Source: Myxococcales bacterium (lineage in GTDB: Bacteria; Myxococcota_A; Polyangia; Polyangiales; Houyiibacteriaceae). Taken from it: a stretch of DNA of 64,000 nt. The first letter of the stretch is position 1. Each line of letters opens with the position of its first letter. The translations under genes were made by a program, and so were the position numbers. The stretch spans positions 1 through 64,000 of the forward strand of contig JAHBWH010000002.1 in assembly GCA_019637115.1 (NCBI GenBank), in the 5' to 3' direction. Below the pieces are notes generated by a model. That model saw only the letters and a list, made by a program, of their open reading frames with translations. It searched no databases and was not told the origin of the DNA. This document shows, in pieces, positions 1 to 64,000 of this stretch.

Positions 1-123
1 AGGTGGCGACGTCCCGTGTCGAGCGTGCGGCGGTCTTCCGGATCGGCGGCTGGGCTTGCCCGCTCCGCGCTGAGGCGCTGCGCTTCACAGGCGGGTCGAC
101 AGGCCGTCGGGTGGGCGGCGCAG

Positions 124-207
124 ACTCCGACGCGGACTCGGACACCGACGCGGACCCGGACACCGACGCGCGCCCGCACGCGGACCGGACGCGGACCCGG
201 ACGGTCG
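124..207. repeat. Degenerate GC-rich hexamer/dodecamer repeat
   Basis: The stretch is built from irregular copies of units such as GACGCGGAC and GACACCGACGCG. It lies downstream of the MlaC-like gene, and I see no convincing gene in positions 1-254. The same word family recurs near 1151, 3431 and 43661 in this window, which suggests local slippage or expansion of a favoured hexamer, not a functional site. Confidence 0.6.
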
Positions 208-254
208 CAGATACGGGCTCGTCCGGAGCAGGGCGGCCGCAGGGCCGCGAGGCG

Positions 255-854
255 TCAGCCGGTGCTGCCCTCGGCGAGGCGGCTGCGCATGCGCTCCATC
301 AGCCCGCTCCAGCCCTCGCGCCGGAGGATTCGGTCGAATTGCCGACGGTAATTGTCGACCATCGAGAGGCCCGCGTCCACGGTGAGGTCTACGACCTTCC
401 ACGTGTTGCCGCGTCGTTGGACGAGGTAGTCGATCGAGACCGCGGGGGCGCGGCGGTTGTCGCGGTCGCGGGCCTCCGTCTGAACGAGCACATCGTCACC
501 GCGCGCCTCGGTGTTCTGGTAGCGGACGTCGTAGCTCACGGTCCGCTGCAGGTTGTCGCGGTAGCTACGCTCGACGAGCTGGCGGAGGATGGCCACGAAC
601 TCGCTCCGCTCGGCCTCGCTGCGCTCGCCCCAATGGTTCGCCAGAGAACGGCGCGAGAGCTCCTCGTAGTCGAGCAGATCGCCGAGCATGCGGGTGAGCT
701 CGTCGTCGCGCGAGGCGCTCTGAGGACGGCGCAGCAGCCGCATCACGGCCTCGTTTCGCTGCTGCAGGAAGCGCTGTGCCTCGCTCGGCTGCGCGCGCAC
801 GATCGCGGGAGCGAGGAGACAGAGGGCAAGGAGAGCGGGGAGGAGTCGTCGCAT
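255..854 (-). CDS. MlaC/Ttg2D-like phospholipid-transport periplasmic protein
   Basis: This 199-residue protein resembles the MlaC/Tgt2 family of soluble periplasmic carriers that move phospholipids between outer and inner membranes. Residues 1-21 (MRRLLPALLALCLLAPAIVRA) look like a Sec signal peptide with a signal peptidase I site. The mature part has the family layout: a helical N-terminal half with the LLDYEELSRRSL region, then a beta-rich part with VSIDYLVQRRGNTWKVVDL, and a C-terminal helix around YRRQFDRILRREG. The ATG at 854 was chosen because the signal peptide begins there; reading further upstream gives a low-complexity arginine-rich extension. No other mla gene is visible, so its transporter partners must lie elsewhere or left of the window. 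The Shine-Dalgarno is weak. Confidence 0.8.
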   Translation of the reverse strand: MRRLLPALLALCLLAPAIVRAQPSEAQRFLQQRNEAVMRLLRRPQSASRDDELTRMLGDLLDYEELSRRSLANHWGERSEAERSEFVAILRQLVERSYRDNLQRTVSYDVRYQNTEARGDDVLVQTEARDRDNRRAPAVSIDYLVQRRGNTWKVVDLTVDAGLSMVDNYRRQFDRILRREGWSGLMERMRSRLAEGSTG

Positions 855-1150
855 CGAGGATCCGTCGTTTCGCCGCCCCGAGCTCGGGCGCGGTCGCTGC
901 TGCTCGGACGTCGCGGAGGGGCAGCGTATTCGGCTTCGAGGTCGCCGCCAGTCGAAGCACCGACTGGCCTCACGAGCCCCCACACTATCGCGAACACGAC
1001 TCGCGACACGACCGGGCCCCTCATCGGTCGCGGTCAGCCCTGATCGCGGTCCTTGGACCCGCTCCCCGACGCGGTCGTCGATCTCGTCCGGAGAGACGAA
1101 ACCTCGACGGGCGCCTCGGTCGCCCACGTAGACGATCTCGGACACGTCCT

Positions 1151-1332
1151 CGGACGCGGTCCTCAGACGCGGTCATCGGACGCGGTCCTCGGACGCGGTC
1201 ATCGGACGCGGTCATCGGACGCGGTCATCGGACGCGGTCATCGGACGCGGTCATCGGACGCGGTCATCGGACGCGGTCATCGGACGCGGTCCTCGGACGC
1301 GGTCCTCGGACGCGGTCCTCGGACGCGGACCC
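1151..1332. repeat. 13-bp tandem repeat array
   Basis: Thirteen head-to-tail units of CGGACGCGGTC(A/C)T run from 1151 to 1319 with almost no divergence; a partial unit follows. Seven consecutive units (1190-1280) are identical. A 13-bp period cannot keep a reading frame, so the array is not coding. It sits in the 535-bp gap 855-1389 between two leftward genes, and I see nothing else in that gap. There are no spacers, so this is not a CRISPR array. Confidence 0.95.
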
Positions 1333-1389
1333 GGTCATGGGACCGGGCCCTCGAACCTGGAGGACCCAGCCCGATGACGGACGCGGTGC

Positions 1390-2976
1390 TCAGCCGCAGC
1401 TCGCGGGCTGGAACCCGCTGCACATGCGCGCCTCGTCGGTGCTCTGGTTCAGGCACCCCTGCCCCGGGCACCAGCCGCAGAAGCCGTTGCGAACGCAGCT
1501 GTCGCAGCTGGTCAGGCCGCTGCAGTCCGTGCAGCTGCTGGGCGAGTCGAGCCAGCCCGTACCGCACTCGGCGCGGCGGGTGTCGCTCATACACGCGCCG
1601 GACGCTCGGCAGAAGCCGCAGCCCTCGACGCGATTGCACTCCGCGCAGGTCGAGTGCGTGCTGCACGGATCGGCGACCTCGCCGTCCGTCGGGGTCCCGC
1701 CGTCACCGGGAACGCCCGCGTCGTTGCCGTTCGTCACGCCGCTGTCCTCGACGCCGCCGTCGTTGCACCACGGGAAGGTGCCGTCGCCGCTCCAGATCTC
1801 GCCGCTGAAGAGGTCGAGGTCGAAGTTCACCTCGACGAGCGAGATGTCGAAGACCGGCACCTCGACCTTCGGCGCGAGCGCCGCCGTCAGGCCGCCGGTC
1901 ACCGTGCCCTCCCACGTGCAGTACGTAGCGGTCAGCTCACCCTCGACCCAGGGACGAAGGGCGATCTGCGGACCAGCGGTGTCGTAGAACTTCAAGAGAT
2001 AGGAGATGCCCGGCTGGAACTTCGCCGTGACGGTCGCCGTCCCCGGCTCGGTCAGATCGAGGCTCGCGCTGCCGAAGCGGCTCGCGGTCCCGATGGGGCT
2101 CCACCCCGCGTCCTGCATGTACGACACGCCCGTTCGGAACCCGAAGCCCCCCTCGGCGTTCGCCGTGACCTGCCCGGCAGAGACGCTCGCGCCGACCTCC
2201 AGCTTCACCTCGGCCTGGATGGTGTGCGTGATCACGACGGGAACCCAGCCCACGAGGAACCAGTTCGAGAACTCGCGGCTCGGGAGGCGCTCGGCCGGGA
2301 TCTCGAACTCGCAGTTGACGCCGATGCCCGCGCCGCCGACGACCTCGACCGAGACCTTCACGTCGCCGCCGAGCTCGACGCGCATCGTCCGGCCGCGGCG
2401 ACGGAAGATGTCGATCTCCGCGTCGAAGGTGGGGCTGAGGTCGACCTTCACCTCGAGGTTGCTGCCCGGCGCGATGCCGCAATGCTCGCTGATCGGCAGA
2501 TCGTCGATGAGGTTGAAGCTGCCGCCGAGGGCGTCGGTCCGCGCGCCCACGCGGCCGGTCTCGACCCACGACCCCCGCGCCGGCTCGAAGCGCGCGCGAA
2601 AGTGCACGTCCTCGAAGAGGTCGACGAGGTAGGCGTGCTCGGTGGTCAGCTCGAAGCGCGTCGGGGACTGCTCGGTCACGGAGAGGACGCGGCGCAGGTA
2701 GCCCCCCTCCTCGACGCCCGCGACGACCGCGCCCTCGCCGGGCACGCTCGCGCCGGGCGAGTCGTAGGTGAAGACCAACCGACTCGGGAAGACCTCGACG
2801 CCGACCAAGCGCGAGTCGCGCGACGGGATCACCGCCTCGGGCGTGAGCACCGGCTCTCGGAAGACCTCGATGATGCTCTCGTCCGAGGGCGTCGGCGCCG
2901 CCGGCGGGTCGTCGCTCTTACAAGCCGACAGCCCGAAGGCCGACAGCACCAGAACCAGGAGCGCTCGCTTCTGCAT
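1390..2976 (-). CDS. Lipoprotein with C-terminal cysteine-rich (PSI-like) modules
   Basis: This 528-residue predicted lipoprotein has a signal sequence with a lipobox ending in LSAC (residues 1-19) followed by a Pro/Asp-rich spacer. The central 350 residues are beta-rich and not assignable to a family I recognise. The last 90 residues hold regularly spaced cysteines in patterns such as CAECNRVEGCGFC and CDSCVRNGFCGWC, resembling PSI/plexin-type cysteine modules. The start at 2976 is supported by a strong Shine-Dalgarno (GGGAGGAAGAG) just upstream. A paralogue with the same architecture lies at 18902-20506, so this is a small family in the genome. The function is unknown; attachment to the outer membrane and extracellular binding are inferences. 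Confidence 0.75.
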   Translation of the reverse strand: MQKRALLVLVLSAFGLSACKSDDPPAAPTPSDESIIEVFREPVLTPEAVIPSRDSRLVGVEVFPSRLVFTYDSPGASVPGEGAVVAGVEEGGYLRRVLSVTEQSPTRFELTTEHAYLVDLFEDVHFRARFEPARGSWVETGRVGARTDALGGSFNLIDDLPISEHCGIAPGSNLEVKVDLSPTFDAEIDIFRRRGRTMRVELGGDVKVSVEVVGGAGIGVNCEFEIPAERLPSREFSNWFLVGWVPVVITHTIQAEVKLEVGASVSAGQVTANAEGGFGFRTGVSYMQDAGWSPIGTASRFGSASLDLTEPGTATVTAKFQPGISYLLKFYDTAGPQIALRPWVEGELTATYCTWEGTVTGGLTAALAPKVEVPVFDISLVEVNFDLDLFSGEIWSGDGTFPWCNDGGVEDSGVTNGNDAGVPGDGGTPTDGEVADPCSTHSTCAECNRVEGCGFCRASGACMSDTRRAECGTGWLDSPSSCTDCSGLTSCDSCVRNGFCGWCPGQGCLNQSTDEARMCSGFQPASCG

Positions 2977-3103
2977 TCTCTTCCTCCCGCGCTCGTCGCG
3001 CCCACCAAGAGGCGGAACGGGGCAGAACGGCCCCGAGCGACGACGATCCCATTCCCGACTTATCCCGACGTCCCGAACCCGCGAGCGAACGCCCGCCGCC
3101 ACC

Positions 3104-3295
3104 TCAATCGCCGAGGTGGTTGATCTGCGTCGTCGAATCACGGACGTGGTACTCGACGGACTCGCCGAACTGCTTCCACGCCACGATCGCGATGACGGCG
3201 ATGAGCACCAGAATGATGATGTACTCGACGGTGCTCAGCCCCGCCTCGTCCGTCACCAAATCCGGGCGCGCATTGCGAACCATGCTCACGAGCAT
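3104..3295 (-). CDS. Flp-type (Tad) pilin, short orphan copy
   Basis: A 63-residue protein with the hallmarks of Flp pilins: a short basic leader, a prepilin-peptidase site between Gly and LSTVEY, the Glu5-Tyr6 pair of the mature protein, and a long hydrophobic helix (IIILVLIAVIAIVAW). Flp subunits are assembled by the Tad secretion machinery into adhesive pili. No tad/cpa assembly genes are present here, so it must be served by a locus elsewhere. Two starts are possible (3295 or 3283), giving 63 or 59 residues; neither has a good Shine-Dalgarno. It is transcribed leftward, divergent from the NADH dehydrogenase gene. Confidence 0.8.
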   Translation of the reverse strand: MLVSMVRNARPDLVTDEAGLSTVEYIIILVLIAVIAIVAWKQFGESVEYHVRDSTTQINHLGD

Positions 3296-3430
3296 ATACG
3301 GGGGGGACCCAGAGTTCCAGGCCGACATCGCTCCATTTGTGCCAGTTTCGTCTCGAACAGGCCGTCCCAGCGACCGGATTGATGCCTGACGGGGCAGGCG
3401 GAGACGGGGCGGAGGTCGGGGGCCGTGACC

Positions 3431-3484
3431 CGCACGCGAACGCGGACGCGGACACGGGCGCGGACGCGGAACCCGGACGTGGAC
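3431..3484. repeat. GC-rich hexamer repeat between divergent genes
   Basis: Irregular copies of GCGGAC/ACGCGGAC fill the gap between the Flp pilin and the NADH dehydrogenase gene, matching the sequence family at 124-207 and 1151-1332. The repeat is close to where both promoters must lie. Confidence 0.6.
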
Positions 3485-3576
3485 ATCCGCGGCAGCGCTG
3501 TCGGCTCGACGCTCGGACACATCCGTGGTGTCTTGCCCGGGGCGCTCGGGACGTAGGCGCACGGCAGGGAGGCGAG

Positions 3577-4914
3577 ATGGCGACCCGTGACGTGGTGATC
3601 ATCGGAGGCGGCTTCGGGGGCCTGGAGGCTGCGAAGTCACTCGACGGCGTGGACGCCCGCGTGACGCTCGTCGACCGCGAGAACCACCACCTCTTTCAGC
3701 CGCTGCTCTACCAGGTGGCCACCGCGAGCCTCGCGCCGGGCTCGATCGCGATGCCGATCCGGAGCGTCCTCGCGCGGCAGAAGAACGCCTCCGTGATCCT
3801 CGGAGAGGTCGTCGGCGCCGACCTCGACGCGAGGCGGGTGACGCTCCGCGACGGCACCGAGCTCCGTTACGACTGGCTCATCGTCGCCTGCGGGGCGCAG
3901 ACCAGCTACTTCGGCCACGACGAGTGGGCCGCGCACGCGCCCGGGCTCAAGGATCTGCGGGACGCGATCCGCATCCGCGAGCGTGTGCTCCTCTGCTTCG
4001 AGGCCGCCGAGCGCGCCCGAGACGAAGCCGAGCGCAAGCGGCTGCTCACCTTCGTCGTCGTCGGCGGTGGCCCGACCGGCGTGGAGATGGCGGGCGCGAT
4101 CAGCGAGCTCGGCCGCCAGGTGCTGGCGGGCGACTTTCGGAACATCGCTCCAACCGACGTGAGGGTGATGCTCGTCGAGCTCGCGGATCGTGTGCTCACC
4201 CCGTTCGAGCCGGACCTCAGCGCCGCCGCGGCGCGACAGCTCCGCGAGCTGGACGTCGAGCTCCGCTTCGGCACCCGGATCACGCACGTCGAACGCGGCG
4301 CGGTGCTCCTCGAGGACAGCCGCGGGAGCGAGCGGATCGAGACCGAGGTCGTCGTCTGGGGCGCGGGCGTCGAGCCGGCTTCGCTCGCGCGCGCGCTCGA
4401 CGTCCCGCACGACCGACGAGGCCGCGTCCGCGTCGACGCGAGCTGCGCCGTGCTCGGACGGCCCGAGGTCTTCGCGATCGGCGACGTCGCGGGGTTCATC
4501 CCCGAGGGGAGCGAGGAGGCGTTGCCCGGCGTCGCACCAGTCGCGCTTCAACAAGGCAGGTTCGTCGCCGAGCAGATCCGCCGAGACCTGCGCCGCCTCC
4601 CTCGCAAGACGTTCCGCTACCGCGACAAGGGCATCATGGCGACGATCGGTCGCTCACGCGCCGTCGTCCAGGGCAGCGTGAAGCTCACGGGCCTGCTCGC
4701 ATGGCTCGCGTGGTGCTTCGTCCACGTGCTCTACCTGATCGGCTTCCGAAACCGCTTCATCGTGATGTTCAACTGGTTCTGGTCGTACGTGACCTTCAAG
4801 CGCGGAGCGCGCCTCATCACCGCGCGGCCGGGCACGGACGGCCACCCTACCCCGATGCCCCCGACGCCCCCGACGCCGCGCGCCAGCGAGGACCCCGCGG
4901 CCCCTCCGGCGTGA
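3577..4914 (+). CDS. ndh: Type II NADH dehydrogenase (NDH-2 family)
   Basis: This 445-residue flavoprotein of the NDH-2 family transfers electrons from NADH to quinone without pumping protons, at the inner face of the membrane. An FAD-binding Rossmann motif (VVIIGGGFGGLEAAKSL) lies at residues 5-21, and the NADH-binding motif (VVVGGGPTGVEMAG) lies near residue 160. The AIGDVAG motif that closes the FAD site is near residue 306. The C-terminus carries the aromatic amphipathic segment typical of NDH-2 membrane anchoring (LAWLAWCFVHVLYLIGF). The ATG at 3577 follows a good Shine-Dalgarno (GGGAGGCGAG); upstream in-frame codons run through the GCGGAC repeat and are unlikely to be translated. Length and motifs are normal for the family. 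Confidence 0.93.
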   Translation: MATRDVVIIGGGFGGLEAAKSLDGVDARVTLVDRENHHLFQPLLYQVATASLAPGSIAMPIRSVLARQKNASVILGEVVGADLDARRVTLRDGTELRYDWLIVACGAQTSYFGHDEWAAHAPGLKDLRDAIRIRERVLLCFEAAERARDEAERKRLLTFVVVGGGPTGVEMAGAISELGRQVLAGDFRNIAPTDVRVMLVELADRVLTPFEPDLSAAAARQLRELDVELRFGTRITHVERGAVLLEDSRGSERIETEVVVWGAGVEPASLARALDVPHDRRGRVRVDASCAVLGRPEVFAIGDVAGFIPEGSEEALPGVAPVALQQGRFVAEQIRRDLRRLPRKTFRYRDKGIMATIGRSRAVVQGSVKLTGLLAWLAWCFVHVLYLIGFRNRFIVMFNWFWSYVTFKRGARLITARPGTDGHPTPMPPTPPTPRASEDPAAPPA

Positions 4915-5013
4915 GACTCGAGCACCGCGCGTGCCACCCCAAGTCGCTCCGGGAGCTCGACGCGGACATCTCGCTCGCCGACCCGCTCGAACAGGCGCGG
5001 CGGGCGAACGAGA

Positions 5014-5049
5014 ACGGGGGACCGGCTCCTCGCGTCGCCGATCCCCCGT
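5014..5049 (-). terminator. Hairpin downstream of tRNA-Leu
   Basis: An 8-bp perfect inverted repeat (ACGGGGGA / TCCCCCGT) is separated by about 20 nt. Read leftward it lies 25 nt after the tRNA 3' end and is followed by TTCTCGTT. It could also serve the rightward NADH dehydrogenase transcript. Confidence 0.5.
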
Positions 5050-5074
5050 GTCACGCGGCCCATTCGCCGCTCCG

Positions 5075-5160
<86 letters not shown>

Positions 5161-5173
5161 GTAGGGAGGCGCA

Positions 5174-5201
5174 CATGTAGCGCCTAAAGGTGCGGTTGCA
5201 A
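5174..5201 (-). promoter_or_regulatory. Promoter of tRNA-Leu
   Basis: Read leftward, TTGCAA (5201-5196) is followed after 16 nt by TACATG (5179-5174). This ends 13 nt before the tRNA 5' end, so transcription would start 6-8 nt before the mature tRNA. The -10 sits in the word GCTACATG, close to the GCTA(T/C)GCT words found before several protein genes here. Confidence 0.65.
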
Positions 5202-5282
5202 AGAGGTTCGTGAGCGCGTCGCGCCTGCCGTGGGCGAAGTCGGGACGAGGGGCCCACACGGCGACGCAGAGCAGGGCCGGAC

Positions 5283-5416
5283 CCTGTGCACAGGCAGGAT
5301 GCCTCTGCCTGTGCACAGGCAGGGCCGGACCATGGGCACAGGCAGGGCCGAGCCTGTGCACAGGCAGAGGCAGGTCCTGACTGCAGGGGCAGGGGCATGG
5401 GCATGGGCACAGGTAC
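5283..5416. repeat. Patch of CTGTGCACAG palindromic repeats
   Basis: Five irregular copies of a unit like GCCTGTGCACAGGCAGGG occur at about 5283, 5307, 5331, 5352 and 5402. Three hold the perfect palindrome CCTGTGCACAGG and two are half-copies with ATGGGCACAGG. The patch lies in the non-coding gap between the tRNA and the ketoacyl synthase gene. No gene is visible in 5202-5496. Confidence 0.85.
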
Positions 5417-5496
5417 GGCTCACGGACCGAGGCACTCCGTGTGAGGTGCATCGCGCCCTTCGGAAGGCCCCCCCTTTGCCGGCGCCCGGATCCAGG

Positions 5497-5677
5497 CTAG
5501 TGGTGCTCGGCGGATTTGGCGATACCGTACCGGCGAGGATTCGGCGTCGCTCGGCGGTCCGAATCGACGAAGGACATGCAGAGCATATTCGAGGAGATAG
5601 GCCGAAGGCCGGTCGGGCCGCCGAGCGGCGCCGAGGACCGGCGCAAACGGTTCGTCAAATCCGCCGAGCACCACTAG
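5497..5677. mobile_element. MITE-like element with 22-bp perfect terminal inverted repeats
   Basis: A 181-bp segment begins with CTAGTGGTGCTCGGCGGA (5497 on) and ends with the exact reverse complement, with 22 of 22 positions matching (5497-5518 versus 5656-5677). Complementarity continues imperfectly inward, so the whole unit could fold as a long hairpin. It has no coding capacity. The trinucleotide AGG flanks both ends, and the termini themselves read CTAG, so either could mark a target duplication. The right end directly precedes the Shine-Dalgarno of the ketoacyl synthase gene. Confidence 0.7.
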
Positions 5678-5688
5678 AGGCAATTCCC

Positions 5689-6747
5689 GTGATCCGATCC
5701 ACCATCCTAGGCCTGGGCTCGTACGTGCCCGATCGCATCGTCACCAACGAGGAGATCCCCTTCCTCGACGACCAGCACGTCCGCCAGACGGAGCAGCAGA
5801 CGCAGACGAACGACGAGTGGATCCGCGCGCGCTCGGGGATCGAGGCGCGGCGCTACGTGCCGAACGACGGCGAGTGGCCGACGAGCCGCCTCGGGCAGAT
5901 CGCCGCAGAGCGCGCCCTCGCGGACGCGGGCGTCGACGCGAAGGAGGTCGACTGCATCATCTTCGCGACACTCTCGCCCGACATCCACTTCCCGGGCACG
6001 GCCTGCTTCCTGCAGACCCGGCTCGGGATCTCCGGCGAGAATGGGTGCGCCTGCTACGACATCCGGCAGCAGTGCAGCGGCTTCCTCTACGGCCTGCAGA
6101 TGGCCGACGCGTTCATCCGCACCGGGATGTACCGCCGCATCCTGCTCGTGGGCGCCGAGGTCCACAGCCACTCGCTCGACTACACGACGCGCGGGCGCGA
6201 CGTGATGGTGCTCTTCGGCGACGGCGCGGGCGCGGTCGTCCTCGGGCCGGAGGAGAACGACGATCCGACGTCGGGCGTGGTGTACACGAGCGTCGGCGCC
6301 GACGGCTCGGGCGCGATGGACCTCTACCTGAAGGTCTTCGAGATCGCGAAGGCGCCCTTCGTCCAATACGACTGGAAGAACCGCGACGAGAACTCGATCA
6401 TGTACCCGCAGATGAACGGCAAGCGGGTCTTCCTGCACGCCGTGCGCAGCATGGTCGTCGCCACGAAGAAGGCGCTCGCGACGACCGGCCTGACGTGGGA
6501 GGACATCGACTGGTTCGTCCCGCACCAAGCCAACCTGCGGATCAACGAGGCCGTCGCGCAATACGCCGAGATCCCGGCGGAGAAGGCGCTCAACAGCATC
6601 ATGTTCTACGGCAACACCACCGCCGCGACCGTGCCGTTGACCATCGACCACTGGCGCCAGGCGGGCAAGGTGAAGAAGGGCGACCTCATCCTCTCGGCCG
6701 TCTTCGGCGCGGGGTACACCTTCGGCGCAGGCATCTTCCGAGTGTGA
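5689..6747 (+). CDS. 3-oxoacyl-ACP synthase III (FabH-like, KAS III)
   Basis: A 352-residue thiolase-fold condensing enzyme. The catalytic triad of KAS III is complete: Cys129 in QQCSGF, His279 in FVPHQAN and Asn309 in FYGNTTAA. The FGDGAGAVVL segment typical of the family is near residue 176. Such enzymes start fatty-acid or related acyl chains by condensing an acyl-CoA with malonyl-ACP in the cytoplasm. An insert rich in Gln (residues 30-40) is unusual compared with housekeeping FabH, so a specialised chain-initiation or OleA-like role cannot be excluded. The GTG start at 5689 follows AGAGG by 8 nt, and this Shine-Dalgarno overlaps the edge of the inverted-repeat element. No other fatty-acid genes are adjacent, although an acyl carrier protein lies at 28278. 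Confidence 0.85.
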   Translation: MIRSTILGLGSYVPDRIVTNEEIPFLDDQHVRQTEQQTQTNDEWIRARSGIEARRYVPNDGEWPTSRLGQIAAERALADAGVDAKEVDCIIFATLSPDIHFPGTACFLQTRLGISGENGCACYDIRQQCSGFLYGLQMADAFIRTGMYRRILLVGAEVHSHSLDYTTRGRDVMVLFGDGAGAVVLGPEENDDPTSGVVYTSVGADGSGAMDLYLKVFEIAKAPFVQYDWKNRDENSIMYPQMNGKRVFLHAVRSMVVATKKALATTGLTWEDIDWFVPHQANLRINEAVAQYAEIPAEKALNSIMFYGNTTAATVPLTIDHWRQAGKVKKGDLILSAVFGAGYTFGAGIFRV

Positions 6748-6835
6748 AGCCAGGGCAGGGGCTCCTGCCCCACCGCTGCCCCTCCCCACCGCTGGCCGTC
6801 GGCCCACCCCCACCACCGGGCTTGGGTTGTGACGG

Positions 6836-7249
6836 ATGTTCGTGCAACATCGCCCGATGGGGTCTTTCACGGTCGACAGCGAGGCCTGGCCGCTCGTCCG
6901 CGTCACCTACGTCGGCGCGGTCGACGACGCCGCGTTCGAACGCTACCTCGACGAGCAAGCGGCGCTCCTCGACCGGCGCGCTCCTTACGTCATCCTCTTC
7001 GACGCGCGCCGATCCGGGATGCCGAGCGCGAAGCAGCGCCAGCGCATGGCGGAGTACATGCGGGACCGCAACGCGGAGATCGCGCGATACTGCAAGAAGG
7101 GTGTCTTCGTCATCTCGAGCCCGCTCATCCGAGGAGCCCTCACCGCGATCCTCTGGCTGCAGCCCCTCCCCTTCCCCCACGACGTCGTGGCGACCCTGGA
7201 CGAGGCGGAGCGCATCCTGGCGGTGGAGCGCGAGCGCCTGAGCGCTTGA
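6836..7249 (+). CDS. Small STAS/SpoIIAA-like protein of unknown function
   Basis: A 137-residue soluble protein. The alternation of strands and helices (VRVTYVGAVDDAAFERYLDE, then YVILFDARRSGMPSAKQRQR, then GVFVISSPLIRGALTAIL) resembles the STAS-like fold of proteins that sense or bind small ligands or partners, but I cannot name a family with certainty. There is no signal peptide. The start could be 6836 or the ATG at 6857 (MGSFTVDSEA). It lies 88 nt after the ketoacyl synthase gene and 62 nt before the phosphatase gene, on the same strand; the phosphatase appears to have its own promoter. Confidence 0.65.
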   Translation: MFVQHRPMGSFTVDSEAWPLVRVTYVGAVDDAAFERYLDEQAALLDRRAPYVILFDARRSGMPSAKQRQRMAEYMRDRNAEIARYCKKGVFVISSPLIRGALTAILWLQPLPFPHDVVATLDEAERILAVERERLSA

Positions 7250-7296
7250 TCCTCGGGGTCCACCGGACGAGCGCATGCGATCCCCCCGAGGGGCGC

Positions 7297-7302
7297 TATG
7301 CT
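7297..7302 (+). promoter_or_regulatory. Putative -10 element of a near-leaderless promoter (ppx/gppA-like gene)
   Basis: TATGCT inside GCTATGCT ends 9 nt before the GTG start at 7312, where no Shine-Dalgarno is present. If it is a -10 box, transcription would begin within 1-3 nt of the start codon. Confidence 0.45.
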
Positions 7303-7311
7303 CACGCCCCA

Positions 7312-8916
7312 GTGCCCCGCTTCGCAGCCATCGACGTCGGCTCCAACGCCTCCCGACTCCTCATCGTCCAGGCGAAAGAGCCGCACCGGCAGCGCCCGTT
7401 CCGGTCGCTCCGGATCCCGGTTCGACTCGGCCACGGCGTCTTCCAAACCGGTGAGCTCGATCCCGTCACCCTCGACGAATGCGTGCAGGCGATGCGGACC
7501 TTCGCCGAGGCGATGGAGGACGCGCGGGTGGACGACTACCGCGCCGTCGTCACCGCGAGCGCCCGCTCGGCGACCAACGGACACGAGCTCATCGAGCGTG
7601 TGCGCCGCGAGGCGGGCATTCGACTCGACACGGTCGACGGCATCGAAGAGGCCCGACTCGTCGGCCTCGCGGTGCGCGAGGCGATGCCGCTCGACGGCCA
7701 CGCCCTCCTGATGGACCTCGGCGGCGGCAGCTTGGAGCTCAGCGAGCTCTACTTCCCGGGCGGGGCGTCGGAGGCGGCCGCGCCCGGCGCCGCCGAGCCG
7801 CACGCCGTGGTGCCCGCGCGCGGCGGCGCGGGCTTCGTCGTCTCGCTCGCGATCGGCACGGTCCGCTTGCTCGAGGCCTTCCTGCGCGGCGGTGAGCCCG
7901 TCTCGCCCGATCAAGATCGGCTCGTCCGCGAGTACGTCGATCGGCTCCTGGCGCCGCACCGCCGCAAGCTGCGTCGGCGCCCTTGGGACCACGTGATCGG
8001 CACGGGCGGCAACCTCGTCGCCGCCGCCGAGCTCGCGCCCGCGGCCGAGGCCCCGCGACCCACCATCGACGTCGCGCGCGCGCGCGAGATGTTGATCGAG
8101 CTGAGCGCGCTCAGCGCCGCCGACCGCGCGGCGCGCTTCGGCCTCAAGCCCGACCGCGCCGACGTCATCGTGCCCGCGCTCTACGTGATCTGCGCGATGG
8201 CGGACCTCGCTCAGGTCGAGCGCATCGAGGTCCCCGGCGTCGGCGTCAAAGAAGGGATCATCACGGAGCTCGTCGAGAAGCACTACCGGGTCTGGGATTA
8301 CGGCCGCGAAGACGATCGTGTCCTCGTCGCCGCCCTCCACCTCGGACGGCGCTACCACTTCGACGAGCGCCACGCGGTGCAGGTGACGGACCTCGCGACG
8401 CAGATCTTCGACGCGACCGCGAAGCTGCACGGGCTCGGCGCGAAGTCGCGGATGATGATCAAGGTCGCGGCGTTGCTGCACGACGTGGGAGATTTCCTCA
8501 ACCCTCAGTCGCACCACAAGCACTCGCAATACATCATCGAGAACAGCGACCTCATGGGCGTGACACCCGAGACGCGGAAGATGATCGCGCTCGTGGCGCG
8601 CTACCACCGCCGAGCGCCCCCCACCATCCGTCACACGACGTTCCGTGGCCTCTCGCCCGACGACCGCGAACGTGTCCGCAAGCTCTCGGCCATCTTGCGG
8701 ATCGCCGACGCGCTCGATCGCGCGCACCTCGGCAAGGTCAGCGAGCTGGAGCTCGTGCTCAAGAAGGACGCCCTCTACCTGACCATCGAGAGCGACCAAG
8801 ACCTGGCGCTCGAGGTCTGGACGGTGGAGCGGAAGGCCGACCTCTGGCGAGAGCTCTTCGGACGCGAGGTGCGCGTGAAGGTCCGCGCCGCCGCGCAAGC
8901 CGTGGTCACCACCTGA
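7312..8916 (+). CDS. Ppx/GppA phosphatase with C-terminal HD domain (exopolyphosphatase family)
   Basis: A 534-residue protein of the Ppx/GppA family, cytoplasmic enzymes that hydrolyse polyphosphate or pppGpp. The N-terminal actin-like ATPase fold shows IDVGSNASRLLI (residues 7-18), DLGGGSLEL (about 138) and GTGGNL (about 228). The C-terminal half (residues 350-500) is the HD-superfamily domain typical of long Ppx proteins, with the metal-binding LLHDVGDF near residue 389 and a downstream HKHS. The GTG at 7312 is chosen because the conserved N-terminus FAAIDVGSN begins at once and the upstream reading frame is low quality. Which substrate is preferred cannot be told from sequence. Confidence 0.88.
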   Translation: MPRFAAIDVGSNASRLLIVQAKEPHRQRPFRSLRIPVRLGHGVFQTGELDPVTLDECVQAMRTFAEAMEDARVDDYRAVVTASARSATNGHELIERVRREAGIRLDTVDGIEEARLVGLAVREAMPLDGHALLMDLGGGSLELSELYFPGGASEAAAPGAAEPHAVVPARGGAGFVVSLAIGTVRLLEAFLRGGEPVSPDQDRLVREYVDRLLAPHRRKLRRRPWDHVIGTGGNLVAAAELAPAAEAPRPTIDVARAREMLIELSALSAADRAARFGLKPDRADVIVPALYVICAMADLAQVERIEVPGVGVKEGIITELVEKHYRVWDYGREDDRVLVAALHLGRRYHFDERHAVQVTDLATQIFDATAKLHGLGAKSRMMIKVAALLHDVGDFLNPQSHHKHSQYIIENSDLMGVTPETRKMIALVARYHRRAPPTIRHTTFRGLSPDDRERVRKLSAILRIADALDRAHLGKVSELELVLKKDALYLTIESDQDLALEVWTVERKADLWRELFGREVRVKVRAAAQAVVTT

Positions 8917-8974
8917 CGATCGACTCCCCAGGGCACACGCCTGGGCCTGACCGCGCTCCGACGCCCCAACGCAC

Positions 8975-9002
8975 GACGCCCGAGGCGTGAGCCTCAGGCG
9001 TC
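8975..9002. terminator. Hairpin between convergent genes
   Basis: GACGCCCGAGGC and GCCTCAGGCGTC form a 12-bp stem with one mismatch and a 4-nt loop, between the phosphatase gene and the convergent RNA-binding protein gene. It is plausible as a bidirectional terminator, though there is no strong U tract. Confidence 0.6.
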
Positions 9003-9054
9003 GTCGTCGTTCGGGCCATCGCGAGGGAGACGCTCGTGAGCGCTCCCCGAAGCC

Positions 9055-9510
9055 TCACCAGCGGTCGCCGCCGCCGCCGCCGCCGCGACCGCCGCGACCC
9101 CCGCGCCCGCCGCGGTCGTCGTACCGGCCGCCGCCGCCGCCACCGCCGCCACGATCGTCGTAGCCGCCGCCGCCGCCGTAGCCGCCACCACCGCCTCCGC
9201 CTCCATAGCCGCCCCGACCACGACCGCCGCCGCCGCCGCCGCCACCGCCGCCGCCGCGAGGCGCGCGCTCGGCCGCCTCGTTCACGCGGATGGTGCGCCC
9301 ATCGAGCACCTTCCCGTCCATCTGCTGGATGGCGTTCTCCGCCGCCGCCGCCTCCTCGAAGGTCACGAACCCGAAACCGCGACTGCGCCCCGTGTCACGG
9401 TCGAAGATCACCTTCGCCTCGACGACCGCTCCGAACTTCTCGAACGCCTCGAGGAGCGTCTCGTCGCTCGTACCCCAGCTCAACCCGCCCACGAATACCT
9501 TGCTCGTCAT
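9055..9510 (-). CDS. RRM RNA-binding protein with glycine-rich tail
   Basis: A 151-residue protein with a single RNA-recognition motif followed by a long Gly-rich tail. RNP2 (KVFVGGLSW) is at residues 4-12 and RNP1 (RGFGFVTF) at residues 44-51; both aromatic RNA-contact positions are intact. Residues 85-150 are nearly all Gly with scattered Arg and Tyr (RGG- and YGG-like), ending DRW. This architecture matches the bacterial glycine-rich RRM proteins of cyanobacteria and myxobacteria, many of which are cold- or stress-induced RNA chaperones. The ATG at 9510 begins the conserved MTSKVFVGG; the upstream frame lacks features. The Gly tract is encoded by repetitive GCC-rich DNA that may vary in length between strains. 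Confidence 0.93.
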   Translation of the reverse strand: MTSKVFVGGLSWGTSDETLLEAFEKFGAVVEAKVIFDRDTGRSRGFGFVTFEEAAAAENAIQQMDGKVLDGRTIRVNEAAERAPRGGGGGGGGGGGRGRGGYGGGGGGGGYGGGGGYDDRGGGGGGGGRYDDRGGRGGRGGRGGGGGGDRW

Positions 9511-10004
9511 GCTCTTCACGCTTTCTCTTCGCCGCACGGCCCGGTTGGCCGCGAGGAGCTGTGCGCGCGTCGCGCCACCGAGGTGCGGCGCCGAAAGGGG
9601 CAGAGGCGCGACGACGGGCGGATCACTCCGCCTCCCCTTCGTCCACCGCTCCCACCTCTGCGCATCGCTGCCGAACACCTCTTCCGCGTGCGGACCGAGA
9701 GGCTCGGCGACACGGTCCGGCATAGGATGCCAGCGTTCCGATCTTCGATTCAAGAGTTTTGGCGAAGGGCGTTTCCGGCGAAACTTCCGGAGGATAGCGG
9801 CGCCACTTCGTGGCCGGGGATACGGGGATACGGGCTGATTCCGACCGGCGAAACGAGGGTACGCGTTCACCCCCTGACCCCTGCGGGTGATTGCTGAGGC
9901 AGCCGATCCAGACGGCGAGGGACAGAGCGCCGCGGTGGCGGGGACGACCCCTCCCGGGCCGCACTTTGGCAGCGTCTCGACCCCGGCGGGGGGTGAACGC
10001 GAAA
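9511..10004. other. Non-coding stretch upstream of the RRM gene
   Basis: I see no supported gene here. It contains a short direct duplication of GGGATACG near 9817-9832 and copy 1 of a 64-bp dispersed repeat (9859-9921). The leader and promoter of the RNA-binding protein gene must lie in the right-hand part of this gap relative to 9510. Confidence 0.6.
9859..9921 (+). repeat. Dispersed 63/64-bp repeat, copy 1
   Basis: This copy differs from the one at 13408-13471 by one single-base gap and four substitutions (for example ATTGCTGAGGCAGCCGATCC against ATTGCTGAAGCAGCCGATCC). Both copies have the same orientation, and together they bracket the MopE-like lipoprotein gene. Confidence 0.85.
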
Positions 10005-10046
10005 CGCACGTCGCCCCCGACGCGGAGGCGCAGGGGGCGATGTGCG
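10005..10046 (-). terminator. Terminator of the MopE-like lipoprotein gene
   Basis: A 14-bp stem (CGCACGTCGCCCCC against GGGGGCGATGTGCG, one G:T pair) with a 14-nt loop begins 13 nt after the stop codon of the leftward gene. It is followed on that strand by TTTCGCGTT. Confidence 0.7.
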
Positions 10047-10059
10047 TCTTCGGGTGAGC

Positions 10060-13068
<3,009 letters not shown>

Positions 13069-13407
13069 CGAGCACCCTCTCCCTATCATCCCGCGAACAG
13101 CGTTCGCTCTTGACCCAATCAGACACGGGCGGCAAGCGCACGCTCGACCCCCGCCTTACGTCGGCGCGACGCGAATCTCCCTCGCGGACGCGCGCCCCTG
13201 CGACGTTCGTCGGCGCCGCCGATTCACATCGCACGAGACAACGGGCGAGCGGCCCGCGCCTTACAGCCGACGAGGTCATCGCGATCGACGATTGCCGTTT
13301 TGAGCACACGGCAGTTCGACAACAGGAACGGAGCGCAACGATGCAAGGATGCAGCCTCGTGGTGACGCAGGTGCCTCTTCACCAGGCGATCCCGCGGCGG
13401 TGTCCCC

Positions 13408-13471
13408 GTACGCGTTCACCCCCCTGACCCCTGCCGGCGATTGCTGAAGCAGCCGATCCAGACGGCGAGGG
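13408..13471 (+). repeat. Dispersed 64-bp repeat, copy 2, with flanking inverted arms
   Basis: The second copy of the repeat at 9859-9921. Here it begins with GTACGCGTTCACCC, and its right edge runs into GGGTGAACGCATACGTG (13469-13485), which matches the reverse complement of the left edge with two mismatches. The unit therefore looks like a small element with imperfect terminal inverted repeats. The surrounding gap 13069-13558 shows no gene. Confidence 0.8.
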
Positions 13472-13558
13472 TGAACGCATACGTGTCCCCTGCGCCGACG
13501 GCCCCACGGGCACCGCCCGACGCAGGTGGTCGCGTCCAGGGCGCGACGATCGAGAGGT

Positions 13559-15406
13559 TCAGCGCTCGCGGACGAACTGACGACGCTGGCCCAGCACGTC
13601 CAGGATCGTCTCGGCGGCCTCATCGAGGCGGACCTGGTCGAGCGCGACGACGACGTCCGGGTGCTCCGGCGGCTCGAAAGCATCGACGTCGGCGTCGGGC
13701 CGGCGCTCGCGGCAGAGCTCTGGATCCGTGTTCACGTAGACGACCACGAGCCGCTCGCTCCCGACCTTCTCGCGCAGCGCCTTGCGATCGGCGCGGCGAT
13801 ACGTGGGGAACGCGCAGACGGTCACGAGCCCCGCGTCCGCCCCCGCCTTCGCGGCGCTCAACATCGAGCGCAGGTCCTCCCCGCTCGGGTCGACGACCGT
13901 GGCCGTCCGGCCGAGGTCGAAGAGCCGGCGCTCGAGCGCGTAGGCGAGCGACCAACGGCCCGAGCCGGGGCGCCCCACGAGCCAAACGACCGCGCCACGC
14001 TGCCCCATGCGCTCGAAGCGCTCACGGGGGCTGACCTGCGTCTTTGGCGTCAGGCCCGAGCCCGCGCGGAGCTCCTTCATGGCCTCGTCGAGCGCCTGAT
14101 CGGTGCTGCCGTCTGCTGGCCCGATGATCATCCCGGCCGCGACGGTGTCGTTGGTCAGCGAGTCGATGAGCACGAACGCCCCGGTGTGGCGATCGTCGCG
14201 GTAGGGGTCGAAGAAGAGGGCGCGATGCGTCGAGAGCGCGAGCCGGCCGATGTCGTTGAGCTCGAGGGTCGCCGCGGGCACCTCGTCGAGGGTCTCGAGG
14301 TCCTTGCGCCAGCGCACGTGATCGACCTGCGCGCGCACCGACTGCGTCGAGTGCTTCAGCAGATAGGTCTTGTCGGGGTCGAGCGGGCGCTCGCTCATCC
14401 ACACCACGTGGGCGTCGAAGCGGCGCTCGACGAGCGGGAGATCACCGGGGTGCACGAGCATGTCGCCGCGCGAGCAGTCGATCTCGTCCTCGAGGCGCAC
14501 GCAGACCGACTGCGGCGCGAAGGCCTCCTCGAGCGGACCGTCGAAGGTGTCGACGCTCCTCACGCGCGAGCGCTTTCCGCTCGGGAGCACCATCACCTCG
14601 TCGCCCGGCTTCACGACGCCGCTGGCGATCTGCCCCGCGAAGCCGCGGTAATCGAGGTTGGGCCGGATGACGAACTGCACGGGGAGCCGGAAGTGCTCGA
14701 GCCGGTAGGTCTGCCCGACCGGCAACGTCTCGAGGAGCTCGAGCACCGTCGGCCCGTCGTACCAGGGCGTGTGCTCGCTCTTCGCGACGACGTTCGAGCC
14801 CTTCAGGGCGCTGATCGGCACGAACGAGACGCTGCGGAAGCCTAGCCCCGCCGTGAACGTCTCGAGCTCGGCCCGAATGCGCGCGAAGACCGCGGCGTCG
14901 TAGCCGACGAGATCCATCTTGTTCACGCAGACGGTGAAGTGCGGGATGCCGAGCAGCGAGGCGATGTAGGCGTGGCGTCGGGTCTGCTGCAGCACGCCGA
15001 GGCGCGCGTCGATCAAGATGAGCGCGACGTCGGCCGTCGACGCCCCCGTGACCATGTTGCGCGTGTACTGCACGTGGCCGGGGGTGTCGGCGATGATGAA
15101 TTTCCGCGCGTCCGTCGTGAAGTAGCGGTACGCGACGTCGATCGTGATGCCCTGCTCGCGCTCGGCGCGCAGGCCGTCGGTGAAGAGCGAGAAGTCGATC
15201 TCCTCGCCCTCCATCTGCGTCGCGCGCTTCACCGCGGCGAGCTGGTCCTCGTAGACCATGCCGGTGTCGTGGAGCAGGCGGCCGATCAGGGTCGACTTGC
15301 CATCGTCCACGCTGCCGACCGCCACGAAGCGCAGGAGCTCCTTGGCCTGGTAGCGCGCGAGGTAGGCGCCGATGTCGGCGCGCGCGAGGTCCATCTCGCT
15401 GGTCAT
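13559..15406 (-). CDS. cysN: Sulfate adenylyltransferase large subunit (CysN) with degenerate C-terminal APS-kinase-like domain
   Basis: A 615-residue protein. Residues 1-440 are a GTPase of the CysN family that drives ATP sulfurylase: P-loop GSVDDGKST, switch motif DTPGHVQY, base motif NKMDL, then EF-Tu-like beta domains. CysN works with CysD to make adenosine 5'-phosphosulfate. The C-terminal 145 residues correspond in place to the APS kinase (CysC) of CysNC fusions, but the P-loop reads GRPGSGRWS instead of GxSGSGKS, and the DGDN and LNRDLGF substrate segments are missing. PAPS synthesis by this domain is therefore doubtful. The start ATG shares its A with the stop of cysD (TGATG), so translation is probably coupled. 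Confidence 0.92.
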   Translation of the reverse strand: MTSEMDLARADIGAYLARYQAKELLRFVAVGSVDDGKSTLIGRLLHDTGMVYEDQLAAVKRATQMEGEEIDFSLFTDGLRAEREQGITIDVAYRYFTTDARKFIIADTPGHVQYTRNMVTGASTADVALILIDARLGVLQQTRRHAYIASLLGIPHFTVCVNKMDLVGYDAAVFARIRAELETFTAGLGFRSVSFVPISALKGSNVVAKSEHTPWYDGPTVLELLETLPVGQTYRLEHFRLPVQFVIRPNLDYRGFAGQIASGVVKPGDEVMVLPSGKRSRVRSVDTFDGPLEEAFAPQSVCVRLEDEIDCSRGDMLVHPGDLPLVERRFDAHVVWMSERPLDPDKTYLLKHSTQSVRAQVDHVRWRKDLETLDEVPAATLELNDIGRLALSTHRALFFDPYRDDRHTGAFVLIDSLTNDTVAAGMIIGPADGSTDQALDEAMKELRAGSGLTPKTQVSPRERFERMGQRGAVVWLVGRPGSGRWSLAYALERRLFDLGRTATVVDPSGEDLRSMLSAAKAGADAGLVTVCAFPTYRRADRKALREKVGSERLVVVYVNTDPELCRERRPDADVDAFEPPEHPDVVVALDQVRLDEAAETILDVLGQRRQFVRER

Positions 15407-16362
15407 CAGAAGTACCCCTCGCGCTTCTTGAGCTCCATCGAGCCGTCCTGGTCGTGGTCGATGAGGCGCCCCTGCCGCTCCGAGACCTTCGTGAGCAGCA
15501 TCTCCTGGATGATGTCCTCCACCGTCGTCGCGTCGCTCTCGATCGCGCCGCTCAGCGGGTAACAGCCGAGGGTCCGGAACCGCACGCGCTTCATCACCGG
15601 CTCCTCGCCAGGCTCGAGGCGCATCCGCTCGTCGTCCACCATGATCCACGCGCCGTCGCGCATGACGACCGGACGCTCCGCCGCGAAGTAGAGGGGCACG
15701 ACGGGGATCTGCTCCACGAGCACGTAGAGCCAGACGTCGAGCTCGGTCCAGTTGGAGAGCGGGAAGACCCGCACGCTCTCACCCTTGCGGATGCGCCCGT
15801 TGTAGAGGCTCCAGAGCTCGGGCCGCTGGTTCTTCGGATCCCATTGGTGGTGTCGGTCGCGGAACGAGTAGACACGCTCTTTCGCGCGGGAGCGCTCCTC
15901 GTCGCGGCGCGCGCCGCCGAAGGCGCAGTCGAAGCCGTGCTGGTCGAGCCCTTGCTTGAGCGCGACGGTCTTCATGATCCCGGTGTACTCGTTCGAGCCC
16001 TGATCGAACGGGTTGATGTTCGCCTTCACCCCGTCGCGGTTGATGTGCTCGATGAAGTCGAGCCCGAGCTCGCGGACCGTCTGATCTCGGAAGGAGATCA
16101 TCTCGCGGAACTTCCACGTCGTGTTGATGTGCATCAGCGGGAAGGGGAGCGCGCGCCCGACCTGCGCGCCGAGGCTCGCGCCCTTCGGCGCGAAGGCCTT
16201 CAGCGCGAGGCGCAGCATCACCGACGAGTCCTTGCCGATGCTGTAGAGCATCACCGGGCGGTCGAACTCGGCCGCCGCCTCGCGGAGGATGTGGATGCTC
16301 TCGGCCTCGAGGAGCTGGAGGTGGGAGAGTCGACGCGACAGGAGCGTTTCGGGACTGGTCAC
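15406..16362 (-). CDS. cysD: Sulfate adenylyltransferase subunit 2 (CysD)
   Basis: A 318-residue PP-loop ATP pyrophosphatase that catalyses ATP + sulfate to APS with CysN. The PP-loop motif [16 protein letters not shown] lies near residues 38-53, and the conserved FGGARRDEE segment is near residue 152. The C-terminus [15 protein letters not shown] matches the family's conserved end. The start is GTG at 16362, preceded by GGAGG at 9 nt. It is the first gene of a two-gene operon with cysN. No reductase, siroheme or sulfonate genes are adjacent. Confidence 0.94.
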
Positions 16363-16681
16363 TGGACGAGCGCCTCCGGGCGCGGTTGTCGCATGAAATT
16401 ACTCGGGAAGCGGGCCGCCCGAGCGAGCACGGCTTAGTGCGCGGGGCGCTCGCTCGCAAGCCCGCCCCTCCTCGCCGCCCCGCGCTTCGGATCTTCCGTC
16501 GGAAGGTTCGTCCCACTCGAACGCACGGCACCGATGCTAGCGAGCACGGCAGACTGTTCGTTGCTCCGAGCTTCGCGGCTGGACCCGCCCGTGTGGCCCG
16601 CACTCGGTCCGCCCCCACACGAACCTTGGGCCGACAATCGGCGCTCGACGGGCGCGGCGCCGTCGGAGAGACTGCCTCCGC
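16363..16681. other. 319-bp divergent intergenic region with a 9-bp inverted repeat
   Basis: This separates cysD (leftward) from the kinase gene (rightward). A perfect inverted repeat CGAGCGAGC (16420-16428) / GCTCGCTCG (16448-16456) lies in it, plus a relatively AT-rich AAATTACTCG patch near 16396-16405 that could belong to the cysD promoter. I do not recognise a riboswitch. Confidence 0.45.
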
Positions 16682-17875
16682 GTGCAAGCCGTCCTGCGCG
16701 ACCTACCCCCCGTCGGCCACATCGGCCGCTACGCCGTCCTCGGCAAGCTCGCCACGGGCGGGATGGCGGAGATCTTCTTGGCGCGCGCGGACATGGCGCA
16801 CGGCGCTTGGCGGCTGGTCGTGCTCAAGCGCATCCTCGCGCACGTCGCCGACGACCCCGAGCACGTCTCCGCCTTCGTCCAGGAGGCGCGCCTCTCGCTT
16901 CGACTCCAGCACCCCAACATCTGCACCGTGTACGAGGTCGGCGAGGATCGCGGCCGGACGTTCCTCGTGATGGAGTACGTCGACGGCGTGCGGCTGAGTG
17001 ACCTCGTCGATCTCACGGGCGCCCTCCCCGCGCCGCTCGCGGCCCGCATCGTCGCCGACGTCGCCGCCGCGCTCGAGCATGCCCACGGGCTCGTCGGCGA
17101 GGACGGTGAGCCGCTCGGCATCGTCCACCGCGACGTCACCCCCGACAACATCATGCTCGGCTTCGATGGGCGGGTGAAGCTCCTCGACTTCGGCATCGCG
17201 AAGGCCCGCACCCAGTCTCGCCTCACACAGGCCGGCGTCCTCAAGGGCAAGGTCGCGTACATGTCGCCCGAGCAGTATCGCGGCGAAGCGCTCGATGGTC
17301 GCAGCGACGTCTTTGCGCTCGGCGCGTGCTTCTACGAGGCGCTCACCGGCAAGAGCGCCTTCGACCGCGGGACGGACGCCCAGACCGTCGCGGCGATCCT
17401 CTTCGACGACGCGCCGCTCTCCCCTCATGCGGTGCGGCCCGAGGTGCCCGAGGCGCTCGACGACCTCGTCCGCGGAGCGGTCGCGCGCAGCCAGGAGCGA
17501 CGCCCGAGCGCGGGGGCGCTGCTGCGCGAGCTCGAGGCCTGGCTCGACGGTCGCCCCGCGAAGACGACCGAGCGCGACATCGCGGCCCTGCTCGAGGCCA
17601 CCTTCGACCAGAGCCCCCCCGAGCTCGATCGGACCCCACTCGACGCGGCGCCGCGCCTGGACGCCGCGACCACGGCCGCGGTGCGCGCCGAGCTCGACGA
17701 CGTCGTCGAGTCGATGCGTGCCCGCAGCCGCCGACAGCGCGCGCTGCTCGTCCTCATCGCGCTCGTGGTGGTCGTCGCGGCGGGCAGCGCCGTCGCGTGG
17801 AAGCTCACGATGGCGCCACCGCCCGACGGCCCCGGCGCACAGGACGCACGGGACGAGCCCTCCGACGCTCCTTGA
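16682..17875 (+). CDS. Transmembrane serine/threonine protein kinase (Hanks type)
   Basis: A 397-residue kinase with all core motifs: glycine loop LGKLATGGMAEIFLA (residues 20-34), the ATP-binding lysine in VVLKRI, the catalytic loop HRDVTPDN near residue 150, DFG in LLDFGIAKA, and the activation-segment end MSPEQYRG. A single transmembrane helix (ALLVLIALVVVVAAGSAVAW) lies at about residues 355-375, leaving a tail of about 20 residues outside. Kinases of this shape are numerous in myxobacteria and couple envelope or developmental signals to cytoplasmic phosphorylation. There is no extracellular sensor domain, so the signal is unclear. The GTG start is 11 nt after GGAGAG, a long spacing. Confidence 0.92.
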   Translation: MQAVLRDLPPVGHIGRYAVLGKLATGGMAEIFLARADMAHGAWRLVVLKRILAHVADDPEHVSAFVQEARLSLRLQHPNICTVYEVGEDRGRTFLVMEYVDGVRLSDLVDLTGALPAPLAARIVADVAAALEHAHGLVGEDGEPLGIVHRDVTPDNIMLGFDGRVKLLDFGIAKARTQSRLTQAGVLKGKVAYMSPEQYRGEALDGRSDVFALGACFYEALTGKSAFDRGTDAQTVAAILFDDAPLSPHAVRPEVPEALDDLVRGAVARSQERRPSAGALLRELEAWLDGRPAKTTERDIAALLEATFDQSPPELDRTPLDAAPRLDAATTAAVRAELDDVVESMRARSRRQRALLVLIALVVVVAAGSAVAWKLTMAPPPDGPGAQDARDEPSDAP

Positions 17876-18004
17876 AGCTCGCCTTTCGCGGGGCGTGAGC
17901 TGCGCGCCCGTTCCGATCATCGACCCACCGTGGGCGGGTCTCCTCGCTCCCCGAAACCCCAGGTCGACTCCGCCGTCCCGAGCGCGGCACGCGTGTCGGC
18001 CAAC

Positions 18005-18033
18005 CTGACGCTCCACCCAGCCATTGCTATGCT
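18005..18033 (+). promoter_or_regulatory. Putative near-leaderless promoter of the Uma2-family gene
   Basis: CTGACG (18005-18010) and TATGCT (18028-18033, in GCTATGCT) are separated by 17 nt. The -10-like box ends 8 nt before the ATG at 18042, leaving no space for a Shine-Dalgarno. Confidence 0.5.
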
Positions 18034-18041
18034 CCCGGCTG

Positions 18042-18641
18042 ATGGGCGAGCCCGCCGAGCGACTGGCGACCTATGCGGATCTGCTGAGCCTCGACGACGA
18101 CGTGCGCGCCGAGATCCTCGGCGGGCAGATCGTCACTAGCCCCGCTCCGTTGCCTCGCCACTCCAAGAGCCAAGGCGCGCTCCGCTCCTTCGTCGGCCGT
18201 CCCTATGACGACGACGATGGTCACGGCGGCCCCGGCGGCTGGTGGATCTTCGTCGAGGTCGACGTCGAGCTCGGGCCCCACGACGTGGTCCGGCCAGATC
18301 TGAGCGGCTGGCGCCGCGAGCGGCTGCCCGACCCCAGCAACGAGCGCCCGATTCGTGTGGCGCCCGACTGGGTCTGCGAGGTCCTCTCGCCGAGCACGCT
18401 GGCGGTCGACCGGAACCAGAAGCGCGCGCTCTACCACCGCCACGGCATCGGCCACTACTGGCTCGTCGATCCGGAGGCCCGGCTGGTCGAGGTCTTCTCC
18501 CACGCCGACGCCGGATGGACCCTGGTCGGCACCTACGGCGACGACGAGACCGTCGCGATGCCGCCCTTCGTGGAGGTGGAGGTGCCCATCGGGCGCCTCT
18601 TCCTTCCGAAACCGGACGTCTCCGACCCCGAGTTGCCTTGA
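18042..18641 (+). CDS. Uma2-family (DUF820) putative nuclease-fold protein
   Basis: A 199-residue protein of the Uma2/DUF820 family, which has a PD-(D/E)XK restriction-endonuclease-like fold. The conserved elements are visible: an early EILGGQIV strand, VRPDLSGW with the acidic residue, then VCEVLSPSTLAVDRNQKRALYHR and YWLVDPEARLVEVF. The pattern D...E(V/I)xSPST...K matches the expected catalytic acidic and lysine positions. Members are abundant in cyanobacteria and myxobacteria and their biological role is mostly unknown. ATG 18042 was preferred over an ATG 18 nt upstream because the latter lies inside the apparent -10 box. It is monocistronic. Confidence 0.85.
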   Translation: MGEPAERLATYADLLSLDDDVRAEILGGQIVTSPAPLPRHSKSQGALRSFVGRPYDDDDGHGGPGGWWIFVEVDVELGPHDVVRPDLSGWRRERLPDPSNERPIRVAPDWVCEVLSPSTLAVDRNQKRALYHRHGIGHYWLVDPEARLVEVFSHADAGWTLVGTYGDDETVAMPPFVEVEVPIGRLFLPKPDVSDPELP

Positions 18642-18724
18642 GCCACGCCCCTGGCGGCGTGTGAGCTCGGCGCCGACGACGGGGCCGAGGCGCTCGCTCG
18701 CCTGGCCCCGGCCCGTCGAGTCCG

Positions 18725-18942
18725 GCGCCTCAGCCCAGGACGTTCGTGCTCCCATCGATGGGCCGAGGCCGAAAACCGCTCGCCGCCTGGCCCCAGCCGG
18801 TCGGGGTCTCGCGTGTGCCGCCTCAGCCTGGGTCGTTCGCGCTCCCATCGATGGGCCGAGGCCAAGCCGAGTACCACCAGCTGGTTGGATCTCGCGCCGC
18901 CTCAGCCGCAGCTCGCGACGTTCGTGCTCCAATCGATGGGCT
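18725..18942. repeat. Three tandem copies of a gene's 3' end
   Basis: Blocks at about 18725-18770, 18818-18863 and 18896-18942 share the core CCTCAGCC...GTTCG(T/C)GCTCC(C/A)ATCGATGGG. The third block is the true 3' end of the leftward lipoprotein gene and includes its stop codon (18902-18904). The other two are degenerate copies downstream, each keeping an in-register TGA. Spacings are about 93 and 85 bp. No separate gene is seen in 18642-18901. Confidence 0.8.
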
Positions 18943-20506
18943 CACACGCGGCCGGGCGACCGTCGGCCGCGTTCAGGCAGCTCCCGCTGCTCGCGCACCA
19001 GCCGCAGAAGCCGTTGCGGTTGCAGCTGTCGCAACCGGCGAGCGCGCCGCAGTCGATGCAGCTCGCGCGGCTGTCCTGCCACGACTCGCCACACTCGGCC
19101 CGGCGGCGGTCGCTCATGCAGACGCCGGTCGCCTCGCAGAAGCCGCAGCCGGCGGAGGCGTTGCACGAATCGCAATCGGCGAAGGCCGCGCAGCGCTCGT
19201 CCGCCGTGGTCGGGTCCGCGGGATCCACCGGATCGGTCGGCGCGTCGTCGCACCAGGGCAGCGCCACGGCGCCCTCCCCGCGGCGCTGGGCCGTGAAGCT
19301 CCGCTCTTCGTTCAGGGTGGCGAACGTGCGCGAGAAGAACCCGAGGTCGACGCCGAGCTCGCCGCGCAGGTGCGCGCGACCGGAGACGCTCGCCTCCCAC
19401 TCGTAGGTGCACGCGAGGTCGTCGGTGCGGAAGGACGCGCGCGCCTCGAGCTCGGCGCCGGCGCGCGGCAGCTGCAGAAAGTTCACGTCGAGCGCGAAGA
19501 AGACGCCCGCGTGCGCGCGGAGCTCCGCCTCCGCGTGCCCGCCCTCGGAGAGCTGGACGTCGACGCTCGCGTCGCGCTCGAGCGCGCTCGTGGCGCGCAC
19601 GCCGCGGCCTCGCTCGTAGAGCACGCCGAGCGTGAGATCGGCGGAGGCGACGACGGTCGTCGTGACCCGCGAGGGCTCGACCTTCACGAGCGCGTTCGCC
19701 GTGAACGTCGGCGTGATCCGCAGGCTCACGCTGAGCGGGAGCGGCCCGACGCGGAAGCGCTTCTCCCACACCCGCGCGCCGATCCGGACGCCGCGCGCGT
19801 TGAGCGCCTCGAGCACGTCCACCGCGCAGCGCGCGTCGAGGTCCCCCTCGGTCTCGAGCACGACCGTCAGGATCACACCGCCGGTCGCAGTGACGCCTGC
19901 CTTGCGGACGCCGAGCAGCCCCTCGCGCTCGAAGACGAAGTCCGTGCCGATGCTCGAGGTCTCGAGCTCGTGCGAGACGCGGAGCGACGCGCCGCCGAGC
20001 CCCTCGCAGAACCCGGCGCCGTCGAGGATCTCGCGGGGCACGAGGTCGAAGCGGCCGCCCAGCGGGCTGACGAGCCCACCGACGTCGCCCTCGACGAGGA
20101 TCTCCGCGGCGTCGGGCTCGAGCTGGACGCGGAAGGCGCCGTCCTCGATGACCTCGTCGAGGCCCACGGGCTCGAAGCGCACGAGGCGGTCGTCACCCGC
20201 GGCCTCGACCTCGAGCACGCGCCCCATGTAGCCGCGGCCCTCGTTGCCCACGATGACCGCGCCGATCCCGATGGGCCGCTCGGGTGCGCCCGCGTAGACG
20301 AAACGAAGTCGGCCGTCGTCCTCGAAGCGGACCTCGAGCAGGCGGGCGTCGTCGCTCGGCACGACGACGTCGTCGGCCAGAACGAGTGGCCGCTCGATGG
20401 TCGCGATCACGCCCTCGGGCGTCGGCTCGTGGGCGGGGGTCTCCGCTGCGCACGCGGCGGAGAGGGCGAGAGCGAGGACGAGGACAGACCAGGCGTGGCG
20501 CTTCAT
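18902..20506 (-). CDS. Lipoprotein with C-terminal cysteine-rich (PSI-like) modules, paralogue of the 1390-2976 gene
   Basis: A 534-residue predicted lipoprotein with a signal sequence and lipobox ending LSAAC. Like the protein encoded at 1390-2976, it has an N-terminal segment on a stated quantity (ERPLVLADDVVVPSDDARLLEV, similar in layout to the paralogue), a long beta-rich middle, and a cysteine-rich C-terminus with CDSCNASAGCGFC and CDSCNRNGFCGWC. The two C-termini are clearly homologous, and both end ASCG. The start at 20506 begins the signal peptide. The gene end is repeated twice in the DNA beyond the stop codon. The function is unknown. Confidence 0.75.
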   Translation of the reverse strand: MKRHAWSVLVLALALSAACAAETPAHEPTPEGVIATIERPLVLADDVVVPSDDARLLEVRFEDDGRLRFVYAGAPERPIGIGAVIVGNEGRGYMGRVLEVEAAGDDRLVRFEPVGLDEVIEDGAFRVQLEPDAAEILVEGDVGGLVSPLGGRFDLVPREILDGAGFCEGLGGASLRVSHELETSSIGTDFVFEREGLLGVRKAGVTATGGVILTVVLETEGDLDARCAVDVLEALNARGVRIGARVWEKRFRVGPLPLSVSLRITPTFTANALVKVEPSRVTTTVVASADLTLGVLYERGRGVRATSALERDASVDVQLSEGGHAEAELRAHAGVFFALDVNFLQLPRAGAELEARASFRTDDLACTYEWEASVSGRAHLRGELGVDLGFFSRTFATLNEERSFTAQRRGEGAVALPWCDDAPTDPVDPADPTTADERCAAFADCDSCNASAGCGFCEATGVCMSDRRRAECGESWQDSRASCIDCGALAGCDSCNRNGFCGWCASSGSCLNAADGRPAACEPIDWSTNVASCG

Positions 20507-20714
20507 GCCCAGCCATGGAGCAAGACGTAGGCCAGACGCCCACATCGATTTTTCCCGTGATTGTGGTTCGCGACGGTGACCTTGGACCCCAGCGCGCGGC
20601 ACCACGAGGAAGGTTCGGCTCTGGTCGAGAGACCCCACCCATGGCCCCACCCGAGACCGTGCGCCGACGCTTGCGGTTCGGGTCAAGCCATCCACTCGTG
20701 CCGGCCCCATGCGC

Positions 20715-21665
20715 TCAGGGCTGCAGGAGGAACTCCGCGACGATCGGGTTGTGGTCGCTCGCGACGTCGACCTCCGGCCCCTGGAGGATGCGGACGTTCG
20801 CGCGCTCGTCCGCCACGGTCGCGTTGGCGAAGACGTAGTCGAGCTGGAGCCGGCGGCCGCCGAAGACGAACGTCCAGCGCGCGTCGGCGGGCACGGCCAA
20901 GGTCACGTCATGGAAGAAGTCGCCTTCAACGATGGCCCGGACTGGCGGGGTCCCCGGCTCGTCGTTCAGGTCGCCGACGATCAGCACCCTCGGCGTGCCA
21001 ACCTCGACGCGACGCTCGGCGATCCGGCGGGCGTAGGCGGCCTCGGCGAGCCGGCGATCGTCCCCGCCGTCGCCCGAGCGCGAGCGAAGGTGCAGGTTCA
21101 TGATCCCGACGGGGAACCCTCCGGGCTCGATAAAGAGCTCGTAGGCGTCGCGCGTGAAGAAGTACTCCTCGCCCGTCGCGGGGCTCGGGAAGCGGGCGCC
21201 GACGTGGCTGACCACGTTGCTGGCCCGATAGCGGGAGAGATACCCGACGTTGATGCCGCGCGGATCGAAGCTCGTGCTGGCGTGCCAATCGACGTAGCCG
21301 AGGTCGGGCACCGCCATCGCGAGACGCTGCAAGAGGGCGACGTTCTCGACCTCCTGAAGCGCGACGACGTCGGCGTCCAGGGCGCGGAGCACGCGCGCGA
21401 GGTCGCGGATCTTCTGCTCGACCTCGGCCCGCGTGAAGACCATGTCCTCCTTGTCGGGGTCGTCGGTCTCATCAAAGAAGTTCTCGACGTTCCACGTGGC
21501 GACCCGTAGCGAGATCGGTGCGAGCGGCCCGATGTCGATCGGCGCGTCGCTCGCGCCCGCGTCGTGGGCCACGTCATCGTCCCCACACGCCACGAGCACG
21601 CAGAGCGCGAGCGCGAGCGAGGGGAAGCAGGCCCCTCGCGACCGGAGCGATGCCGCGCGCCTCAA
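20715..21665 (-). CDS. Secreted endonuclease/exonuclease/phosphatase-fold lipoprotein
   Basis: A 316-residue protein with a lipoprotein signal (lipobox LVAC near residue 27) and the complete EEP (DNase I-like) metallophosphoesterase motifs: ATWNVENFF, LQEVEN, the MNLHLRS strand, GDLNDEP and the terminal SDHNPIV. Members hydrolyse phosphodiesters in nucleic acids or lipids with Mg2+; an envelope or extracellular nuclease is the simplest reading. The start is a TTG that overlaps the TGA of the TerB-like gene (TTGA), so it is probably translated by coupling. The two genes form a short operon. Confidence 0.85.
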   Translation of the reverse strand: MRRAASLRSRGACFPSLALALCVLVACGDDDVAHDAGASDAPIDIGPLAPISLRVATWNVENFFDETDDPDKEDMVFTRAEVEQKIRDLARVLRALDADVVALQEVENVALLQRLAMAVPDLGYVDWHASTSFDPRGINVGYLSRYRASNVVSHVGARFPSPATGEEYFFTRDAYELFIEPGGFPVGIMNLHLRSRSGDGGDDRRLAEAAYARRIAERRVEVGTPRVLIVGDLNDEPGTPPVRAIVEGDFFHDVTLAVPADARWTFVFGGRRLQLDYVFANATVADERANVRILQGPEVDVASDHNPIVAEFLLQP

Positions 21666-22045
21666 GTCAGCTCGAGCAGGCGCTTCGCGCGCACCTCGGC
21701 GGCGCGCATGATCTCGCCCGCTTCGTCGGCCGGCAGGCGGAGGCGCTCGATGAGCTTGGCGAGGATCTCGCGCTCGCTGTCGCTCTGTTCGCCGTCGACG
21801 AAGCTGAGGATGACCGCGTGCTGCAGCAGCTGACGGCGATCGGAGGCGCTGAGCTCGGTGAGCGGGATCTCGTCGATCGTCCGCGCCGTCTTCGCGTACT
21901 CGCGCAGCGCGTCCGCGTCCTCACCCGCGATCTCGAAGGCCGCGAGCAGCGCCTCGATGACCTCGGTCTCGCCGTCGTCCACTCGGCCGTCCGCCCAAGC
22001 GACGGCGACGAGCGATTTGATCATCGCTTCTTGGTAGTCCTGCAT
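21662..22045 (-). CDS. TerB-like (tellurite-resistance TerB family) helical protein
   Basis: A 127-residue all-helical protein. The sequence AVAWADGRVDDGETEVIEALL and SFVDGEQSDSEREILAKL show the paired acidic DGxxxxxE motifs of TerB/DjlA-N-like proteins, which bind metal ions or act as scaffolds near the membrane. There is no signal peptide. The ATG at 22045 is chosen because conserved sequence starts there; a GCTACGCT word sits 9 nt upstream in place of a Shine-Dalgarno. It is followed by a nuclease gene with an overlapping start. No ter operon surrounds it, so a tellurite link should not be assumed. Confidence 0.82.
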   Translation of the reverse strand: MQDYQEAMIKSLVAVAWADGRVDDGETEVIEALLAAFEIAGEDADALREYAKTARTIDEIPLTELSASDRRQLLQHAVILSFVDGEQSDSEREILAKLIERLRLPADEAGEIMRAAEVRAKRLLELT

Positions 22046-22054
22046 CTCGAGCGC

Positions 22055-22060
22055 AGCGTA
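22055..22060 (-). promoter_or_regulatory. Putative -10 element of a near-leaderless promoter (TerB-like gene)
   Basis: Read leftward, TACGCT (in GCTACGCT) ends 9 nt before the ATG at 22045. There is no Shine-Dalgarno between them. Confidence 0.45.
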
Positions 22061-22232
22061 GCAAGCCCGCCCGCGCGCCGGAAGCTTCCGATGAGCCCGG
22101 ACGGGCGGATCCGCCATGGCTCCCCCGCCACTCGCCGCCACCTCGGACGCCACCTCTCGGACGCCTGTCCGCGTCGGGTGTCCCCCGTCGCCGAGGGCCT
22201 ACGAGCGCGCACGACCGTCGCGGCCCGCCACG

Positions 22233-22808
22233 ATGCATGGCACCATGTTTCGTATGGGCCCGGACGAAGGCTTCCTGCTCGTGGCGACTCCCCAGGCGGA
22301 GACCGAGCACCGTGAGACGGTGGTGCTCGTCGCCGTCCACGGGGACGAGGGCTCCCTCGGCTTCGTCCTCAACCGCCCGAGCGCCTGCACCTTGGCCGAG
22401 GCGATGGTCAACCTCGGCATCGAAGGTCGGGTCGCGCCCGACCGCCTCGCCTTCTTCGGCGGGCGCACGCGACCGGACATCGGCTGGATGCTCTTCGACG
22501 CGCGCGCCTGCGTCGAGCCCGAGGACAGCTGCCTGCTCTCCCCCGAGGTCGGCGTGACCGCCGCGGCCGACGCGATGGGGGCGATCCTCTCGGTCAACGC
22601 GCCCGCCCTGCTCTTGCTCGGCCACGTGACGTGGGAGCCCGGCGACCTGGACGACGAGATCGCTTCCGGCGCTTGGATCCGCGCGCCCTTCGTCGACCCG
22701 AGGTTGGTCTTCGAGACGCCCATCGCGCGCCGCTGGAGCGACGCGACCTGCGACGTCCTCGGCATGCCGCGCCCATGGCTCGGCGTCGCCCGCTTCGCGA
22801 CGGCCTGA
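22233..22808 (+). CDS. YqgE/AlgH family protein (UPF0301)
   Basis: A 191-residue protein of the YqgE/AlgH (DUF179) family. It shows the typical order: GFLLVATP, HGDEGSLGFVLNRPS, FFGGRTRPDIGWMLF, then LLLGHVTWEPGDLDDEI with the conserved aromatic-Gly-Gln-Leu equivalent, and an acidic surface throughout. The family is widespread and of unclear biochemical function; a regulatory role has been proposed for AlgH. The start could be 22233, 22245 or 22254; the first is given. It is divergent from the TerB gene and convergent with the AztD-like gene. Confidence 0.88.
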   Translation: MHGTMFRMGPDEGFLLVATPQAETEHRETVVLVAVHGDEGSLGFVLNRPSACTLAEAMVNLGIEGRVAPDRLAFFGGRTRPDIGWMLFDARACVEPEDSCLLSPEVGVTAAADAMGAILSVNAPALLLLGHVTWEPGDLDDEIASGAWIRAPFVDPRLVFETPIARRWSDATCDVLGMPRPWLGVARFATA

Positions 22809-22918
22809 CACGGAGCGTGCCCCGGGGGTCAGAGACGCCCGACTCGAGCGCGACGACGCTTACGGCCGGACGCTGACGCCCGACGCGCACGGCCGACGTC
22901 GACGCGACGCGTACGCCC

Positions 22919-22960
22919 GACGCGTGCGAGCCGCAGCCCGAGGGCCGCGGCTCACGCGTC
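22919..22960 (-). terminator. GC-rich hairpin after the AztD-like gene
   Basis: GACGCGTGCGAGCCGC and GCGGCTCACGCGTC pair with one small bulge around a GCCC/GGGC inner stem, 10 nt after the stop codon of the leftward gene. The flanking 22820-22918 region is rich in CGACGCG words and shows no gene. Confidence 0.6.
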
Positions 22961-22970
22961 ACGTCACCAC

Positions 22971-24218
22971 TCAGTGCGAGTGGCCGCCGTGTCCCTCCTC
23001 GTAGTCGGGCGAGACCGAGAGCGCGACGATCGAACCCGGCGCGCCGGGGAGCGCGATCTCGCGCTCGATCTCCCACTCCTCGGTGTGGATCTCCCGGACC
23101 CGCGAGCCCGCGGGGTCGGAGACGTAGACCCGATGCGCGCCGACCGAGAGCTGCGGACGCGGGGTGGCCGTCGCGTCGAACGCGGCGACGACCGCGAGCG
23201 GAGCGCCAGCGGGGCTCAGGTCCGGCTCGAGGCGGTGCAGGTTGCCGTCCACGGTCAGCACGATCACGTGCTCGCCATGCATGTCGAAGGTCAGCCCTCG
23301 CTGGCGCGCCGGGAGGGTCACGGGCGTCCCGAAGCTGCGCGCCGCGGGATCGATCCGCACGAGTCCGTCGGTGCCCCAGTTGCCGATGAACACCTCGCCG
23401 CGCGCCCAGAGCGAGCCCACGCGCGTGCCCTCGGGAGTCCCCGCCGGGTTGTCGATCTTGAAGAAGTCGAAGTGGTCGTCGTGGAAACGCGCCACGAGCA
23501 CGCCATCGGCGCAGCCGAAGAGCACGTATTCACCGCCGGCGGCCTGCCCATGCAGACCGGGGCACGGGCCCTCCGACTCCGGCTCGCCATCCAGCGCGTC
23601 GATCTCCCAGACGCCGACGCGGTCGGGCCGGGCGCGCTCCTCGGGATCCGCGGGCGCGTCGGCGATCGACGCCAACACGTGCCCGAACGCAGGCATCGCG
23701 AGGCCGTGATGAGCCACGCCGGTCTCGAGCCGCCAGCGAGTCAGACTGCCCGCCGACAACGAACGCTCGAGCAGGATCTCCACCGCACCGGAGCCGTCGT
23801 AGAAGACCGCGACGTTGCCCTGATGGCGGGTGAAGTGGGTGGGGGTCGCGCCTTCGAAGCGCGTGTCCAAGAGGGAGGGCGCCCGCTTCTCGACGTGGAA
23901 ATGGTCCCCATGCGATTCGAGGAGGATCCCCTGGTCGACGACGTGGACGACGTCGTCGTTGCGCTGCAGGACGTAGCCGTACCGCCCGTGCACCTCGCCG
24001 TAGAGCGTGGCCGGGCCTGAGACGTTCAACGTACCGACGAGCGTCGGCTGCGCCCCGTCGAGGTCCCACACCCAAACGGTGGGCTCCGTCGCGTGCGCGA
24101 CGAGGAGCCGACCCCGAGTGATGTCCTCATCATGGTCGCCGTCGTGGTCGTGGTCGTGGCCACACCCGCTCGCCAGCGCCGCCGCCATCAGGCACGAAAG
24201 CCAAGCTGCTGTCTTCAT
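22971..24218 (-). CDS. AztD-like His-rich beta-propeller lipoprotein, probable zinc chaperone
   Basis: A 415-residue lipoprotein (lipobox ASGC near residue 19) followed at once by the His/Asp run GHDHDHDGDHDED. The body has repeated strands of a propeller (LLVAHATEPTVWVWDLDG and similar) with further His clusters (HGDHFHVEK, FHDDHFDFFKI) and a His-rich tail GHGGHSH. This matches the design of AztD, a periplasmic zinc metallochaperone with a His-rich flexible segment on a beta-propeller. It is divergent from a TonB-dependent receptor with only 157 bp between starts, which fits a zinc acquisition locus. A good Shine-Dalgarno (AGGGAGAG) precedes the ATG at 24218. The metal assignment is inference. 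Confidence 0.7.
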   Translation of the reverse strand: MKTAAWLSCLMAAALASGCGHDHDHDGDHDEDITRGRLLVAHATEPTVWVWDLDGAQPTLVGTLNVSGPATLYGEVHGRYGYVLQRNDDVVHVVDQGILLESHGDHFHVEKRAPSLLDTRFEGATPTHFTRHQGNVAVFYDGSGAVEILLERSLSAGSLTRWRLETGVAHHGLAMPAFGHVLASIADAPADPEERARPDRVGVWEIDALDGEPESEGPCPGLHGQAAGGEYVLFGCADGVLVARFHDDHFDFFKIDNPAGTPEGTRVGSLWARGEVFIGNWGTDGLVRIDPAARSFGTPVTLPARQRGLTFDMHGEHVIVLTVDGNLHRLEPDLSPAGAPLAVVAAFDATATPRPQLSVGAHRVYVSDPAGSRVREIHTEEWEIEREIALPGAPGSIVALSVSPDYEEGHGGHSH

Positions 24219-24358
24219 CTCGCGCTCTCCCTTGGGCGATCGATCCTGGGTGTCGTCCACCCACGTCGCACCCTCCGTTCGATTCAGTCCTGTCGAACCG
24301 CGCCTCCCCACCTTGCGGGGCATCCGCGACGCGCTACGCATTGTGCTACTCAAGATGC

Positions 24359-24379
24359 TAATGCATCACGATTGCATGA
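24359..24379 (+). promoter_or_regulatory. 21-bp imperfect dyad overlapping the TonB-receptor start (candidate metal-regulator operator)
   Basis: TAATGCA (24359-24365), 7 nt, TGCATGA (24373-24379): the arms match as an inverted repeat in 6 of 7 positions. It is strikingly AT-rich for this genome and covers the ATG at 24376. The size and dyad form suit a Fur/Zur-type dimer, but the half-sites are not a textbook Zur box. Confidence 0.4.
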
Positions 24380-27048
24380 AGATCAAGTCGAGGGCGCGCA
24401 TTCCGTATTCTGCGGTGTGCGCGTTCGTCGCTTCGGCCCTGCAGCTCACGACGCCCCTCGCCCCCGCGGTCGCGCAGCCCGTCGCCCCGACCCTGCTCGA
24501 GCCCGCCCCCGCTCTCCCCGCCGTCGCGCCCGACGGTGCACACGTCGAGCTCTTCCTCCAGATCGAGGCGGACGGCGCATTGAGCGCCGTCGACGTCGAC
24601 GCGATTAGCGCCCCAGACGCAGCGCGGGCGTGGGTCGAGGCCCGCGCGATCGAGGCCGCACGCGCGCTACGCTTCGCGCCCGCGCGGGTCGACGGGGAGC
24701 CCGTCGCGGTCCGAATCCGTTTCGTCGTCACCTTCCCCGCGCCCGAGCCTGGAGTCGCGGCGCAGGACGACCGGGAACCCCGAGCCGACACGGCTACTGC
24801 GCGCGAGGATCCGGAGGCCGCCGCGCCGAGCGATGCGAGCGCGAGCGAGCGGAACGAGCGGAACGAGCGGAACGAGCGGAACGAGCGGAACGAGGCGAGC
24901 GAGCCGACCGACGACGACGATGACGAAGACGCCCTCGGCGACGGCCCCGAGGGCCCCGGCTTCGGCGCGGAGGCCGTCGTCGATCCGAACCGACGCACAC
25001 GCGAGGCGACGAGCGCGAGCGATCTCGACATCGAGGTCGGCGGCCTCCGCCGGGTCCCGCGCATGACGGCGCAGTCCTTCCTCACGCTCGCGCCCGGCAT
25101 GCTCCTCACGCAGCACGGCGCCGAGGGCCACGCGATGTCGATGTTCCTGCGGGGCTTCGACGCCGCCGAGGGCGAAGACCTCGAGCTCCTCGTCGACGGC
25201 CTGCCGCTCAACGAGATCTCGAACGCGCACGGGCACGGCTACGCCGACATGACCTTCGTCATCCCGCAGGCCATCCGCGGCGTGCGGATGATCCAAGGGC
25301 CCTTCGATCCGATGCAGGGCGACTTCGCGACCGCGGGCACCGCGGAGCTCGTCCTCGGCTTCCCCGAGGATCAACGCGGGGTGCACCTCTCGCTCGGCTA
25401 CGGCCGCTTCGGCGAGACGCGCCTCTTCTCGGCGTGGGCGCCAGCGGGCGAGCGCGAGGGGACCTTCGGCGCGTTCGCCTTCAACCGCGGCGACGGCTTC
25501 GGCCCGAACCGCGCGTTCCGCAACGGCTCGGTGATGCTGCGTTACGAGCACGCGCTCGACGCGAAGACGATCGTGCACGCGCTCGGCTTCGGGGCGCTCG
25601 CGAGCTTCCGCAGCGCCGGCGTGGTCCGCGAGGACGACGTGCGGCTCGGGCGCATGAGCAACTGCGGCCCGAGCCCGGAGGAGCAGCTCTTCTGCTTCTA
25701 CGATCCCAACCAAGGCGGCAGCAGCGGCCGCGGCGGGGCGACGCTCGGCCTGCGCCGTCAGACGGGCAACCGCCGCCTCGAGCTCGCGCTCGGCGCGCAA
25801 CGCCGCAACCTCCGCCTGCAGGAGAACTTCACGGGCTTCGTCACCGACCCGCGCACGGACGGCGGCCCTCAGCGCGGCGACAACCTCGATCAGCGCTACG
25901 AGGCGACCACGCTCTTCGCGCGGGGACGCTACGCGCTTCGCGCGCTGGCCTTCGGGCAACGGCAGGATCTCGAGGTCGGCATGGTCCTGCGCCACGACGC
26001 CGCCGAGACGCTCGCCGACCGCCGCCGCGACCGCCTCGCCGTGCCCTACCGAACGGAGTTCGATCGCGCGGTGCGCCAGACGCACGTCGGCGCGTACCTG
26101 CGGGGCGACGTCCGACCGACCGCGTGGCTCTCGCTGCTCGGTGGCGCGCGCGTCGACTACTTCGGCTTCGACGTCGTCGACCGCAATTTCCCCCCGATGG
26201 ACGCGATCGGAGAGCGCCTCCCGCGCGCGGCCTATTCGGCGCACGGGGTCGCCGTCTCGCCTCGCGGCACCCTCCGGCTGCGGCTCCTCGAGGGCCTCGA
26301 CTGGATCACCGCCTTCGGCCTCGGCGCGCGCTCGAGCGACGCGGCCGCCCTCTCGGAGGCCGAGCTCGCGCCCTTCGCGCGGGTCACGGCGCTCGAGTCG
26401 GGCCTCGTCTTCGAGCGGGAGCTGGCGGGCGTCGCCCTCGAAGGCCGCCTCACGGCGTTCGCGACGCGCATCTCGCAGGACCTCGTCTTCGACCCCACGG
26501 CGGGCCGCAACTCGGTGCTCGGCCCGTCGGCGCGCTCGGGCGCGGCGCTGCAGGCACGCGCGCGCATCGGCGACTGGCTCGACGTCCAAGGCAGCGTGAC
26601 GTACACGCGCGGCCACCTGCAGACGGCGGACGCGGGGACCTTCGCGCTCTTCGACGGCCCCCGCCTCCCCTTCGTGCCGGCGTGGCTCGCGCGCCTCGAC
26701 GCCGTCGCGCGCCACGAGCTCGACATCGGCGGGCAGCCCTTCTCCGGCAGCGCGGCGCTCGGCTTCACGCACGTCGGCAAGCGCCCCCTCCCCTTCGCGC
26801 AGCTCGCCGACCCCTACACGCTCGTCGATCTCGCGCTCTCGGTCGGCTGGCGCACGTACGAGCTCGGCCTGACGCTGCAGAACCTCTTCGACGCGCGCTA
26901 CCGCAGCACCGAGCTGCATTACGCCTCGAACTTCCGCGACCCCTCGCTGCCGGCCTCGATGACGCCGACGCGCCACTACTCCGTCGGTGCGCCCCGGACC
27001 TTCCTGGTCACGCTGAGCGGTCGCTTCGCTGGCGAGCCGGAGCCCTGA
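24376..27048 (+). CDS. TonB-dependent outer-membrane receptor with N-terminal TonB-C-like domain, probable zinc/metal uptake
   Basis: An 890-residue receptor with a signal peptide (residues 1-34, ending in PAVAQ). Residues 45-120 resemble a TonB C-terminal-type domain (FLQIEADGALSAVDV and ALRFAPARVDGEPVAVRIRF). A charged linker follows with five ERN repeats and an Asp/Glu run, then the plug (RRVPRMTAQSFLTLAPGM, then FLRGFDAAEGEDLELLVDGL and HGHGY) and a 22-strand-type barrel ending with an aromatic residue region. A TonB-like domain fused ahead of a receptor is found in some myxobacteria and Bacteroidetes. ATG at 24361 or 24355 is also possible; 24376 gives the best signal peptide. The stop overlaps the next gene (TGATG). 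Confidence 0.82.
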   Translation: MKIKSRARIPYSAVCAFVASALQLTTPLAPAVAQPVAPTLLEPAPALPAVAPDGAHVELFLQIEADGALSAVDVDAISAPDAARAWVEARAIEAARALRFAPARVDGEPVAVRIRFVVTFPAPEPGVAAQDDREPRADTATAREDPEAAAPSDASASERNERNERNERNERNEASEPTDDDDDEDALGDGPEGPGFGAEAVVDPNRRTREATSASDLDIEVGGLRRVPRMTAQSFLTLAPGMLLTQHGAEGHAMSMFLRGFDAAEGEDLELLVDGLPLNEISNAHGHGYADMTFVIPQAIRGVRMIQGPFDPMQGDFATAGTAELVLGFPEDQRGVHLSLGYGRFGETRLFSAWAPAGEREGTFGAFAFNRGDGFGPNRAFRNGSVMLRYEHALDAKTIVHALGFGALASFRSAGVVREDDVRLGRMSNCGPSPEEQLFCFYDPNQGGSSGRGGATLGLRRQTGNRRLELALGAQRRNLRLQENFTGFVTDPRTDGGPQRGDNLDQRYEATTLFARGRYALRALAFGQRQDLEVGMVLRHDAAETLADRRRDRLAVPYRTEFDRAVRQTHVGAYLRGDVRPTAWLSLLGGARVDYFGFDVVDRNFPPMDAIGERLPRAAYSAHGVAVSPRGTLRLRLLEGLDWITAFGLGARSSDAAALSEAELAPFARVTALESGLVFERELAGVALEGRLTAFATRISQDLVFDPTAGRNSVLGPSARSGAALQARARIGDWLDVQGSVTYTRGHLQTADAGTFALFDGPRLPFVPAWLARLDAVARHELDIGGQPFSGSAALGFTHVGKRPLPFAQLADPYTLVDLALSVGWRTYELGLTLQNLFDARYRSTELHYASNFRDPSLPASMTPTRHYSVGAPRTFLVTLSGRFAGEPEP
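24850..24894 (+). repeat. 9-bp tandem repeat encoding RNE units
   Basis: Five perfect copies of CGGAACGAG lie in frame in the TonB-receptor gene, giving the charged linker RNERNERNERNERNE between the TonB-like domain and the plug. Confidence 0.95.
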
Positions 27049-28187
27049 TGCCTGCCCTGGAGACGCAGCTCCTGCTGGATCACCCCGAGCTCTGGTCGGG
27101 GCCCAAGGTGGTGCTCGGCCCGCCAGGCGCCGACGTCGCGCAGCTCGGCGAAGGGACCTTCTGGATCCCCGACGCGCACGAGCGCGCGAGCGCAGCGCGC
27201 GGCGACCACGTCGTGGTCATCGGCGGCGTCACGCTCGACGCGCCCGCGCCGACGGCGATCGTCTACCTGCCCAAGGGCAACGCGCGGCGGGATCTCGCCC
27301 TCGCGCTCGCGGCCGCCAACGCGCAACGGCTCGTCTTGGTCGGACACGTGAAAGCGGGCATCAAGAGCGCGAAGAAGGGGCTCGGCGGGCTCGGGCGCGT
27401 GACGCGCGTCGAGCACGGCCGCCACTGCCAGCTCTTCGTCGCCGAGGTCTCCCCCACGGTGAAGTCCGCCACGATGGGGTCCGCCACGATGGGGTCCGCC
27501 ACGATGGGGTCCGCCACGATGGGGTCCGCCACGATCGTCTCCGCGACCGACGGAACGGCAGACGGACCTGGGACGACCAGCTCGGCGACCGATAGGGCCA
27601 CCGGCGGACATGCGGCGGCCGCGGGCTTCGCGCTGCGCGAGCGACGCTTCACGCTCGACGCCGAAGGCCTCACGCTCGTGAGCCTCCCCGGCGTCTTCGC
27701 AGAGGGCCGGCTCGACGACGCGACCGCCCTCTTGCTCGCGCATCTCGAGCTGCCGTCCACGGGGCGGCTGCTGGATCTCGGCTGTGGCGCGGGGCCCCTC
27801 GGGCTCGCGGCGAAGCGCCGAGCGAGCGGGCTCGAGGTCTGGCTCGCCGACGCCGACGACTTCGCGGTGGAGGCGGCGCGCCGCGGCGCGGCGGCGAACG
27901 GGCTCGACGTCGAGGTCAGGAGCAGCGACCTCTACGAGGCCCTCCCCGGACGCTTCGACGTGATCGTCTCGAACCCTCCGTTCCACCACGGCGTCGGGAC
28001 CGAGTACGAGGTCACGCGCCGACTCATCCGCGAGGCGCCAGCGCACCTGCACCCGCGAGGAGAGCTCTGGCTCGTCGCGAACGCCTTTCTCCCGTGGGCC
28101 GAGACGCTCGACGAGGTCTTCGCCGAGGTCACGACGATCGCAGAGACCCGCCGCTTCCGCGTCGTCCGCGCTCGCCGCCCGCGCTGA
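27048..28187 (+). CDS. RsmC-like class I methyltransferase (rRNA guanine-N2 type)
   Basis: A 379-residue protein with the two-domain plan of RsmC/RlmG enzymes: an N-terminal degenerate methyltransferase-like domain (residues 1-135) and a C-terminal catalytic domain. SAM motif [13 protein letters not shown] is near residue 242, and the target-amino motif SNPPFHHG near residue 307 is the NPPF signature of base-N methyltransferases. The two are joined by a linker of SATMG repeats encoded by a 15-bp tandem repeat. The start codon overlaps the stop of the TonB receptor, so the two are translationally coupled, an odd pairing of an rRNA-type methylase with a metal receptor. Methylation of 16S rRNA G1207 is the family role; the actual target is unproven. 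Confidence 0.82.
27465..27539 (+). repeat. 15-bp tandem repeat in the methyltransferase linker
   Basis: Four perfect copies and one diverged copy of TCCGCCACGATGGGG encode SATMG x4 and SATIV. The repeat keeps frame and sits between the two domains. Confidence 0.95.
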
Positions 28188-28277
28188 GGCTCCTGCGCTC
28201 GTCGTGCATCCGAAGCGGGCGTCGACCGCAGGCGTCCGAGCGCGCGGAGGCCACGCGCCCGGCCACCGCGGGAGCCG

Positions 28278-28520
28278 TCAGGCGGCGATGCGCTTCTCGA
28301 CCACGTCCAGGAGCTGCGCGACCGTCTCGATGCCGACGAGCTGGTCATCCGGGATCGAGATCGAGAGCTCGCGCTCCATCTCGCCGATGATCTCGAGCAT
28401 CGCGAGGGAGTCGACGCCCATGTCCGCGATGACGCTCGTCTCGTCGAGGCTCGCGAACTTCTTCTCCGCGATCTCTTCCGCCTTCGTCCGAAACATCTTG
28501 ATCAGCTTCACTCGATCCAT
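28278..28520 (-). CDS. Acyl carrier protein
   Basis: An 80-residue acidic helical protein with the phosphopantetheine attachment motif GVDSLAMLEI; the modified serine is Ser38. Length and helix pattern match stand-alone ACPs that carry acyl chains in fatty-acid, polyketide or lipid pathways. It is divergent from the MepA-like gene, with GAGGA before the ATG at 28520. A ketoacyl-ACP synthase III gene is 22 kb away, and a sterol-reductase/CFA-type pair is nearby. It is not in a fatty-acid operon, so it may serve a specialised acyl pathway; that is inference. Confidence 0.93.
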   Translation of the reverse strand: MDRVKLIKMFRTKAEEIAEKKFASLDETSVIADMGVDSLAMLEIIGEMERELSISIPDDQLVGIETVAQLLDVVEKRIAA

Positions 28521-28780
28521 CGCTCGTTCCTCTGCCGCCCGCTGCGGCGGGGTGTCTTTATCCGATGAGCGCACCGCTGACAACGTGCGGGGGCGATTCG
28601 GCCGTCGCGGACGAAGAGCGGCCGCACCTCGTCCGTCGTGCGCGGACGATCGCGCGCTCCGCGCACGGCCAAGCTCGCGCGCCCCCAGCTCGACGCGCCG
28701 CGCTCGACCGCAGCGCCGAGCCTTCGGCCGCGGTGCACGACAGCTGCACAGCGCGCGTGCGCCCGACCCGAGGATGCTGC

Positions 28781-28786
28781 TACGCT
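28781..28786 (+). promoter_or_regulatory. Putative -10 element of a near-leaderless promoter (MepA-like gene)
   Basis: TACGCT (in GCTACGCT) ends 9 nt before the GTG at 28796. No Shine-Dalgarno lies between them. Confidence 0.45.
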
Positions 28787-28795
28787 CCCCTTCCC

Positions 28796-29902
28796 GTGCG
28801 TCGTCTCACCGCCATCGGCCTCGTGGCCGCGCTCGCTTCGCTCGCGGCGGCCTCTGGCGCCTCGTTCGGGGCGGCCCAGCCCTCCCCCGAGGTGCGAGAG
28901 CGCCACGACCGCGCCCGCACCCGCACGCCCGAAGCGACGGAGGCGGATCGCTCAGAGGCTCCAAGCGCGCCGACCTTCGTCATCCCGACGAGCACCCGCA
29001 GCTCTTCCGTGGGGCTGACCAACCGCGGCCGACTCTTGCGCGCCGCCAGGGTGCGACCGAGCGCGGCCGTGCACGTGCGCAACCCCTCGCACGCGTTCGG
29101 CACCGAGGAGATGGTCGCGCTCGTCCAATGGGCCGCCGAGCAGGTCCAGCGCGAGCACCCCGGCGCGCGCCTCAACCTCGGCGACATCTCGCGCGAGCGA
29201 GGCGGCGTCCTGCGGCCGCACCGCTCCCACCGCGCTGGGCGCGACGCCGACCTCGGCTTCTACCTGAAGGACGCCGAGACGGGCGCACCCTTCGACGCCC
29301 AGCACTTCATCGCGCTACCCCGGGGGCGTCCCGGCACCGACCGCCGGGGCGGCACCTACGACTTCGACGACGCCCGCAACTGGTCGCTCGTGGCCGCGCT
29401 CGTCGGCCAGGACGCGGTGCCGGTCCAGTACATCATGGTCATCGCGCCGCTCAAGGAGCGCCTCCTCGCCGAGGGCCGCCGCCGCGGCGCGTCCGAGGAG
29501 CTGCTCGCGCGGGTGGACGCGGTCGTCGGTCCCCAGCGGACCGGGCGCGGCCCCGCCGCCCTCTTCGGCACGCACGACTCGCACTTCCACATCCGCATCT
29601 TCTGCGCCGACGACGATCGCCCGCGCTGCGTCGACACCGCGCCCTACCACCCCTGGGTCGGGCGACGCGCGGGCCCGCCCCCCAGCCGCGCGACGCGCTC
29701 GCGGGGCACGTCGATGCGCAGCTCGACGCGGATGCGCGGGGTCTCGACGCGCGGCACCTCCTCGATGCGCGGCACGCGCGGGAGCTCCTCGACGCGCGGC
29801 ACCTCCTCGATGCGCGGCACGCGCGGGAGCTCCTCGACGCGCGGGAGCTCGTCGATGCGGAGCAGCTCCTCGATGCGCAGCGTCGCCGCCGGACGCCGCT
29901 GA
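28796..29902 (+). CDS. MepA-like penicillin-insensitive murein endopeptidase with Arg/Ser repeat tail
   Basis: A 368-residue exported protein (signal peptide residues 1-27). The peptidase M74 region spans residues 55-285: metal ligands are expected in RPHRSHRAGRDADLGF and in the HDSHFHIRI segment near the end, matching MepA, which cuts D-Ala-mDAP crosslinks in peptidoglycan in the periplasm. After CVDTAPYHPWVG comes a tail of about 70 residues, rich in Arg, Ser, Thr, Met and Gly, built from a 15-residue unit. The tail is strongly basic and may bind the anionic wall or LPS, but the same DNA is also open in other frames, so it could be a recent repeat expansion. The start is GTG 28796. Confidence 0.82.
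   Translation: MRRLTAIGLVAALASLAAASGASFGAAQPSPEVRERHDRARTRTPEATEADRSEAPSAPTFVIPTSTRSSSVGLTNRGRLLRAARVRPSAAVHVRNPSHAFGTEEMVALVQWAAEQVQREHPGARLNLGDISRERGGVLRPHRSHRAGRDADLGFYLKDAETGAPFDAQHFIALPRGRPGTDRRGGTYDFDDARNWSLVAALVGQDAVPVQYIMVIAPLKERLLAEGRRRGASEELLARVDAVVGPQRTGRGPAALFGTHDSHFHIRIFCADDDRPRCVDTAPYHPWVGRRAGPPPSRATRSRGTSMRSSTRMRGVSTRGTSSMRGTRGSSSTRGTSSMRGTRGSSSTRGSSSMRSSSSMRSVAAGRR
29746..29880 (+). repeat. 45-bp tandem repeat at the 3' end of the MepA-like gene
   Basis: Two perfect 45-bp copies (29746-29790 and 29791-29835) are followed by degenerate shorter units to about 29880. They encode the Arg/Ser-rich tail (GTSSMRGTRGSSSTR as the unit). Confidence 0.85.
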
Positions 29903-29951
29903 AGGAAGCTGAAGAGAAGCTCAGCCGTTCTTGGCAAGCCGCCAAAGAAGC

Positions 29952-31079
29952 TCAATAGATGCCCGGGAAGATCCGGAAGCGAGCGCGCTCCGCGTAGCGC
30001 GACCACAGCTCCCCATACTTCGCGCGACAGCGGCGATCGTCTCGCCCGGCGCGCTGCACGAGCAGGATGACGAGCGAGAGCGGGAGCAGCCACGGCCACG
30101 GCGTGGAGAAGCCCGCGCAGAGCGCGAACGACACGTAGACGCCGATCTCGCCCGTGTAGTTCACCTTCCGCCCTATCCCCCACCATCCGCTCACCAAGAG
30201 CCGCCCCCCGAGCAGCTCGGGCGCCTTGCCCCAGATCGGCCGGGACGGGTCCCGCTTGAAGCGATCCTTCTGCCAGTTCGCTTCGCGGAAGACCCAATGA
30301 CTCACGACGTGGAAGAGCGTGATCAGCCCGTAGCCCCACCAGGGCCAGGGCTGATGCGCGCCCCCCTCGAAGCCGCGATCGAGCACCCACCAGCCGCAGA
30401 GGCTGTAGAGGAAAGGGACGTAGACGAGATCCCCCCAGACGAGCATGAAGCCGAGGCGCTCTGCGAGGATGTCCCACGTGGAGAGCATGAAGCGCTCGGC
30501 GACGTAGTGCGTGAAGAGGTAGCTCCAGACGAACGCCTGGTAGAGCCACATCTCCGGCGTCACGACGCCGTACTGGTCATGCTGGGCGAAGGCGAACGCG
30601 GAGACGATGACCGCCAACCCGAGCAGGCTCGGCTGGTAGAGGAACATCTTGAGATCCACCCCCGCGAGGCGAGGGTTGAGCTCGACGCCGAACCAGAGAT
30701 CGTGCAACGCGGGCGGGAGCGGCGAGGCCTCGCGGCGCGCGTCGAGGTCTGGCGTCCGCCGCCGCCCCCGCACGAAGAGGTAGAGGGTGCCCCCGAAGGC
30801 GAGCACGTTCGCGACGACGAAGAGGCTCCAGAAGTGGCTCAGCAGCGGCGCGAGCGAGACGCCCCCGAGCGCGGCGCCGACGACGCCGGCCAGCGTGAGC
30901 AAGTAGAGGGGGAAGCCGGTGAGGCGATAGCGCTCTCGCGTCCCCTCGGGTGTCTCGAAGCCGTCGACGTAGGGGATGGGCAAGAGACGTGCGAGCACGA
31001 AGAGGGTGAGCACGAAGGCACCCACCCAGAGGCTCGCGCGCCCGAGCGACTCGGGCGTGACCGGGAGCAGCTCGATCAA
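29952..31079 (-). CDS. ERG4/ERG24-family sterol reductase (delta-14 type-like)
   Basis: A 375-residue polytopic membrane protein of the ERG4/ERG24 family, NADPH-dependent reductases of sterol double bonds. The diagnostic C-terminal block is clear: LLVSGWWGIGRKVNYTGE, followed by RCRAKYGELWSRYAERARFRIFPGIY, the shape found in sterol C14- and C24(28)-reductases. The upstream motif YVPFLYSLCGWWV also fits. About eight to ten hydrophobic helices are present. Sterol synthesis is known in some myxobacteria. TTG at 31079 overlaps the stop of the upstream gene (TTGA); a second TTG at 31118 is possible. It is coupled to a CFA-type methyltransferase. Which bond is reduced cannot be said from sequence. 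Confidence 0.85.
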   Translation of the reverse strand: MIELLPVTPESLGRASLWVGAFVLTLFVLARLLPIPYVDGFETPEGTRERYRLTGFPLYLLTLAGVVGAALGGVSLAPLLSHFWSLFVVANVLAFGGTLYLFVRGRRRTPDLDARREASPLPPALHDLWFGVELNPRLAGVDLKMFLYQPSLLGLAVIVSAFAFAQHDQYGVVTPEMWLYQAFVWSYLFTHYVAERFMLSTWDILAERLGFMLVWGDLVYVPFLYSLCGWWVLDRGFEGGAHQPWPWWGYGLITLFHVVSHWVFREANWQKDRFKRDPSRPIWGKAPELLGGRLLVSGWWGIGRKVNYTGEIGVYVSFALCAGFSTPWPWLLPLSLVILLVQRAGRDDRRCRAKYGELWSRYAERARFRIFPGIY

Positions 31080-31933
31080 TCGATGCGACGCAGCTTCATC
31101 TGCACGTCGCTCGACCAATGCGCGTCGAACGCGCGCACGCAGGTGTCGAGGTAGCGCTCGTAGTCCACGAAGACCTGGTCACCCCAGCGCTCGCGGATCG
31201 TCGCCTCGTGCAGCCGCAGGCGGCGCAGCCACTCGCCCGTCGTCTTGCCGTACGACTCGCGCTGCGTTCGCACCTCGAGGATCTCCCAGCGCGGGTTCAC
31301 GGCCGCGACGAGCTCCTCGAGGCGCGGGTTGAGGCCACCCGGGAAGATCACGTCGGCGGTGAAGGCGAGGTCCGCGAGATCCTTGCGCGTGCGGGGCACG
31401 CGGTTGCGGAGAATCGCCTGGAAGCCGAAGCACGCGCCGGGCTTCACCCACTCCGCCACCTTCGTGAAGTAGGTGCGGTAGAGTTCGATGGCCATGCCCT
31501 TGCGGCTCTGCTCGGGCGAGCAGAGGTGGTCGATCATCTCGATCGAGACGAGCGCGTCGTACTTCTCCTCGGGGACGTACTCCGCGTAGTCCTTCACGAT
31601 CGCTTTGACGCCGGGCAGCTTCTTCTGATCGTGGATCCAGTCGCACTGCGCGGTCGAGAGCGTGATCCCGTGCGCCCGCTTCACGTTGCGCTCGCGGACT
31701 AGGTACTCGAGCATCGCGCCCCACCCGCACCCGATGTCGAGCACGAGGCTCTCGGGGGTGATCTCGGCGTAGTCGGCGAGGATGCGGCACTTCTGGATCT
31801 GCGCCTGCTCCAGCGTCTCGTTTCCGGTGAGGTAGCTCCCGGAGGTGTAGTGCATGTTCTCGTCGAGCCAGAGCTCGAAGAACTCGTTCGAGACGTCGTA
31901 GGAGACCTCGATGTCAGCCTGGGTGCTCGTCAT
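31076..31933 (-). CDS. Cyclopropane-fatty-acid-synthase-type SAM methyltransferase
   Basis: A 285-residue soluble methyltransferase of the CFA/mycolic-acid-modifying family. Typical features are YDVSNEFFELWLDENMHYT near the N-terminus, the SAM motif LVLDIGCGWGAMLEYL at about residue 66, GITLS and FTADVIFPGG. These enzymes methylate unsaturated lipid chains or related acceptors. Translation into the sterol-reductase gene by overlap suggests a shared pathway, for example lipid or sterol side-chain methylation. It is first in the operon, and no Shine-Dalgarno is evident at the ATG 31933. Substrate is not determinable here. Confidence 0.85.
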   Translation of the reverse strand: MTSTQADIEVSYDVSNEFFELWLDENMHYTSGSYLTGNETLEQAQIQKCRILADYAEITPESLVLDIGCGWGAMLEYLVRERNVKRAHGITLSTAQCDWIHDQKKLPGVKAIVKDYAEYVPEEKYDALVSIEMIDHLCSPEQSRKGMAIELYRTYFTKVAEWVKPGACFGFQAILRNRVPRTRKDLADLAFTADVIFPGGLNPRLEELVAAVNPRWEILEVRTQRESYGKTTGEWLRRLRLHEATIRERWGDQVFVDYERYLDTCVRAFDAHWSSDVQMKLRRID

Positions 31934-32105
31934 GACGGCCGAACGTGACACGCGATCGGCCCACGGGAAAGGCACGAAAGGCCGGACGAACGGCCGAAAT
32001 TGCGCCCACGTCTCCGCTCGTCCCCCCGCCCACCGGTCGGCTCCCGCTCCGGCAGAGCCCTCCGACCCGCTCGACGCGCGCGCTCCTTCGGCGTACGAGA
32101 GAGGG

Positions 32106-32498
32106 ATGTCCGTCCCCGAGTCGACCGTCGAGGCGGTGGTGCGCGAGGTCTCCGAGCGGATGAGCGACCCGTCCTACGGGCAGCTCGCGGTGGGCACCTT
32201 CGTCGCCGCCCAGCCCCACGTGGCGCGCTTCCTCTCGGCCGCAGGCGCGAAGCTCGGCGCCGACGTCGTCGTACACGCGGCGTTTCACGCGGAGGTGCTC
32301 CGGGAGTGCCTCGAGCGCCACCGCGGCGCGCCGCTGCGCACCGCCAGCTTCCGCGATCTCGACGACGCGGCGGGGGACGACGCCGCGCGGCGCTTCGGCC
32401 AGAAGGAGCCGGCGCTCGCGAGCTACCTCGCGTCCAACGTCGACGAGATCCCGCTCCGCGATCTGCTGGCGCACGTCGGGCTGACGCTCAGCCGCTGA
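32106..32498 (+). CDS. Hypothetical helical protein
   Basis: A 130-residue soluble protein, probably mostly helical, with no family I recognise. It starts MSVPESTVEAVVREVSERM and has a central TFVAAQPHVARFLSAAGAKLGADVVVHAAFHAEVLREC stretch; there is no signal peptide or membrane segment. The ATG at 32106 follows GAGAGAGGG closely. It is divergent from the CFA-type gene and convergent with meaB. Codon use and GC are like those of its neighbours, which supports a real gene. Confidence 0.65.
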   Translation: MSVPESTVEAVVREVSERMSDPSYGQLAVGTFVAAQPHVARFLSAAGAKLGADVVVHAAFHAEVLRECLERHRGAPLRTASFRDLDDAAGDDAARRFGQKEPALASYLASNVDEIPLRDLLAHVGLTLSR

Positions 32499-32582
32499 CC
32501 GCCGACGCGCGACACCGCGCGTTCGACGTCCCCCCTGCGCCCAGCGCGCCCGAGAGACCGGGCCGCTCGAACGCGGCTGCGC

Positions 32583-33553
32583 TCAGCGCGCCCCGAAGAG
32601 CCCGAGCAGCTCGAGCGCGGCCGCCGTCGGGGGGACGCGACCGCCGCGAACCTCTGCCTCGAGCACGGGCAAGCGCGCGCGGACGCCTGCGTGGCGGCGG
32701 AGCGCCGCGAAGAGGCCGTCTTCGAGCATCCGCCACATCCAGCGCACCATCTGCCGCTCCCGCCTCGCGGCGAGGGCGCCGCTGGCTTCCGCCGCCGCGC
32801 GTGTCTCGACGAGGGTCTGCCAGACCTCGGACAGGCCCGTGCCCTCGAGGCTGCTGCAGGTGAGCACGGGGATCTCGCGGCCACGCAGGAGGCGCAGCGC
32901 GGCGCGGTGCTCCGCCCGAGCCTGCTCGGCGCGCGTCACGTTCGCGCCATCCGCCTTCGTCATCACCAGCACGTCGACCGCCTCCAGGATCCCGCGCTTG
33001 ATCCCCTGGAGGTCATCCCCACCGCCCGCGATCAGCAGCACGAGGGTCACGTCGACCATCTCGCTGACGACCGTCTCGCTCTGACCGACGCCGACCGTCT
33101 CGACCATGACGACGTCGAAGCCCGCCGCCTCGCAGAGCAGCATCGACTCGCGCGTCTTGCGCGCCACCCCGCCCAGCGTGCCGCCGCTCGGCGAGGGACG
33201 GATGTACGCGCGCTCGTCCCGCGAGAGCGCGGCCATGCGGGTCTTGTCGCCCAAGATGCTGCCGCCGCTCACCTGACTCGACGGGTCGATGGTCAGCACC
33301 GCGACCCGATGACCCGCCTCGACGAGGCGCATGCCCATCGCGTCGATGAACGTGCTCTTGCCCGCACCAGGCACGCCGCTCACCCCGACCCGAATGGCCC
33401 GGCCCGTATGGGGGAGCAGCCGCCCTAGCAGCTCTTGCGCCTCCTGCTCGTGGCGCGGGTGCTCGCTCTCGATCAGCGTGATCGCGCGCGCGAGCGACGC
33501 GCGATCCCCCGCTCGGACCCCCGCTTCGAGCGCGTCGAGGGACGGCCGCGCCA

Positions 33554-33557
<4 letters not shown>
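32583..33557 (-). CDS. meaB: Methylmalonyl-CoA mutase-associated GTPase MeaB
   Basis: A 324-residue G3E-family GTPase that protects and reloads adenosylcobalamin in methylmalonyl-CoA mutase. P-loop GVPGAGKST lies near residues 60-68, with [18 protein letters not shown] (switch region) and the base motif TKADG near residue 205. It overlaps the mutase large-subunit gene (GTGA), so the three genes form one operon: small subunit, large subunit, chaperone. The GTG start is directly followed by an ATG in frame. The length is normal. Confidence 0.95.
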
Positions 33558-35832
<2,275 letters not shown>

Positions 35833-35836
<4 letters not shown>

Positions 35837-37854
35837 GACGCCCCCTCCACTGCGCGCATCACGCGCGTCAAGGTCGCGAGCACGTCGTCGCCCGCGAAGA
35901 GCCAGTCATCCACCCCGCGCTTCTTCAGCGTCGCGGCCACCTCGGCGGGCGGCTTGCCCGCGAGCAAGACGAGCCGCGCGCCCTTGGCCTTGAGCGCTGG
36001 CGCGAGCTCCGCCGCCTCGGTCTCGTGCCGCTCGTTCGCGCAGACGATCACCGCGACGTCGGCGTCGGAGGCGTCCATCGCCGCCGTGGCGCCCGCGACG
36101 TCCGCGCTGCCAGCCAAGACCGACTCGACGCCCGCCGCCGCGAGCAGGTTCTGAGTCCAGGAGAGGCGCGCGTGGTGCTCCGCCAGCGGCCCGAGCGTCG
36201 CGAGCAGCGCGCGCGGCCGGTGGCCACGGCCGCGCACGAACCGGTCGCTCTGATCGCGGAGCGCCTCCCACGGCGCCGCCGGGCGGAGCGGCAGGAGCGG
36301 CTCGACGAAGAGGGAGGGCTGCCCCGCGCGCAAGAGCATCGCGAGCGAGAAGACGTCGACCCCGAGCCGCACGGCGTCGTAGGCGCGCGTCGCGATGGCG
36401 CCGGGCTCGGCGTTCCGGTCGCGCAAGGCCTGCACGAGCGTGAGCAGCGCCCCGTGGCGCTTCTCCGCGGTCGACTCCGAGAAGGTGTTGCCGATCTCGG
36501 CCTCGACCTCTTCGAGGCGGACCGCGTCGCGCACCACCGGCGCCTCGTCGAGCAGCGGGAACTCGCTCACCCCGAGCACCGGCTCGCGACGCGTCCCGAG
36601 CCGGCGGAGGCGCTCGCTCCGGCGCGCGTCGAGCGCGGCCGCGACGTGCCCGTTTCGGATCGCTCGCGCCATGCCGCCCTTCGCCTCGACCTCGCGGAAG
36701 AGCCCCCACGCCTCGCGCGCGAACGCCGTCGTGAGCGACTCGAGCGCGTACGCGCCGGCCGCCGGATCTTCGACGCGATCGAGGTGGCTCTCTTCGCGCA
36801 GGACGAGCTGGGTGTTCCGCGCGACGCGGCGCGCGAACGCGTCGCTCGGGCCGATGGCCACGTCGAAGGGCGCGCAGCCGACGGAATCGGCGCCGCCGAG
36901 CGCGCCCGCAAAGACCTCGGCCGTCCCCCGCAAGAGGTTGACCCAGGGGTCGCGGCGGTTGCGGCGCGCGCTCACGCTTCGCGCGTGGATGTGCGCGCGG
37001 CGTGCCTCCGCGCCCGCCGCCGACGCCGCCATCGCCTTCGCCCACAGCCACCGCATCGCGCGGAGCTTCGCGATCGACTGTAGGGGCTGGTCGGTGACAC
37101 CGAGCGCGAAGACGAGCTGCCGTGCGGCCGGCTCGAGGGCGATTCCCGCGTCGAGCAGCGCCCGGATGTACTCGAGCGCCGTCGCGAGCGCCCACGCGAG
37201 CTCCTGCGCCTCGGTCGCGCCAGCGTCGACGTAGGCGCGCGTGCTCACGAGCGCCGTCCGCATCCCCGGCGTGCGCTCGGCGGCGAAGCACGCGAGCTCG
37301 CCGAGCTGGCGGCGCGTCGCCGTCCAGCCCGAGCCGAGCGTCCCGGTGCGGGCGAGGGTGCCGAGCGGGTCGAAGCCGAAGCCTCCGTGGAGCGCGTCGA
37401 GCGGCACCCCACGCTCATCGGCGACGGCCGCGAGCGCCAACCCGAGCCCGAGGGCGTCTCCCTCCGGCTCGAGGTAGACGGGCACCCGCGCCAGGTCGAC
37501 GGATCGCAAGACGACCGAGAGGTCGCCCGCCGTGAGCACGCGGGTGCCGTGGTCCAGCCCCGCGACGAGCCAGACGCCCTCCACTCCCCGCGCGAGATCC
37601 TCGGCGATGGCCGAGGAGCAGACCTCCATCCGCGGGTCGTCGTACTCTTGGATGACGCGCCAGGGTCCCGCGCGCCGAGGCACGTCGCGCGGCATCACCC
37701 CAGAGGCTTCCACGTAGAGCGGCTCGAGCGTCGTCCCTGGGCTGAGCGAGGTCCGGAGCCGCCCGAGGTCCGCACCTCGGAGGTCCGCGTCGACCTTCGC
37801 CCGCCACTCGTCGAGCCCCGCTGCCCCGAACCCTTCGGTGAAGGAGCCTTGCAC
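35833..37854 (-). CDS. mutA: Methylmalonyl-CoA mutase small subunit
   Basis: A 673-residue non-catalytic partner of the mutase. It keeps the barrel framework ([17 protein letters not shown] and [17 protein letters not shown]) but has lost the DxHxxG cobalamin motif in its C-terminal domain, where [17 protein letters not shown] stands. This loss is normal for the small subunit. GTG 37854 is selected since conserved sequence ([18 protein letters not shown]) starts next to it; the longer frame upstream adds an Arg-rich stretch. It heads the mutA-mutB-meaB operon. Confidence 0.9.
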
Positions 37855-38199
37855 GCAGCGGGTGTAAACCAGCCGCGCGTCCCCGTCGAGCACCCCAACG
37901 TCCAAATCCCTCGCGAGCGAGCGGCGAATGGCGCCCACGCGGTGAGCCCCGCGCGCGGTCACGTGTCGAGGATGAGTCGCTCATCGGGGCGTGACGGATC
38001 CGTCGGCGCCATGCGGACTGGCCTCCCCCGAGCGAGGGGCGTGGGATCGCGATCTCGAAAAAACGCACGAATCCGCAAATCAACCCTCCGCGCCGAGCGT
38101 CTCATCTCCGTGGTTCGCTCACAGAGAGAGGAGGGTCGCGGCGCTTCCGGCTCGCCGGTGCGCAAAGAACGTGCAACGGTCGGGGCCGTCGTGGGGGAC

Positions 38200-38568
38200 A
38201 TGACTCAACAGCCCATCTTGGTCGTCGACGACGACCCCATCCTGCGAGGCGCGCTCGCCCGCATCCTGCGGGCCGAAGGGCTCACCGTGGTCGAGGCCGC
38301 CGACGAGGAGGCCGCCGTGTCGCTCGCGCGCGAACACGTGCCCCGCGTCGTGGTGCTCGACGACTCTCGGCCTGGCCTCGACGGCGAGGGCCTGCTCCAC
38401 CGGCTCCGCGCCGATCTGAGGGAGCAGGCGCCGAGGACGGTGCTGCTGACCACGGGGCATCACCCCGAAGCGCGCGCCGCCGCGCTCGGCGTGTTCGGCC
38501 TATGCAAGCCATTCCGCGTCGAGGATCTGCTCGACGCGCTCGACGCGCACCGCCCGCTCGTGGAGTGA
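38200..38568 (+). CDS. Stand-alone response-regulator receiver protein (CheY-like)
   Basis: A 122-residue single receiver domain. The acidic pocket is VVDDD (residues 8-12), the phosphorylated Asp lies in VVVLDDSRPGLDG, followed by the conserved Thr in LLTTG and Lys in CKPF. No output domain is attached, so it must signal by protein contact; no kinase is next to it. A GGGGGAC sequence just before the ATG serves as Shine-Dalgarno. The 237-bp upstream gap holds an AT-rich AAAAAA patch near 38059 but no gene. Confidence 0.88.
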   Translation: MTQQPILVVDDDPILRGALARILRAEGLTVVEAADEEAAVSLAREHVPRVVVLDDSRPGLDGEGLLHRLRADLREQAPRTVLLTTGHHPEARAAALGVFGLCKPFRVEDLLDALDAHRPLVE

Positions 38569-38584
38569 GGCGCTCGCGCCGCCC

Positions 38585-39670
38585 TCAATACGGCGCGAAC
38601 GGCGCTCGGCTGGCGCGCGCGCCGTTGAGGCGTCGTAGCTCTTCGGGGGAGAAGGCCTCGGCCGACCCCGCGGGCAGCTGCTCGCGGACGAAGTCCACGA
38701 CCAGCTCGCGCGCCGCCTCGCCCATCTCGTCGTCTGCGAGCTCGTCCCAGAACGCGAAGAGGGCCCGCCGGCGGGCCGGCGCGCTCCCGCGGCCCTCCCA
38801 CAGCCGCGTCAGCTGGGCCCGAACGCGCGGGAGGCCGAGGCGGGCGGTCTGCGCCTGGTGCTCGCGGACCAGGCGCTCGCGCAGCTCCGCGGTCTCTTCG
38901 AGGAACCACATGCGCTCGGCGTAGTGCGGATCGTTGCCGCGACGCCGCTCCATCCGTTCGCTGATGTCGAAGCGGAAGCCCGCGCCGAGCGTCTCGGGGG
39001 GCCCGCCGAGCCCGCGGTCGAATTGGATCGGTCCACGATCGGTGAAGCGCACGGTGCCGTCGGGCAGCACCCGCGCGACGAAGGCCGGGCCATGCCACTC
39101 GTGGCTGCCGTCTGGACGTCGCTCGAGCTCCGGCGTGGGGCGCCGCGAGGTGTGCGGCGGGCCGGCCGCCGCGCGCAGATCGTCCCTGACGCGCGCCGCG
39201 AGCGCTTGACCCGAGCGCGCCGGGACCTCGACGTCGCCCGTCACCGAAGCGCGCGCGACGGCGGAGGGGCTGAGCACCCAGGGCGCTGGCCGCGGGCGGG
39301 GAGATCCCTCACCGCGCGGCGGTCGGTCGACGTGGGGCGCGAGGGAGGTGGACTCGCTCGACGTCTCGCTCGTCGCCTCGAGCTGTGCCCCGGCCTCCCC
39401 CGCCTCGACGGGGCCGGGGATGCCGCCGCCGCGCGCCCGCGCTCGTGTGACGCGGAGCGGCGCCGCGGCGAGGAGCACCTCGCGCGTGTCGTCTGGTGCG
39501 ACGATCGGCTCGGCCGGCGTGATCGGCGGCTCGACCACGTCGAAGAAGACCTCGCCCGCGCTGCCGGCCGTGCTCGCCAGCGTGACGAAGCCGACGGGCG
39601 ACGGCGCGAGGGCGACCAGGAGCGTGTGCCCGGCCACGGAGGTCCCAAACGCGGCGAGCAGCGCCCTCAC
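38585..39670 (-). CDS. Unknown envelope-associated protein
   Basis: A 361-residue protein I cannot assign. Residues 1-34 are hydrophobic (TM or uncleaved signal), followed by a Pro/Ala/Glu-rich spacer. From about residue 180 a folded part begins with GPAFVARVLPDGTVRFTDR and FRFDISERMER, then a charged helical C-terminus. The order of membrane anchor, Pro-rich spacer and C-terminal domain recalls TonB-like periplasm-spanning proteins, but the C-terminal domain is not recognisably TonB. The start is GTG 39670. It converges on the receiver gene with a gap of 16 nt and may be co-transcribed with leuS upstream. Confidence 0.65.
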   Translation of the reverse strand: MRALLAAFGTSVAGHTLLVALAPSPVGFVTLASTAGSAGEVFFDVVEPPITPAEPIVAPDDTREVLLAAAPLRVTRARARGGGIPGPVEAGEAGAQLEATSETSSESTSLAPHVDRPPRGEGSPRPRPAPWVLSPSAVARASVTGDVEVPARSGQALAARVRDDLRAAAGPPHTSRRPTPELERRPDGSHEWHGPAFVARVLPDGTVRFTDRGPIQFDRGLGGPPETLGAGFRFDISERMERRRGNDPHYAERMWFLEETAELRERLVREHQAQTARLGLPRVRAQLTRLWEGRGSAPARRRALFAFWDELADDEMGEAARELVVDFVREQLPAGSAEAFSPEELRRLNGARASRAPFAPY

Positions 39671-39803
39671 GCGGGACCAACGCTTCCGTGGCTCGGAGAT
39701 TCCACGCGCGAAGGGTAGTCCCGCTCGCGCCCGGACACCACGGGGCGCAGGATCGCTCCCGAGACGGCGAGGTCGCCGCCGCTGTCGCCAGCTCCGAGGG
39801 CGC

Positions 39804-42410
39804 TCACTTCACGATCAGGTTCAGGATGCGGCCCGGCACCCAGATGGTCTTGCGCAGGGTCCCGGCGGCCAAGGCCTCGGCGACCTTCTCGTCGGCCCGC
39901 GCCGCCTCGAGCGCGGCGGCCTCGTCGGCGTCCGCGGGGAGCATGACCACCCCACGCTTCTTGCCGTTGATCTGCACCGGGACCTCGACGACGTCGTCGA
40001 CGAGCAGCGCCGGATCCGCCTGCGGCCACGCGGCGCGCTGGATCGAACCCTCGCGACCGATCATCTCCCACATCTCCTCGCCGAGATGCGGCGCGAAGGG
40101 GTGGAGGAGCTGCGCGAGGACGGCGACGCCCTCGCGCGGCGCGCCGGCCTTCTGCAGCTCGTTCGAGAGCACCATCATCGCGCTGATCGCCGTGTTGAAG
40201 CGCAGCCCGTCGATGTCGCTCGTCACCTTCGCGATCGTCTTGTGCGCGAGGCGCAGCACATCGCCTTCGAGCGGGACGTCCTTCGCGTCCTTGGCCAGGC
40301 GCCAGGCGCGCTCGAGGAAGCGACGCACGCCGTGGATGCTGTCGGTGTTCCAGGGCTTGCTCGCCTCGAGCGGCCCCATGAACATCTCGTAGCAGCGGAG
40401 CGCGTCGGCCCCGAACGCCTTCACGATGTCATCGGGGTTGACGACGTTGCCGCGCGCCTTGCTCATCTTGTGAGCCTTCGCGTCGAGCGAGACCCCGGGG
40501 TCGCTCGCGAGCACGAACCGGCCGTCTTTGGTCTTCTCGACCTGCTCGGCCGGATAACGAGTCCCGTCCGCCGCCGTGTACTCGATCTCGCCGAGGATGA
40601 TCCCCTGGTGGACGAGCTTCGTGAAGGGCTCGGGCACCGGCACGAGGCCCTCATCGTAGAGGACCATGTGCCAGAAGCGCGCGTAGAGCAGGTGGAGCAC
40701 CGCGTGCTCGGCGCCGCCGACGTAGAGGTCGACGGGCAGCCACGTCTTCACCGCCTCGGGTGACCAGCCGGCCTCGTCGTTGTGCGGGTCGCAGAAGCGC
40801 AGGTAGTACCAGCACGAGCCCGCCCACTGCGGCATCGTGTTCGTCTCCCGCGCGAGCCAGCGGCCGTCCCGCTGGAAGAAGCGCCAGTCCTTGGCGCGGG
40901 CGAGCACCCCGGCCGGGTCGTCGCCGGGCTGGAAGTCGTCGAGCTCGGGCAGGCGCACCGGCAGCTCGGACTCCTCGACCGCGATGGGCTCGTCGTAGTG
41001 GATGAAGTAGTCGTCCCCCTCCACCGCGGTCGACGCGCTCGCCGCGCTGCCGCGCCGCGGATCGCCCTTCGTCGTCACGGGGAAGTAGATCGGGAAGGGC
41101 TCACCCCAGTAGCGCTGGCGGCTGAAGACCCAGTCGCGGAGCTTCGTCTCGACGCGCCGCTTGCCCTTGCCGTCGCGCTCGAGGTCCGCGGTGATCGCGG
41201 CCTTCACCTCGGCCGTCGGCATGCCGTCGTAGCGGCCACTGTTCACCGCGACGCCCGCCTCGGTCATCGCCTCGTCGAGCGGGCCCGCGCCCTCGCCTTC
41301 CTTCGCGACGACCTGGATGATGGGGATGTCGAAGGTCTTCGCGAACTCGAAGTCGCGCGTGTCGTGCGCGGGTACGGCCATGATGGCGCCCGTGCCGTAG
41401 CCCATCAGCACGTAGTCCGCGATCCAGATGGGGACCTCGGCGCCGCTCACGGGGTTGATGGCGTAGCCGCCGGTGAAGACGCCGCTCTTCTCCTTGCTCG
41501 CCTGCCGGTCGAGGTCGCTCTTGTTCTTGGCGCTCGCGACGTACGTCTCGACGGCGGCGCGCTGCGCGTCGCTCGTCACCGCCTCGACGAGCGGGTGCTC
41601 GGGCGCGAGCACCATGAAGGTCGCGCCGAAGAGCGTATCCGGACGCGTCGTGAAGACCTCGATGGTGCGGCCCGGATGATCCTTCACCGCGAAGACGACC
41701 TCGGCGCCCTCGGAGCGCCCGATCCACTCACGCTGCATCGTGCGCGTGGAGCTCGGCCACTCCACGTCGTCGAGCCCCGCGAGCAGCCGGTCCGCGTAGG
41801 CGGTGATCTTCAGCACCCACTGGCGCAGCGGCACGCGCACGACCGGGTGCGCACCGCGCTCGCTCTTGCCGTCGATGACCTCTTCGTTGGAGAGGACGGT
41901 GCCGAGCGCGGCGCACCAGTTGACCTTGACCTCGTCCTGATAGGCGAGCCCGCGGCGGAAGAGCTGCAGGAAGATCCACTGCGTCCAGCGCACGTAGGCG
42001 GGGTCGGTCGTGTCGACCTCGCGGCTCCAGTCGTAGCTGAAGCCGAGCATCTTCAGCTGGCGGCGGAAGTTGTCGACGTTGGCCGCGGTGGTCGCCGCCG
42101 GGTGCGTGCCCGTCTTGATGGCGTGCTGCTCGGCCGGCAGGCCGAAGGCGTCCCAGCCCATCGGGTGGAGCACGTGGCGGCCCTGCGCCCGCTTCGCGCG
42201 GCAGAGGATGTCCGTCGCGGTGTAGCCCTCGGGGTGACCGACGTGGAGCCCCGCCCCCGAGGGGTAGGGGAACATGTCGAGCACGTAGAGCTTCTTGGCC
42301 GGATCGGGGCGCTCGGGCGTGCGGAAGGTGTCGTCCTCCTCCCAGAAGCGCTGCCACTTCGGCTCGATGGTGGCGGGGTCGTAGCGGTCCTCGGCGCGGC
42401 TCTCGTCCAT
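39804..42410 (-). CDS. leuS: Leucyl-tRNA synthetase
   Basis: An 868-residue class I aminoacyl-tRNA synthetase. HIGH motif is [18 protein letters not shown] near residue 50; KMSKS appears as HKMSKARGN near residue 650. The editing domain (CP1) with [19 protein letters not shown] lies in the middle. It attaches leucine to tRNA-Leu, including the CAA isoacceptor encoded at 5075-5160. No Shine-Dalgarno is visible; TATGGG stands 9 nt before the ATG, matching the near-leaderless pattern seen elsewhere in this window. The length is normal. Confidence 0.97.
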
Positions 42411-42419
42411 GCGAGCGCA

Positions 42420-42425
42420 CCCATA
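42420..42425 (-). promoter_or_regulatory. Putative -10 element of a near-leaderless promoter (leuS)
   Basis: Read leftward, TATGGG (in GCTATGGG) ends 9 nt before the ATG at 42410. A weak TTCGAC lies 17 nt further upstream. Confidence 0.4.
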
Positions 42426-42544
42426 GCGCAGTCGGTGCCGAAGTCGAAAGCACGTCGTGGCCGCGTCGCCGTGGCACCGGCCGTATCGCGTCCGGGTCCG
42501 GCACCGCGTCCGGCGCGCTCGCGCGTCGTGCCAGGAGCGGTCCT

Positions 42545-45142
42545 TCAGCGCGGCGGCGAGAGAAAGCGCACCCCGGGCGCCACGATCGGCGTCGGGCTCT
42601 GGTGGGTCGAGGGGCCGAGGCCGGCGCTCCCGCCGATCGGCGTAGCCCCAGCGCAGCTCACCTCACCGCCAGCGTGGAGCGCGCAGCAGAAGTTCCAGCC
42701 ACAGCCGACGTCGACGATGGGTCCGAGCGCCGAGTCTCGCTGGTAACGCGCGGCCCGCGTCAGGTCGACGGGCTCGGCGCTCCCGCTCCCGCTCTGGCCG
42801 AGGTCGTTCGCTCCCCAGCAGCGCGCCCCTCCGCCCCGAACGACGGCGCAGATCGAGTCGGTCGCGTCTCCGAGCGCGACGGCGTCCCGCACGCCGCGGA
42901 CGGCGACGGGCTGGTGGGCGTCGTGCTCGCGGCCCATCGCGCCGTCCCCGATCTGCCCGTCCTCGTTGCTCCCCCAGCACACGACCCCGCCTGCTCGGCG
43001 CAGCGCGCAGAAGGTCAGCTTCCCGCCGGCGAGGGCGACGGCGTCGCGGAGGCCGACGACCTCGACGGGAGACGCCGACCCGCGCATCTGCCCCGCGCCG
43101 AGCTGGCCGCGGGAGCCGCGGCCCCAACACCGCACGTGGCCGCTGCGCAGTAGCGCGCAAGCCGCGTCCACCCCCACGCGCACGTCGGCCACGTCATCCA
43201 GCCCGGCCACCCGCGCGGGGCGCGGCTCGGGCTCGCCACGCCCGCGCTCGAGCGGGGCCCCGAGCTCGTCGCCGACGCAGCTCGAGCCTCCGTCAGCGTG
43301 GACCGCGCACAGCACCATTGCGTTCGCGGGCCCCCCGACGCTGATCGAGACGGCCGGGTCGAGCCCCTCGACTGGCACCGGCGCGCTCGACTCGAGGCGC
43401 GCGCCGAGCTGGCCCCAGCAGACGACGCCTCCCCCGCGCCGGAGCGCGCAGGCCCGCCCGAGCCCCACGGCCACCTGCACCGCGTCCGTCAGCCCCACCA
43501 CCTCGCGCGCCGAGTCGCTCGCGTTCGCGCGCGTCGAGCCCGTCCCGAGCCGCCCCCCCGCCCCATCGCCAAAGCAGAGCACTCGGCCATCACCCCGGAC
43601 CCCGCAGACCTCGCTGCTCCCGACCGCGAACCCTCGAACCACGCCCCTCCGGTGTTCCACCTCGGACTCGGATTCGGACTCGGATTCGGACTCGGATTCG
43701 GACTCGGATTCGGACTCGGATTCGGACTCGGAAGCGGACGCGGAACCGGACGCGGAACCGGACGCGGAACCGGACGCGGAACCGGACGCGGATTCGGACG
43801 CGGAACCGGACGCGGATTCCGACGCGGATTCGGACGCGGATTCGGACGCGGATTCGGACACGGAACCCGACGCGGATTCGGAATCGGAACGAGACACCAG
43901 GTCGAAGACCACCGCCGCGACCTTCAACGCGGCGCCCGATCCGTTCCCCATCCGCCCATACGTCGCCGCCCCCCAACAGCGGAGCCGCCCTTCCCCCTCG
44001 ACGACGCAGGCGTGGTCGCGCCCCGTCGCCAGGAAGGACGCGCCGTCAACCTCGCGAACCTCGGTCGGCGCCGTCACGTGACCCTCTCGGGAACCGACCC
44101 CGAGCAGCTCGGCCGTGAAGTTGTTGTAGCCCCAGCACCTCACCTCACCGCCCTCGAGGCGCGCGCAAGTGCGCTGGAGCGCGAGCGCGAGCTGCGCGAC
44201 TCGCTGGCCAGCGAGCGCCGGGACGAACGTCGGACTCGTCGAGCGCTCCCGGCTCCCCGACGAGCCATCGCCGAGCTGCCCCGCGTCGTTGGCCCCCCAG
44301 CACATCAACCCCGCCGCGAGCGCCGCGCACGAGTGGTTGCCGCCAGCGCCGATCGTCGTCACGCCCGAGAGCCGCTCGACCGGCGTCGCGACGTGCACCT
44401 CGCGCGGCGCCTCCGCGCCCAGCCCGAGCTGCCCCGCGCCGTTCGCGCCCCAGCACGCGACGTCCCCGCCAGCGCGGCGCGCGCAAGCGTGCGCGCGCCC
44501 GAGCGCGAGCTGCACCACGCCCGAGAGCCCCGCCACCTCTACGGGCGCGACGCGATCCTCGCTCGAGCCGTCCCCGAGCGCGCCGCTCGTGCCCGCGCCC
44601 CAGCAGCGTACGCCTCCCGAGCTCAGCCGCGCGCACGTGAACGCCCCGCCCGCCGCGACCTCGACGACCTGCGCGAGCTCGACCCGCGTCGGCGCGTGCA
44701 CCACCTCGGTGTGCCCGGCGCCGAGCTGCCCGCGGTGGTTCCTCCCCCAGCAGACGAGCTCGCCCCTCCGCCGCAGCGCGCACGAGTGCCCGTCACCGCA
44801 GGCGATCGCCTCGGCGTCTTCGAGGCCGACGACCGGCGTCCACCCCCACCGGCTCTGGCTCGTCCCATCTCCGAGCTCGCCGTCGAGGTTCCGTCCCGCG
44901 CAGAGCACGCGCCCGGAGGGCGCGAGCGCGCATGTGTGCTCCGCCCCCGCGCAGACCTGCGCCCGAGGTTGCGTCGCGGGCGCGGGTGTCGGGTCCGACG
45001 CCCCTCCTCCACACGTCCCGCCGCACCCAACCACCAACGCGACGACGATGCTCCAGCCGGCGAACGGTCGTCCCTCCACGCTGCGCAGCGAACGCCGTCG
45101 CGAGCGCGCAGAGGACTCGAGAGCATCGCGGCGCGTCGCCAT
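42545..45142 (-). CDS. RCC1-repeat lipoprotein with two propellers and a Ser/Glu linker
   Basis: An 865-residue predicted lipoprotein with a long basic N-region and a lipobox ending VVGC. It holds about 14 RCC1-type repeats (units such as [23 protein letters not shown]), seven before and about seven after a linker of some 80 residues (residues 415-494). This suggests two seven-bladed beta-propellers. The linker is almost only Ser, Glu, Ala and Gly in SE/SA dipeptides and is encoded by hexamer repeats. RCC1-like proteins in myxobacteria are abundant and mostly uncharacterised; a surface or ligand-binding role is inferred. Cysteines in each blade may form disulfides. A -10-like TATGAT is 6 nt before the start, and a perfect hairpin lies just upstream. 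Confidence 0.85.
43661..43897 (-). repeat. Hexamer repeats encoding the Ser/Glu linker
   Basis: Dozens of copies of GGATTC/GGACTC and GGACGC-type hexamers (on the + strand) remain in frame and encode the SESE and SASG runs of the RCC1 protein. The composition belongs to the same GGACGCGGA word family as the non-coding arrays at 124, 1151 and 3431. Confidence 0.9.
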
Positions 45143-45148
45143 GCGCCG

Positions 45149-45154
45149 ATCATA
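45149..45154 (-). promoter_or_regulatory. Putative -10 element of a near-leaderless promoter (RCC1 gene)
   Basis: Read leftward, TATGAT ends 6 nt before the ATG at 45142 and starts 2 nt after the base of a 13-bp hairpin. Confidence 0.45.
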
Positions 45155-45156
45155 GT

Positions 45157-45186
45157 GCAGGCCGACCACTTTCGTGGTCGGCCTGC
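45157..45186 (-). terminator. Perfect 13-bp hairpin between the lipoprotein operon and the RCC1 gene
   Basis: GCAGGCCGACCAC and GTGGTCGGCCTGC pair without mismatch around the 4-nt loop TTTC, about 110 nt after the stop of the upstream leftward gene. No U tract follows; instead the apparent -10 box of the RCC1 gene does. It may end the operon transcript or regulate the RCC1 promoter. Confidence 0.65.
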
Positions 45187-45294
45187 GGGGTGGTGGTGTG
45201 TGGAGCTGCGAGCCTCGGGGGGGATGTCGAGGCCCGCAGAGGTCGTCGGCGAACGCGGGAAGCAGTTACGAGCCGCTGCCGCCAACAGGAGCGG

Positions 45295-47496
45295 TCACTC
45301 CAACACCGGCCGTTCTGGCTCAGCGGGAATGACGAAGAACACTCGACGCACGTCGAGGATCGAGCCATCGCCACGCACGACGATCCTGGCGACGTAGACG
45401 AGCGGCCGGTCGGCCCGTGGTTGGACGAAGTCGTTTTGCCGCGCGACGACGTCCCAACAGACCGGGGTCCCGGGCAACAACCGCGGGAAGGCATCCGGGA
45501 ACCCGTCGCCGTTCGTGTCCGCGACGCCTCGAACGGCGCTGCACTCGCCCTCACCGCTGACGTTCACTTCGATGCGATCGATGAAGAGGCGGGAGTCGCC
45601 ATCGTCGCCCGGCAGATCCTCGGCATCCACGTTCACGAAGAGGGGGACGTTGTCGACGATCTCTCGGATCGCACGGGTGACCGCGCTCGTGACCGCGTCC
45701 TCGGTGCCTTCGACGTAGAGCGGGTTACCCAGGCCGTCGAAGCTATTCGACAAGCGCGCGACCTCCTGGAGGTCCGCGGCGGGGCTGTTCCGTGAGTCGG
45801 CGTCGACGCCCACGAAGGTGATCTCTCGATCACGCAGCCGCGTCGCCGCGGCTGCAGCCGTGTTGACGGCGCAGCTGGTGCATTGGTTGTCCTCGTCCGT
45901 GATCGCGATGAGCACACGCCGCGCGTCGCTGCGATAGGAGGGGCACCCGACGCCTCCTGGCGTGCACTCCGCACCCACGCATGCGGTCGGATCGGCCACG
46001 CATGCGATGCTCTCGAAGAGCGACTCGAGCGCCCCTCCACCCGTCGCGCGGTCCGGGATCCTGCGCTGCGTCGCGAGCGGGTCGCTCTGCAGGGAGAGTA
46101 GGTTGCGGTAGCTGTTGGGGTTGCCCTCGTAGGTCCCGATGCCCGTCCACAAGCTCGCGATGCAACCAGTCTCGCGGGGATCGGCGATGCAGCGGCCGCT
46201 CGCGCTGCAGACCTGGCCCCCGGCACACTCGGGATCGCCGAGGCAAGGTGTCCCGAAGTCTCGACAGGTGAGGTTCTCGAGCACGCTCGTCACGGCGGAC
46301 TTCATCGCCGCGATTTCACCGGCCATCGACCCCGTCGTGTCCATCAGGAAATAGACGTCGGCGAATTGAATGTTCGTGCGGAAGAGCAAGGTGTCGCGGA
46401 GAGGAGTCGGCGGCTCGACGTATGGAATGACGAACACGAAGTCGCCGCGCGTGCGCGGGCTGTCGTCGGGATCGAGCGGGTCGGCACCGGCGGCGATCTC
46501 GATGAGGTCGGAGACACCGTCGCCGTCCGTATCCGCCGCGCGAGGGTTCGTGCCCAGCTCGCGCTCGAGCGCGTCCGGCACACCGTCGTTGTCACTATCG
46601 AGGTCGCGAAAATCGGGGATCCCGTCGCCGTCGGTGTCAACGGGCGGAGTCCAGATGTCGGTGTCGCCTGCCTCCTCGGCGTCGGAGTAGCCATCGCCGT
46701 CCGTGTCGAGGTCCTTCCAATCCGGCACACCATCCCCGTCGGTGTCGGGCGCCTCGCCAAAGCGTGGACGCTCGTCCCCGTCGAGGATGGTGTCTCCGTC
46801 GGAGTCCGGATCGCGAAAGTCCGGCACGCCGTCGTCGTCCGCATCCGCGGGAAAGTCGACACGTCCGTCGAGTTCCGTCACGTCCGCGACGCGGTCACCA
46901 TCGTCGTCCAGATCGGCGTGGTTCGGGATCCCATCGCCGTCCGCGTCACCCATCCCTTCACGAGCGTCCGGGATGCCGTTTCCGTCGCTGTCGAGGTCGC
47001 GGAAGTCCGGGATCCCATCGCCGTCACTGTCGACGGGCGGCGTCGAGAGGTCGTCGTCTCCTGCCTCGAACGCGTCCGGAAGACCGTCCCCGTCGCTGTC
47101 GAGGTCGAGGTAGTCCGGGACACCGTCCCCATCGGTGTCCATCCGTGTGTCGGCACCCTCGTCGAGGTCGCTGATCCCGTCGCCGTCGGAGTCGATCTCC
47201 GACGACGCGTCGAAGCGGACGGCGCCATCGCCCCGCGCGTCGCCATCGCCGCACGCCGCGACGCTCAGCGTCAGCGCGAGCAGGGTCGCCAAGCGACGAG
47301 GCCTCTGGGTCCGCGCGGGAGGGATCAGCGTCTCACGCTCCCGTCGCTCTCCCGCGGCCCCATCGGTCGTGGTGGGCGTGGGGTCATCCGGCCGTGGAGG
47401 CTCGATCGCATCCGAGTCTCGCGGCTTCGGCGCCATAGGTCGCTCCACGTGAGCCGAGGGGACGTGAGGCGTGTCGAAGGTAGGACGGTCGGTCAT
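45295..47496 (-). CDS. Lipoprotein with thrombospondin-type-3 calcium repeats and a VWA-like domain
   Basis: A 733-residue protein. A long charged N-region leads to a lipobox ending VAAC (about residue 82). It is followed by some 14 D(S/T/A)DGDG(I/V)xD motifs (residues 95-330), the calcium-binding design of thrombospondin type 3 repeats. After this a von Willebrand A-type domain starts with [12 protein letters not shown] (a MIDAS-like DxTGS), includes a cysteine-rich insertion, [11 protein letters not shown] and ITFVGVDAD. The mix suggests a calcium-stiffened stalk presenting a metal-dependent adhesion head. It is the last gene of a four-gene operon; AGCAGGATC precedes its ATG, 8 nt after the previous stop. 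Confidence 0.85.
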
Positions 47497-47504
47497 GATC
47501 CTGC

Positions 47505-49718
47505 TCACGGTTCTGCGAAATAGGCGGTCAGCGCGAAGGTCCCGGGCGCCACTGCCGGGCTCTCGAGCACGATGAGGTGGCTGCCCGCGTCGAGGGTGCG
47601 GTTGAGGAGCGCGGAGCCTCCCGACGCGCAGCGGAAGGGCTCGGGCGCAGGCGAGGTGCACGTGCCAGGTCGCAGCCCGAGCGCCATCGGCTCCGTCTCA
47701 CCGTCGGTGCGCCGCGCCACCAAGGTCACGTTGCGACGCTCGGCGAGCTCGAGCCGGAAGAACAGATCGTGGGCGTCCGCGGGTCCGCACGCCAACGCCT
47801 GATCGCTCGCGCCGAGGAAGGTCCCCCGAACCTCCATCCCGTCGTCGATCAGGATCGCCGCATCGCAGCGATCATTCGAGGGAGGAACCGTGGGGGGCTC
47901 GGTCCGCGCGCTGATGACGAGGTCGCCCGACGAGAGCGCCGTCGACACGGTGACGAAATGACGACCCGGTGGCGCGCGGAGGATCCGTCGCGTCACGGTG
48001 GGGGTACCGCTCGCGCAGAGGGTCTCCGTGGCCGCGTTGCCGCACGAAGACGAGACCGCGACGTAGTGAATACCGCCGACGGTCGACTCGAGGATGATGT
48101 CGCGCTCCTCGGCCAACACGATCTCGAAGCTCGCGTCCCTGAACGTGGAGCCGTTGCCGCCGCAGCTCGTGCCGTAGTCGAGCTCGAGGCTCGAGAGTGG
48201 CACGGTCACGGTGGCGTCCGTGATGTCGAGGACCGAGCCGCAGGCATCCGCCGGGTTGCGCGGCATCGCGTCCACGACGCTCGCCTGAAGCTCCCAGCTC
48301 ACGGCCGTCGTCGACGCCGACTCGATGAGCACGTAGTAGGTCCCAGGCTCGAGCGCGCGACGCTGAATCTGCGCGTCCTGCGCCTGTACGCACGCCAGCG
48401 ACGTCGCGGGGCTCGAGCAATCGCGAACGAGCGTGAGGAACGTCGACGGCCGCGTCGACGAGGTGCTTCGCGTCGAGGCTCGCAGGACCACGTCCTTCGG
48501 CTCGGTGATCGTGAGCCGATACGCGACGTCGCGCCGCACTTGAGTCGCGCTGGACGCTCGACAGGCGATCTCGTACTGGTCCGTTACGTCGACGAAGAGC
48601 CCGGTGAACGTCCCGCCGGCGGAGATGTCCAACGTGTCGCTCGTGCACACGTCGACCGGCTGAACGGGTGTCGGCGCCGCGTAGACGAGGCTCAACACGT
48701 AGGTCGCGGCGGTGCTCGTCTTGACCATCACGACGTACTCGCCGGGTGGCAAGTCGCGGGCGGTGACCGATGACGTCGCGCCGCCGCCGGCACAATAGCC
48801 GTCGGGCCCGCTGCCGCTGCACTCGACGGCGGGGCGGATCGCCACCGCCCCGTTGCCGCCCCCCTCGACTTCGACGACCGCCTGCACGTCCTGCCGCTCC
48901 GTGAGCGTGAAGCCGAACACCGCGTCGAGCCCCGTCGGACGGCAACCGAGGACGTAGTCGTTGCGAAGACCGCGGGTCGTTCGCACCCAACTCCCTGGAC
49001 CAGGGAGCACCTCGCGGGACTCACAGTCGTCGTTCACGCCCGAACAGGTCGGATCGCGGTAGTCGACCAACCGGTTGCAATTGTCGTCGATGCCATTGTC
49101 ACAGACCTCAGGCGCGCCGGGGTAGATAGACCCGCCAATGACCGGGTCGTCGTTGCAGTCGAGGCCGCCGCAGCGATCGTCTGCGAAGCCGTCGCCATCG
49201 AGGTCTCGCAACTCGAACGAGCAGCCCTCGGACGAATCGCATCTCCCGACGGTGCAGGCGTCCCCGTCGTTACAGAGGAGCCGGGGCCCGGGCCGACAGC
49301 CGAGCCCCAACGCACAGACCTCCGCGCCGTTGCAGAGATCCCCGTCGTCGCAGCTCTCGTCGGAGGCCTCGAAGACACAGCGCCCCGCGCTCTCGTCGCA
49401 GTCGTCCGACGTGCACTCGATCCCATCGTCACAGGGGTCCGCGCCCGCCACGCAGACACCGTCGGCGCACGTCTCTACGCCGTTGCAAATGCAGCCATCG
49501 CTGCACTCTGCCGATGACGCGCACGCCCGACCGATCGTCTCGCCAGGCTCCGCGCACGTGCTCGAGGCGCCACCGTCTCCAGCGTCGGGGGTGAGGGCGT
49601 CTGACGGTTCGGCGTCCACCGGGACGCGCGGGTCGTCGTCCCCGCAGCCCGCCGTCGAAATGAGGGCCACGATCAGCACCGCACCCCATGGGGTCGAGAG
49701 TCGTCTTCCACTCATCAC
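47505..49718 (-). CDS. Lipoprotein with Cys-rich/MopE-like N-terminus and four PPC-like beta domains
   Basis: A 737-residue predicted lipoprotein with a lipobox ending STAGC. Residues 40-250 are cysteine-rich, with [19 protein letters not shown]-like units and one MopE-type motif [14 protein letters not shown]. Then come four similar domains of about 110-120 residues, each with a central LTERxDV / LAEERDI strand and an LxPGxYxV turn, reminiscent of PPC (pre-peptidase C-terminal) sandwiches. No catalytic domain is present. It begins 1 nt after the stop of the preceding gene with GTG, or at the adjacent ATG, so it is clearly in an operon. A surface-binding role is inferred. Confidence 0.8.
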
Positions 49719-49719
49719 G

Positions 49720-52700
49720 TCACTCCAGTCGCAACCACACGCCGGTGGCCGAGGTCGCAGGTGGGGAGGAGTCGATCAGATACAAGGCCGGCACCGAAGG
49801 ATCGAGCGCCATGCTCAGGTCCGTGTTCACGCGACCTCCGGCGTAGATCGGTCCGACGACGCGCGGCGTTCCGCCGGGGTCGACGATCGCGTAAACGTGG
49901 GTCGGCGCATAGCCGCGGAAGTACAGGACGGACGGCGCGCCTGGCACGGTCGACCGTTGGAGGACGAGCGTCGCGTTGTTGGTACTGAGCCTCAAACCCG
50001 CGATGGGCAGCGCTTCGGGCGTCGCCGTGGGGTCGACCAGGCGGTCGAGCCGCACGCGGTACAAAGCGGACTCAGCCGCCGTCGTCGCGCCGCGGGCGAC
50101 GTACAACCACTCGTCGTCCGCCGCGATCGCGGAGGCTCCGAGGATGGTGTCGTTGCCCCCGAGCTCGACCGCAGAGCCGCCGGCCGCCGGCACCGAGAAC
50201 ACGCGGAGCGGCGCGGTGGTGCTCCGCTGCGTGGCCACGAGGAAGCGTGACCCATCGAACGCGAGCGCGCCGAGCGCCGACGCGGGCCACGTAGACCCTA
50301 CGTCCCACGCGACGGGGTCGAGCGGCCCGCCGTTGCTGACCCGGAAGAGCCGATTCGGGAGCGAGCTCGAGGAGGCCAGCACGAAGATCTGCTCGGCGAT
50401 GGCGAGACCGTCGTCTCCCGCGATGGAGAGCGTCGCACCGCCATCGACGAAGCTCAGCATCTCCTCCGTGAGCGGGCCGCCGTCGCGCTCGAACGAGGTC
50501 ATGAGCGCGCTGCGCGCATGGATGACCCGCGTCGGCGTGACCGCGGTCCATCGGGTCCCCGAGCTGCTGCTGCGAGGCTCCGAGAGCTCGTTCACCACGC
50601 GCCCAGTGACACCGACATAGGGAATCGTCTCGATGTCGAGCGCCGTGACGCCGAGCCCGGAGGCGACCGCCACACAGATCTGCTCGCCTGGTTGCGTGAA
50701 GAACGCGACCCCATCCACGGCGGTCGCGCCGCACGCGAGCTCAGCGTCCACATCCACCGAGCGCGCCGCCAGCGCGCCAGCGCCATTCCCTCGGACGGCC
50801 GCCAGCCGCTCGGTGGCGGTGAACCGGTACCAGGTCACCGCGGAGGTTCCGAAGCAGCTCGGCGTCCCGATGCGTTGCGTCCCGGTGGGTGTGACGGGAA
50901 CCGAGAGGCCCGGGCCGATGGGAATCGCGGTCGCACACGAATCACCGGGACCCGGCTCGACCTCACGCGCGCGCACCCGAACGTCGGGCCGAAACGGAGA
51001 CGTGAAACGCGGCGCACTCGAGGCGTCGTTCTCCGCGACCCAGACGAAGCGCATCCCTGCAGCGCCCTCGAGATCGTATCGATGGGTGCCCTGTCCTGGA
51101 CCGGCGCATTGAAGCACCGACGCCCCTCGCGGCTCGCACGAATCCAGGATCTCGACGAGCGCATCGTACGCCGCGACCTCGACCTCGACCTGCAGCACGC
51201 TGGTCGCGGAGGTCTTCTCTAGGGCGACGACCACGTCGGCCCCGTGGATACCGTTCGGGTCACACGAGAATGCTCCCGTGTCGCCTGGGAAGATGGTGCG
51301 CTCGTGGCTGCTGATCCCGTCGACCGGGATGTGCCATTCGTGCCACGCACCGGCACTCATCGGGGCCGAGTAGAAGCGACTCCCACCGACGACGAGCGGG
51401 CGCGCACAGGACTCCCCCTCGGGCATCTCGGGGATCTCCTCGATCTCAACGGTGGCACCGGCGAAGGTCGATCCGGTCGCGGACGACACCCACACGAAGT
51501 ATTCGCCGGCGTCGCCATCGACGAAGAGCTCGTGCGCCGTCCGCTCGTGCGGGCACCGGAGCTGCGCCATTCCGGCCGCCGGCGCCCGCGGGTCGCAAAC
51601 CTCTCGGTAGACATCGACGTTGATCCGGGTCGACGTCGCGCTCGTCGCGCGGATGGCGAGGACGCTGGTCGCGGACGACTTGCGGTATCGGATCACGGCG
51701 TCGGGCGACGTGCCGTTCGTGTCGCACGGCGCGCTACCGTCGACGACGCTCACCTGCCCGCTCGCGATCACCCAGCGACGTGCGGCGCCAACGGCGCTGG
51801 ACCCCGCGAGATCCAGCGCGTCCTGGCAATCCTCACCCCGCGGAGCGACCATCCCCAGCTCCAGGAATCCGTCACCGAGGTAGGGATGGGCAGCGTCGAG
51901 CGTCGCACCGCCCGCGTCGCGAAATCCCCGAAGATCGACGCGATACGTCTGCCCCGCCAACAGGGAGGTCCCGACGTCGAAGCTCAGCCACGTGCCCGCG
52001 CTCGACCACGTCCCCTCGGCCTCGAAGGTCGAGAGGTCGCTGACGAACGTCGCCCGGGTCCGCGTCGTGTCCATGGCCTCGCTGAACGCGACGACGACCC
52101 GTCGGGTCGAGAGGGCGACCTCGGTCGAACGATGCTCCGGGTTCGTCGCAACCACGAAGGGGCGGAAGAGATCCACGCCCGCCGTGAAATCGATGGCGCC
52201 GTCCCCGAGGTAGACCGCGTCGTCGAGCGGGTTGCCCTCGAGGTCCACGAATCCGCGGAGCGCGAAGCGATAAGCCGCTCCCGTGCTCAGCGCGCGCTGG
52301 ACACGAAACGCCGCGCGCGTTCCACCACGTGACCAGGCCGGAACGAGGGCGTCGACGAGCACGTCGTCACCCTCGCTCAGCGTGCCGACCCCGAGCGCGG
52401 GATCCATCGGCTCGGAGAAGTCGACGGTCACGAGCTCGAGCGCCGTGGGCACGTCGAGCTGTCCTTCAGAGGGATTCGAATCCACCACGAACGGAGGCGT
52501 CCGATCCGGCCCCGTGGAGAAATCGACCGCCCCGTCGAGCAGATAGGGCTCACCGTCCAGCGGGTTGCCGGACGTGTCCTCGAAGCCGATCAGCGCGAGG
52601 GAGTAGGCCGTGTCGTGGACGAGGCCCGACACGGGGACGCGCACCGCCTCGGTCTCCCAAACGAGCGCGCCGACCTCGCCATCGCCGCCCAACAATGCGA

Positions 52701-53394
52701 CCTCGCCGAGCGTGGCCATCGGCTTGGAGAAGACCACCCGCACCTCGGCGAGGTCGGTCGCCACATCCCGAGCGCCTTCGGTCGGCGTCGAGGCGACGAC
52801 GATCGGCACCTCGGGGTCCAGCGTCGAAAACGTGAACTCGAAGTCCTCGGCGGTCTCCCCTTCCCAGCCTCGGAACGCGCGAACCTCGACCCGGACGTCC
52901 GTCGCCACGGGGAGCTCAGGCGCCGGATATCTCAGCACGGTGGACCCTTCCGCCCACTCGCGCGCTCCGAGCACGATGGGCGTCGTCCCGGTGAAGGCCC
53001 TCACCTCGCCGTGACGCTCGTCCATGGGTCGGGAGAAGAAGAGGACCACCGGTCGATCGCTCGCGACGCGTCCCTCACCGGCTGCCGGGTCGGTCCCGAC
53101 GACGCGAGGCGCCCCCTCGCCCGCGTCGTTCGAGGCGTCGTCGCGGGGACCACCGTCGGAGCGGCGTCGTTCGTCGTCGCCGCAGCCGACGACGAGCAGC
53201 AGGCCAACCAAGGCGAGCATGGGGGGCACCATCGACCGGGCTCGTGGATGACGAGACCGCCCCGCGGCCGCTCCGATGAGTCGGAGCGCCGCCGCGCCCT
53301 CGCCGGGCAGCGAGGCGGGTGTCGCGGGGGGCGGGGCCGAAGCCCCTCGTTCCGTCGGGCGTTGCGCAGAGTTGGTCATGAGAGGCTCAGGCAT
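49720..53394 (-). CDS. Large lipoprotein with SbsA-like Ig (Big_5) repeats, PPC-like domains and a C-terminal propeller-like region
   Basis: A 1224-residue protein paralogous to its upstream neighbour. A lipobox (LLVVGC near residue 71) follows an unusually long basic N-region. About four Big_5/SbsA-type Ig repeats come next, each with the signature NPxxGxxDV...VTVDFSEPMD and LxGFxDxxGNPLD. PPC-like domains with paired Cys (CDTNGTSPDAVIRYRKSSATS) follow, then a C-terminal region of repeated strands such as VFSVPAAGGSAVELGGND and WLYVARGA that suggests a beta-propeller. No enzyme motif is seen. The start could be 53394 or 53379; it lies 7 nt after the upstream stop. Confidence 0.8.
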   Translation of the reverse strand: MPEPLMTNSAQRPTERGASAPPPATPASLPGEGAAALRLIGAAAGRSRHPRARSMVPPMLALVGLLLVVGCGDDERRRSDGGPRDDASNDAGEGAPRVVGTDPAAGEGRVASDRPVVLFFSRPMDERHGEVRAFTGTTPIVLGAREWAEGSTVLRYPAPELPVATDVRVEVRAFRGWEGETAEDFEFTFSTLDPEVPIVVASTPTEGARDVATDLAEVRVVFSKPMATLGEVALLGGDGEVGALVWETEAVRVPVSGLVHDTAYSLALIGFEDTSGNPLDGEPYLLDGAVDFSTGPDRTPPFVVDSNPSEGQLDVPTALELVTVDFSEPMDPALGVGTLSEGDDVLVDALVPAWSRGGTRAAFRVQRALSTGAAYRFALRGFVDLEGNPLDDAVYLGDGAIDFTAGVDLFRPFVVATNPEHRSTEVALSTRRVVVAFSEAMDTTRTRATFVSDLSTFEAEGTWSSAGTWLSFDVGTSLLAGQTYRVDLRGFRDAGGATLDAAHPYLGDGFLELGMVAPRGEDCQDALDLAGSSAVGAARRWVIASGQVSVVDGSAPCDTNGTSPDAVIRYRKSSATSVLAIRATSATSTRINVDVYREVCDPRAPAAGMAQLRCPHERTAHELFVDGDAGEYFVWVSSATGSTFAGATVEIEEIPEMPEGESCARPLVVGGSRFYSAPMSAGAWHEWHIPVDGISSHERTIFPGDTGAFSCDPNGIHGADVVVALEKTSATSVLQVEVEVAAYDALVEILDSCEPRGASVLQCAGPGQGTHRYDLEGAAGMRFVWVAENDASSAPRFTSPFRPDVRVRAREVEPGPGDSCATAIPIGPGLSVPVTPTGTQRIGTPSCFGTSAVTWYRFTATERLAAVRGNGAGALAARSVDVDAELACGATAVDGVAFFTQPGEQICVAVASGLGVTALDIETIPYVGVTGRVVNELSEPRSSSSGTRWTAVTPTRVIHARSALMTSFERDGGPLTEEMLSFVDGGATLSIAGDDGLAIAEQIFVLASSSSLPNRLFRVSNGGPLDPVAWDVGSTWPASALGALAFDGSRFLVATQRSTTAPLRVFSVPAAGGSAVELGGNDTILGASAIAADDEWLYVARGATTAAESALYRVRLDRLVDPTATPEALPIAGLRLSTNNATLVLQRSTVPGAPSVLYFRGYAPTHVYAIVDPGGTPRVVGPIYAGGRVNTDLSMALDPSVPALYLIDSSPPATSATGVWLRLE

Positions 53395-53401
53395 TCGGGG
53401 A

Positions 53402-56400
53402 TCAGTGCAAGCGGACCAAGGTACCCGTCGTCGTCGAGGCGCGCTCGAAGGCGACGAGCGCTGGGGTCGACGAGTCGAACGCCATCGTGACGTCGGCGCT
53501 CGCGCCGAGCTGACTCACGACGCCGAGGTAGCGCGGGGTCGGGGCCAGCTCGATGACGTGGACCTCGCCCGACACCCGGGTGTAGAGGTATCGATGGGTC
53601 GACGTCGTGTGGAGGAAGAGCTTGGCCTGAGCGGTGCTGTACGCGGCCGCGTGGACCAGCACCGGCTCGGCGAGCGGATCCCCGAGCGCGCCCCGCGCGA
53701 GCCGGTACACGCCGCGGACGCCATCGACCGTCCCCGCGACGTAGAGGTCGGTCCCATCGGCCGCCATCCCAGTCACGAGTCGGACACGATCGTTCGACCC
53801 GAGCGGGCGGCCCGCCCCAGGCGCCGCAGGATCGACGGCGAAGAAGCGCGTCGGCACCGTGCCGGCCGTCGTCGCGTACGTCGCGAGCACGAGCTCCACG
53901 CCGTCATCCGCCATCGCCCGCATGGCGCCAGCGGGATACGCATTCCCGGCGTCCCACGGCGCGACCAAGACGGCACCGGCAGCGGTCACCAGACGGAACA
54001 CGCGCGTCGCACCAGCCGTGGCGACATCGTCGAGGCTGAAGACCGCCTCCCCCCGCGTGACGCCGTCGTAGCCCATCTCGCTGCTCGTGATGCCGACCTC
54101 CGCCCCGAGCTGCTCGGCCTGCACGGGGCCGACGCGAGGTGAGCGGAGGAGGCTCGACGTGAGCCCCAAATAGAGTGTGCTCGGCGTCGCCGCGATCCAC
54201 CGATTCGCCGTCCACGCAACTGTCGTCCCGGTGCCCGATACGGCGCGCTCGATCTCGAGCGGCGTCTCACGACCGAGCACTCCTTCGTAGCCCGTCGGCT
54301 GGAGCGTGATCGCGGTGACGCCCGCGGCGCTCGGGACGGCAACGCAGACCTCGCTGCCGACGGGCGCGAAGATCGCGAAGGGTGCTCGCCCGTCACCAGC
54401 GCAAAGGCCTCCGTTCCCGTCGGAGATGGCGGCCACCGCGGCGGCGTCCGGCGCGGCGAGCGTCAAGTACGTCAGGCGCTCGGTCGCGAGGAAGCGGTAC
54501 CAGGTGATGCCATCGGTCGACGACAGGCACGAAGGTGCATCGAAACGCTCCGTGCTCGATGGCGCGATCGCCGTCGTCCCCTCGGCCGAGATTGGGATGG
54601 CGGTGCCGCAAGTCTCGCCGGGCTCGGTCACGACCTCTCGGACGCTCACGGTCGCGCCCTGGATCGCCCCGCTGGTGATCGCGGTGGAGATCCACAGGTA
54701 GTAGGTCCCCGCGGGCGCATCGGTTGTCAGCAAATACGGTCCGTCGGGCGCGCGAATGGAGTGGTCGCACTGCAACGATCCGACCCCCGGGGCGCGAGGA
54801 TCACAGCCGTCGAGGAGTTCGACGTTGACCTGGGTGGCGGTCGCGGTCGTGCCGACCAGGTCCACGCGCACTTCGAGCGTCGAGTCGCTCCGCGTCTTCA
54901 CGAGCTCGAAGACGCCGTCGGCCCCCGTGAGCCCGTCGGGATCGCACGCCATCGTGCCCGAGTCGCCCGAGCTCCGGCCACGATCGTACGACTCGAACGC
55001 ACGCGGACCAATCGTCCACGAGGCGTACTCGCGCGGCGCGGGCGCAGGCACGAAGCTCTCGCTCGACGTCGTCCACGGCCGAAGGCAGCTCGCTCCCTCA
55101 CGAGGTTCGGCGACCTCTTCCACCTCGAGCTGAACCGCGCCATGTAGCGCCCCAGTTCCAGCGCTCGACACCCACAGGAAGTAGTCGCCAGGGCCGACGT
55201 CGAGGTTGGCTTCCCACCGCGTGTTGTTCCACAAACAGCTCAGCGTCTCGGCCGCCAGATCCGTCGGTCGGCAGGCTCCTCCGAGGATCTCGAGGTTGAC
55301 CCCGCGCGAGCCGCCGTCCGCGGTCACGCGCAACATCGCCCCTCCGTCGCCACGCGCTGGCGAAGTCTTCCGATAGCGCACGACGACGTCCGAGCTCGTC
55401 CCGCTCGTCGCGCATCGGGCAGACCCGTCGTGCACCCGCCCCGTCCCGGCGCCGAGCGTCCAGCGCGTCCCCACCCCTGTCGACGACGGCACCCCGGCAG
55501 ACTCGTCGAGGACGTCGTTGCAACGCTCGCCTCCAGGGGCCGCCATCTCGAAGTCCAGGGCGCCATCACCCAGGTAGGGGTGATCGACCTCCAACGTGGT
55601 CCCCCCCAAATCCGCGAAGTGGGCGAGGTTCATCCGGATCGAGCGGCCCGAGTGGAGACGGTCCGAGACGTCGAGGCTCAGACGCGTCCCCGCCATCGAC
55701 CAGGCGCCCTGCACCTCGATCGGCGCGACGCCGTCGTCCAGCGTCACGGTCCGAAGGCTCGTGTCCATCGCCTCGCTGAAGACGAGCGTCACGACCGCTC
55801 GGTCGAACCGCACGTCGACCGCCCCTTCCAGCGGATCCGACAGGCCTACGAAGGGGGGGCGGAGGTCGCGGCCCGTCTCGAACCGAATGGCGCCATCGAT
55901 CACGAAGACCGAGGCGTCGAGTGGGTTACCAGCGAGGTCCACGAAACCATCGAGGTGGAGCGCGTACGCGGCGCCGTAGCCGAGACTTGCGGGCAACGCG
56001 AACGTCGCGAGCGTCCCGCCCTCGCTCCAAATCACCGAGAGCGCGACGTCATCCGAGCCGCTCCTCAACGTCGCGACGCCAGCGTTCGCCATCGGCTCGT
56101 CGAAGCGAACCTGAAGCGCCTCGAAACGTGCAGGGTCCACGTCCAACTGGCCTTGGTCCGGGTTCGCGTCCACCACGCGAGGTGGGTCACGGTCGGGGCC
56201 CGTGGTGAACGAGAGCCCGTCGCCTGCGAGCGCGCTCCCCGCGCGGTCCCTGAAGCCCTCGAGGAGGACCTCGTAGCTGGTCTCGTAGCGCAGGCCCGAC
56301 ATCGCCACGCGCGCGGTGACGGGGTCTAACCAGAGCGGGGCGCCGAACGTCAGCGCGCGACCCGCGTCCCGCACGGCGCCGACGGTGTGATTCATGGGCT

Positions 56401-56926
56401 TCGAGAAGCGCAGCTCGAGCGAGTCTACGCGCGCCGAGACATCCATCGCCCCATCGGCCGGCGAGGCGGCGATCAATACGGGCGGCGTTCGTGAGGTCGC
56501 GAACGACGTCCGAGTCGGCGCGAGCGCGCGCCCCGCGGCGGACTCGAAACCGACCAGCCGGACCTCCAGGGTGAGGCCCTCCGGCCATCCCGAGGCAGGC
56601 GCCGACACGCGCCACGAGGTCGATGAGGACCACTCCCCCTCGGGAAGCGCCAGCTCGCCATTCGGCGAGGTCACGACCACGCCGCCACCGGCCGCCATCG
56701 GCCCCGAGAAACGAAGCTCGATCGACGCGTCCAGCGCGACCTCCTCGGCCCCGTCCTCTGGGCTCACCGCGACGAGCTCGGGACGTGGCGTCAGGGCCCC
56801 GTCGTGTCCGACCGACGCGTCGGCTCCGGCGTCGTCGAGCACGACGCCGTCCGAGCCGCGACAAGCAGCGAGCAGCGCGCAGAGGCTCAGGCAAAGACGA
56901 AGAGCGACTCGATGGATGGATGCCAT
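53402..56926 (-). CDS. Large lipoprotein with SbsA-like Ig (Big_5) repeats, first gene of the surface operon
   Basis: A 1174-residue lipoprotein (lipobox LLAAC near residue 22) with the same domain order as the next gene: about five Big_5-like Ig repeats (for example ASPADGAMDVSARVDSLELRFSKPMN), PPC-like domains with conserved Cys, then strand repeats ending at FERASTTTGTLVRLH. The two proteins clearly arose by duplication and now differ strongly, which is consistent with distinct ligands. The ATG at 56926 is supported by GGGAGG just upstream; the longer frame adds nothing. It is divergent from the ECF sigma gene, with 186 bp between starts. Confidence 0.82.
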   Translation of the reverse strand: MASIHRVALRLCLSLCALLAACRGSDGVVLDDAGADASVGHDGALTPRPELVAVSPEDGAEEVALDASIELRFSGPMAAGGGVVVTSPNGELALPEGEWSSSTSWRVSAPASGWPEGLTLEVRLVGFESAAGRALAPTRTSFATSRTPPVLIAASPADGAMDVSARVDSLELRFSKPMNHTVGAVRDAGRALTFGAPLWLDPVTARVAMSGLRYETSYEVLLEGFRDRAGSALAGDGLSFTTGPDRDPPRVVDANPDQGQLDVDPARFEALQVRFDEPMANAGVATLRSGSDDVALSVIWSEGGTLATFALPASLGYGAAYALHLDGFVDLAGNPLDASVFVIDGAIRFETGRDLRPPFVGLSDPLEGAVDVRFDRAVVTLVFSEAMDTSLRTVTLDDGVAPIEVQGAWSMAGTRLSLDVSDRLHSGRSIRMNLAHFADLGGTTLEVDHPYLGDGALDFEMAAPGGERCNDVLDESAGVPSSTGVGTRWTLGAGTGRVHDGSARCATSGTSSDVVVRYRKTSPARGDGGAMLRVTADGGSRGVNLEILGGACRPTDLAAETLSCLWNNTRWEANLDVGPGDYFLWVSSAGTGALHGAVQLEVEEVAEPREGASCLRPWTTSSESFVPAPAPREYASWTIGPRAFESYDRGRSSGDSGTMACDPDGLTGADGVFELVKTRSDSTLEVRVDLVGTTATATQVNVELLDGCDPRAPGVGSLQCDHSIRAPDGPYLLTTDAPAGTYYLWISTAITSGAIQGATVSVREVVTEPGETCGTAIPISAEGTTAIAPSSTERFDAPSCLSSTDGITWYRFLATERLTYLTLAAPDAAAVAAISDGNGGLCAGDGRAPFAIFAPVGSEVCVAVPSAAGVTAITLQPTGYEGVLGRETPLEIERAVSGTGTTVAWTANRWIAATPSTLYLGLTSSLLRSPRVGPVQAEQLGAEVGITSSEMGYDGVTRGEAVFSLDDVATAGATRVFRLVTAAGAVLVAPWDAGNAYPAGAMRAMADDGVELVLATYATTAGTVPTRFFAVDPAAPGAGRPLGSNDRVRLVTGMAADGTDLYVAGTVDGVRGVYRLARGALGDPLAEPVLVHAAAYSTAQAKLFLHTTSTHRYLYTRVSGEVHVIELAPTPRYLGVVSQLGASADVTMAFDSSTPALVAFERASTTTGTLVRLH

Positions 56927-57112
56927 GGGGTTCTCGCCTCCCGTAGTGCGCATGGCCTCGAAACCGGCTCACGAATTCGACGCGCCTCGCACCATCTCTC
57001 GCAAGCATCCGAAAACAGTGAACATTGACGAGAGCGCTCGCCACACGCCGCCCGCTCCGTCGAATTGTTGAGCCGAAACAGAACGAGCGCGCACTACGAT
57101 GGGGAGTCGACC

Positions 57113-57721
57113 GTGAGCCATCAACGACCGACACTGCGCCTCTTGAGCGGGGGCAGAGAGACACCGCGCGCGCGAGCGGGCGCCGATGACGTTCCGACCG
57201 AGGCCGCAACCGCGCCCGCGCCGATCGACGTGCGGGACCGCGAGGCCGTGTTCCGGCGGTTCGCGCCCTACGTCGCCCGCATCGGCTTGCGGCTGCTCGG
57301 TCGGCACGACGAGGTGGACGACCTGATCCAGGACGTGTTCCTCGCGGCGCAAGCCGGGCTCGATGGTCTGCGAGAGCCGGAGGCCGTGAAGGGCTGGCTC
57401 GCGACGGTGACGGTGCGAAAGGCGAAGCGCCGCCTCGGTCGACGTCGTTTCCTGCGCACGCTTGGTCTCGATGGGAGCACGGATTACTCGGAGGTCGCGG
57501 ATCCCGCCGCCGACCCGACCACCCGCCGCACGCTCGCGGACGTCTATGCCGTCCTGGACCGGGTGCCGACCGAAGACCGCGTGGCGTGGTGCCTGCGATA
57601 CGTGGAAGGCGAACGTCTCGAAGAGGTCGCGCGCCTCTGCGGATGCTCTCTCGCCACGGTGAAGCGACGAATCGGCGCTGCGCACGGACGTATCCTCACG
57701 GAGCTCGATGCCGATGGATGA
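57113..57721 (+). CDS. ECF-type RNA polymerase sigma factor
   Basis: A 202-residue sigma-70-family protein. After a non-conserved N-terminus of about 45 residues, region 2 runs through FRRFAPYVARIGLRLLGRHDEVDDLIQDVFLAA (core binding and -10 recognition), and region 4 through VLDRVPTEDRVAWCLRYVEGERLEEVARLCGCSLATVKRRI (helix-turn-helix for -35 recognition). Region 3 is absent, as in ECF factors. GTG 57113 follows GGGGAG; a frame extending to 57065 adds a doubtful leader. It overlaps the FecR-domain gene by 14 nt, so the pair is co-translated. The likely target is its own divergent lipoprotein operon; this is inference. Confidence 0.92.
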   Translation: MSHQRPTLRLLSGGRETPRARAGADDVPTEAATAPAPIDVRDREAVFRRFAPYVARIGLRLLGRHDEVDDLIQDVFLAAQAGLDGLREPEAVKGWLATVTVRKAKRRLGRRRFLRTLGLDGSTDYSEVADPAADPTTRRTLADVYAVLDRVPTEDRVAWCLRYVEGERLEEVARLCGCSLATVKRRIGAAHGRILTELDADG

Positions 57722-58841
57722 GTTCTCCGATCGACTGAAGCGCGCCCGCCGCCACGTCGACGTCGCGATCGACGACGCGGCGCTCACCGTCGCGTGGGAC
57801 CGCCTGAAGGCCAGACAGCGCCGACGTGCCATCGGCCGAGGGGCAACCGGCTTCCTCGCGACGGCGGCGACCATCCTGCTGGCTTGGCGCCTCAGCTCAG
57901 TCGCCCCCGAGTCCGTCGCCGTCACGCCGGGTCCGACCGCGACCGCGCCCGACCTACGACTCCCGGACGGCTCCCGAGTGTATTTCTTGGGGTCGGACAC
58001 GGAGGTCGGCACCTCCGCGATCTCGAGCTCTCGCGTCGTGCTGACCTTGGCCGCGGGGAGCGCACGCTTCGAGGTGAGCTCGCGACCGGAGCGAACCTTC
58101 GAAGTGCTGGCAGCCGGAGTGTCCGTGCAGGTCGTGGGTACCACCTTCGATGTCCACCGCGTCGACGGGGCGAGCGTCGAGGTGGAGGTCTCGGAGGGCC
58201 GCGTGCGCGTTCGGAGCGTCGATGGTGAGTTCCTCCTCGGCCCGGGCGATCACGGCACGTTCTCGGGCCGCGAGGCGACGAACGACGAGGCTCCAGCATC
58301 GCCCGACGAGATGTCGCCTTCGGCGTCGCGGCCCCTCCCGGCGACGATGTCGAAGCGGCGCGCGACGAGGGAACGCGAGCCGACGCGCGACGCAGAGGAC
58401 TGGCGGGCGCTCGCGGCCGCAGGCAACTACGATGCAGCGTGGGCCGCGCTCGAACGCACGGACGATCTTCGCGCCGACGACGCCGGGGACCTTCTGCTCG
58501 CGGCCGACGCGGCGCGTCTGTCGGGCCACGCAGAGCGCGCCAAGTACCTGCTGCGGACCGTGCTCGAGTCACATCCCGACGACCCACGCGCCAGCCTCGC
58601 GGCGTTCACGTTGGGGCGAATGTTGCTGCGCGGCAGACCGAGGGAGGCCGCAGAGGCCTTCGCCGCGAGCCGTCGCCTGGACCCTGCCTCGGCGCTCTCT
58701 CAAGACGCGCTCGCGCGCGAGGTCGAAGCCTGGCACCACGCGGGAGAGGCGAGCCGAGCCCGAGAGGCGGCGATGGACTACGTCTCACGGTGGCCGACCG
58801 GCGCTCGGATCGAGGCGGTCCGTGCATGGGGCGGGCTATAA
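57708..58841 (+). CDS. FecR-domain transmembrane protein with TPR-like C-terminus (anti-sigma candidate)
   Basis: A 377-residue protein. A short cytoplasmic part (residues 1-42) and one transmembrane helix (TGFLATAATILLAWRL, about 46-61) precede a FecR domain (residues 80-185: LPDGSRVYFLGSDTEV ... VSVQVVGTTFDVHRV ... VEVSEGRVRVRS). After a Pro/Arg-rich spacer, residues 230-375 look like TPR helices (AALERTDDLRADDAGDLLLAADAARLSG and the following repeats). FecR proteins relay envelope signals to their ECF sigma partners. Overlaps on both sides (14 nt with sigma, 16 nt with the next gene) mark a tight operon. ATG 57714 is an alternative start. Confidence 0.88.
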   Translation: MPMDEFSDRLKRARRHVDVAIDDAALTVAWDRLKARQRRRAIGRGATGFLATAATILLAWRLSSVAPESVAVTPGPTATAPDLRLPDGSRVYFLGSDTEVGTSAISSSRVVLTLAAGSARFEVSSRPERTFEVLAAGVSVQVVGTTFDVHRVDGASVEVEVSEGRVRVRSVDGEFLLGPGDHGTFSGREATNDEAPASPDEMSPSASRPLPATMSKRRATREREPTRDAEDWRALAAAGNYDAAWAALERTDDLRADDAGDLLLAADAARLSGHAERAKYLLRTVLESHPDDPRASLAAFTLGRMLLRGRPREAAEAFAASRRLDPASALSQDALAREVEAWHHAGEASRAREAAMDYVSRWPTGARIEAVRAWGGL

Positions 58842-59893
58842 CGAGCGCGACGCCCTCGCTGGCCGCTAGACCCGCGACCCGAGCGGGCTTGCTCTGGCAC
58901 GTGCTCGCCGCGGTCAGCGGAGTCGCCGTCGGCCTCGCGAGCCCGGCCTCCAGCCAGGCGCCGGTCGAGCTCACGATCGACCCGTGCTTGGGCGTCGACG
59001 CCGAGGACGTCCGTCGCATCGTGAGCCTCGAGCTGGCGCTCGAGCTCGAAGCCGCGACCGTCCCCGAGGAGACCACGATGGCGCGCGCGCTGTGCGAAGA
59101 CGACGGCGCGCGGCTCGAGGTCGACGACCCGACGACCGGAAAGTCGAGCTCGCGGCGGGTCGTCTTTCAAGTGCTCGTCGGTGGAGGCCGAGCTCGCCTG
59201 CTCGCGCTCGCCCTCGCCGAGCTGATCGCTGCGAGCTGGGCCGAGCACCGCTTGACGCGCGCTTCCGCAGCACACGATCGGGACGCCACCGCCTCCACCC
59301 GGACACGCACACGTGTGGCCGAGATCGCGGCGAGGCGATTCGTGCTCCCGCCCCCGCGCACGCGCCCGGAGACCCCCGCCCACCGAGCGGCGCGCGGGCG
59401 GACGTTCCTCACCGCCGGTATCGGTGTCGCCGCCGCGCCCGCGCACCTCGTGGGGGGTGGCAGCTTCGAGCTTCTCTTCGACGCCGGCCCACGGCTCTCG
59501 CTCGGCACGAGCGTAGACCTGCTTCAAGGGCGAGCCCGCAGTGAGGCAGGCGCCGTCCTCGACCATCGGCTCGGCTTCTCGGGGCTCGCGACGCTGCGAC
59601 AGCCGGTGCGACGGTCCTGGATCTCCTTCGGTCTCGGTGGGCGCGTCGGGCGCGCGCTGCTGCGGGGAGCCGCCGCAGACGGAGGACGGTCGGTCGCCGC
59701 CCCCTTCGCAGGCGTGTACGCGGTGGGCCACGCTTGGCGGCAGATCGTTCGAGTCCTCCTCGTCGCACGGCTCGAGGTCGGACTGACGACCGCCGCCCTG
59801 CGAGGGCGCCTCGGGGACCTCGAGGGCCCGGTCGTCGCAGCCGTCGACGGGCCTTGGGGCAGCTTCTCGCTTGGCATTGGACTCACCCTCTGA
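58826..59893 (+). CDS. Exported, probable outer-membrane beta-barrel protein of the sigma/FecR operon
   Basis: A 355-residue protein without a family name I know. The N-terminus has a signal-like segment (GLLWHVLAAVSGVAVGLASPASSQA). Residues 50-200 look periplasmic (CLGVDAEDVRRIVSLELALEL), and residues 210-355 show alternating hydrophobic strands (FLTAGIGVAAAPAHLVGGGSFELLFD, then SLGTSVDLLQG and ISFGLGGRVGRALL), ending with GSFSLGIGLTL, which suits a small outer-membrane barrel. In many myxobacterial genomes such a gene follows an ECF/FecR pair. It may be the signal-sensing component. The start at 58826 overlaps the upstream gene by 16 nt. Confidence 0.72.
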   Translation: MGRAITSATPSLAARPATRAGLLWHVLAAVSGVAVGLASPASSQAPVELTIDPCLGVDAEDVRRIVSLELALELEAATVPEETTMARALCEDDGARLEVDDPTTGKSSSRRVVFQVLVGGGRARLLALALAELIAASWAEHRLTRASAAHDRDATASTRTRTRVAEIAARRFVLPPPRTRPETPAHRAARGRTFLTAGIGVAAAPAHLVGGGSFELLFDAGPRLSLGTSVDLLQGRARSEAGAVLDHRLGFSGLATLRQPVRRSWISFGLGGRVGRALLRGAAADGGRSVAAPFAGVYAVGHAWRQIVRVLLVARLEVGLTTAALRGRLGDLEGPVVAAVDGPWGSFSLGIGLTL

Positions 59894-60010
59894 AGACCAG
59901 CCGACCCGCGATGTTGACCCATCGAGCTCCGCCCGCGACACCACCCCTGGTATGAAGCACCCCTCGCGCCCTCGTTGCGCTATCCCAGGCACGTGCGCTA
60001 GCGTCCGCAC

Positions 60011-60105
60011 ATCGCGCGGGGCGCTCGTGGACACGCTGTCGTGGACACGGGCTGAGAAGCACCCGTCGAACCTGATCCCGTTAGCACGGGCGTAGGGAAC
60101 GCGAT
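60011..60105 (+). ncRNA. TPP riboswitch (THI element) upstream of thiC
   Basis: The thiamine-pyrophosphate aptamer is recognisable: GGGGCGC, then CTGAGA, the AACCTGATC core, GTTAGCACGGGCGTAGGGAA and a closing stem ATCGCG/CGCGAT (60011-60016 with 60100-60105). The extra stem between GGGGCGC and CTGAGA is long, made by the repeat GTGGACACG. Downstream, CCTCGAGAGG (60136-60145) can fold on the Shine-Dalgarno GAGAGG, which suggests translational control. Confidence 0.93.
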
Positions 60106-60148
60106 GGGATGCCCCCGTTCGCCGTGCCCGCGCCCCTCGAGAGGCACC

Positions 60149-61999
60149 ATGAGCGAGCACATCCCCCTCCCCCTTCACGGCGCGTCGAGCCCTTCGAGCA
60201 CGAAGGCCGGCACGACGCCGGGCTCCTTCGCGCACGCCTCCGACGTCGGCGGCCCGCGCACCTTCTCGTCGCCCGACACGCCCGGCATGCCGCAGCCGAG
60301 CGGCAAGACCGCGTGGGACTTCTTGCCGGAGGGCTGGGAGGTCGCGCGCGACGCCGAGGGTCGACGTCTCGCGGACGCCTTCGCCACCGCCCCCGCCGGC
60401 TTCACGCCCATCACGCAGCTCGAGCACGCGCGCCTCGGCGTCATCACGCCCGAGATGGAGCGCGCCGCCGCGCGCGAGCCTCACCTGACGGCCGCACAGG
60501 TCCGCGACGAGATCGCCGCCGGCCGGATGATCCTCCCCGCGAACCGGACGCACCTCGGCTTCGCGCTCGAGCCGATGGTCATCGGCCGAGCCAGCAAGAC
60601 GAAGATCAACGCGAACATGGGCGCCTCGCCCATCTCGTCGGGCACCGAGGAGGAGGTCGAGAAGCTCCGCTGGGCCGAGCGCTGGGGCGCCGACACCGTG
60701 ATGGATCTGTCGACCGGCGGTGATCTCGACGCCTGCCGAGACGCGATCCTGCGGGCCTCGCGGGTCCCGATCGGCACGGTGCCCATCTACTCGATGATCC
60801 TCGGCAAGAAGATCGAAGAGCTCACGCTCGACGACATCCTGCGCACCCTCGCGCACCAGGCCGCGCAGGGCGTCGACTACTTCACGATCCACGCGGGCGT
60901 GCTGCGCGAGCACCTCCCGCTCGTGAAGGACCGCCTCATCGGCATCGTGAGCCGCGGCGGCTCGCTGCTCGCGAAGTGGATGATCACGCACGGCAAACAG
61001 AACCCGATGTACGAGCATTTCGAGGCCATCTGCGACGTGATGCGCGTGCACGACGTGAGCTTCTCGCTCGGCGACGGCCTCCGCCCCGGGGGCCTCGCGG
61101 ACGCCTCGGACGCGGCGCAGCTGGCCGAGCTCGCGACGCTCGGCCAGCTCACCGAGCGCGCGTGGCGCAAGGGCGTGCAGGTCATGGTCGAGGGCCCCGG
61201 CCACGTCCCGCTCGATCAAATCGAGTTCAACATGAAGCTGCAGCGCCGCCTCTGTCACGGCGCGCCCTTCTACGTGCTCGGGCCGCTCGTCACCGACGTC
61301 TTCCCCGGCTACGACCACATCACGAGCGGCATCGGCGCGACCAACGCCGCCTATCACGGCGCGTCGATGCTCTGCTACGTCACGCCCAAGGAGCACCTCG
61401 GCCTTCCGAAGAAGGACGACGTCAAGCAGGGCTGCGTCGTCTACAAGATCGCCGCGCACGCCGCCGACGTCGCGCTCGGCATCCCCGGCACCCGCGACTG
61501 GGACGACGACCTCACGCGCGCCCGCGCGGCCCTCAACTGGGAGAAGCACTTCGAGCTCAGCTTCGACCCCGACCTCGCGCGTGCCTTCCACGACGAGGAC
61601 CTCGACGTCGACACCGACTTCTGCGCGATGTGCGGCCACGACTGGTGCTCGGTCCGCATCAGCAAGGAGATCGTGGAGTTCGCGAGCGGCAAGGCGGAGG
61701 GCTTCGTGCGCGAGCGCGTGGTGCGCACCCCGGCGCTCACCCCCGAGCAACGCGCGATCCTCGAGCAGCGCGGACACCTCCCTCCGGAGGAGATCCACCG
61801 GCTCGCGACCAAGACGCGCTCCGCCGTGGGCGCAAAGGCGGGCGCGAAGGCAGGCTGCCACAGCGACTACGTCGACCCTGACGCCGCGACCCACCTGCAG
61901 CGGGCCCGGCTCGGCGCCGCTTCGTCCCCCGAAGAGGACCCGAAGCTGGTACAACTCGGCCGCAAGGCGGGGCCTCTGGCCCCCTCCAGCACGACATGA
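60149..61999 (+). CDS. thiC: Phosphomethylpyrimidine synthase ThiC
   Basis: A 616-residue radical-SAM enzyme that turns aminoimidazole ribotide into HMP-phosphate for thiamine synthesis in the cytoplasm. The family core is intact: [46 protein letters not shown] and [25 protein letters not shown]. The [4Fe-4S] cluster cysteines are CAMCGHDWC near residue 495. The extra C-terminus of about 90 residues after this is Ala-rich. The start ATG follows GAGAGGCACC. A TPP riboswitch in the leader explains repression by the end product. A cytochrome c gene starts 11 nt after the stop. Confidence 0.97.
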
Positions 62000-62009
62000 G
62001 GAGCAACGA

Positions 62010-62384
62010 ATGAAGATTGGAACGAAGACTGGGCTCGCTGCGCTCGCGCTCTTGGTCGCGGCGTGCGGCGGCGGCGACTCCTCCACGGGCGGCGAGTCCT
62101 CGACCGGCGGCGAGACCCTCGACCTCTCGGCCTACGAGGGCCCCATCACGGGCGACGTCTCGGCGGGCGAGCCAGTCTTCGCGAACTTCTGCGCAGGCTG
62201 TCATCCCGACGGCGGCTCCGGCGTCGGCCCGACACTCCAGGGCCGCGCGGACTCCCCGGCGCAGACGCGGCACCTCGTGCGCCACGGCAAGAGCCGCATG
62301 CCCGGCTTCGGTCCCGACCAGATCAGCGACGAGGATCTCGAGAACCTGCTCGCCTACCTGACCAACTTCGGCATGTTCCAGTGA
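62010..62384 (+). CDS. Small cytochrome c lipoprotein
   Basis: A 124-residue protein with a lipobox ending LVAAC and a Ser/Gly/Thr/Glu spacer. A class I cytochrome c domain follows with one haem site CAGCH and a likely axial Met in RMPGF, plus the typical C-terminal helix DLENLLAYLTNF. It should be anchored to the periplasmic face of a membrane and carry electrons. A strong Shine-Dalgarno (GAGGAG) precedes the ATG. It is only 10 nt after thiC and may be under the same riboswitch, which is an unusual pairing. Confidence 0.9.
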   Translation: MKIGTKTGLAALALLVAACGGGDSSTGGESSTGGETLDLSAYEGPITGDVSAGEPVFANFCAGCHPDGGSGVGPTLQGRADSPAQTRHLVRHGKSRMPGFGPDQISDEDLENLLAYLTNFGMFQ

Positions 62385-62416
62385 CGACGTCGCGCTGAGC
62401 GGTCGCACGAACGAGA

Positions 62417-62443
62417 CGAGCCGCTCCCTCGGGGAGCGGCTCG
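62417..62443. terminator. Bidirectional terminator hairpin
   Basis: CGAGCCGCTCCC pairs perfectly with GGGAGCGGCTCG (12 bp, 3-nt loop), followed on the + strand by CTTCGTTT. It separates the convergent cytochrome c and EnvC-like genes. Confidence 0.85.
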
Positions 62444-62477
62444 CTTCGTTTCCGCCGCTGGACGCGATGGGACCGCG

Positions 62478-63428
62478 TCAGATCCCGAGCCAGGTCCGCG
62501 CCTCGAGCGAGCGCGTGCCGCGCCGCACCTCGAAGTAGAGCGGCTCGCCGCCGAGCTCCCCCACGCGCGCGCCCTGGCTCACCCACTCCCCCAGCGCGAG
62601 GCTCGACTGCCCGAGCCCCGCGTAGAGCGTGTAATGACCGTCGCCGTGCTCCAAGATGACCATCCGCCCGTAGCCCGCGTAGCGCTGCGCGAAGGCGACG
62701 CGGCCGTCGGCGACGGCGAGCACCGGCGTGCCTGCGGGCGAGAGCACCTCGAGCCCTCGGCCGTCCTCGCGCGACGCCTCGCGCATCGCGCCGCCCGCGC
62801 GCACCGGGAGCGGGAGCTGTCCGCGGAGGCCCGCGAAGCTCGAGCTCGTCGGCTCACCGTGCACGCGGAAGGTGCCCGCGCCGAAGTGGGGGGACGACGC
62901 CGACGGGGCGACCGAGAGGTTCGGCAGCGATCCGACGTCGAAGACGCTCTGAAACGCGGACGCCGCGCGCAGCTGCTCCGCCTCACGCGCGGCCGCGAGC
63001 TCCGCCTCCCGCCGCGCGTCCGCGATCCGTCGCTCCGCGCCCGAGAGCTCCTCGCGGAGCCCCTCCTCGCGTTGCCGGAGGAAGCGCAGCGCGTCGAGGT
63101 CGCGCGCCACCATGCGCTCGAGCCGCTCGACCCGCGCGAGGTGGCCGAGCAGGGCGTCGAAGCCCCCCGCGACCGGCAAGACCCCCGCGCGACGGAGCCG
63201 ATAGAGTGCGCGGGCGCGCTCGCGCATCGAGCGCTCGGACGCCACGCGTTGCTCCGCGAGCGCGTCGACCTCCGCCCCGATCCGCGCCACGTCGGCCTCG
63301 ACGTCCGCGAGGCGCTGCGCCGCGCTCGCCCCCTCTCCGGGCTGGGCCCGCGCGAGGGGCGCCAGCGGCGCGACGACGAGCGGCGCCAGCGGCGCAACGA
63401 GGAGGCCCATCCAGATCCAGCGTCGCAC
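62478..63428 (-). CDS. EnvC/M23-like murein hydrolase activator (catalytically degenerate LytM)
   Basis: A 316-residue exported protein with a signal segment (WMGLLVAPLAPLVVAPLAPLARA), a coiled-coil region from about residue 30 to 170 and a C-terminal LytM/M23-type domain (GTPVLAVADGRVAFAQRYAGYGRMVILEHGDGHYTLYAG). The zinc-binding residues of active M23 peptidases are absent: the first His/Asp motif is replaced by EDGRGLEVLSPAG, and HxH is replaced by YAGL and YFEV. As with EnvC, it probably activates amidases instead of cutting itself. It lies 11 nt after ftsX, and the FtsEX-EnvC set controls septal wall splitting. The GTG at 63428 fits GAGGGAGG. Confidence 0.85.
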   Translation of the reverse strand: MRRWIWMGLLVAPLAPLVVAPLAPLARAQPGEGASAAQRLADVEADVARIGAEVDALAEQRVASERSMRERARALYRLRRAGVLPVAGGFDALLGHLARVERLERMVARDLDALRFLRQREEGLREELSGAERRIADARREAELAAAREAEQLRAASAFQSVFDVGSLPNLSVAPSASSPHFGAGTFRVHGEPTSSSFAGLRGQLPLPVRAGGAMREASREDGRGLEVLSPAGTPVLAVADGRVAFAQRYAGYGRMVILEHGDGHYTLYAGLGQSSLALGEWVSQGARVGELGGEPLYFEVRRGTRSLEARTWLGI

Positions 63429-63439
63429 GCTCACCTCCC

Positions 63440-64000
63440 TCAGACGGTCAGGTAACGACGGAGCGAGAGGGCGCTGCCCGCGGCGCCGATGAGCGCGCCG
63501 CCGAGCACGAGCGCCATCAACATCCAAGGCTCGAGGAACGCCGCCTTGGTGCCGGTGAGCGCCGAGATGCTCTGGTCGAGCGGTCCACGCAAGAGCGCGA
63601 AGCCGAGCAAGAGCACGAGCACCGCCAGGACCGCCGAGGCGAAGCCTTGGAAGGTGCCCTCGACCACGAAAGGCCCGCGGACGAAGCTGTCGGTGGCGCC
63701 GCAAAGCTTCAGCACCTCGATCTCGTCACGACGCCGCGCCACCGCGAGCCGGATGGTGTTGCCGATCACGGCGAGCACGCAGAGCCCCACGAGCAGCGCG
63801 AGCATGCCCGCGAGGCCCCGCCCCGCCGCCAGCAGCGACTCGAGGCGATCGAAGAAGCCCCGGTAGGTCTCCACGTCGTCGACCGCGCGCAGCTGCGCCA
63901 CCCGCCCCGCGATCGCCTCGACCCGCGCGGGGTCCGTGCCGCCACGCAGCGTGACCTCGAGCGACGCAGGGAAGACCTCGGGCGGCAACGCCGCGAGGTC
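63440..64000 (-). CDS. ftsX: FtsX cell-division ABC transporter permease (5' part outside window)
   Basis: The visible 186 residues are the C-terminal part of FtsX; the coding frame continues past the right edge without a start. Features seen are the end of the periplasmic loop (FPASLEVTLRGGTDPARVEAIAGRVAQL), the DVETYRGFFDRL helix, three transmembrane helices (GLAGMLALLVGLCVLAVIGNTIRLA and two more), and the conserved RRDEIEVLKLCGATDSFVRGPFVVEGTFQG. FtsX transmits FtsE ATPase state to a periplasmic EnvC-like activator, which is encoded directly after it here. Confidence 0.93.
   Translation of the reverse strand, partial: DLAALPPEVFPASLEVTLRGGTDPARVEAIAGRVAQLRAVDDVETYRGFFDRLESLLAAGRGLAGMLALLVGLCVLAVIGNTIRLAVARRRDEIEVLKLCGATDSFVRGPFVVEGTFQGFASAVLAVLVLLLGFALLRGPLDQSISALTGTKAAFLEPWMLMALVLGGALIGAAGSALSLRRYLTV

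Follow-up and report, generated by a model that had tools for sequence, protein, structure and literature searches.

The window analyzed here, a stretch of 64,000 nucleotides from a Myxococcales assembly, contains a gene of the ERG4/ERG24 family whose product is a genuine sterol-pathway enzyme and part of a near-complete sterol pathway. The product is best read as a divergent C-14 sterol reductase, and its exact job in this genome we infer from what is observed of its homology and fold, its catalytic residues, the pathway genes, and from co-occurrence and synteny. It is likely that this NADPH-dependent enzyme serves as the C-14 reductase of a sterol pathway, probably in parallel with an enzyme of another type, 8,14-Bsr, and that only position links it to the overlapping methyltransferase gene. 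In the proposed scheme, CYP51 would leave an 8,14-diene sterol as the substrate of the reductase, which would saturate the 14(15) double bond, with a proton going to C15 and the hydride of NADPH to C14, to give a Delta8 sterol. The host is probably an uncultured myxobacterium. The features discussed are the following:

29952..31079, minus strand: ERG4/ERG24-family sterol reductase gene (PF01222, homology to 4QUV, fold, residues)
31076..31933, minus strand: gene of a SAM methyltransferase with the CMAS/CFA fold (PF02353, alignment, fold match)
31076..31079, minus strand: TTGA, in which the start of one gene overlaps the stop of the other (sequence)

A reductase of the ERG4/ERG24 family

The reductase gene runs on the minus strand from a TTG start codon at 31079 to a stop at 29952 and encodes 375 amino acids. 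The product matches PF01222 with 226 bits (E 7e-67, curated cut-off 27) over positions 76-432 of the 432-position profile, which places it in the family; a search of NCBIfam gave no match. The top match in the PDB is 4QUV, the Delta14-sterol reductase MaSR1 (E 5e-57), which is also the sole structural match above noise of the AlphaFold model (mean pLDDT 86, TM 0.79). The ERG4/ERG24-like gene announced in the earlier note is therefore present. Its description as normally eukaryotic is right only in part; the family includes eukaryotic enzymes, and a homologue is also present in 72 of the 377 genomes that represent the phylum. No other PF01222 member occurs in the window genome. The TTG start gains support from L112, the nearest relative: its reductase starts with ATG at the equivalent residue (MLELLPI, against MIELLPV in the window). 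Since the split from L112 the gene has evolved under purifying selection (dN/dS 0.24). The L112 reductase (L112:2063-3181) has an in-frame TAG near the C-terminus, at an otherwise invariant Tyr, which may be a sign of early decay or, in a metagenome assembly, a sequencing error.

MaSR1 of Methylotuvimicrobium (Methylomicrobium) alcaliphilum shares the Pfam family and the fold with the window reductase. In the alignment, Y187, D203, N307 and R343 correspond to MaSR1 Y241, D257, N359 and R395, residues whose roles have been described (PMC12489058, PMC4951196); the catalytic Tyr (Y187) and NADPH-site Asn and Arg (N307, R343) expected of a C-14 reductase are thus in place. The two proteins differ in that they are only about 35% identical and belong to different clades, the catalytic D363 of MaSR1 being replaced by Glu311, a conservative change that is invariant in the clade of the window protein, and the His of the RHxNYxGD motif by Lys throughout this clade, so that the window motif reads RKxNYTGE.

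The closest homologues of the window reductase (at least 45% identity), here called clade A, form a separate group with full support in the tree, on a long stem and apart from MaSR1. The eukaryotic members of PF01222 (ERG24, ERG4, LBR and DHCR7) are about 27-29% identical to the window reductase, and the tree sets clade A apart from them; the yeast ERG4, yeast ERG24 and human DHCR7 sequences behind this comparison are approximate, and their placement is a lead only. The window protein has a fairly long branch (0.52) and retains all but 2 of the columns that are invariant across the other 18 members compared. To our knowledge, no member of clade A has been assayed.

Clade A occurs in 21 of the 377 genomes, together with CYP51 in every one of them, as expected of a C-14 reductase, and with oxidosqualene cyclase (OSC) in 20 (p 6e-8 in a Fisher test with the remaining tested genomes as reference, relatedness ignored). 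The sterol methyltransferase (SMT) was found in just six, including the window genome; the co-occurrence with sterol C-24 methyltransferase expected of an ERG4-type C-24(28) reductase is therefore not seen across clade A, and this speaks against an action on the 24(28) bond. Within the phylum, the clade A gene is near CYP51 in 9 loci and adjoins OSC in 3. A wider set of 80 clade A loci, from assemblies of many phyla and nearly all of them named, shows CYP51 (51 loci), SdmB (39), SdmA (37) and OSC (34) within 6 kb, against 17 loci for SMT. In many of these loci, including those of other phyla, the reductase gene lies between SdmA and CYP51, and the genes often follow one another as SdmB, SdmA, reductase, CYP51, squalene epoxidase and OSC.

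Among the carriers of clade A are Enhygromyxa salina, Plesiocystis pacifica, Minicystis rosea and Nannocystis. Zymosterol is produced by E. salina and P. pacifica (PMC4919349), so that C-14 reduction is needed in these organisms, and cholesterol is made by E. salina and M. rosea (PMC10202945, PMC12004948). Some of the named carrier species have a second PF01222 gene; the C-14 step was assigned to clade A and not to this second copy because of the synteny and the genomes with a single copy.

The sterol pathway and a second candidate for the CYP51 product

Squalene epoxidase and oxidosqualene cyclase, which the earlier note proposed to look for, were both found on contig C2 of the window genome, in a sterol cluster that also contains HMG-CoA reductase, SdmA, SdmB and a sterol methyltransferase carrying Sterol_MT_C (PF08498). 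The lack of a cyclase, which the earlier note had named as part of what would refute its idea, is thus not what the genome shows. The epoxidase is fused to squalene synthase in a single open reading frame of 1067 residues (L035:14899-18102, minus strand). The cyclase scores 641 bits against the oxidosqualene cyclase model TIGR03463 and 199 against hopene cyclase; its score does not reach the curated cut-off of 851, and the same holds for nearly all cyclases found in the phylum, those of E. salina and P. pacifica among them. CYP51 is located on contig C77, and its match to the enzyme of M. capsulatus scores 471 bits. An EBP-type C-8 isomerase was not found in the window genome and is present in three close relatives. 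Because the cyclase, the epoxidase and the rest of the pathway are encoded in the genome, a sterol product of the host is very likely; the link to sterols drawn in the earlier note is supported by these genes and by orthologues of the reductase in sterol gene clusters. The reductase would act within a pathway comprising the squalene synthase/epoxidase fusion, OSC, CYP51, SdmA/SdmB and the C-24 sterol methyltransferase.

A homologue of 8,14-Bsr is encoded directly downstream of CYP51 on contig C77 (L212:6688-7329). The known 8,14-Bsr is an NTF2-type protein that uses the same CYP51 product as proposed for the reductase, but it has an unrelated soluble fold and makes 8(14)-sterols (PMC13277303). 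The homologue has 213 residues, and each of the six residues probed in the pocket of 8,14-Bsr (Y37, Y43, Y78, Y80, D133 and D136; PMC13277303) recurs in it, the offset being 12 in every case; a Pfam search assigned it to no family. It is about 60% identical to the copy in the Sandaracinus sp. NAT131 assembly (G206, locus L115), and the 8,14-Bsr of this strain has been shown to be active (PMC13277303). The NAT131 assembly is probably identical with the marine Sandaracinus assembly for which two active SMTs have been reported (PMC10070321).

The 8,14-Bsr gene stands beside CYP51 in six genomes of the window family (the window genome G000, G182, G370, G206, G027 and G012, the loci of the other five being L215, L216, L217, L218 and L220), an arrangement absent from the other clade A loci examined. 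There are thus two candidates for one intermediate, as in the genus Methylotuvimicrobium, which has 8,14-Bsr besides a C-14 reductase (PMC13277303). In the window genome the reductase and 8,14-Bsr may share one substrate, 8,14-Bsr probably working in parallel and converting it into 8(14)-sterols, and the reductase may supply a Delta8 branch alongside, for which the three relatives with EBP have a C-8 isomerase. OSC, CYP51, SMT and 8,14-Bsr are present in G027 without any match to the reductase, which is thus dispensable in close kin. The argument that the reductase is the only C-14 reductase candidate in the genome was dropped as proof when 8,14-Bsr was found beside CYP51. The presence of 8,14-Bsr, with no EBP found, lowers the confidence in a C-14 role, and repurposing of the reductase was kept as a rival explanation.

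The overlapping methyltransferase gene

The methyltransferase gene runs on the minus strand from an ATG at 31933 to a stop at 31076 and encodes 285 amino acids. A PF02353 match of 173 bits identifies the catalytic domain of the cyclopropane synthases, the N-terminal lipid-binding domain being absent; the structural matches are CFAS, MmaA2 and UmaA. Like the reductase gene, it has diverged from its L112 counterpart under purifying selection (dN/dS 0.12). The product shares the fold and PF02353 with CFA synthases and mycolic acid cyclopropane synthases, but it is only 26-28% identical to them, and in an alignment with CmaA2, L. acidophilus CFAS and A. aeolicus CFAS it has S31, D135 and Q172 at the positions of Cys, Glu and His, with Y228 kept. 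The bicarbonate ligands of cyclopropane synthases are Glu, His and Tyr (PMC11387697, PMC9821293), so that Asp135, Gln172 and Tyr228 stand in place of the ligand set of a cyclopropane fatty acid synthase; the Glu and His ligands are missing in all aligned members of the methyltransferase family. The loss of two ligands implies that the label CFA-type, used in the earlier note, is apt for the fold and the Pfam family and not for the chemistry.

The possibility that this protein is the sterol methyltransferase of the genome was rejected, since the true SMT with Sterol_MT_C sits in the sterol cluster; that domain, by which a sterol C-24 methyltransferase would be recognized, is absent from the window protein. 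The methyltransferase family is very conserved and tight, with members in 83 of the 377 genomes at 55% identity or more, followed by a gap down to 37%. In G372, a gene row on the minus strand (L106:6151-10220) consists of a fatty-acyl-AMP ligase, a methyltransferase of the same family, an ACP and an acyl-ACP desaturase. From this company, an acyl chain is the best guess for the substrate. No account of CFA synthases within lipid clusters of myxobacteria was found in a literature search.

The overlap with a lipid methyltransferase gene is exactly as the earlier note described it, the TTG start of the reductase occupying 31079-31077 and the TGA stop of the methyltransferase 31078-31076, and the two genes are presumably co-transcribed. 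Among the loci compared, this overlap is seen in the window genome only; the two genes are separated by 22 nt in L115 and by about 85 nt in L112, and the distance grows to about 1.7 kb in L113 and about 4 kb in L114. Both genes lie on one strand, at most about 4 kb apart, in the six family genomes found with both. The linkage is confined to the window family, with variable spacing and order; in one relative the order is reversed and a small gene separates the two. G372, G172 and G353 have both genes unlinked. The methyltransferase is present in 7 of the 21 clade A genomes (co-occurrence p 0.15, not significant, relatedness ignored) and shows an odds ratio of 0.95 with OSC over 75 tested genomes, relatedness again ignored. 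An unrelated gene, that of the M74 murein endopeptidase, is also kept in the neighbourhood of the pair, which makes the linkage look like general synteny.

An ACP is found near the pair, and an acyl-ACP desaturase near it in three relatives; the latter is absent from the window genome. A shared fatty-acid pathway of the pair with ACP and desaturase was rejected on this absence and on the occurrence of the set away from the reductase elsewhere. The earlier note had suggested that the two genes may work as a pair in an undescribed modification. This part of it is not supported, since the methyltransferase is widespread and independent of the sterol genes, the adjacency is variable and limited to one family, and a separate SMT exists. 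Most likely, the overlapping methyltransferase is a neighbour and not a partner of the reductase; it would be a separate enzyme, probably of acyl lipids, tied to the reductase by position only. Caution is advisable in deriving a joint function from a single start/stop overlap.

Competing readings and wider relevance

It appears doubtful that the CYP51 product is passed to 8,14-Bsr and the reductase thereby freed for 24-methylene sterols or, together with the methyltransferase, for a methyl-branched or methylene lipid. An ERG4-like shift of the reductase in this lineage to another sterol bond, the likeliest being the 24(28)-methylene that SMT introduces, with 8,14-Bsr taking the CYP51 product, is unlikely in its own right. 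Such a shift would fit the SMT present in all four genomes that combine a clade A reductase with 8,14-Bsr beside CYP51, the fairly long branch of the window protein, and the Lys and Thr of RKxNYTGE, which also occur in yeast ERG4; it fits poorly with the 15 clade A genomes without SMT, with G027 and G012, which have SMT and no clade A gene, with the frequency of CYP51 over SMT beside the reductase in the 80 loci, and with the retention of nearly all invariant columns.

That the two overlapping genes form one lipid pathway, in which the methyltransferase attaches a methyl or methylene group to a sterol or an unsaturated acyl chain for the reductase to saturate the product, is considered improbable. 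The BfaB/BfaA (TmsB/TmsA) pair of 10-methyl fatty acids is a model for such a pathway. The start/stop overlap, the closeness of the genes in six family genomes, the ACP and desaturase nearby and the G372 gene row all speak for it, but the methyltransferase family occurs mostly without the reductase, the genes are unlinked in three genomes, the desaturase of the relatives is missing from the window genome, and the M74 endopeptidase gene has stayed nearby as well. Still more improbable is a redundant reductase that is decaying after 8,14-Bsr was gained with a methanotroph-type CYP51; the premature TAG of L112 and the lack of the reductase in G027 agree with decay, whereas the open frame, the catalytic residues and the dN/dS of the window gene speak against it, and the TAG could be a sequencing error.

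Under the preferred reading, that of a C-14 reductase probably parallel to 8,14-Bsr, both the enzyme (largely) and the pathway are of known kind, and a joint new reaction is unsupported. The current work adds one more myxobacterium, probably uncultured, whose near-complete sterol pathway includes C-24 methylation and both of the known bacterial routes for the CYP51 product. The ERG24-like reductases of clade A are a large group, spread over many phyla and Heimdallarchaeota assemblies, that bears on the removal of Delta14 in sterol-making bacteria. These reductases and their coexistence with 8,14-Bsr deserve the attention of specialists.

Clade A homologues of 44-46% identity were observed in assemblies of Candidatus Heimdallarchaeota (L134, L140, L141, L142, L143, L153 and L154). 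No CYP51 or OSC lies within 6 kb of them, and no EBP was found in the three that were searched; they could be misbinned or represent a sterol-related Asgard gene. In the window itself, a protein of 130 residues without a Pfam family is encoded at 32106-32498 on the plus strand, and similar small proteins are found beside the methyltransferase or reductase in L040 and L117. Two short repeats were also seen, a Ser/Arg-rich one at 29700-29900, in the C-terminus of the M74 endopeptidase open reading frame, and one of the peptide NER at 24750-24930, in a TonB-receptor-like open reading frame.

Follow-up and report, generated by a model that had tools for sequence, protein, structure and literature searches.

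Surface lipoprotein genes that stand next to a gene for an ECF sigma factor raise the question of whether both belong to one regulated system. We analyzed a 64-kb stretch of DNA (64,000 nucleotides, termed the window) in which three rightward genes, encoding an ECF sigma factor, a protein with a FecR domain and TPRs (FecR-TPR) and a barrel-like protein, are divergent from four leftward lipoprotein genes, P0001 to P0004. The sigma/FecR-TPR/barrel operon and the lipoprotein operon probably form one self-reinforcing circuit, because both carry the same rare promoter signal. The shared promoter is a new result of this analysis.

Organization of the locus

The gene arrangement originally described was confirmed from the ORFs of the window (Table 1) and recurs at eight loci in five genomes. 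The sigma protein contains Sigma70_r2 (45.7 bits) and Sigma70_r4_2 (32.1 bits) regions in Pfam, and its ORF overlaps that of FecR-TPR by 14 nt. An upstream start at 57065 is only that of the longest ORF and lies 4 nt ahead of the promoter motif. The start codon region of the sigma gene itself reads GTGAGCC in the window and at loci G043a and G181a. A single N-proximal membrane helix was recognized by eye in FecR-TPR, with only about 40 residues ahead of it, a short stretch for an anti-sigma domain. The profile of the FecR-TPR family matched PDB entries 4m0n and 4m0h, described as 'putative anti-sigma factor', as well as TPR proteins. For the barrel gene, the ATG at 58826 is a likelier start than position 58439.

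Table 1. Positions in the window of the genes and promoter-like motifs of the locus
Feature	Position	Strand	Basis
ECF sigma factor, regions 2 and 4	57113..57721	+	Pfam; GTG start from homolog alignment and motif position
FecR-domain and TPR protein, proposed anti-sigma/relay	57708..58841	+	PF04773 49.8 bits, cut-off 24 (Pfam)
Small outer-membrane protein barrel with N-terminal domain	58826..59893	+	AlphaFold model and structural alignment
Promoter-like TGAGCCG-N16-CACTACG ahead of sigma gene	57069..57098	+	Motif search
Promoter-like TGAGCCG-N16-CACTACG ahead of lipoprotein operon	56942..56971	-	Motif search
Lipoprotein 1 (P0001): Big_5 domains, then Cys-containing part, all-beta C-terminus	53402..56926	-	Big_5 90.4 bits, homologs
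Lipoprotein 2 (P0002), 40% identical paralog of lipoprotein 1	49720..53394	-	Pfam, homologs
Lipoprotein 3 (P0003): Cys-rich repeats, MopE-like motif, PPC-like part	47505..49718	-	Pfam, both below cut-off
Lipoprotein 4 (P0004): TSP3 repeats and D-[TK]-TGSM in a VWA-like region; uncertain start	45295..47496	-	Pfam

In all four leftward products, an N-terminal hydrophobic stretch and a lipobox cysteine were recognized by eye; the cysteine of P0004 is residue 82, hence the uncertainty of its start. The gaps of 1-8 nt first reported between the lipoprotein genes may have to be revised at P0001/P0002, where the gap would grow from 7 to 169 nt with the likelier P0002 start, ATG 53232, which is probably that of the lipoprotein. 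An alternative ATG of P0001, at 56953, sits upstream of the predicted -10. The domains originally assigned stood for the sigma regions, FecR, Big_5 (108.1 bits in P0002; cut-off 23.6 for P0001 and P0002) and TSP3_bac (35.2 bits in P0004, cut-off 25; 10 DxDxDGxxD matches in the repeats), all above cut-off. PPC gave no Pfam match at E<=0.1 in P0001 and P0002, and P0003 fell below cut-off for both the copper-binding family MopE (PF11617; 25.8 bits, cut-off 27) and PPC (18.1 bits, cut-off 25.9). The VWA score of P0004 equals the cut-off of 23.8 bits, its best stretch covering just positions 1-32 of the 174 in the model; the D-[TK]-TGSM motif of this region is present in 7/7 aligned P0004 relatives. 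As for the propeller ascribed to P0001 and P0002, the best Foldseek rows for the P0001 C-terminus were propellers, none with E<=0.001, and the model of this part (mean pLDDT 51) is too weak to settle the fold. A scan of genome contigs with P0001 confirmed no relative, and a PDB sequence search with the lipoprotein 1/2 and lipoprotein 4 profiles yielded no match. It is the domain names that suggest a possible calcium-dependent adhesion or matrix role.

The RCC1 lipoprotein gene (P0008), listed with the cluster at first, was rejected as a member of the system, being near the cluster at one of the seven other loci (G006) and not a conserved part of it; the ThiC gene (P0009) was rejected on the same count, also in G006.

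Conservation among genomes

Close orthologs of the sigma factor (E<=3.4e-80; next match 4.7e-71) were found at eight loci in 5 of the 183 genomes of the order: one each in G000, G001 and G006, two in G043 and three in G181. At every one of them the FecR-TPR and barrel genes follow the sigma gene, as detected with profiles built with five of these loci, the three of G181 being independent. Big_5-type, MopE-type and TSP3-VWA genes adjoin the sigma gene at 8/8 loci, which span two families and two gene orders, divergent and one-way. The search for co-conservation of the seven genes, suggested with the original prediction, thus found the sigma trio and the lipoprotein set together at each ortholog locus. 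The trio also stays together at loci with other neighbours. Relatives keeping the two parts separate, which would speak against their linkage, were encountered in some cases: no sigma gene adjoins the lipoprotein genes in three genomes of the same family as the window genome (G003, on a contig of just 8.3 kb, G009 and G015), and a lipoprotein 1 relative is present in six genomes of genus g76, with a sigma gene in none of the four contexts read. Because relatives carry the lipoproteins without the sigma gene, the lipoproteins are not strictly dependent on this regulator.

The third protein resembles small outer-membrane barrels

In an AlphaFold model (mean pLDDT 65.9), the third protein of 355 residues has seven long strands and one short one, and fold comparison aligned residues ~188-355 with NspA, OpcA, OmpA and OmpW (Z 10.6-11.3); a Foldseek search found no barrel at E<=0.001. 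The modelling supports a barrel of the outer-membrane protein type. Its N-terminal domain, ordered in the model, should be periplasmic; the folds that it matched are hibernation-factor-like (Z 9.0 over 93 residues) and no Fec-type signalling domain was among them, such lists being unable to exclude STN. The protein had no Pfam match at E<=0.1, and none to the Fec signalling domain/STN. A TonB-dependent receptor, i.e. a 22-strand barrel with a plug, is absent, and Pfam placed none of the remaining proteins of the locus in a receptor family.

From the model, a role of the barrel as sensor is plausible. We regard it as unlikely, although a reading to be taken seriously, that neither protein senses, the barrel being a regulated envelope protein that FecR-TPR stabilises or scaffolds. 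The short cytoplasmic part of FecR-TPR would fit such a role, as would the failure of Pfam to detect the Fec signalling domain in the third protein, but the trio is kept together at all eight loci and also beside other neighbours, which speaks against it.

A promoter motif shared by both operons

The region 56927-57112, in which promoter mapping had been proposed, contains the same promoter-like motif on both intergenic sides. A looser pattern derived from the loci that it describes, TGAGCC[AG]-N15-17-CAC, is found upstream of both the sigma and the lipoprotein operons at 8/8 loci. On both strands of the window it has two matches, both at this locus (none for the reversed control), and over the eight contexts it has 23, 16 at promoters and 7 elsewhere, compared with 4 for the reversed control. 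In the 8.9-Mb genome, the strict form TGAGCCR-N16-CACTRCG is matched perfectly at two sites, both of them at this locus; with one mismatch allowed there was no genome-wide enrichment (14, 15 and 14 matches; control 38, 41 and 54). Perfect copies away from the cluster are present at G001:C437 and G006:C24, and another in G001 lies just past the VWA gene with no clear gene behind it. In G009, a TGAGCC site is located 233 nt upstream of the lipoprotein operon despite the lack of an adjacent sigma gene.

The -35-like part extends to the wider sigma subfamily. TGAGCC[AG] was present within 380 nt upstream at 38 of 50 other sigma loci and lacking at 12 (reversed control 4/50; background 0.087 per 380 nt); at L267, L212 and L213 a site is located no more than 25 nt from where the match begins and may be coding, and since this is the only site of L213, the count is 37/50 without it. 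Outside the order it was found at 6/7 sigma loci (reversed control 1/7). The -10-like part varies between loci and tends to agree between the sigma promoter and the nearby lipoprotein promoter. For 17 lipoprotein-upstream sites, selected with a strict lipobox filter that excludes some sites including the window's own, 5.82 of 8 bases agreed on average with the local sigma promoter (range 3 to 8) versus 4.17 after permutation (0/10,000), loci from close relatives being non-independent. Agreement was 5.90 versus 4.19 when the eight main loci were removed (n=10; 0/10,000) and 5.93 for 14 sites under a stricter filter (0/10,000 permutations).

Alternatively, an unlinked transcription factor could bind the motif, or the motif could be a promoter of another sigma factor, with the local sigma factor regulating something else. 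The link between motif and sigma factor is drawn from sequence, and the perfect copies off the cluster and past the VWA gene of G001 fit that explanation; we nevertheless hold it to be improbable, as the spacing of the motif suits an ECF promoter and the motif accompanies 38/50 loci of this sigma subfamily, its -10 varying by locus but tending to match within each. That lipoproteins and regulator are functionally unlinked neighbours by chance is highly improbable: relatives with the lipoproteins alone exist, but all eight sigma orthologs, which come from two families and show two gene orders, are adjacent to them and have matched promoters.

A proposed envelope-signalling circuit

Three observations, namely the order of the genes, their co-conservation and a promoter motif common to both operons, underlie the preferred reading of the locus as an envelope-signalling circuit, which we consider reasonably likely. 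The ECF sigma factor would be held by the inner-membrane FecR-TPR protein, acting as anti-sigma factor or co-activator, and the small barrel, with its N-terminal domain in the periplasm, would sense conditions at the outer membrane or surface and relay them to FecR-TPR. Freed sigma factor would then read the two copies of TGAGCCG-N16-CACTACG and transcribe its own operon together with the divergent operon for the four lipoproteins, presumed to be surface-displayed. The regulation first proposed for this gene set is supported by co-conserved operons that share a promoter motif.

This locus appears to be one of numerous circuits that operate in parallel in myxobacteria and related bacteria. A broader proposal, for which the chances are somewhat short of even, is that one ECF subfamily serves many insulated TonB-independent circuits, with a common -35 TGAGCC[G/A] and a private, locus-matched -10, each barrel controlling its private surface lipoproteins. 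If so, FecR/ECF signalling would not be bound to TonB receptors, surface lipoproteins of Myxococcota would be under the control of a small outer-membrane barrel, and a constant -35 with a variable -10 would show one sigma subfamily splitting into insulated circuits. This would also offer a simple route to predicting which genes many uncharacterised ECF factors control, and the locus supplies two defined predicted promoters that are directly testable.

Relation to known systems

We read the locus as a putative TonB-independent relative of Fec-type cell-surface signalling with an autoregulated sigma factor. As in FecI-FecR-FecA, an ECF sigma factor, a FecR-domain membrane protein and a barrel with an N-terminal periplasmic domain are encoded together. 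In contrast to the Fec type, the barrel is small, nothing at the locus matches a TonB-dependent receptor, a plug or STN, the FecR protein bears TPRs, and the neighbours are lipoproteins rather than an iron transporter. Moreover, the sigma operon appears autoregulated, whereas fecIR is controlled by sigma70 (PMC9249621). PUMA3/Vre of Pseudomonas aeruginosa, which serves more than iron uptake (PMC2729926), likewise combines an ECF sigma factor and a FecR-like regulator with a third component that departs from the standard; VreA has an FpvA-like signalling domain and no barrel, whereas the protein found here is a small barrel whose N-terminal domain differs. No literature was found on FecR/ECF in Sandaracinus or Sorangium. 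P0004 scored 29.4 against CglD (NCBIfam NF033765), below the cut-off of 400, and 29 of 350 against MtsC, the two Myxococcus proteins with which it has TSP3 repeats in common.

Gene content and conservation of the two operons

The seven genes lie as the original prediction had placed them, with ECF sigma, FecR-TPR and barrel genes facing four lipoprotein genes, and their likely starts were revised (see table). Among the domain labels first assigned, Big_5, TSP3, FecR and sigma were matched by Pfam, and PPC was not matched in lipoproteins 1 and 2, whose propeller is a tentative label. The VWA match in lipoprotein 4 is partial with a score at the Pfam cut-off, and the MopE and PPC scores of lipoprotein 3 are both under the cut-offs.

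Likely gene starts and a neighbouring gene in the window
Feature	Position	Strand	Remark
Sigma gene	57113 (start)	+	GTG codon
Barrel protein	58826 (start)	+	
Lipoprotein 1	56926 (start)	-	
Lipoprotein 4	47496 (start)	-	start uncertain
RCC1-repeat lipoprotein	42545-45169		two RCC1 regions flank a long Ser/Glu-rich SES repeat

Searches across the order covered 183 genomes, and the counts of matching genomes and loci are lower bounds. Close sigma orthologs were found at at least eight loci in at least five genomes. At all eight, FecR-TPR and barrel genes come after the sigma gene, and the set adjoins Big_5-type, MopE-type and TSP3-VWA genes, which bears out the proposed co-conservation; the arrangement is divergent at five loci and all one-way at three (near 7.22 Mb in genome G043 and two loci of G181). 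Separation of the two operons in relatives had been named as evidence against their association: they are together at these 8/8 loci and apart in genomes G003, G009 and G015, where the lipoproteins have no adjoining sigma gene. The G003 contig is only 8.3 kb long, and sigma matches on other contigs of this genome are without lipoproteins. The next best sigma match (G065, 4.7e-71) was without such neighbours, and lipoprotein-1 relatives were found without a sigma match in four contexts of genus g76 and, outside the order, in G329 and G335.

A profile of the region C-terminal of the Big_5 domains of lipoproteins 1 and 2 (A7) matched at least 14 genomes at E<=1e-150 (six genomes of this family, two of another, G043 and G181, and six belonging to g76) and at least 25 at E<=1e-10. 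In a phylum sample of 377 genomes, A7 was found in 12 at E<=1e-40 and the sigma profile in 15 at E<=1e-55. The MopE-type family is present in at least 147 of the 183 genomes at E<=1e-15 and is therefore not specific to this system. Just beyond the window end (L251, G000:C112:62000-81000), two further MopE-type genes lie near genes that by eye resemble ftsX and ftsE; a similar pair with such neighbours occurs in G034 (L256).

A promoter-like motif shared by both operons

Side-by-side reading of the intergenic regions identified the motif TGAGCC[G/A]-N15-17-CAC at 8/8 loci, 5' of the sigma gene as well as of the first lipoprotein gene, so that the promoter search proposed for the region between the operons found it on both sides. 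The motif is TGAGCCG-N16-CACT[A/G]CG in the own genome (G000), G001 and G006; the -10 part is ACACA[A/C][A/C] at loci G043b and G181b and CCACTT[A/C] at G181c. A loose form matched twice in the 64-kb window, both times between the operons (reversed control, 0), and 23 times in the eight contexts, 16 at promoters and 7 elsewhere (reversed control, 4); two of the latter seven stand before other lipoprotein genes (near 24351 in G043a and near 8142 in G181a). The strict form is matched perfectly twice in the own genome, four times in G001 and three times in G006, and only such perfect matches carry weight because the control pattern outnumbers the motif when one mismatch is allowed (38 vs 14 in G000). 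A third perfect copy in G001 (L043, G001:C248:31226-31255) directly follows the TSP3-VWA gene and is not itself followed by a clear gene.

Sigma-less lipoprotein operons had no near-start motif in G009 (211 nt upstream inspected), G015 (280 nt) and four g76 loci (300 nt), nor was the motif found upstream of the lipoproteins on the G003 contig. G009 carries one TGAGCC site 233 nt upstream of its operon despite having no adjoining sigma gene.

TGAGCC sites preceded lipoprotein-like starts in 17 of 244 cases, more commonly than four control motifs (14/1526). When the -10 elements of these 17 sites were compared with own-locus and other-locus sigma promoters, own-locus agreement was 5.82/8 bases vs 4.17 in permutations (0/10,000), with per-site scores from 3 to 8; omitting the eight main loci left 10 sites and 5.90 vs 4.19 (0/10,000). 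Clear single matched cases are L063, L066 and contig C33 of the own genome. On the latter (L252, G000:C33, 454-5137), matched TGAGCC-N-TCACT motifs precede the sigma gene and a 566-aa lipoprotein gene.

The barrel protein and the proposed circuit

The model of the barrel protein has a mean pLDDT of 65.9 and a pTM of 0.39. Its C-terminal part, with seven long strands and one short, may be read as a barrel of eight strands; it aligns with NspA, OpcA, OmpA and OmpW (Z 10.6-11.3), and Foldseek gave no match at E<=0.001. The N-terminal domain (residues about 51-140, pLDDT mostly 82-93) resembles hibernation-factor-like folds (Z 9.0, 93 residues), an arrangement so common that it implies no function. 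The FecR-TPR profile matched TPR proteins and a putative anti-sigma protein of solved structure (4m0n, 4m0h), and the cytoplasmic part was estimated by eye at ~40 residues.

On these sequence patterns, the best reading, which we consider fairly probable, is a putative autoregulated ECF circuit driving the lipoproteins: the sigma factor would transcribe its own operon and the lipoprotein operon, and the small barrel would take the place of a TonB-dependent receptor. The lipoproteins may act in adhesion or in another role. The circuit would work like Fec-type signalling; however, such a receptor is one of the features that define the Fec type and is missing here, and the circuit is therefore not classed as a member. 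The third component can deviate from the usual form, as the PUMA3 system shows (PMC2729926). No account of the present arrangement was found in the open-licence full texts searched, and it may be described elsewhere.

The wider sigma subfamily

In six MAG loci (L061-L066), the sigma, FecR-TPR and barrel genes occur among differing neighbours, and TGAGCC lies shortly 5' of sigma in four of them. Among the three own-genome sigma paralogs inspected, it was present in this position in C33 and absent in C391 and C13. In 50 further sigma loci from the upper part of the order-wide match list (ten of them from an earlier selection), not all independent because some are close relatives, TGAGCC[AG] occurs <=380 nt upstream in 38 (reversed control, 4/50); outside the order, the motif is 5' of sigma in 6/7 loci (reversed control, 1/7). 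FecR and barrel genes were recognised by profiles at many, not all, wider sigma loci. On C391 of the own genome (L059, 7938-15261), a sigma/FecR/barrel set lies beside MopE-repeat lipoprotein genes, one of which has an upstream TGAGCC.
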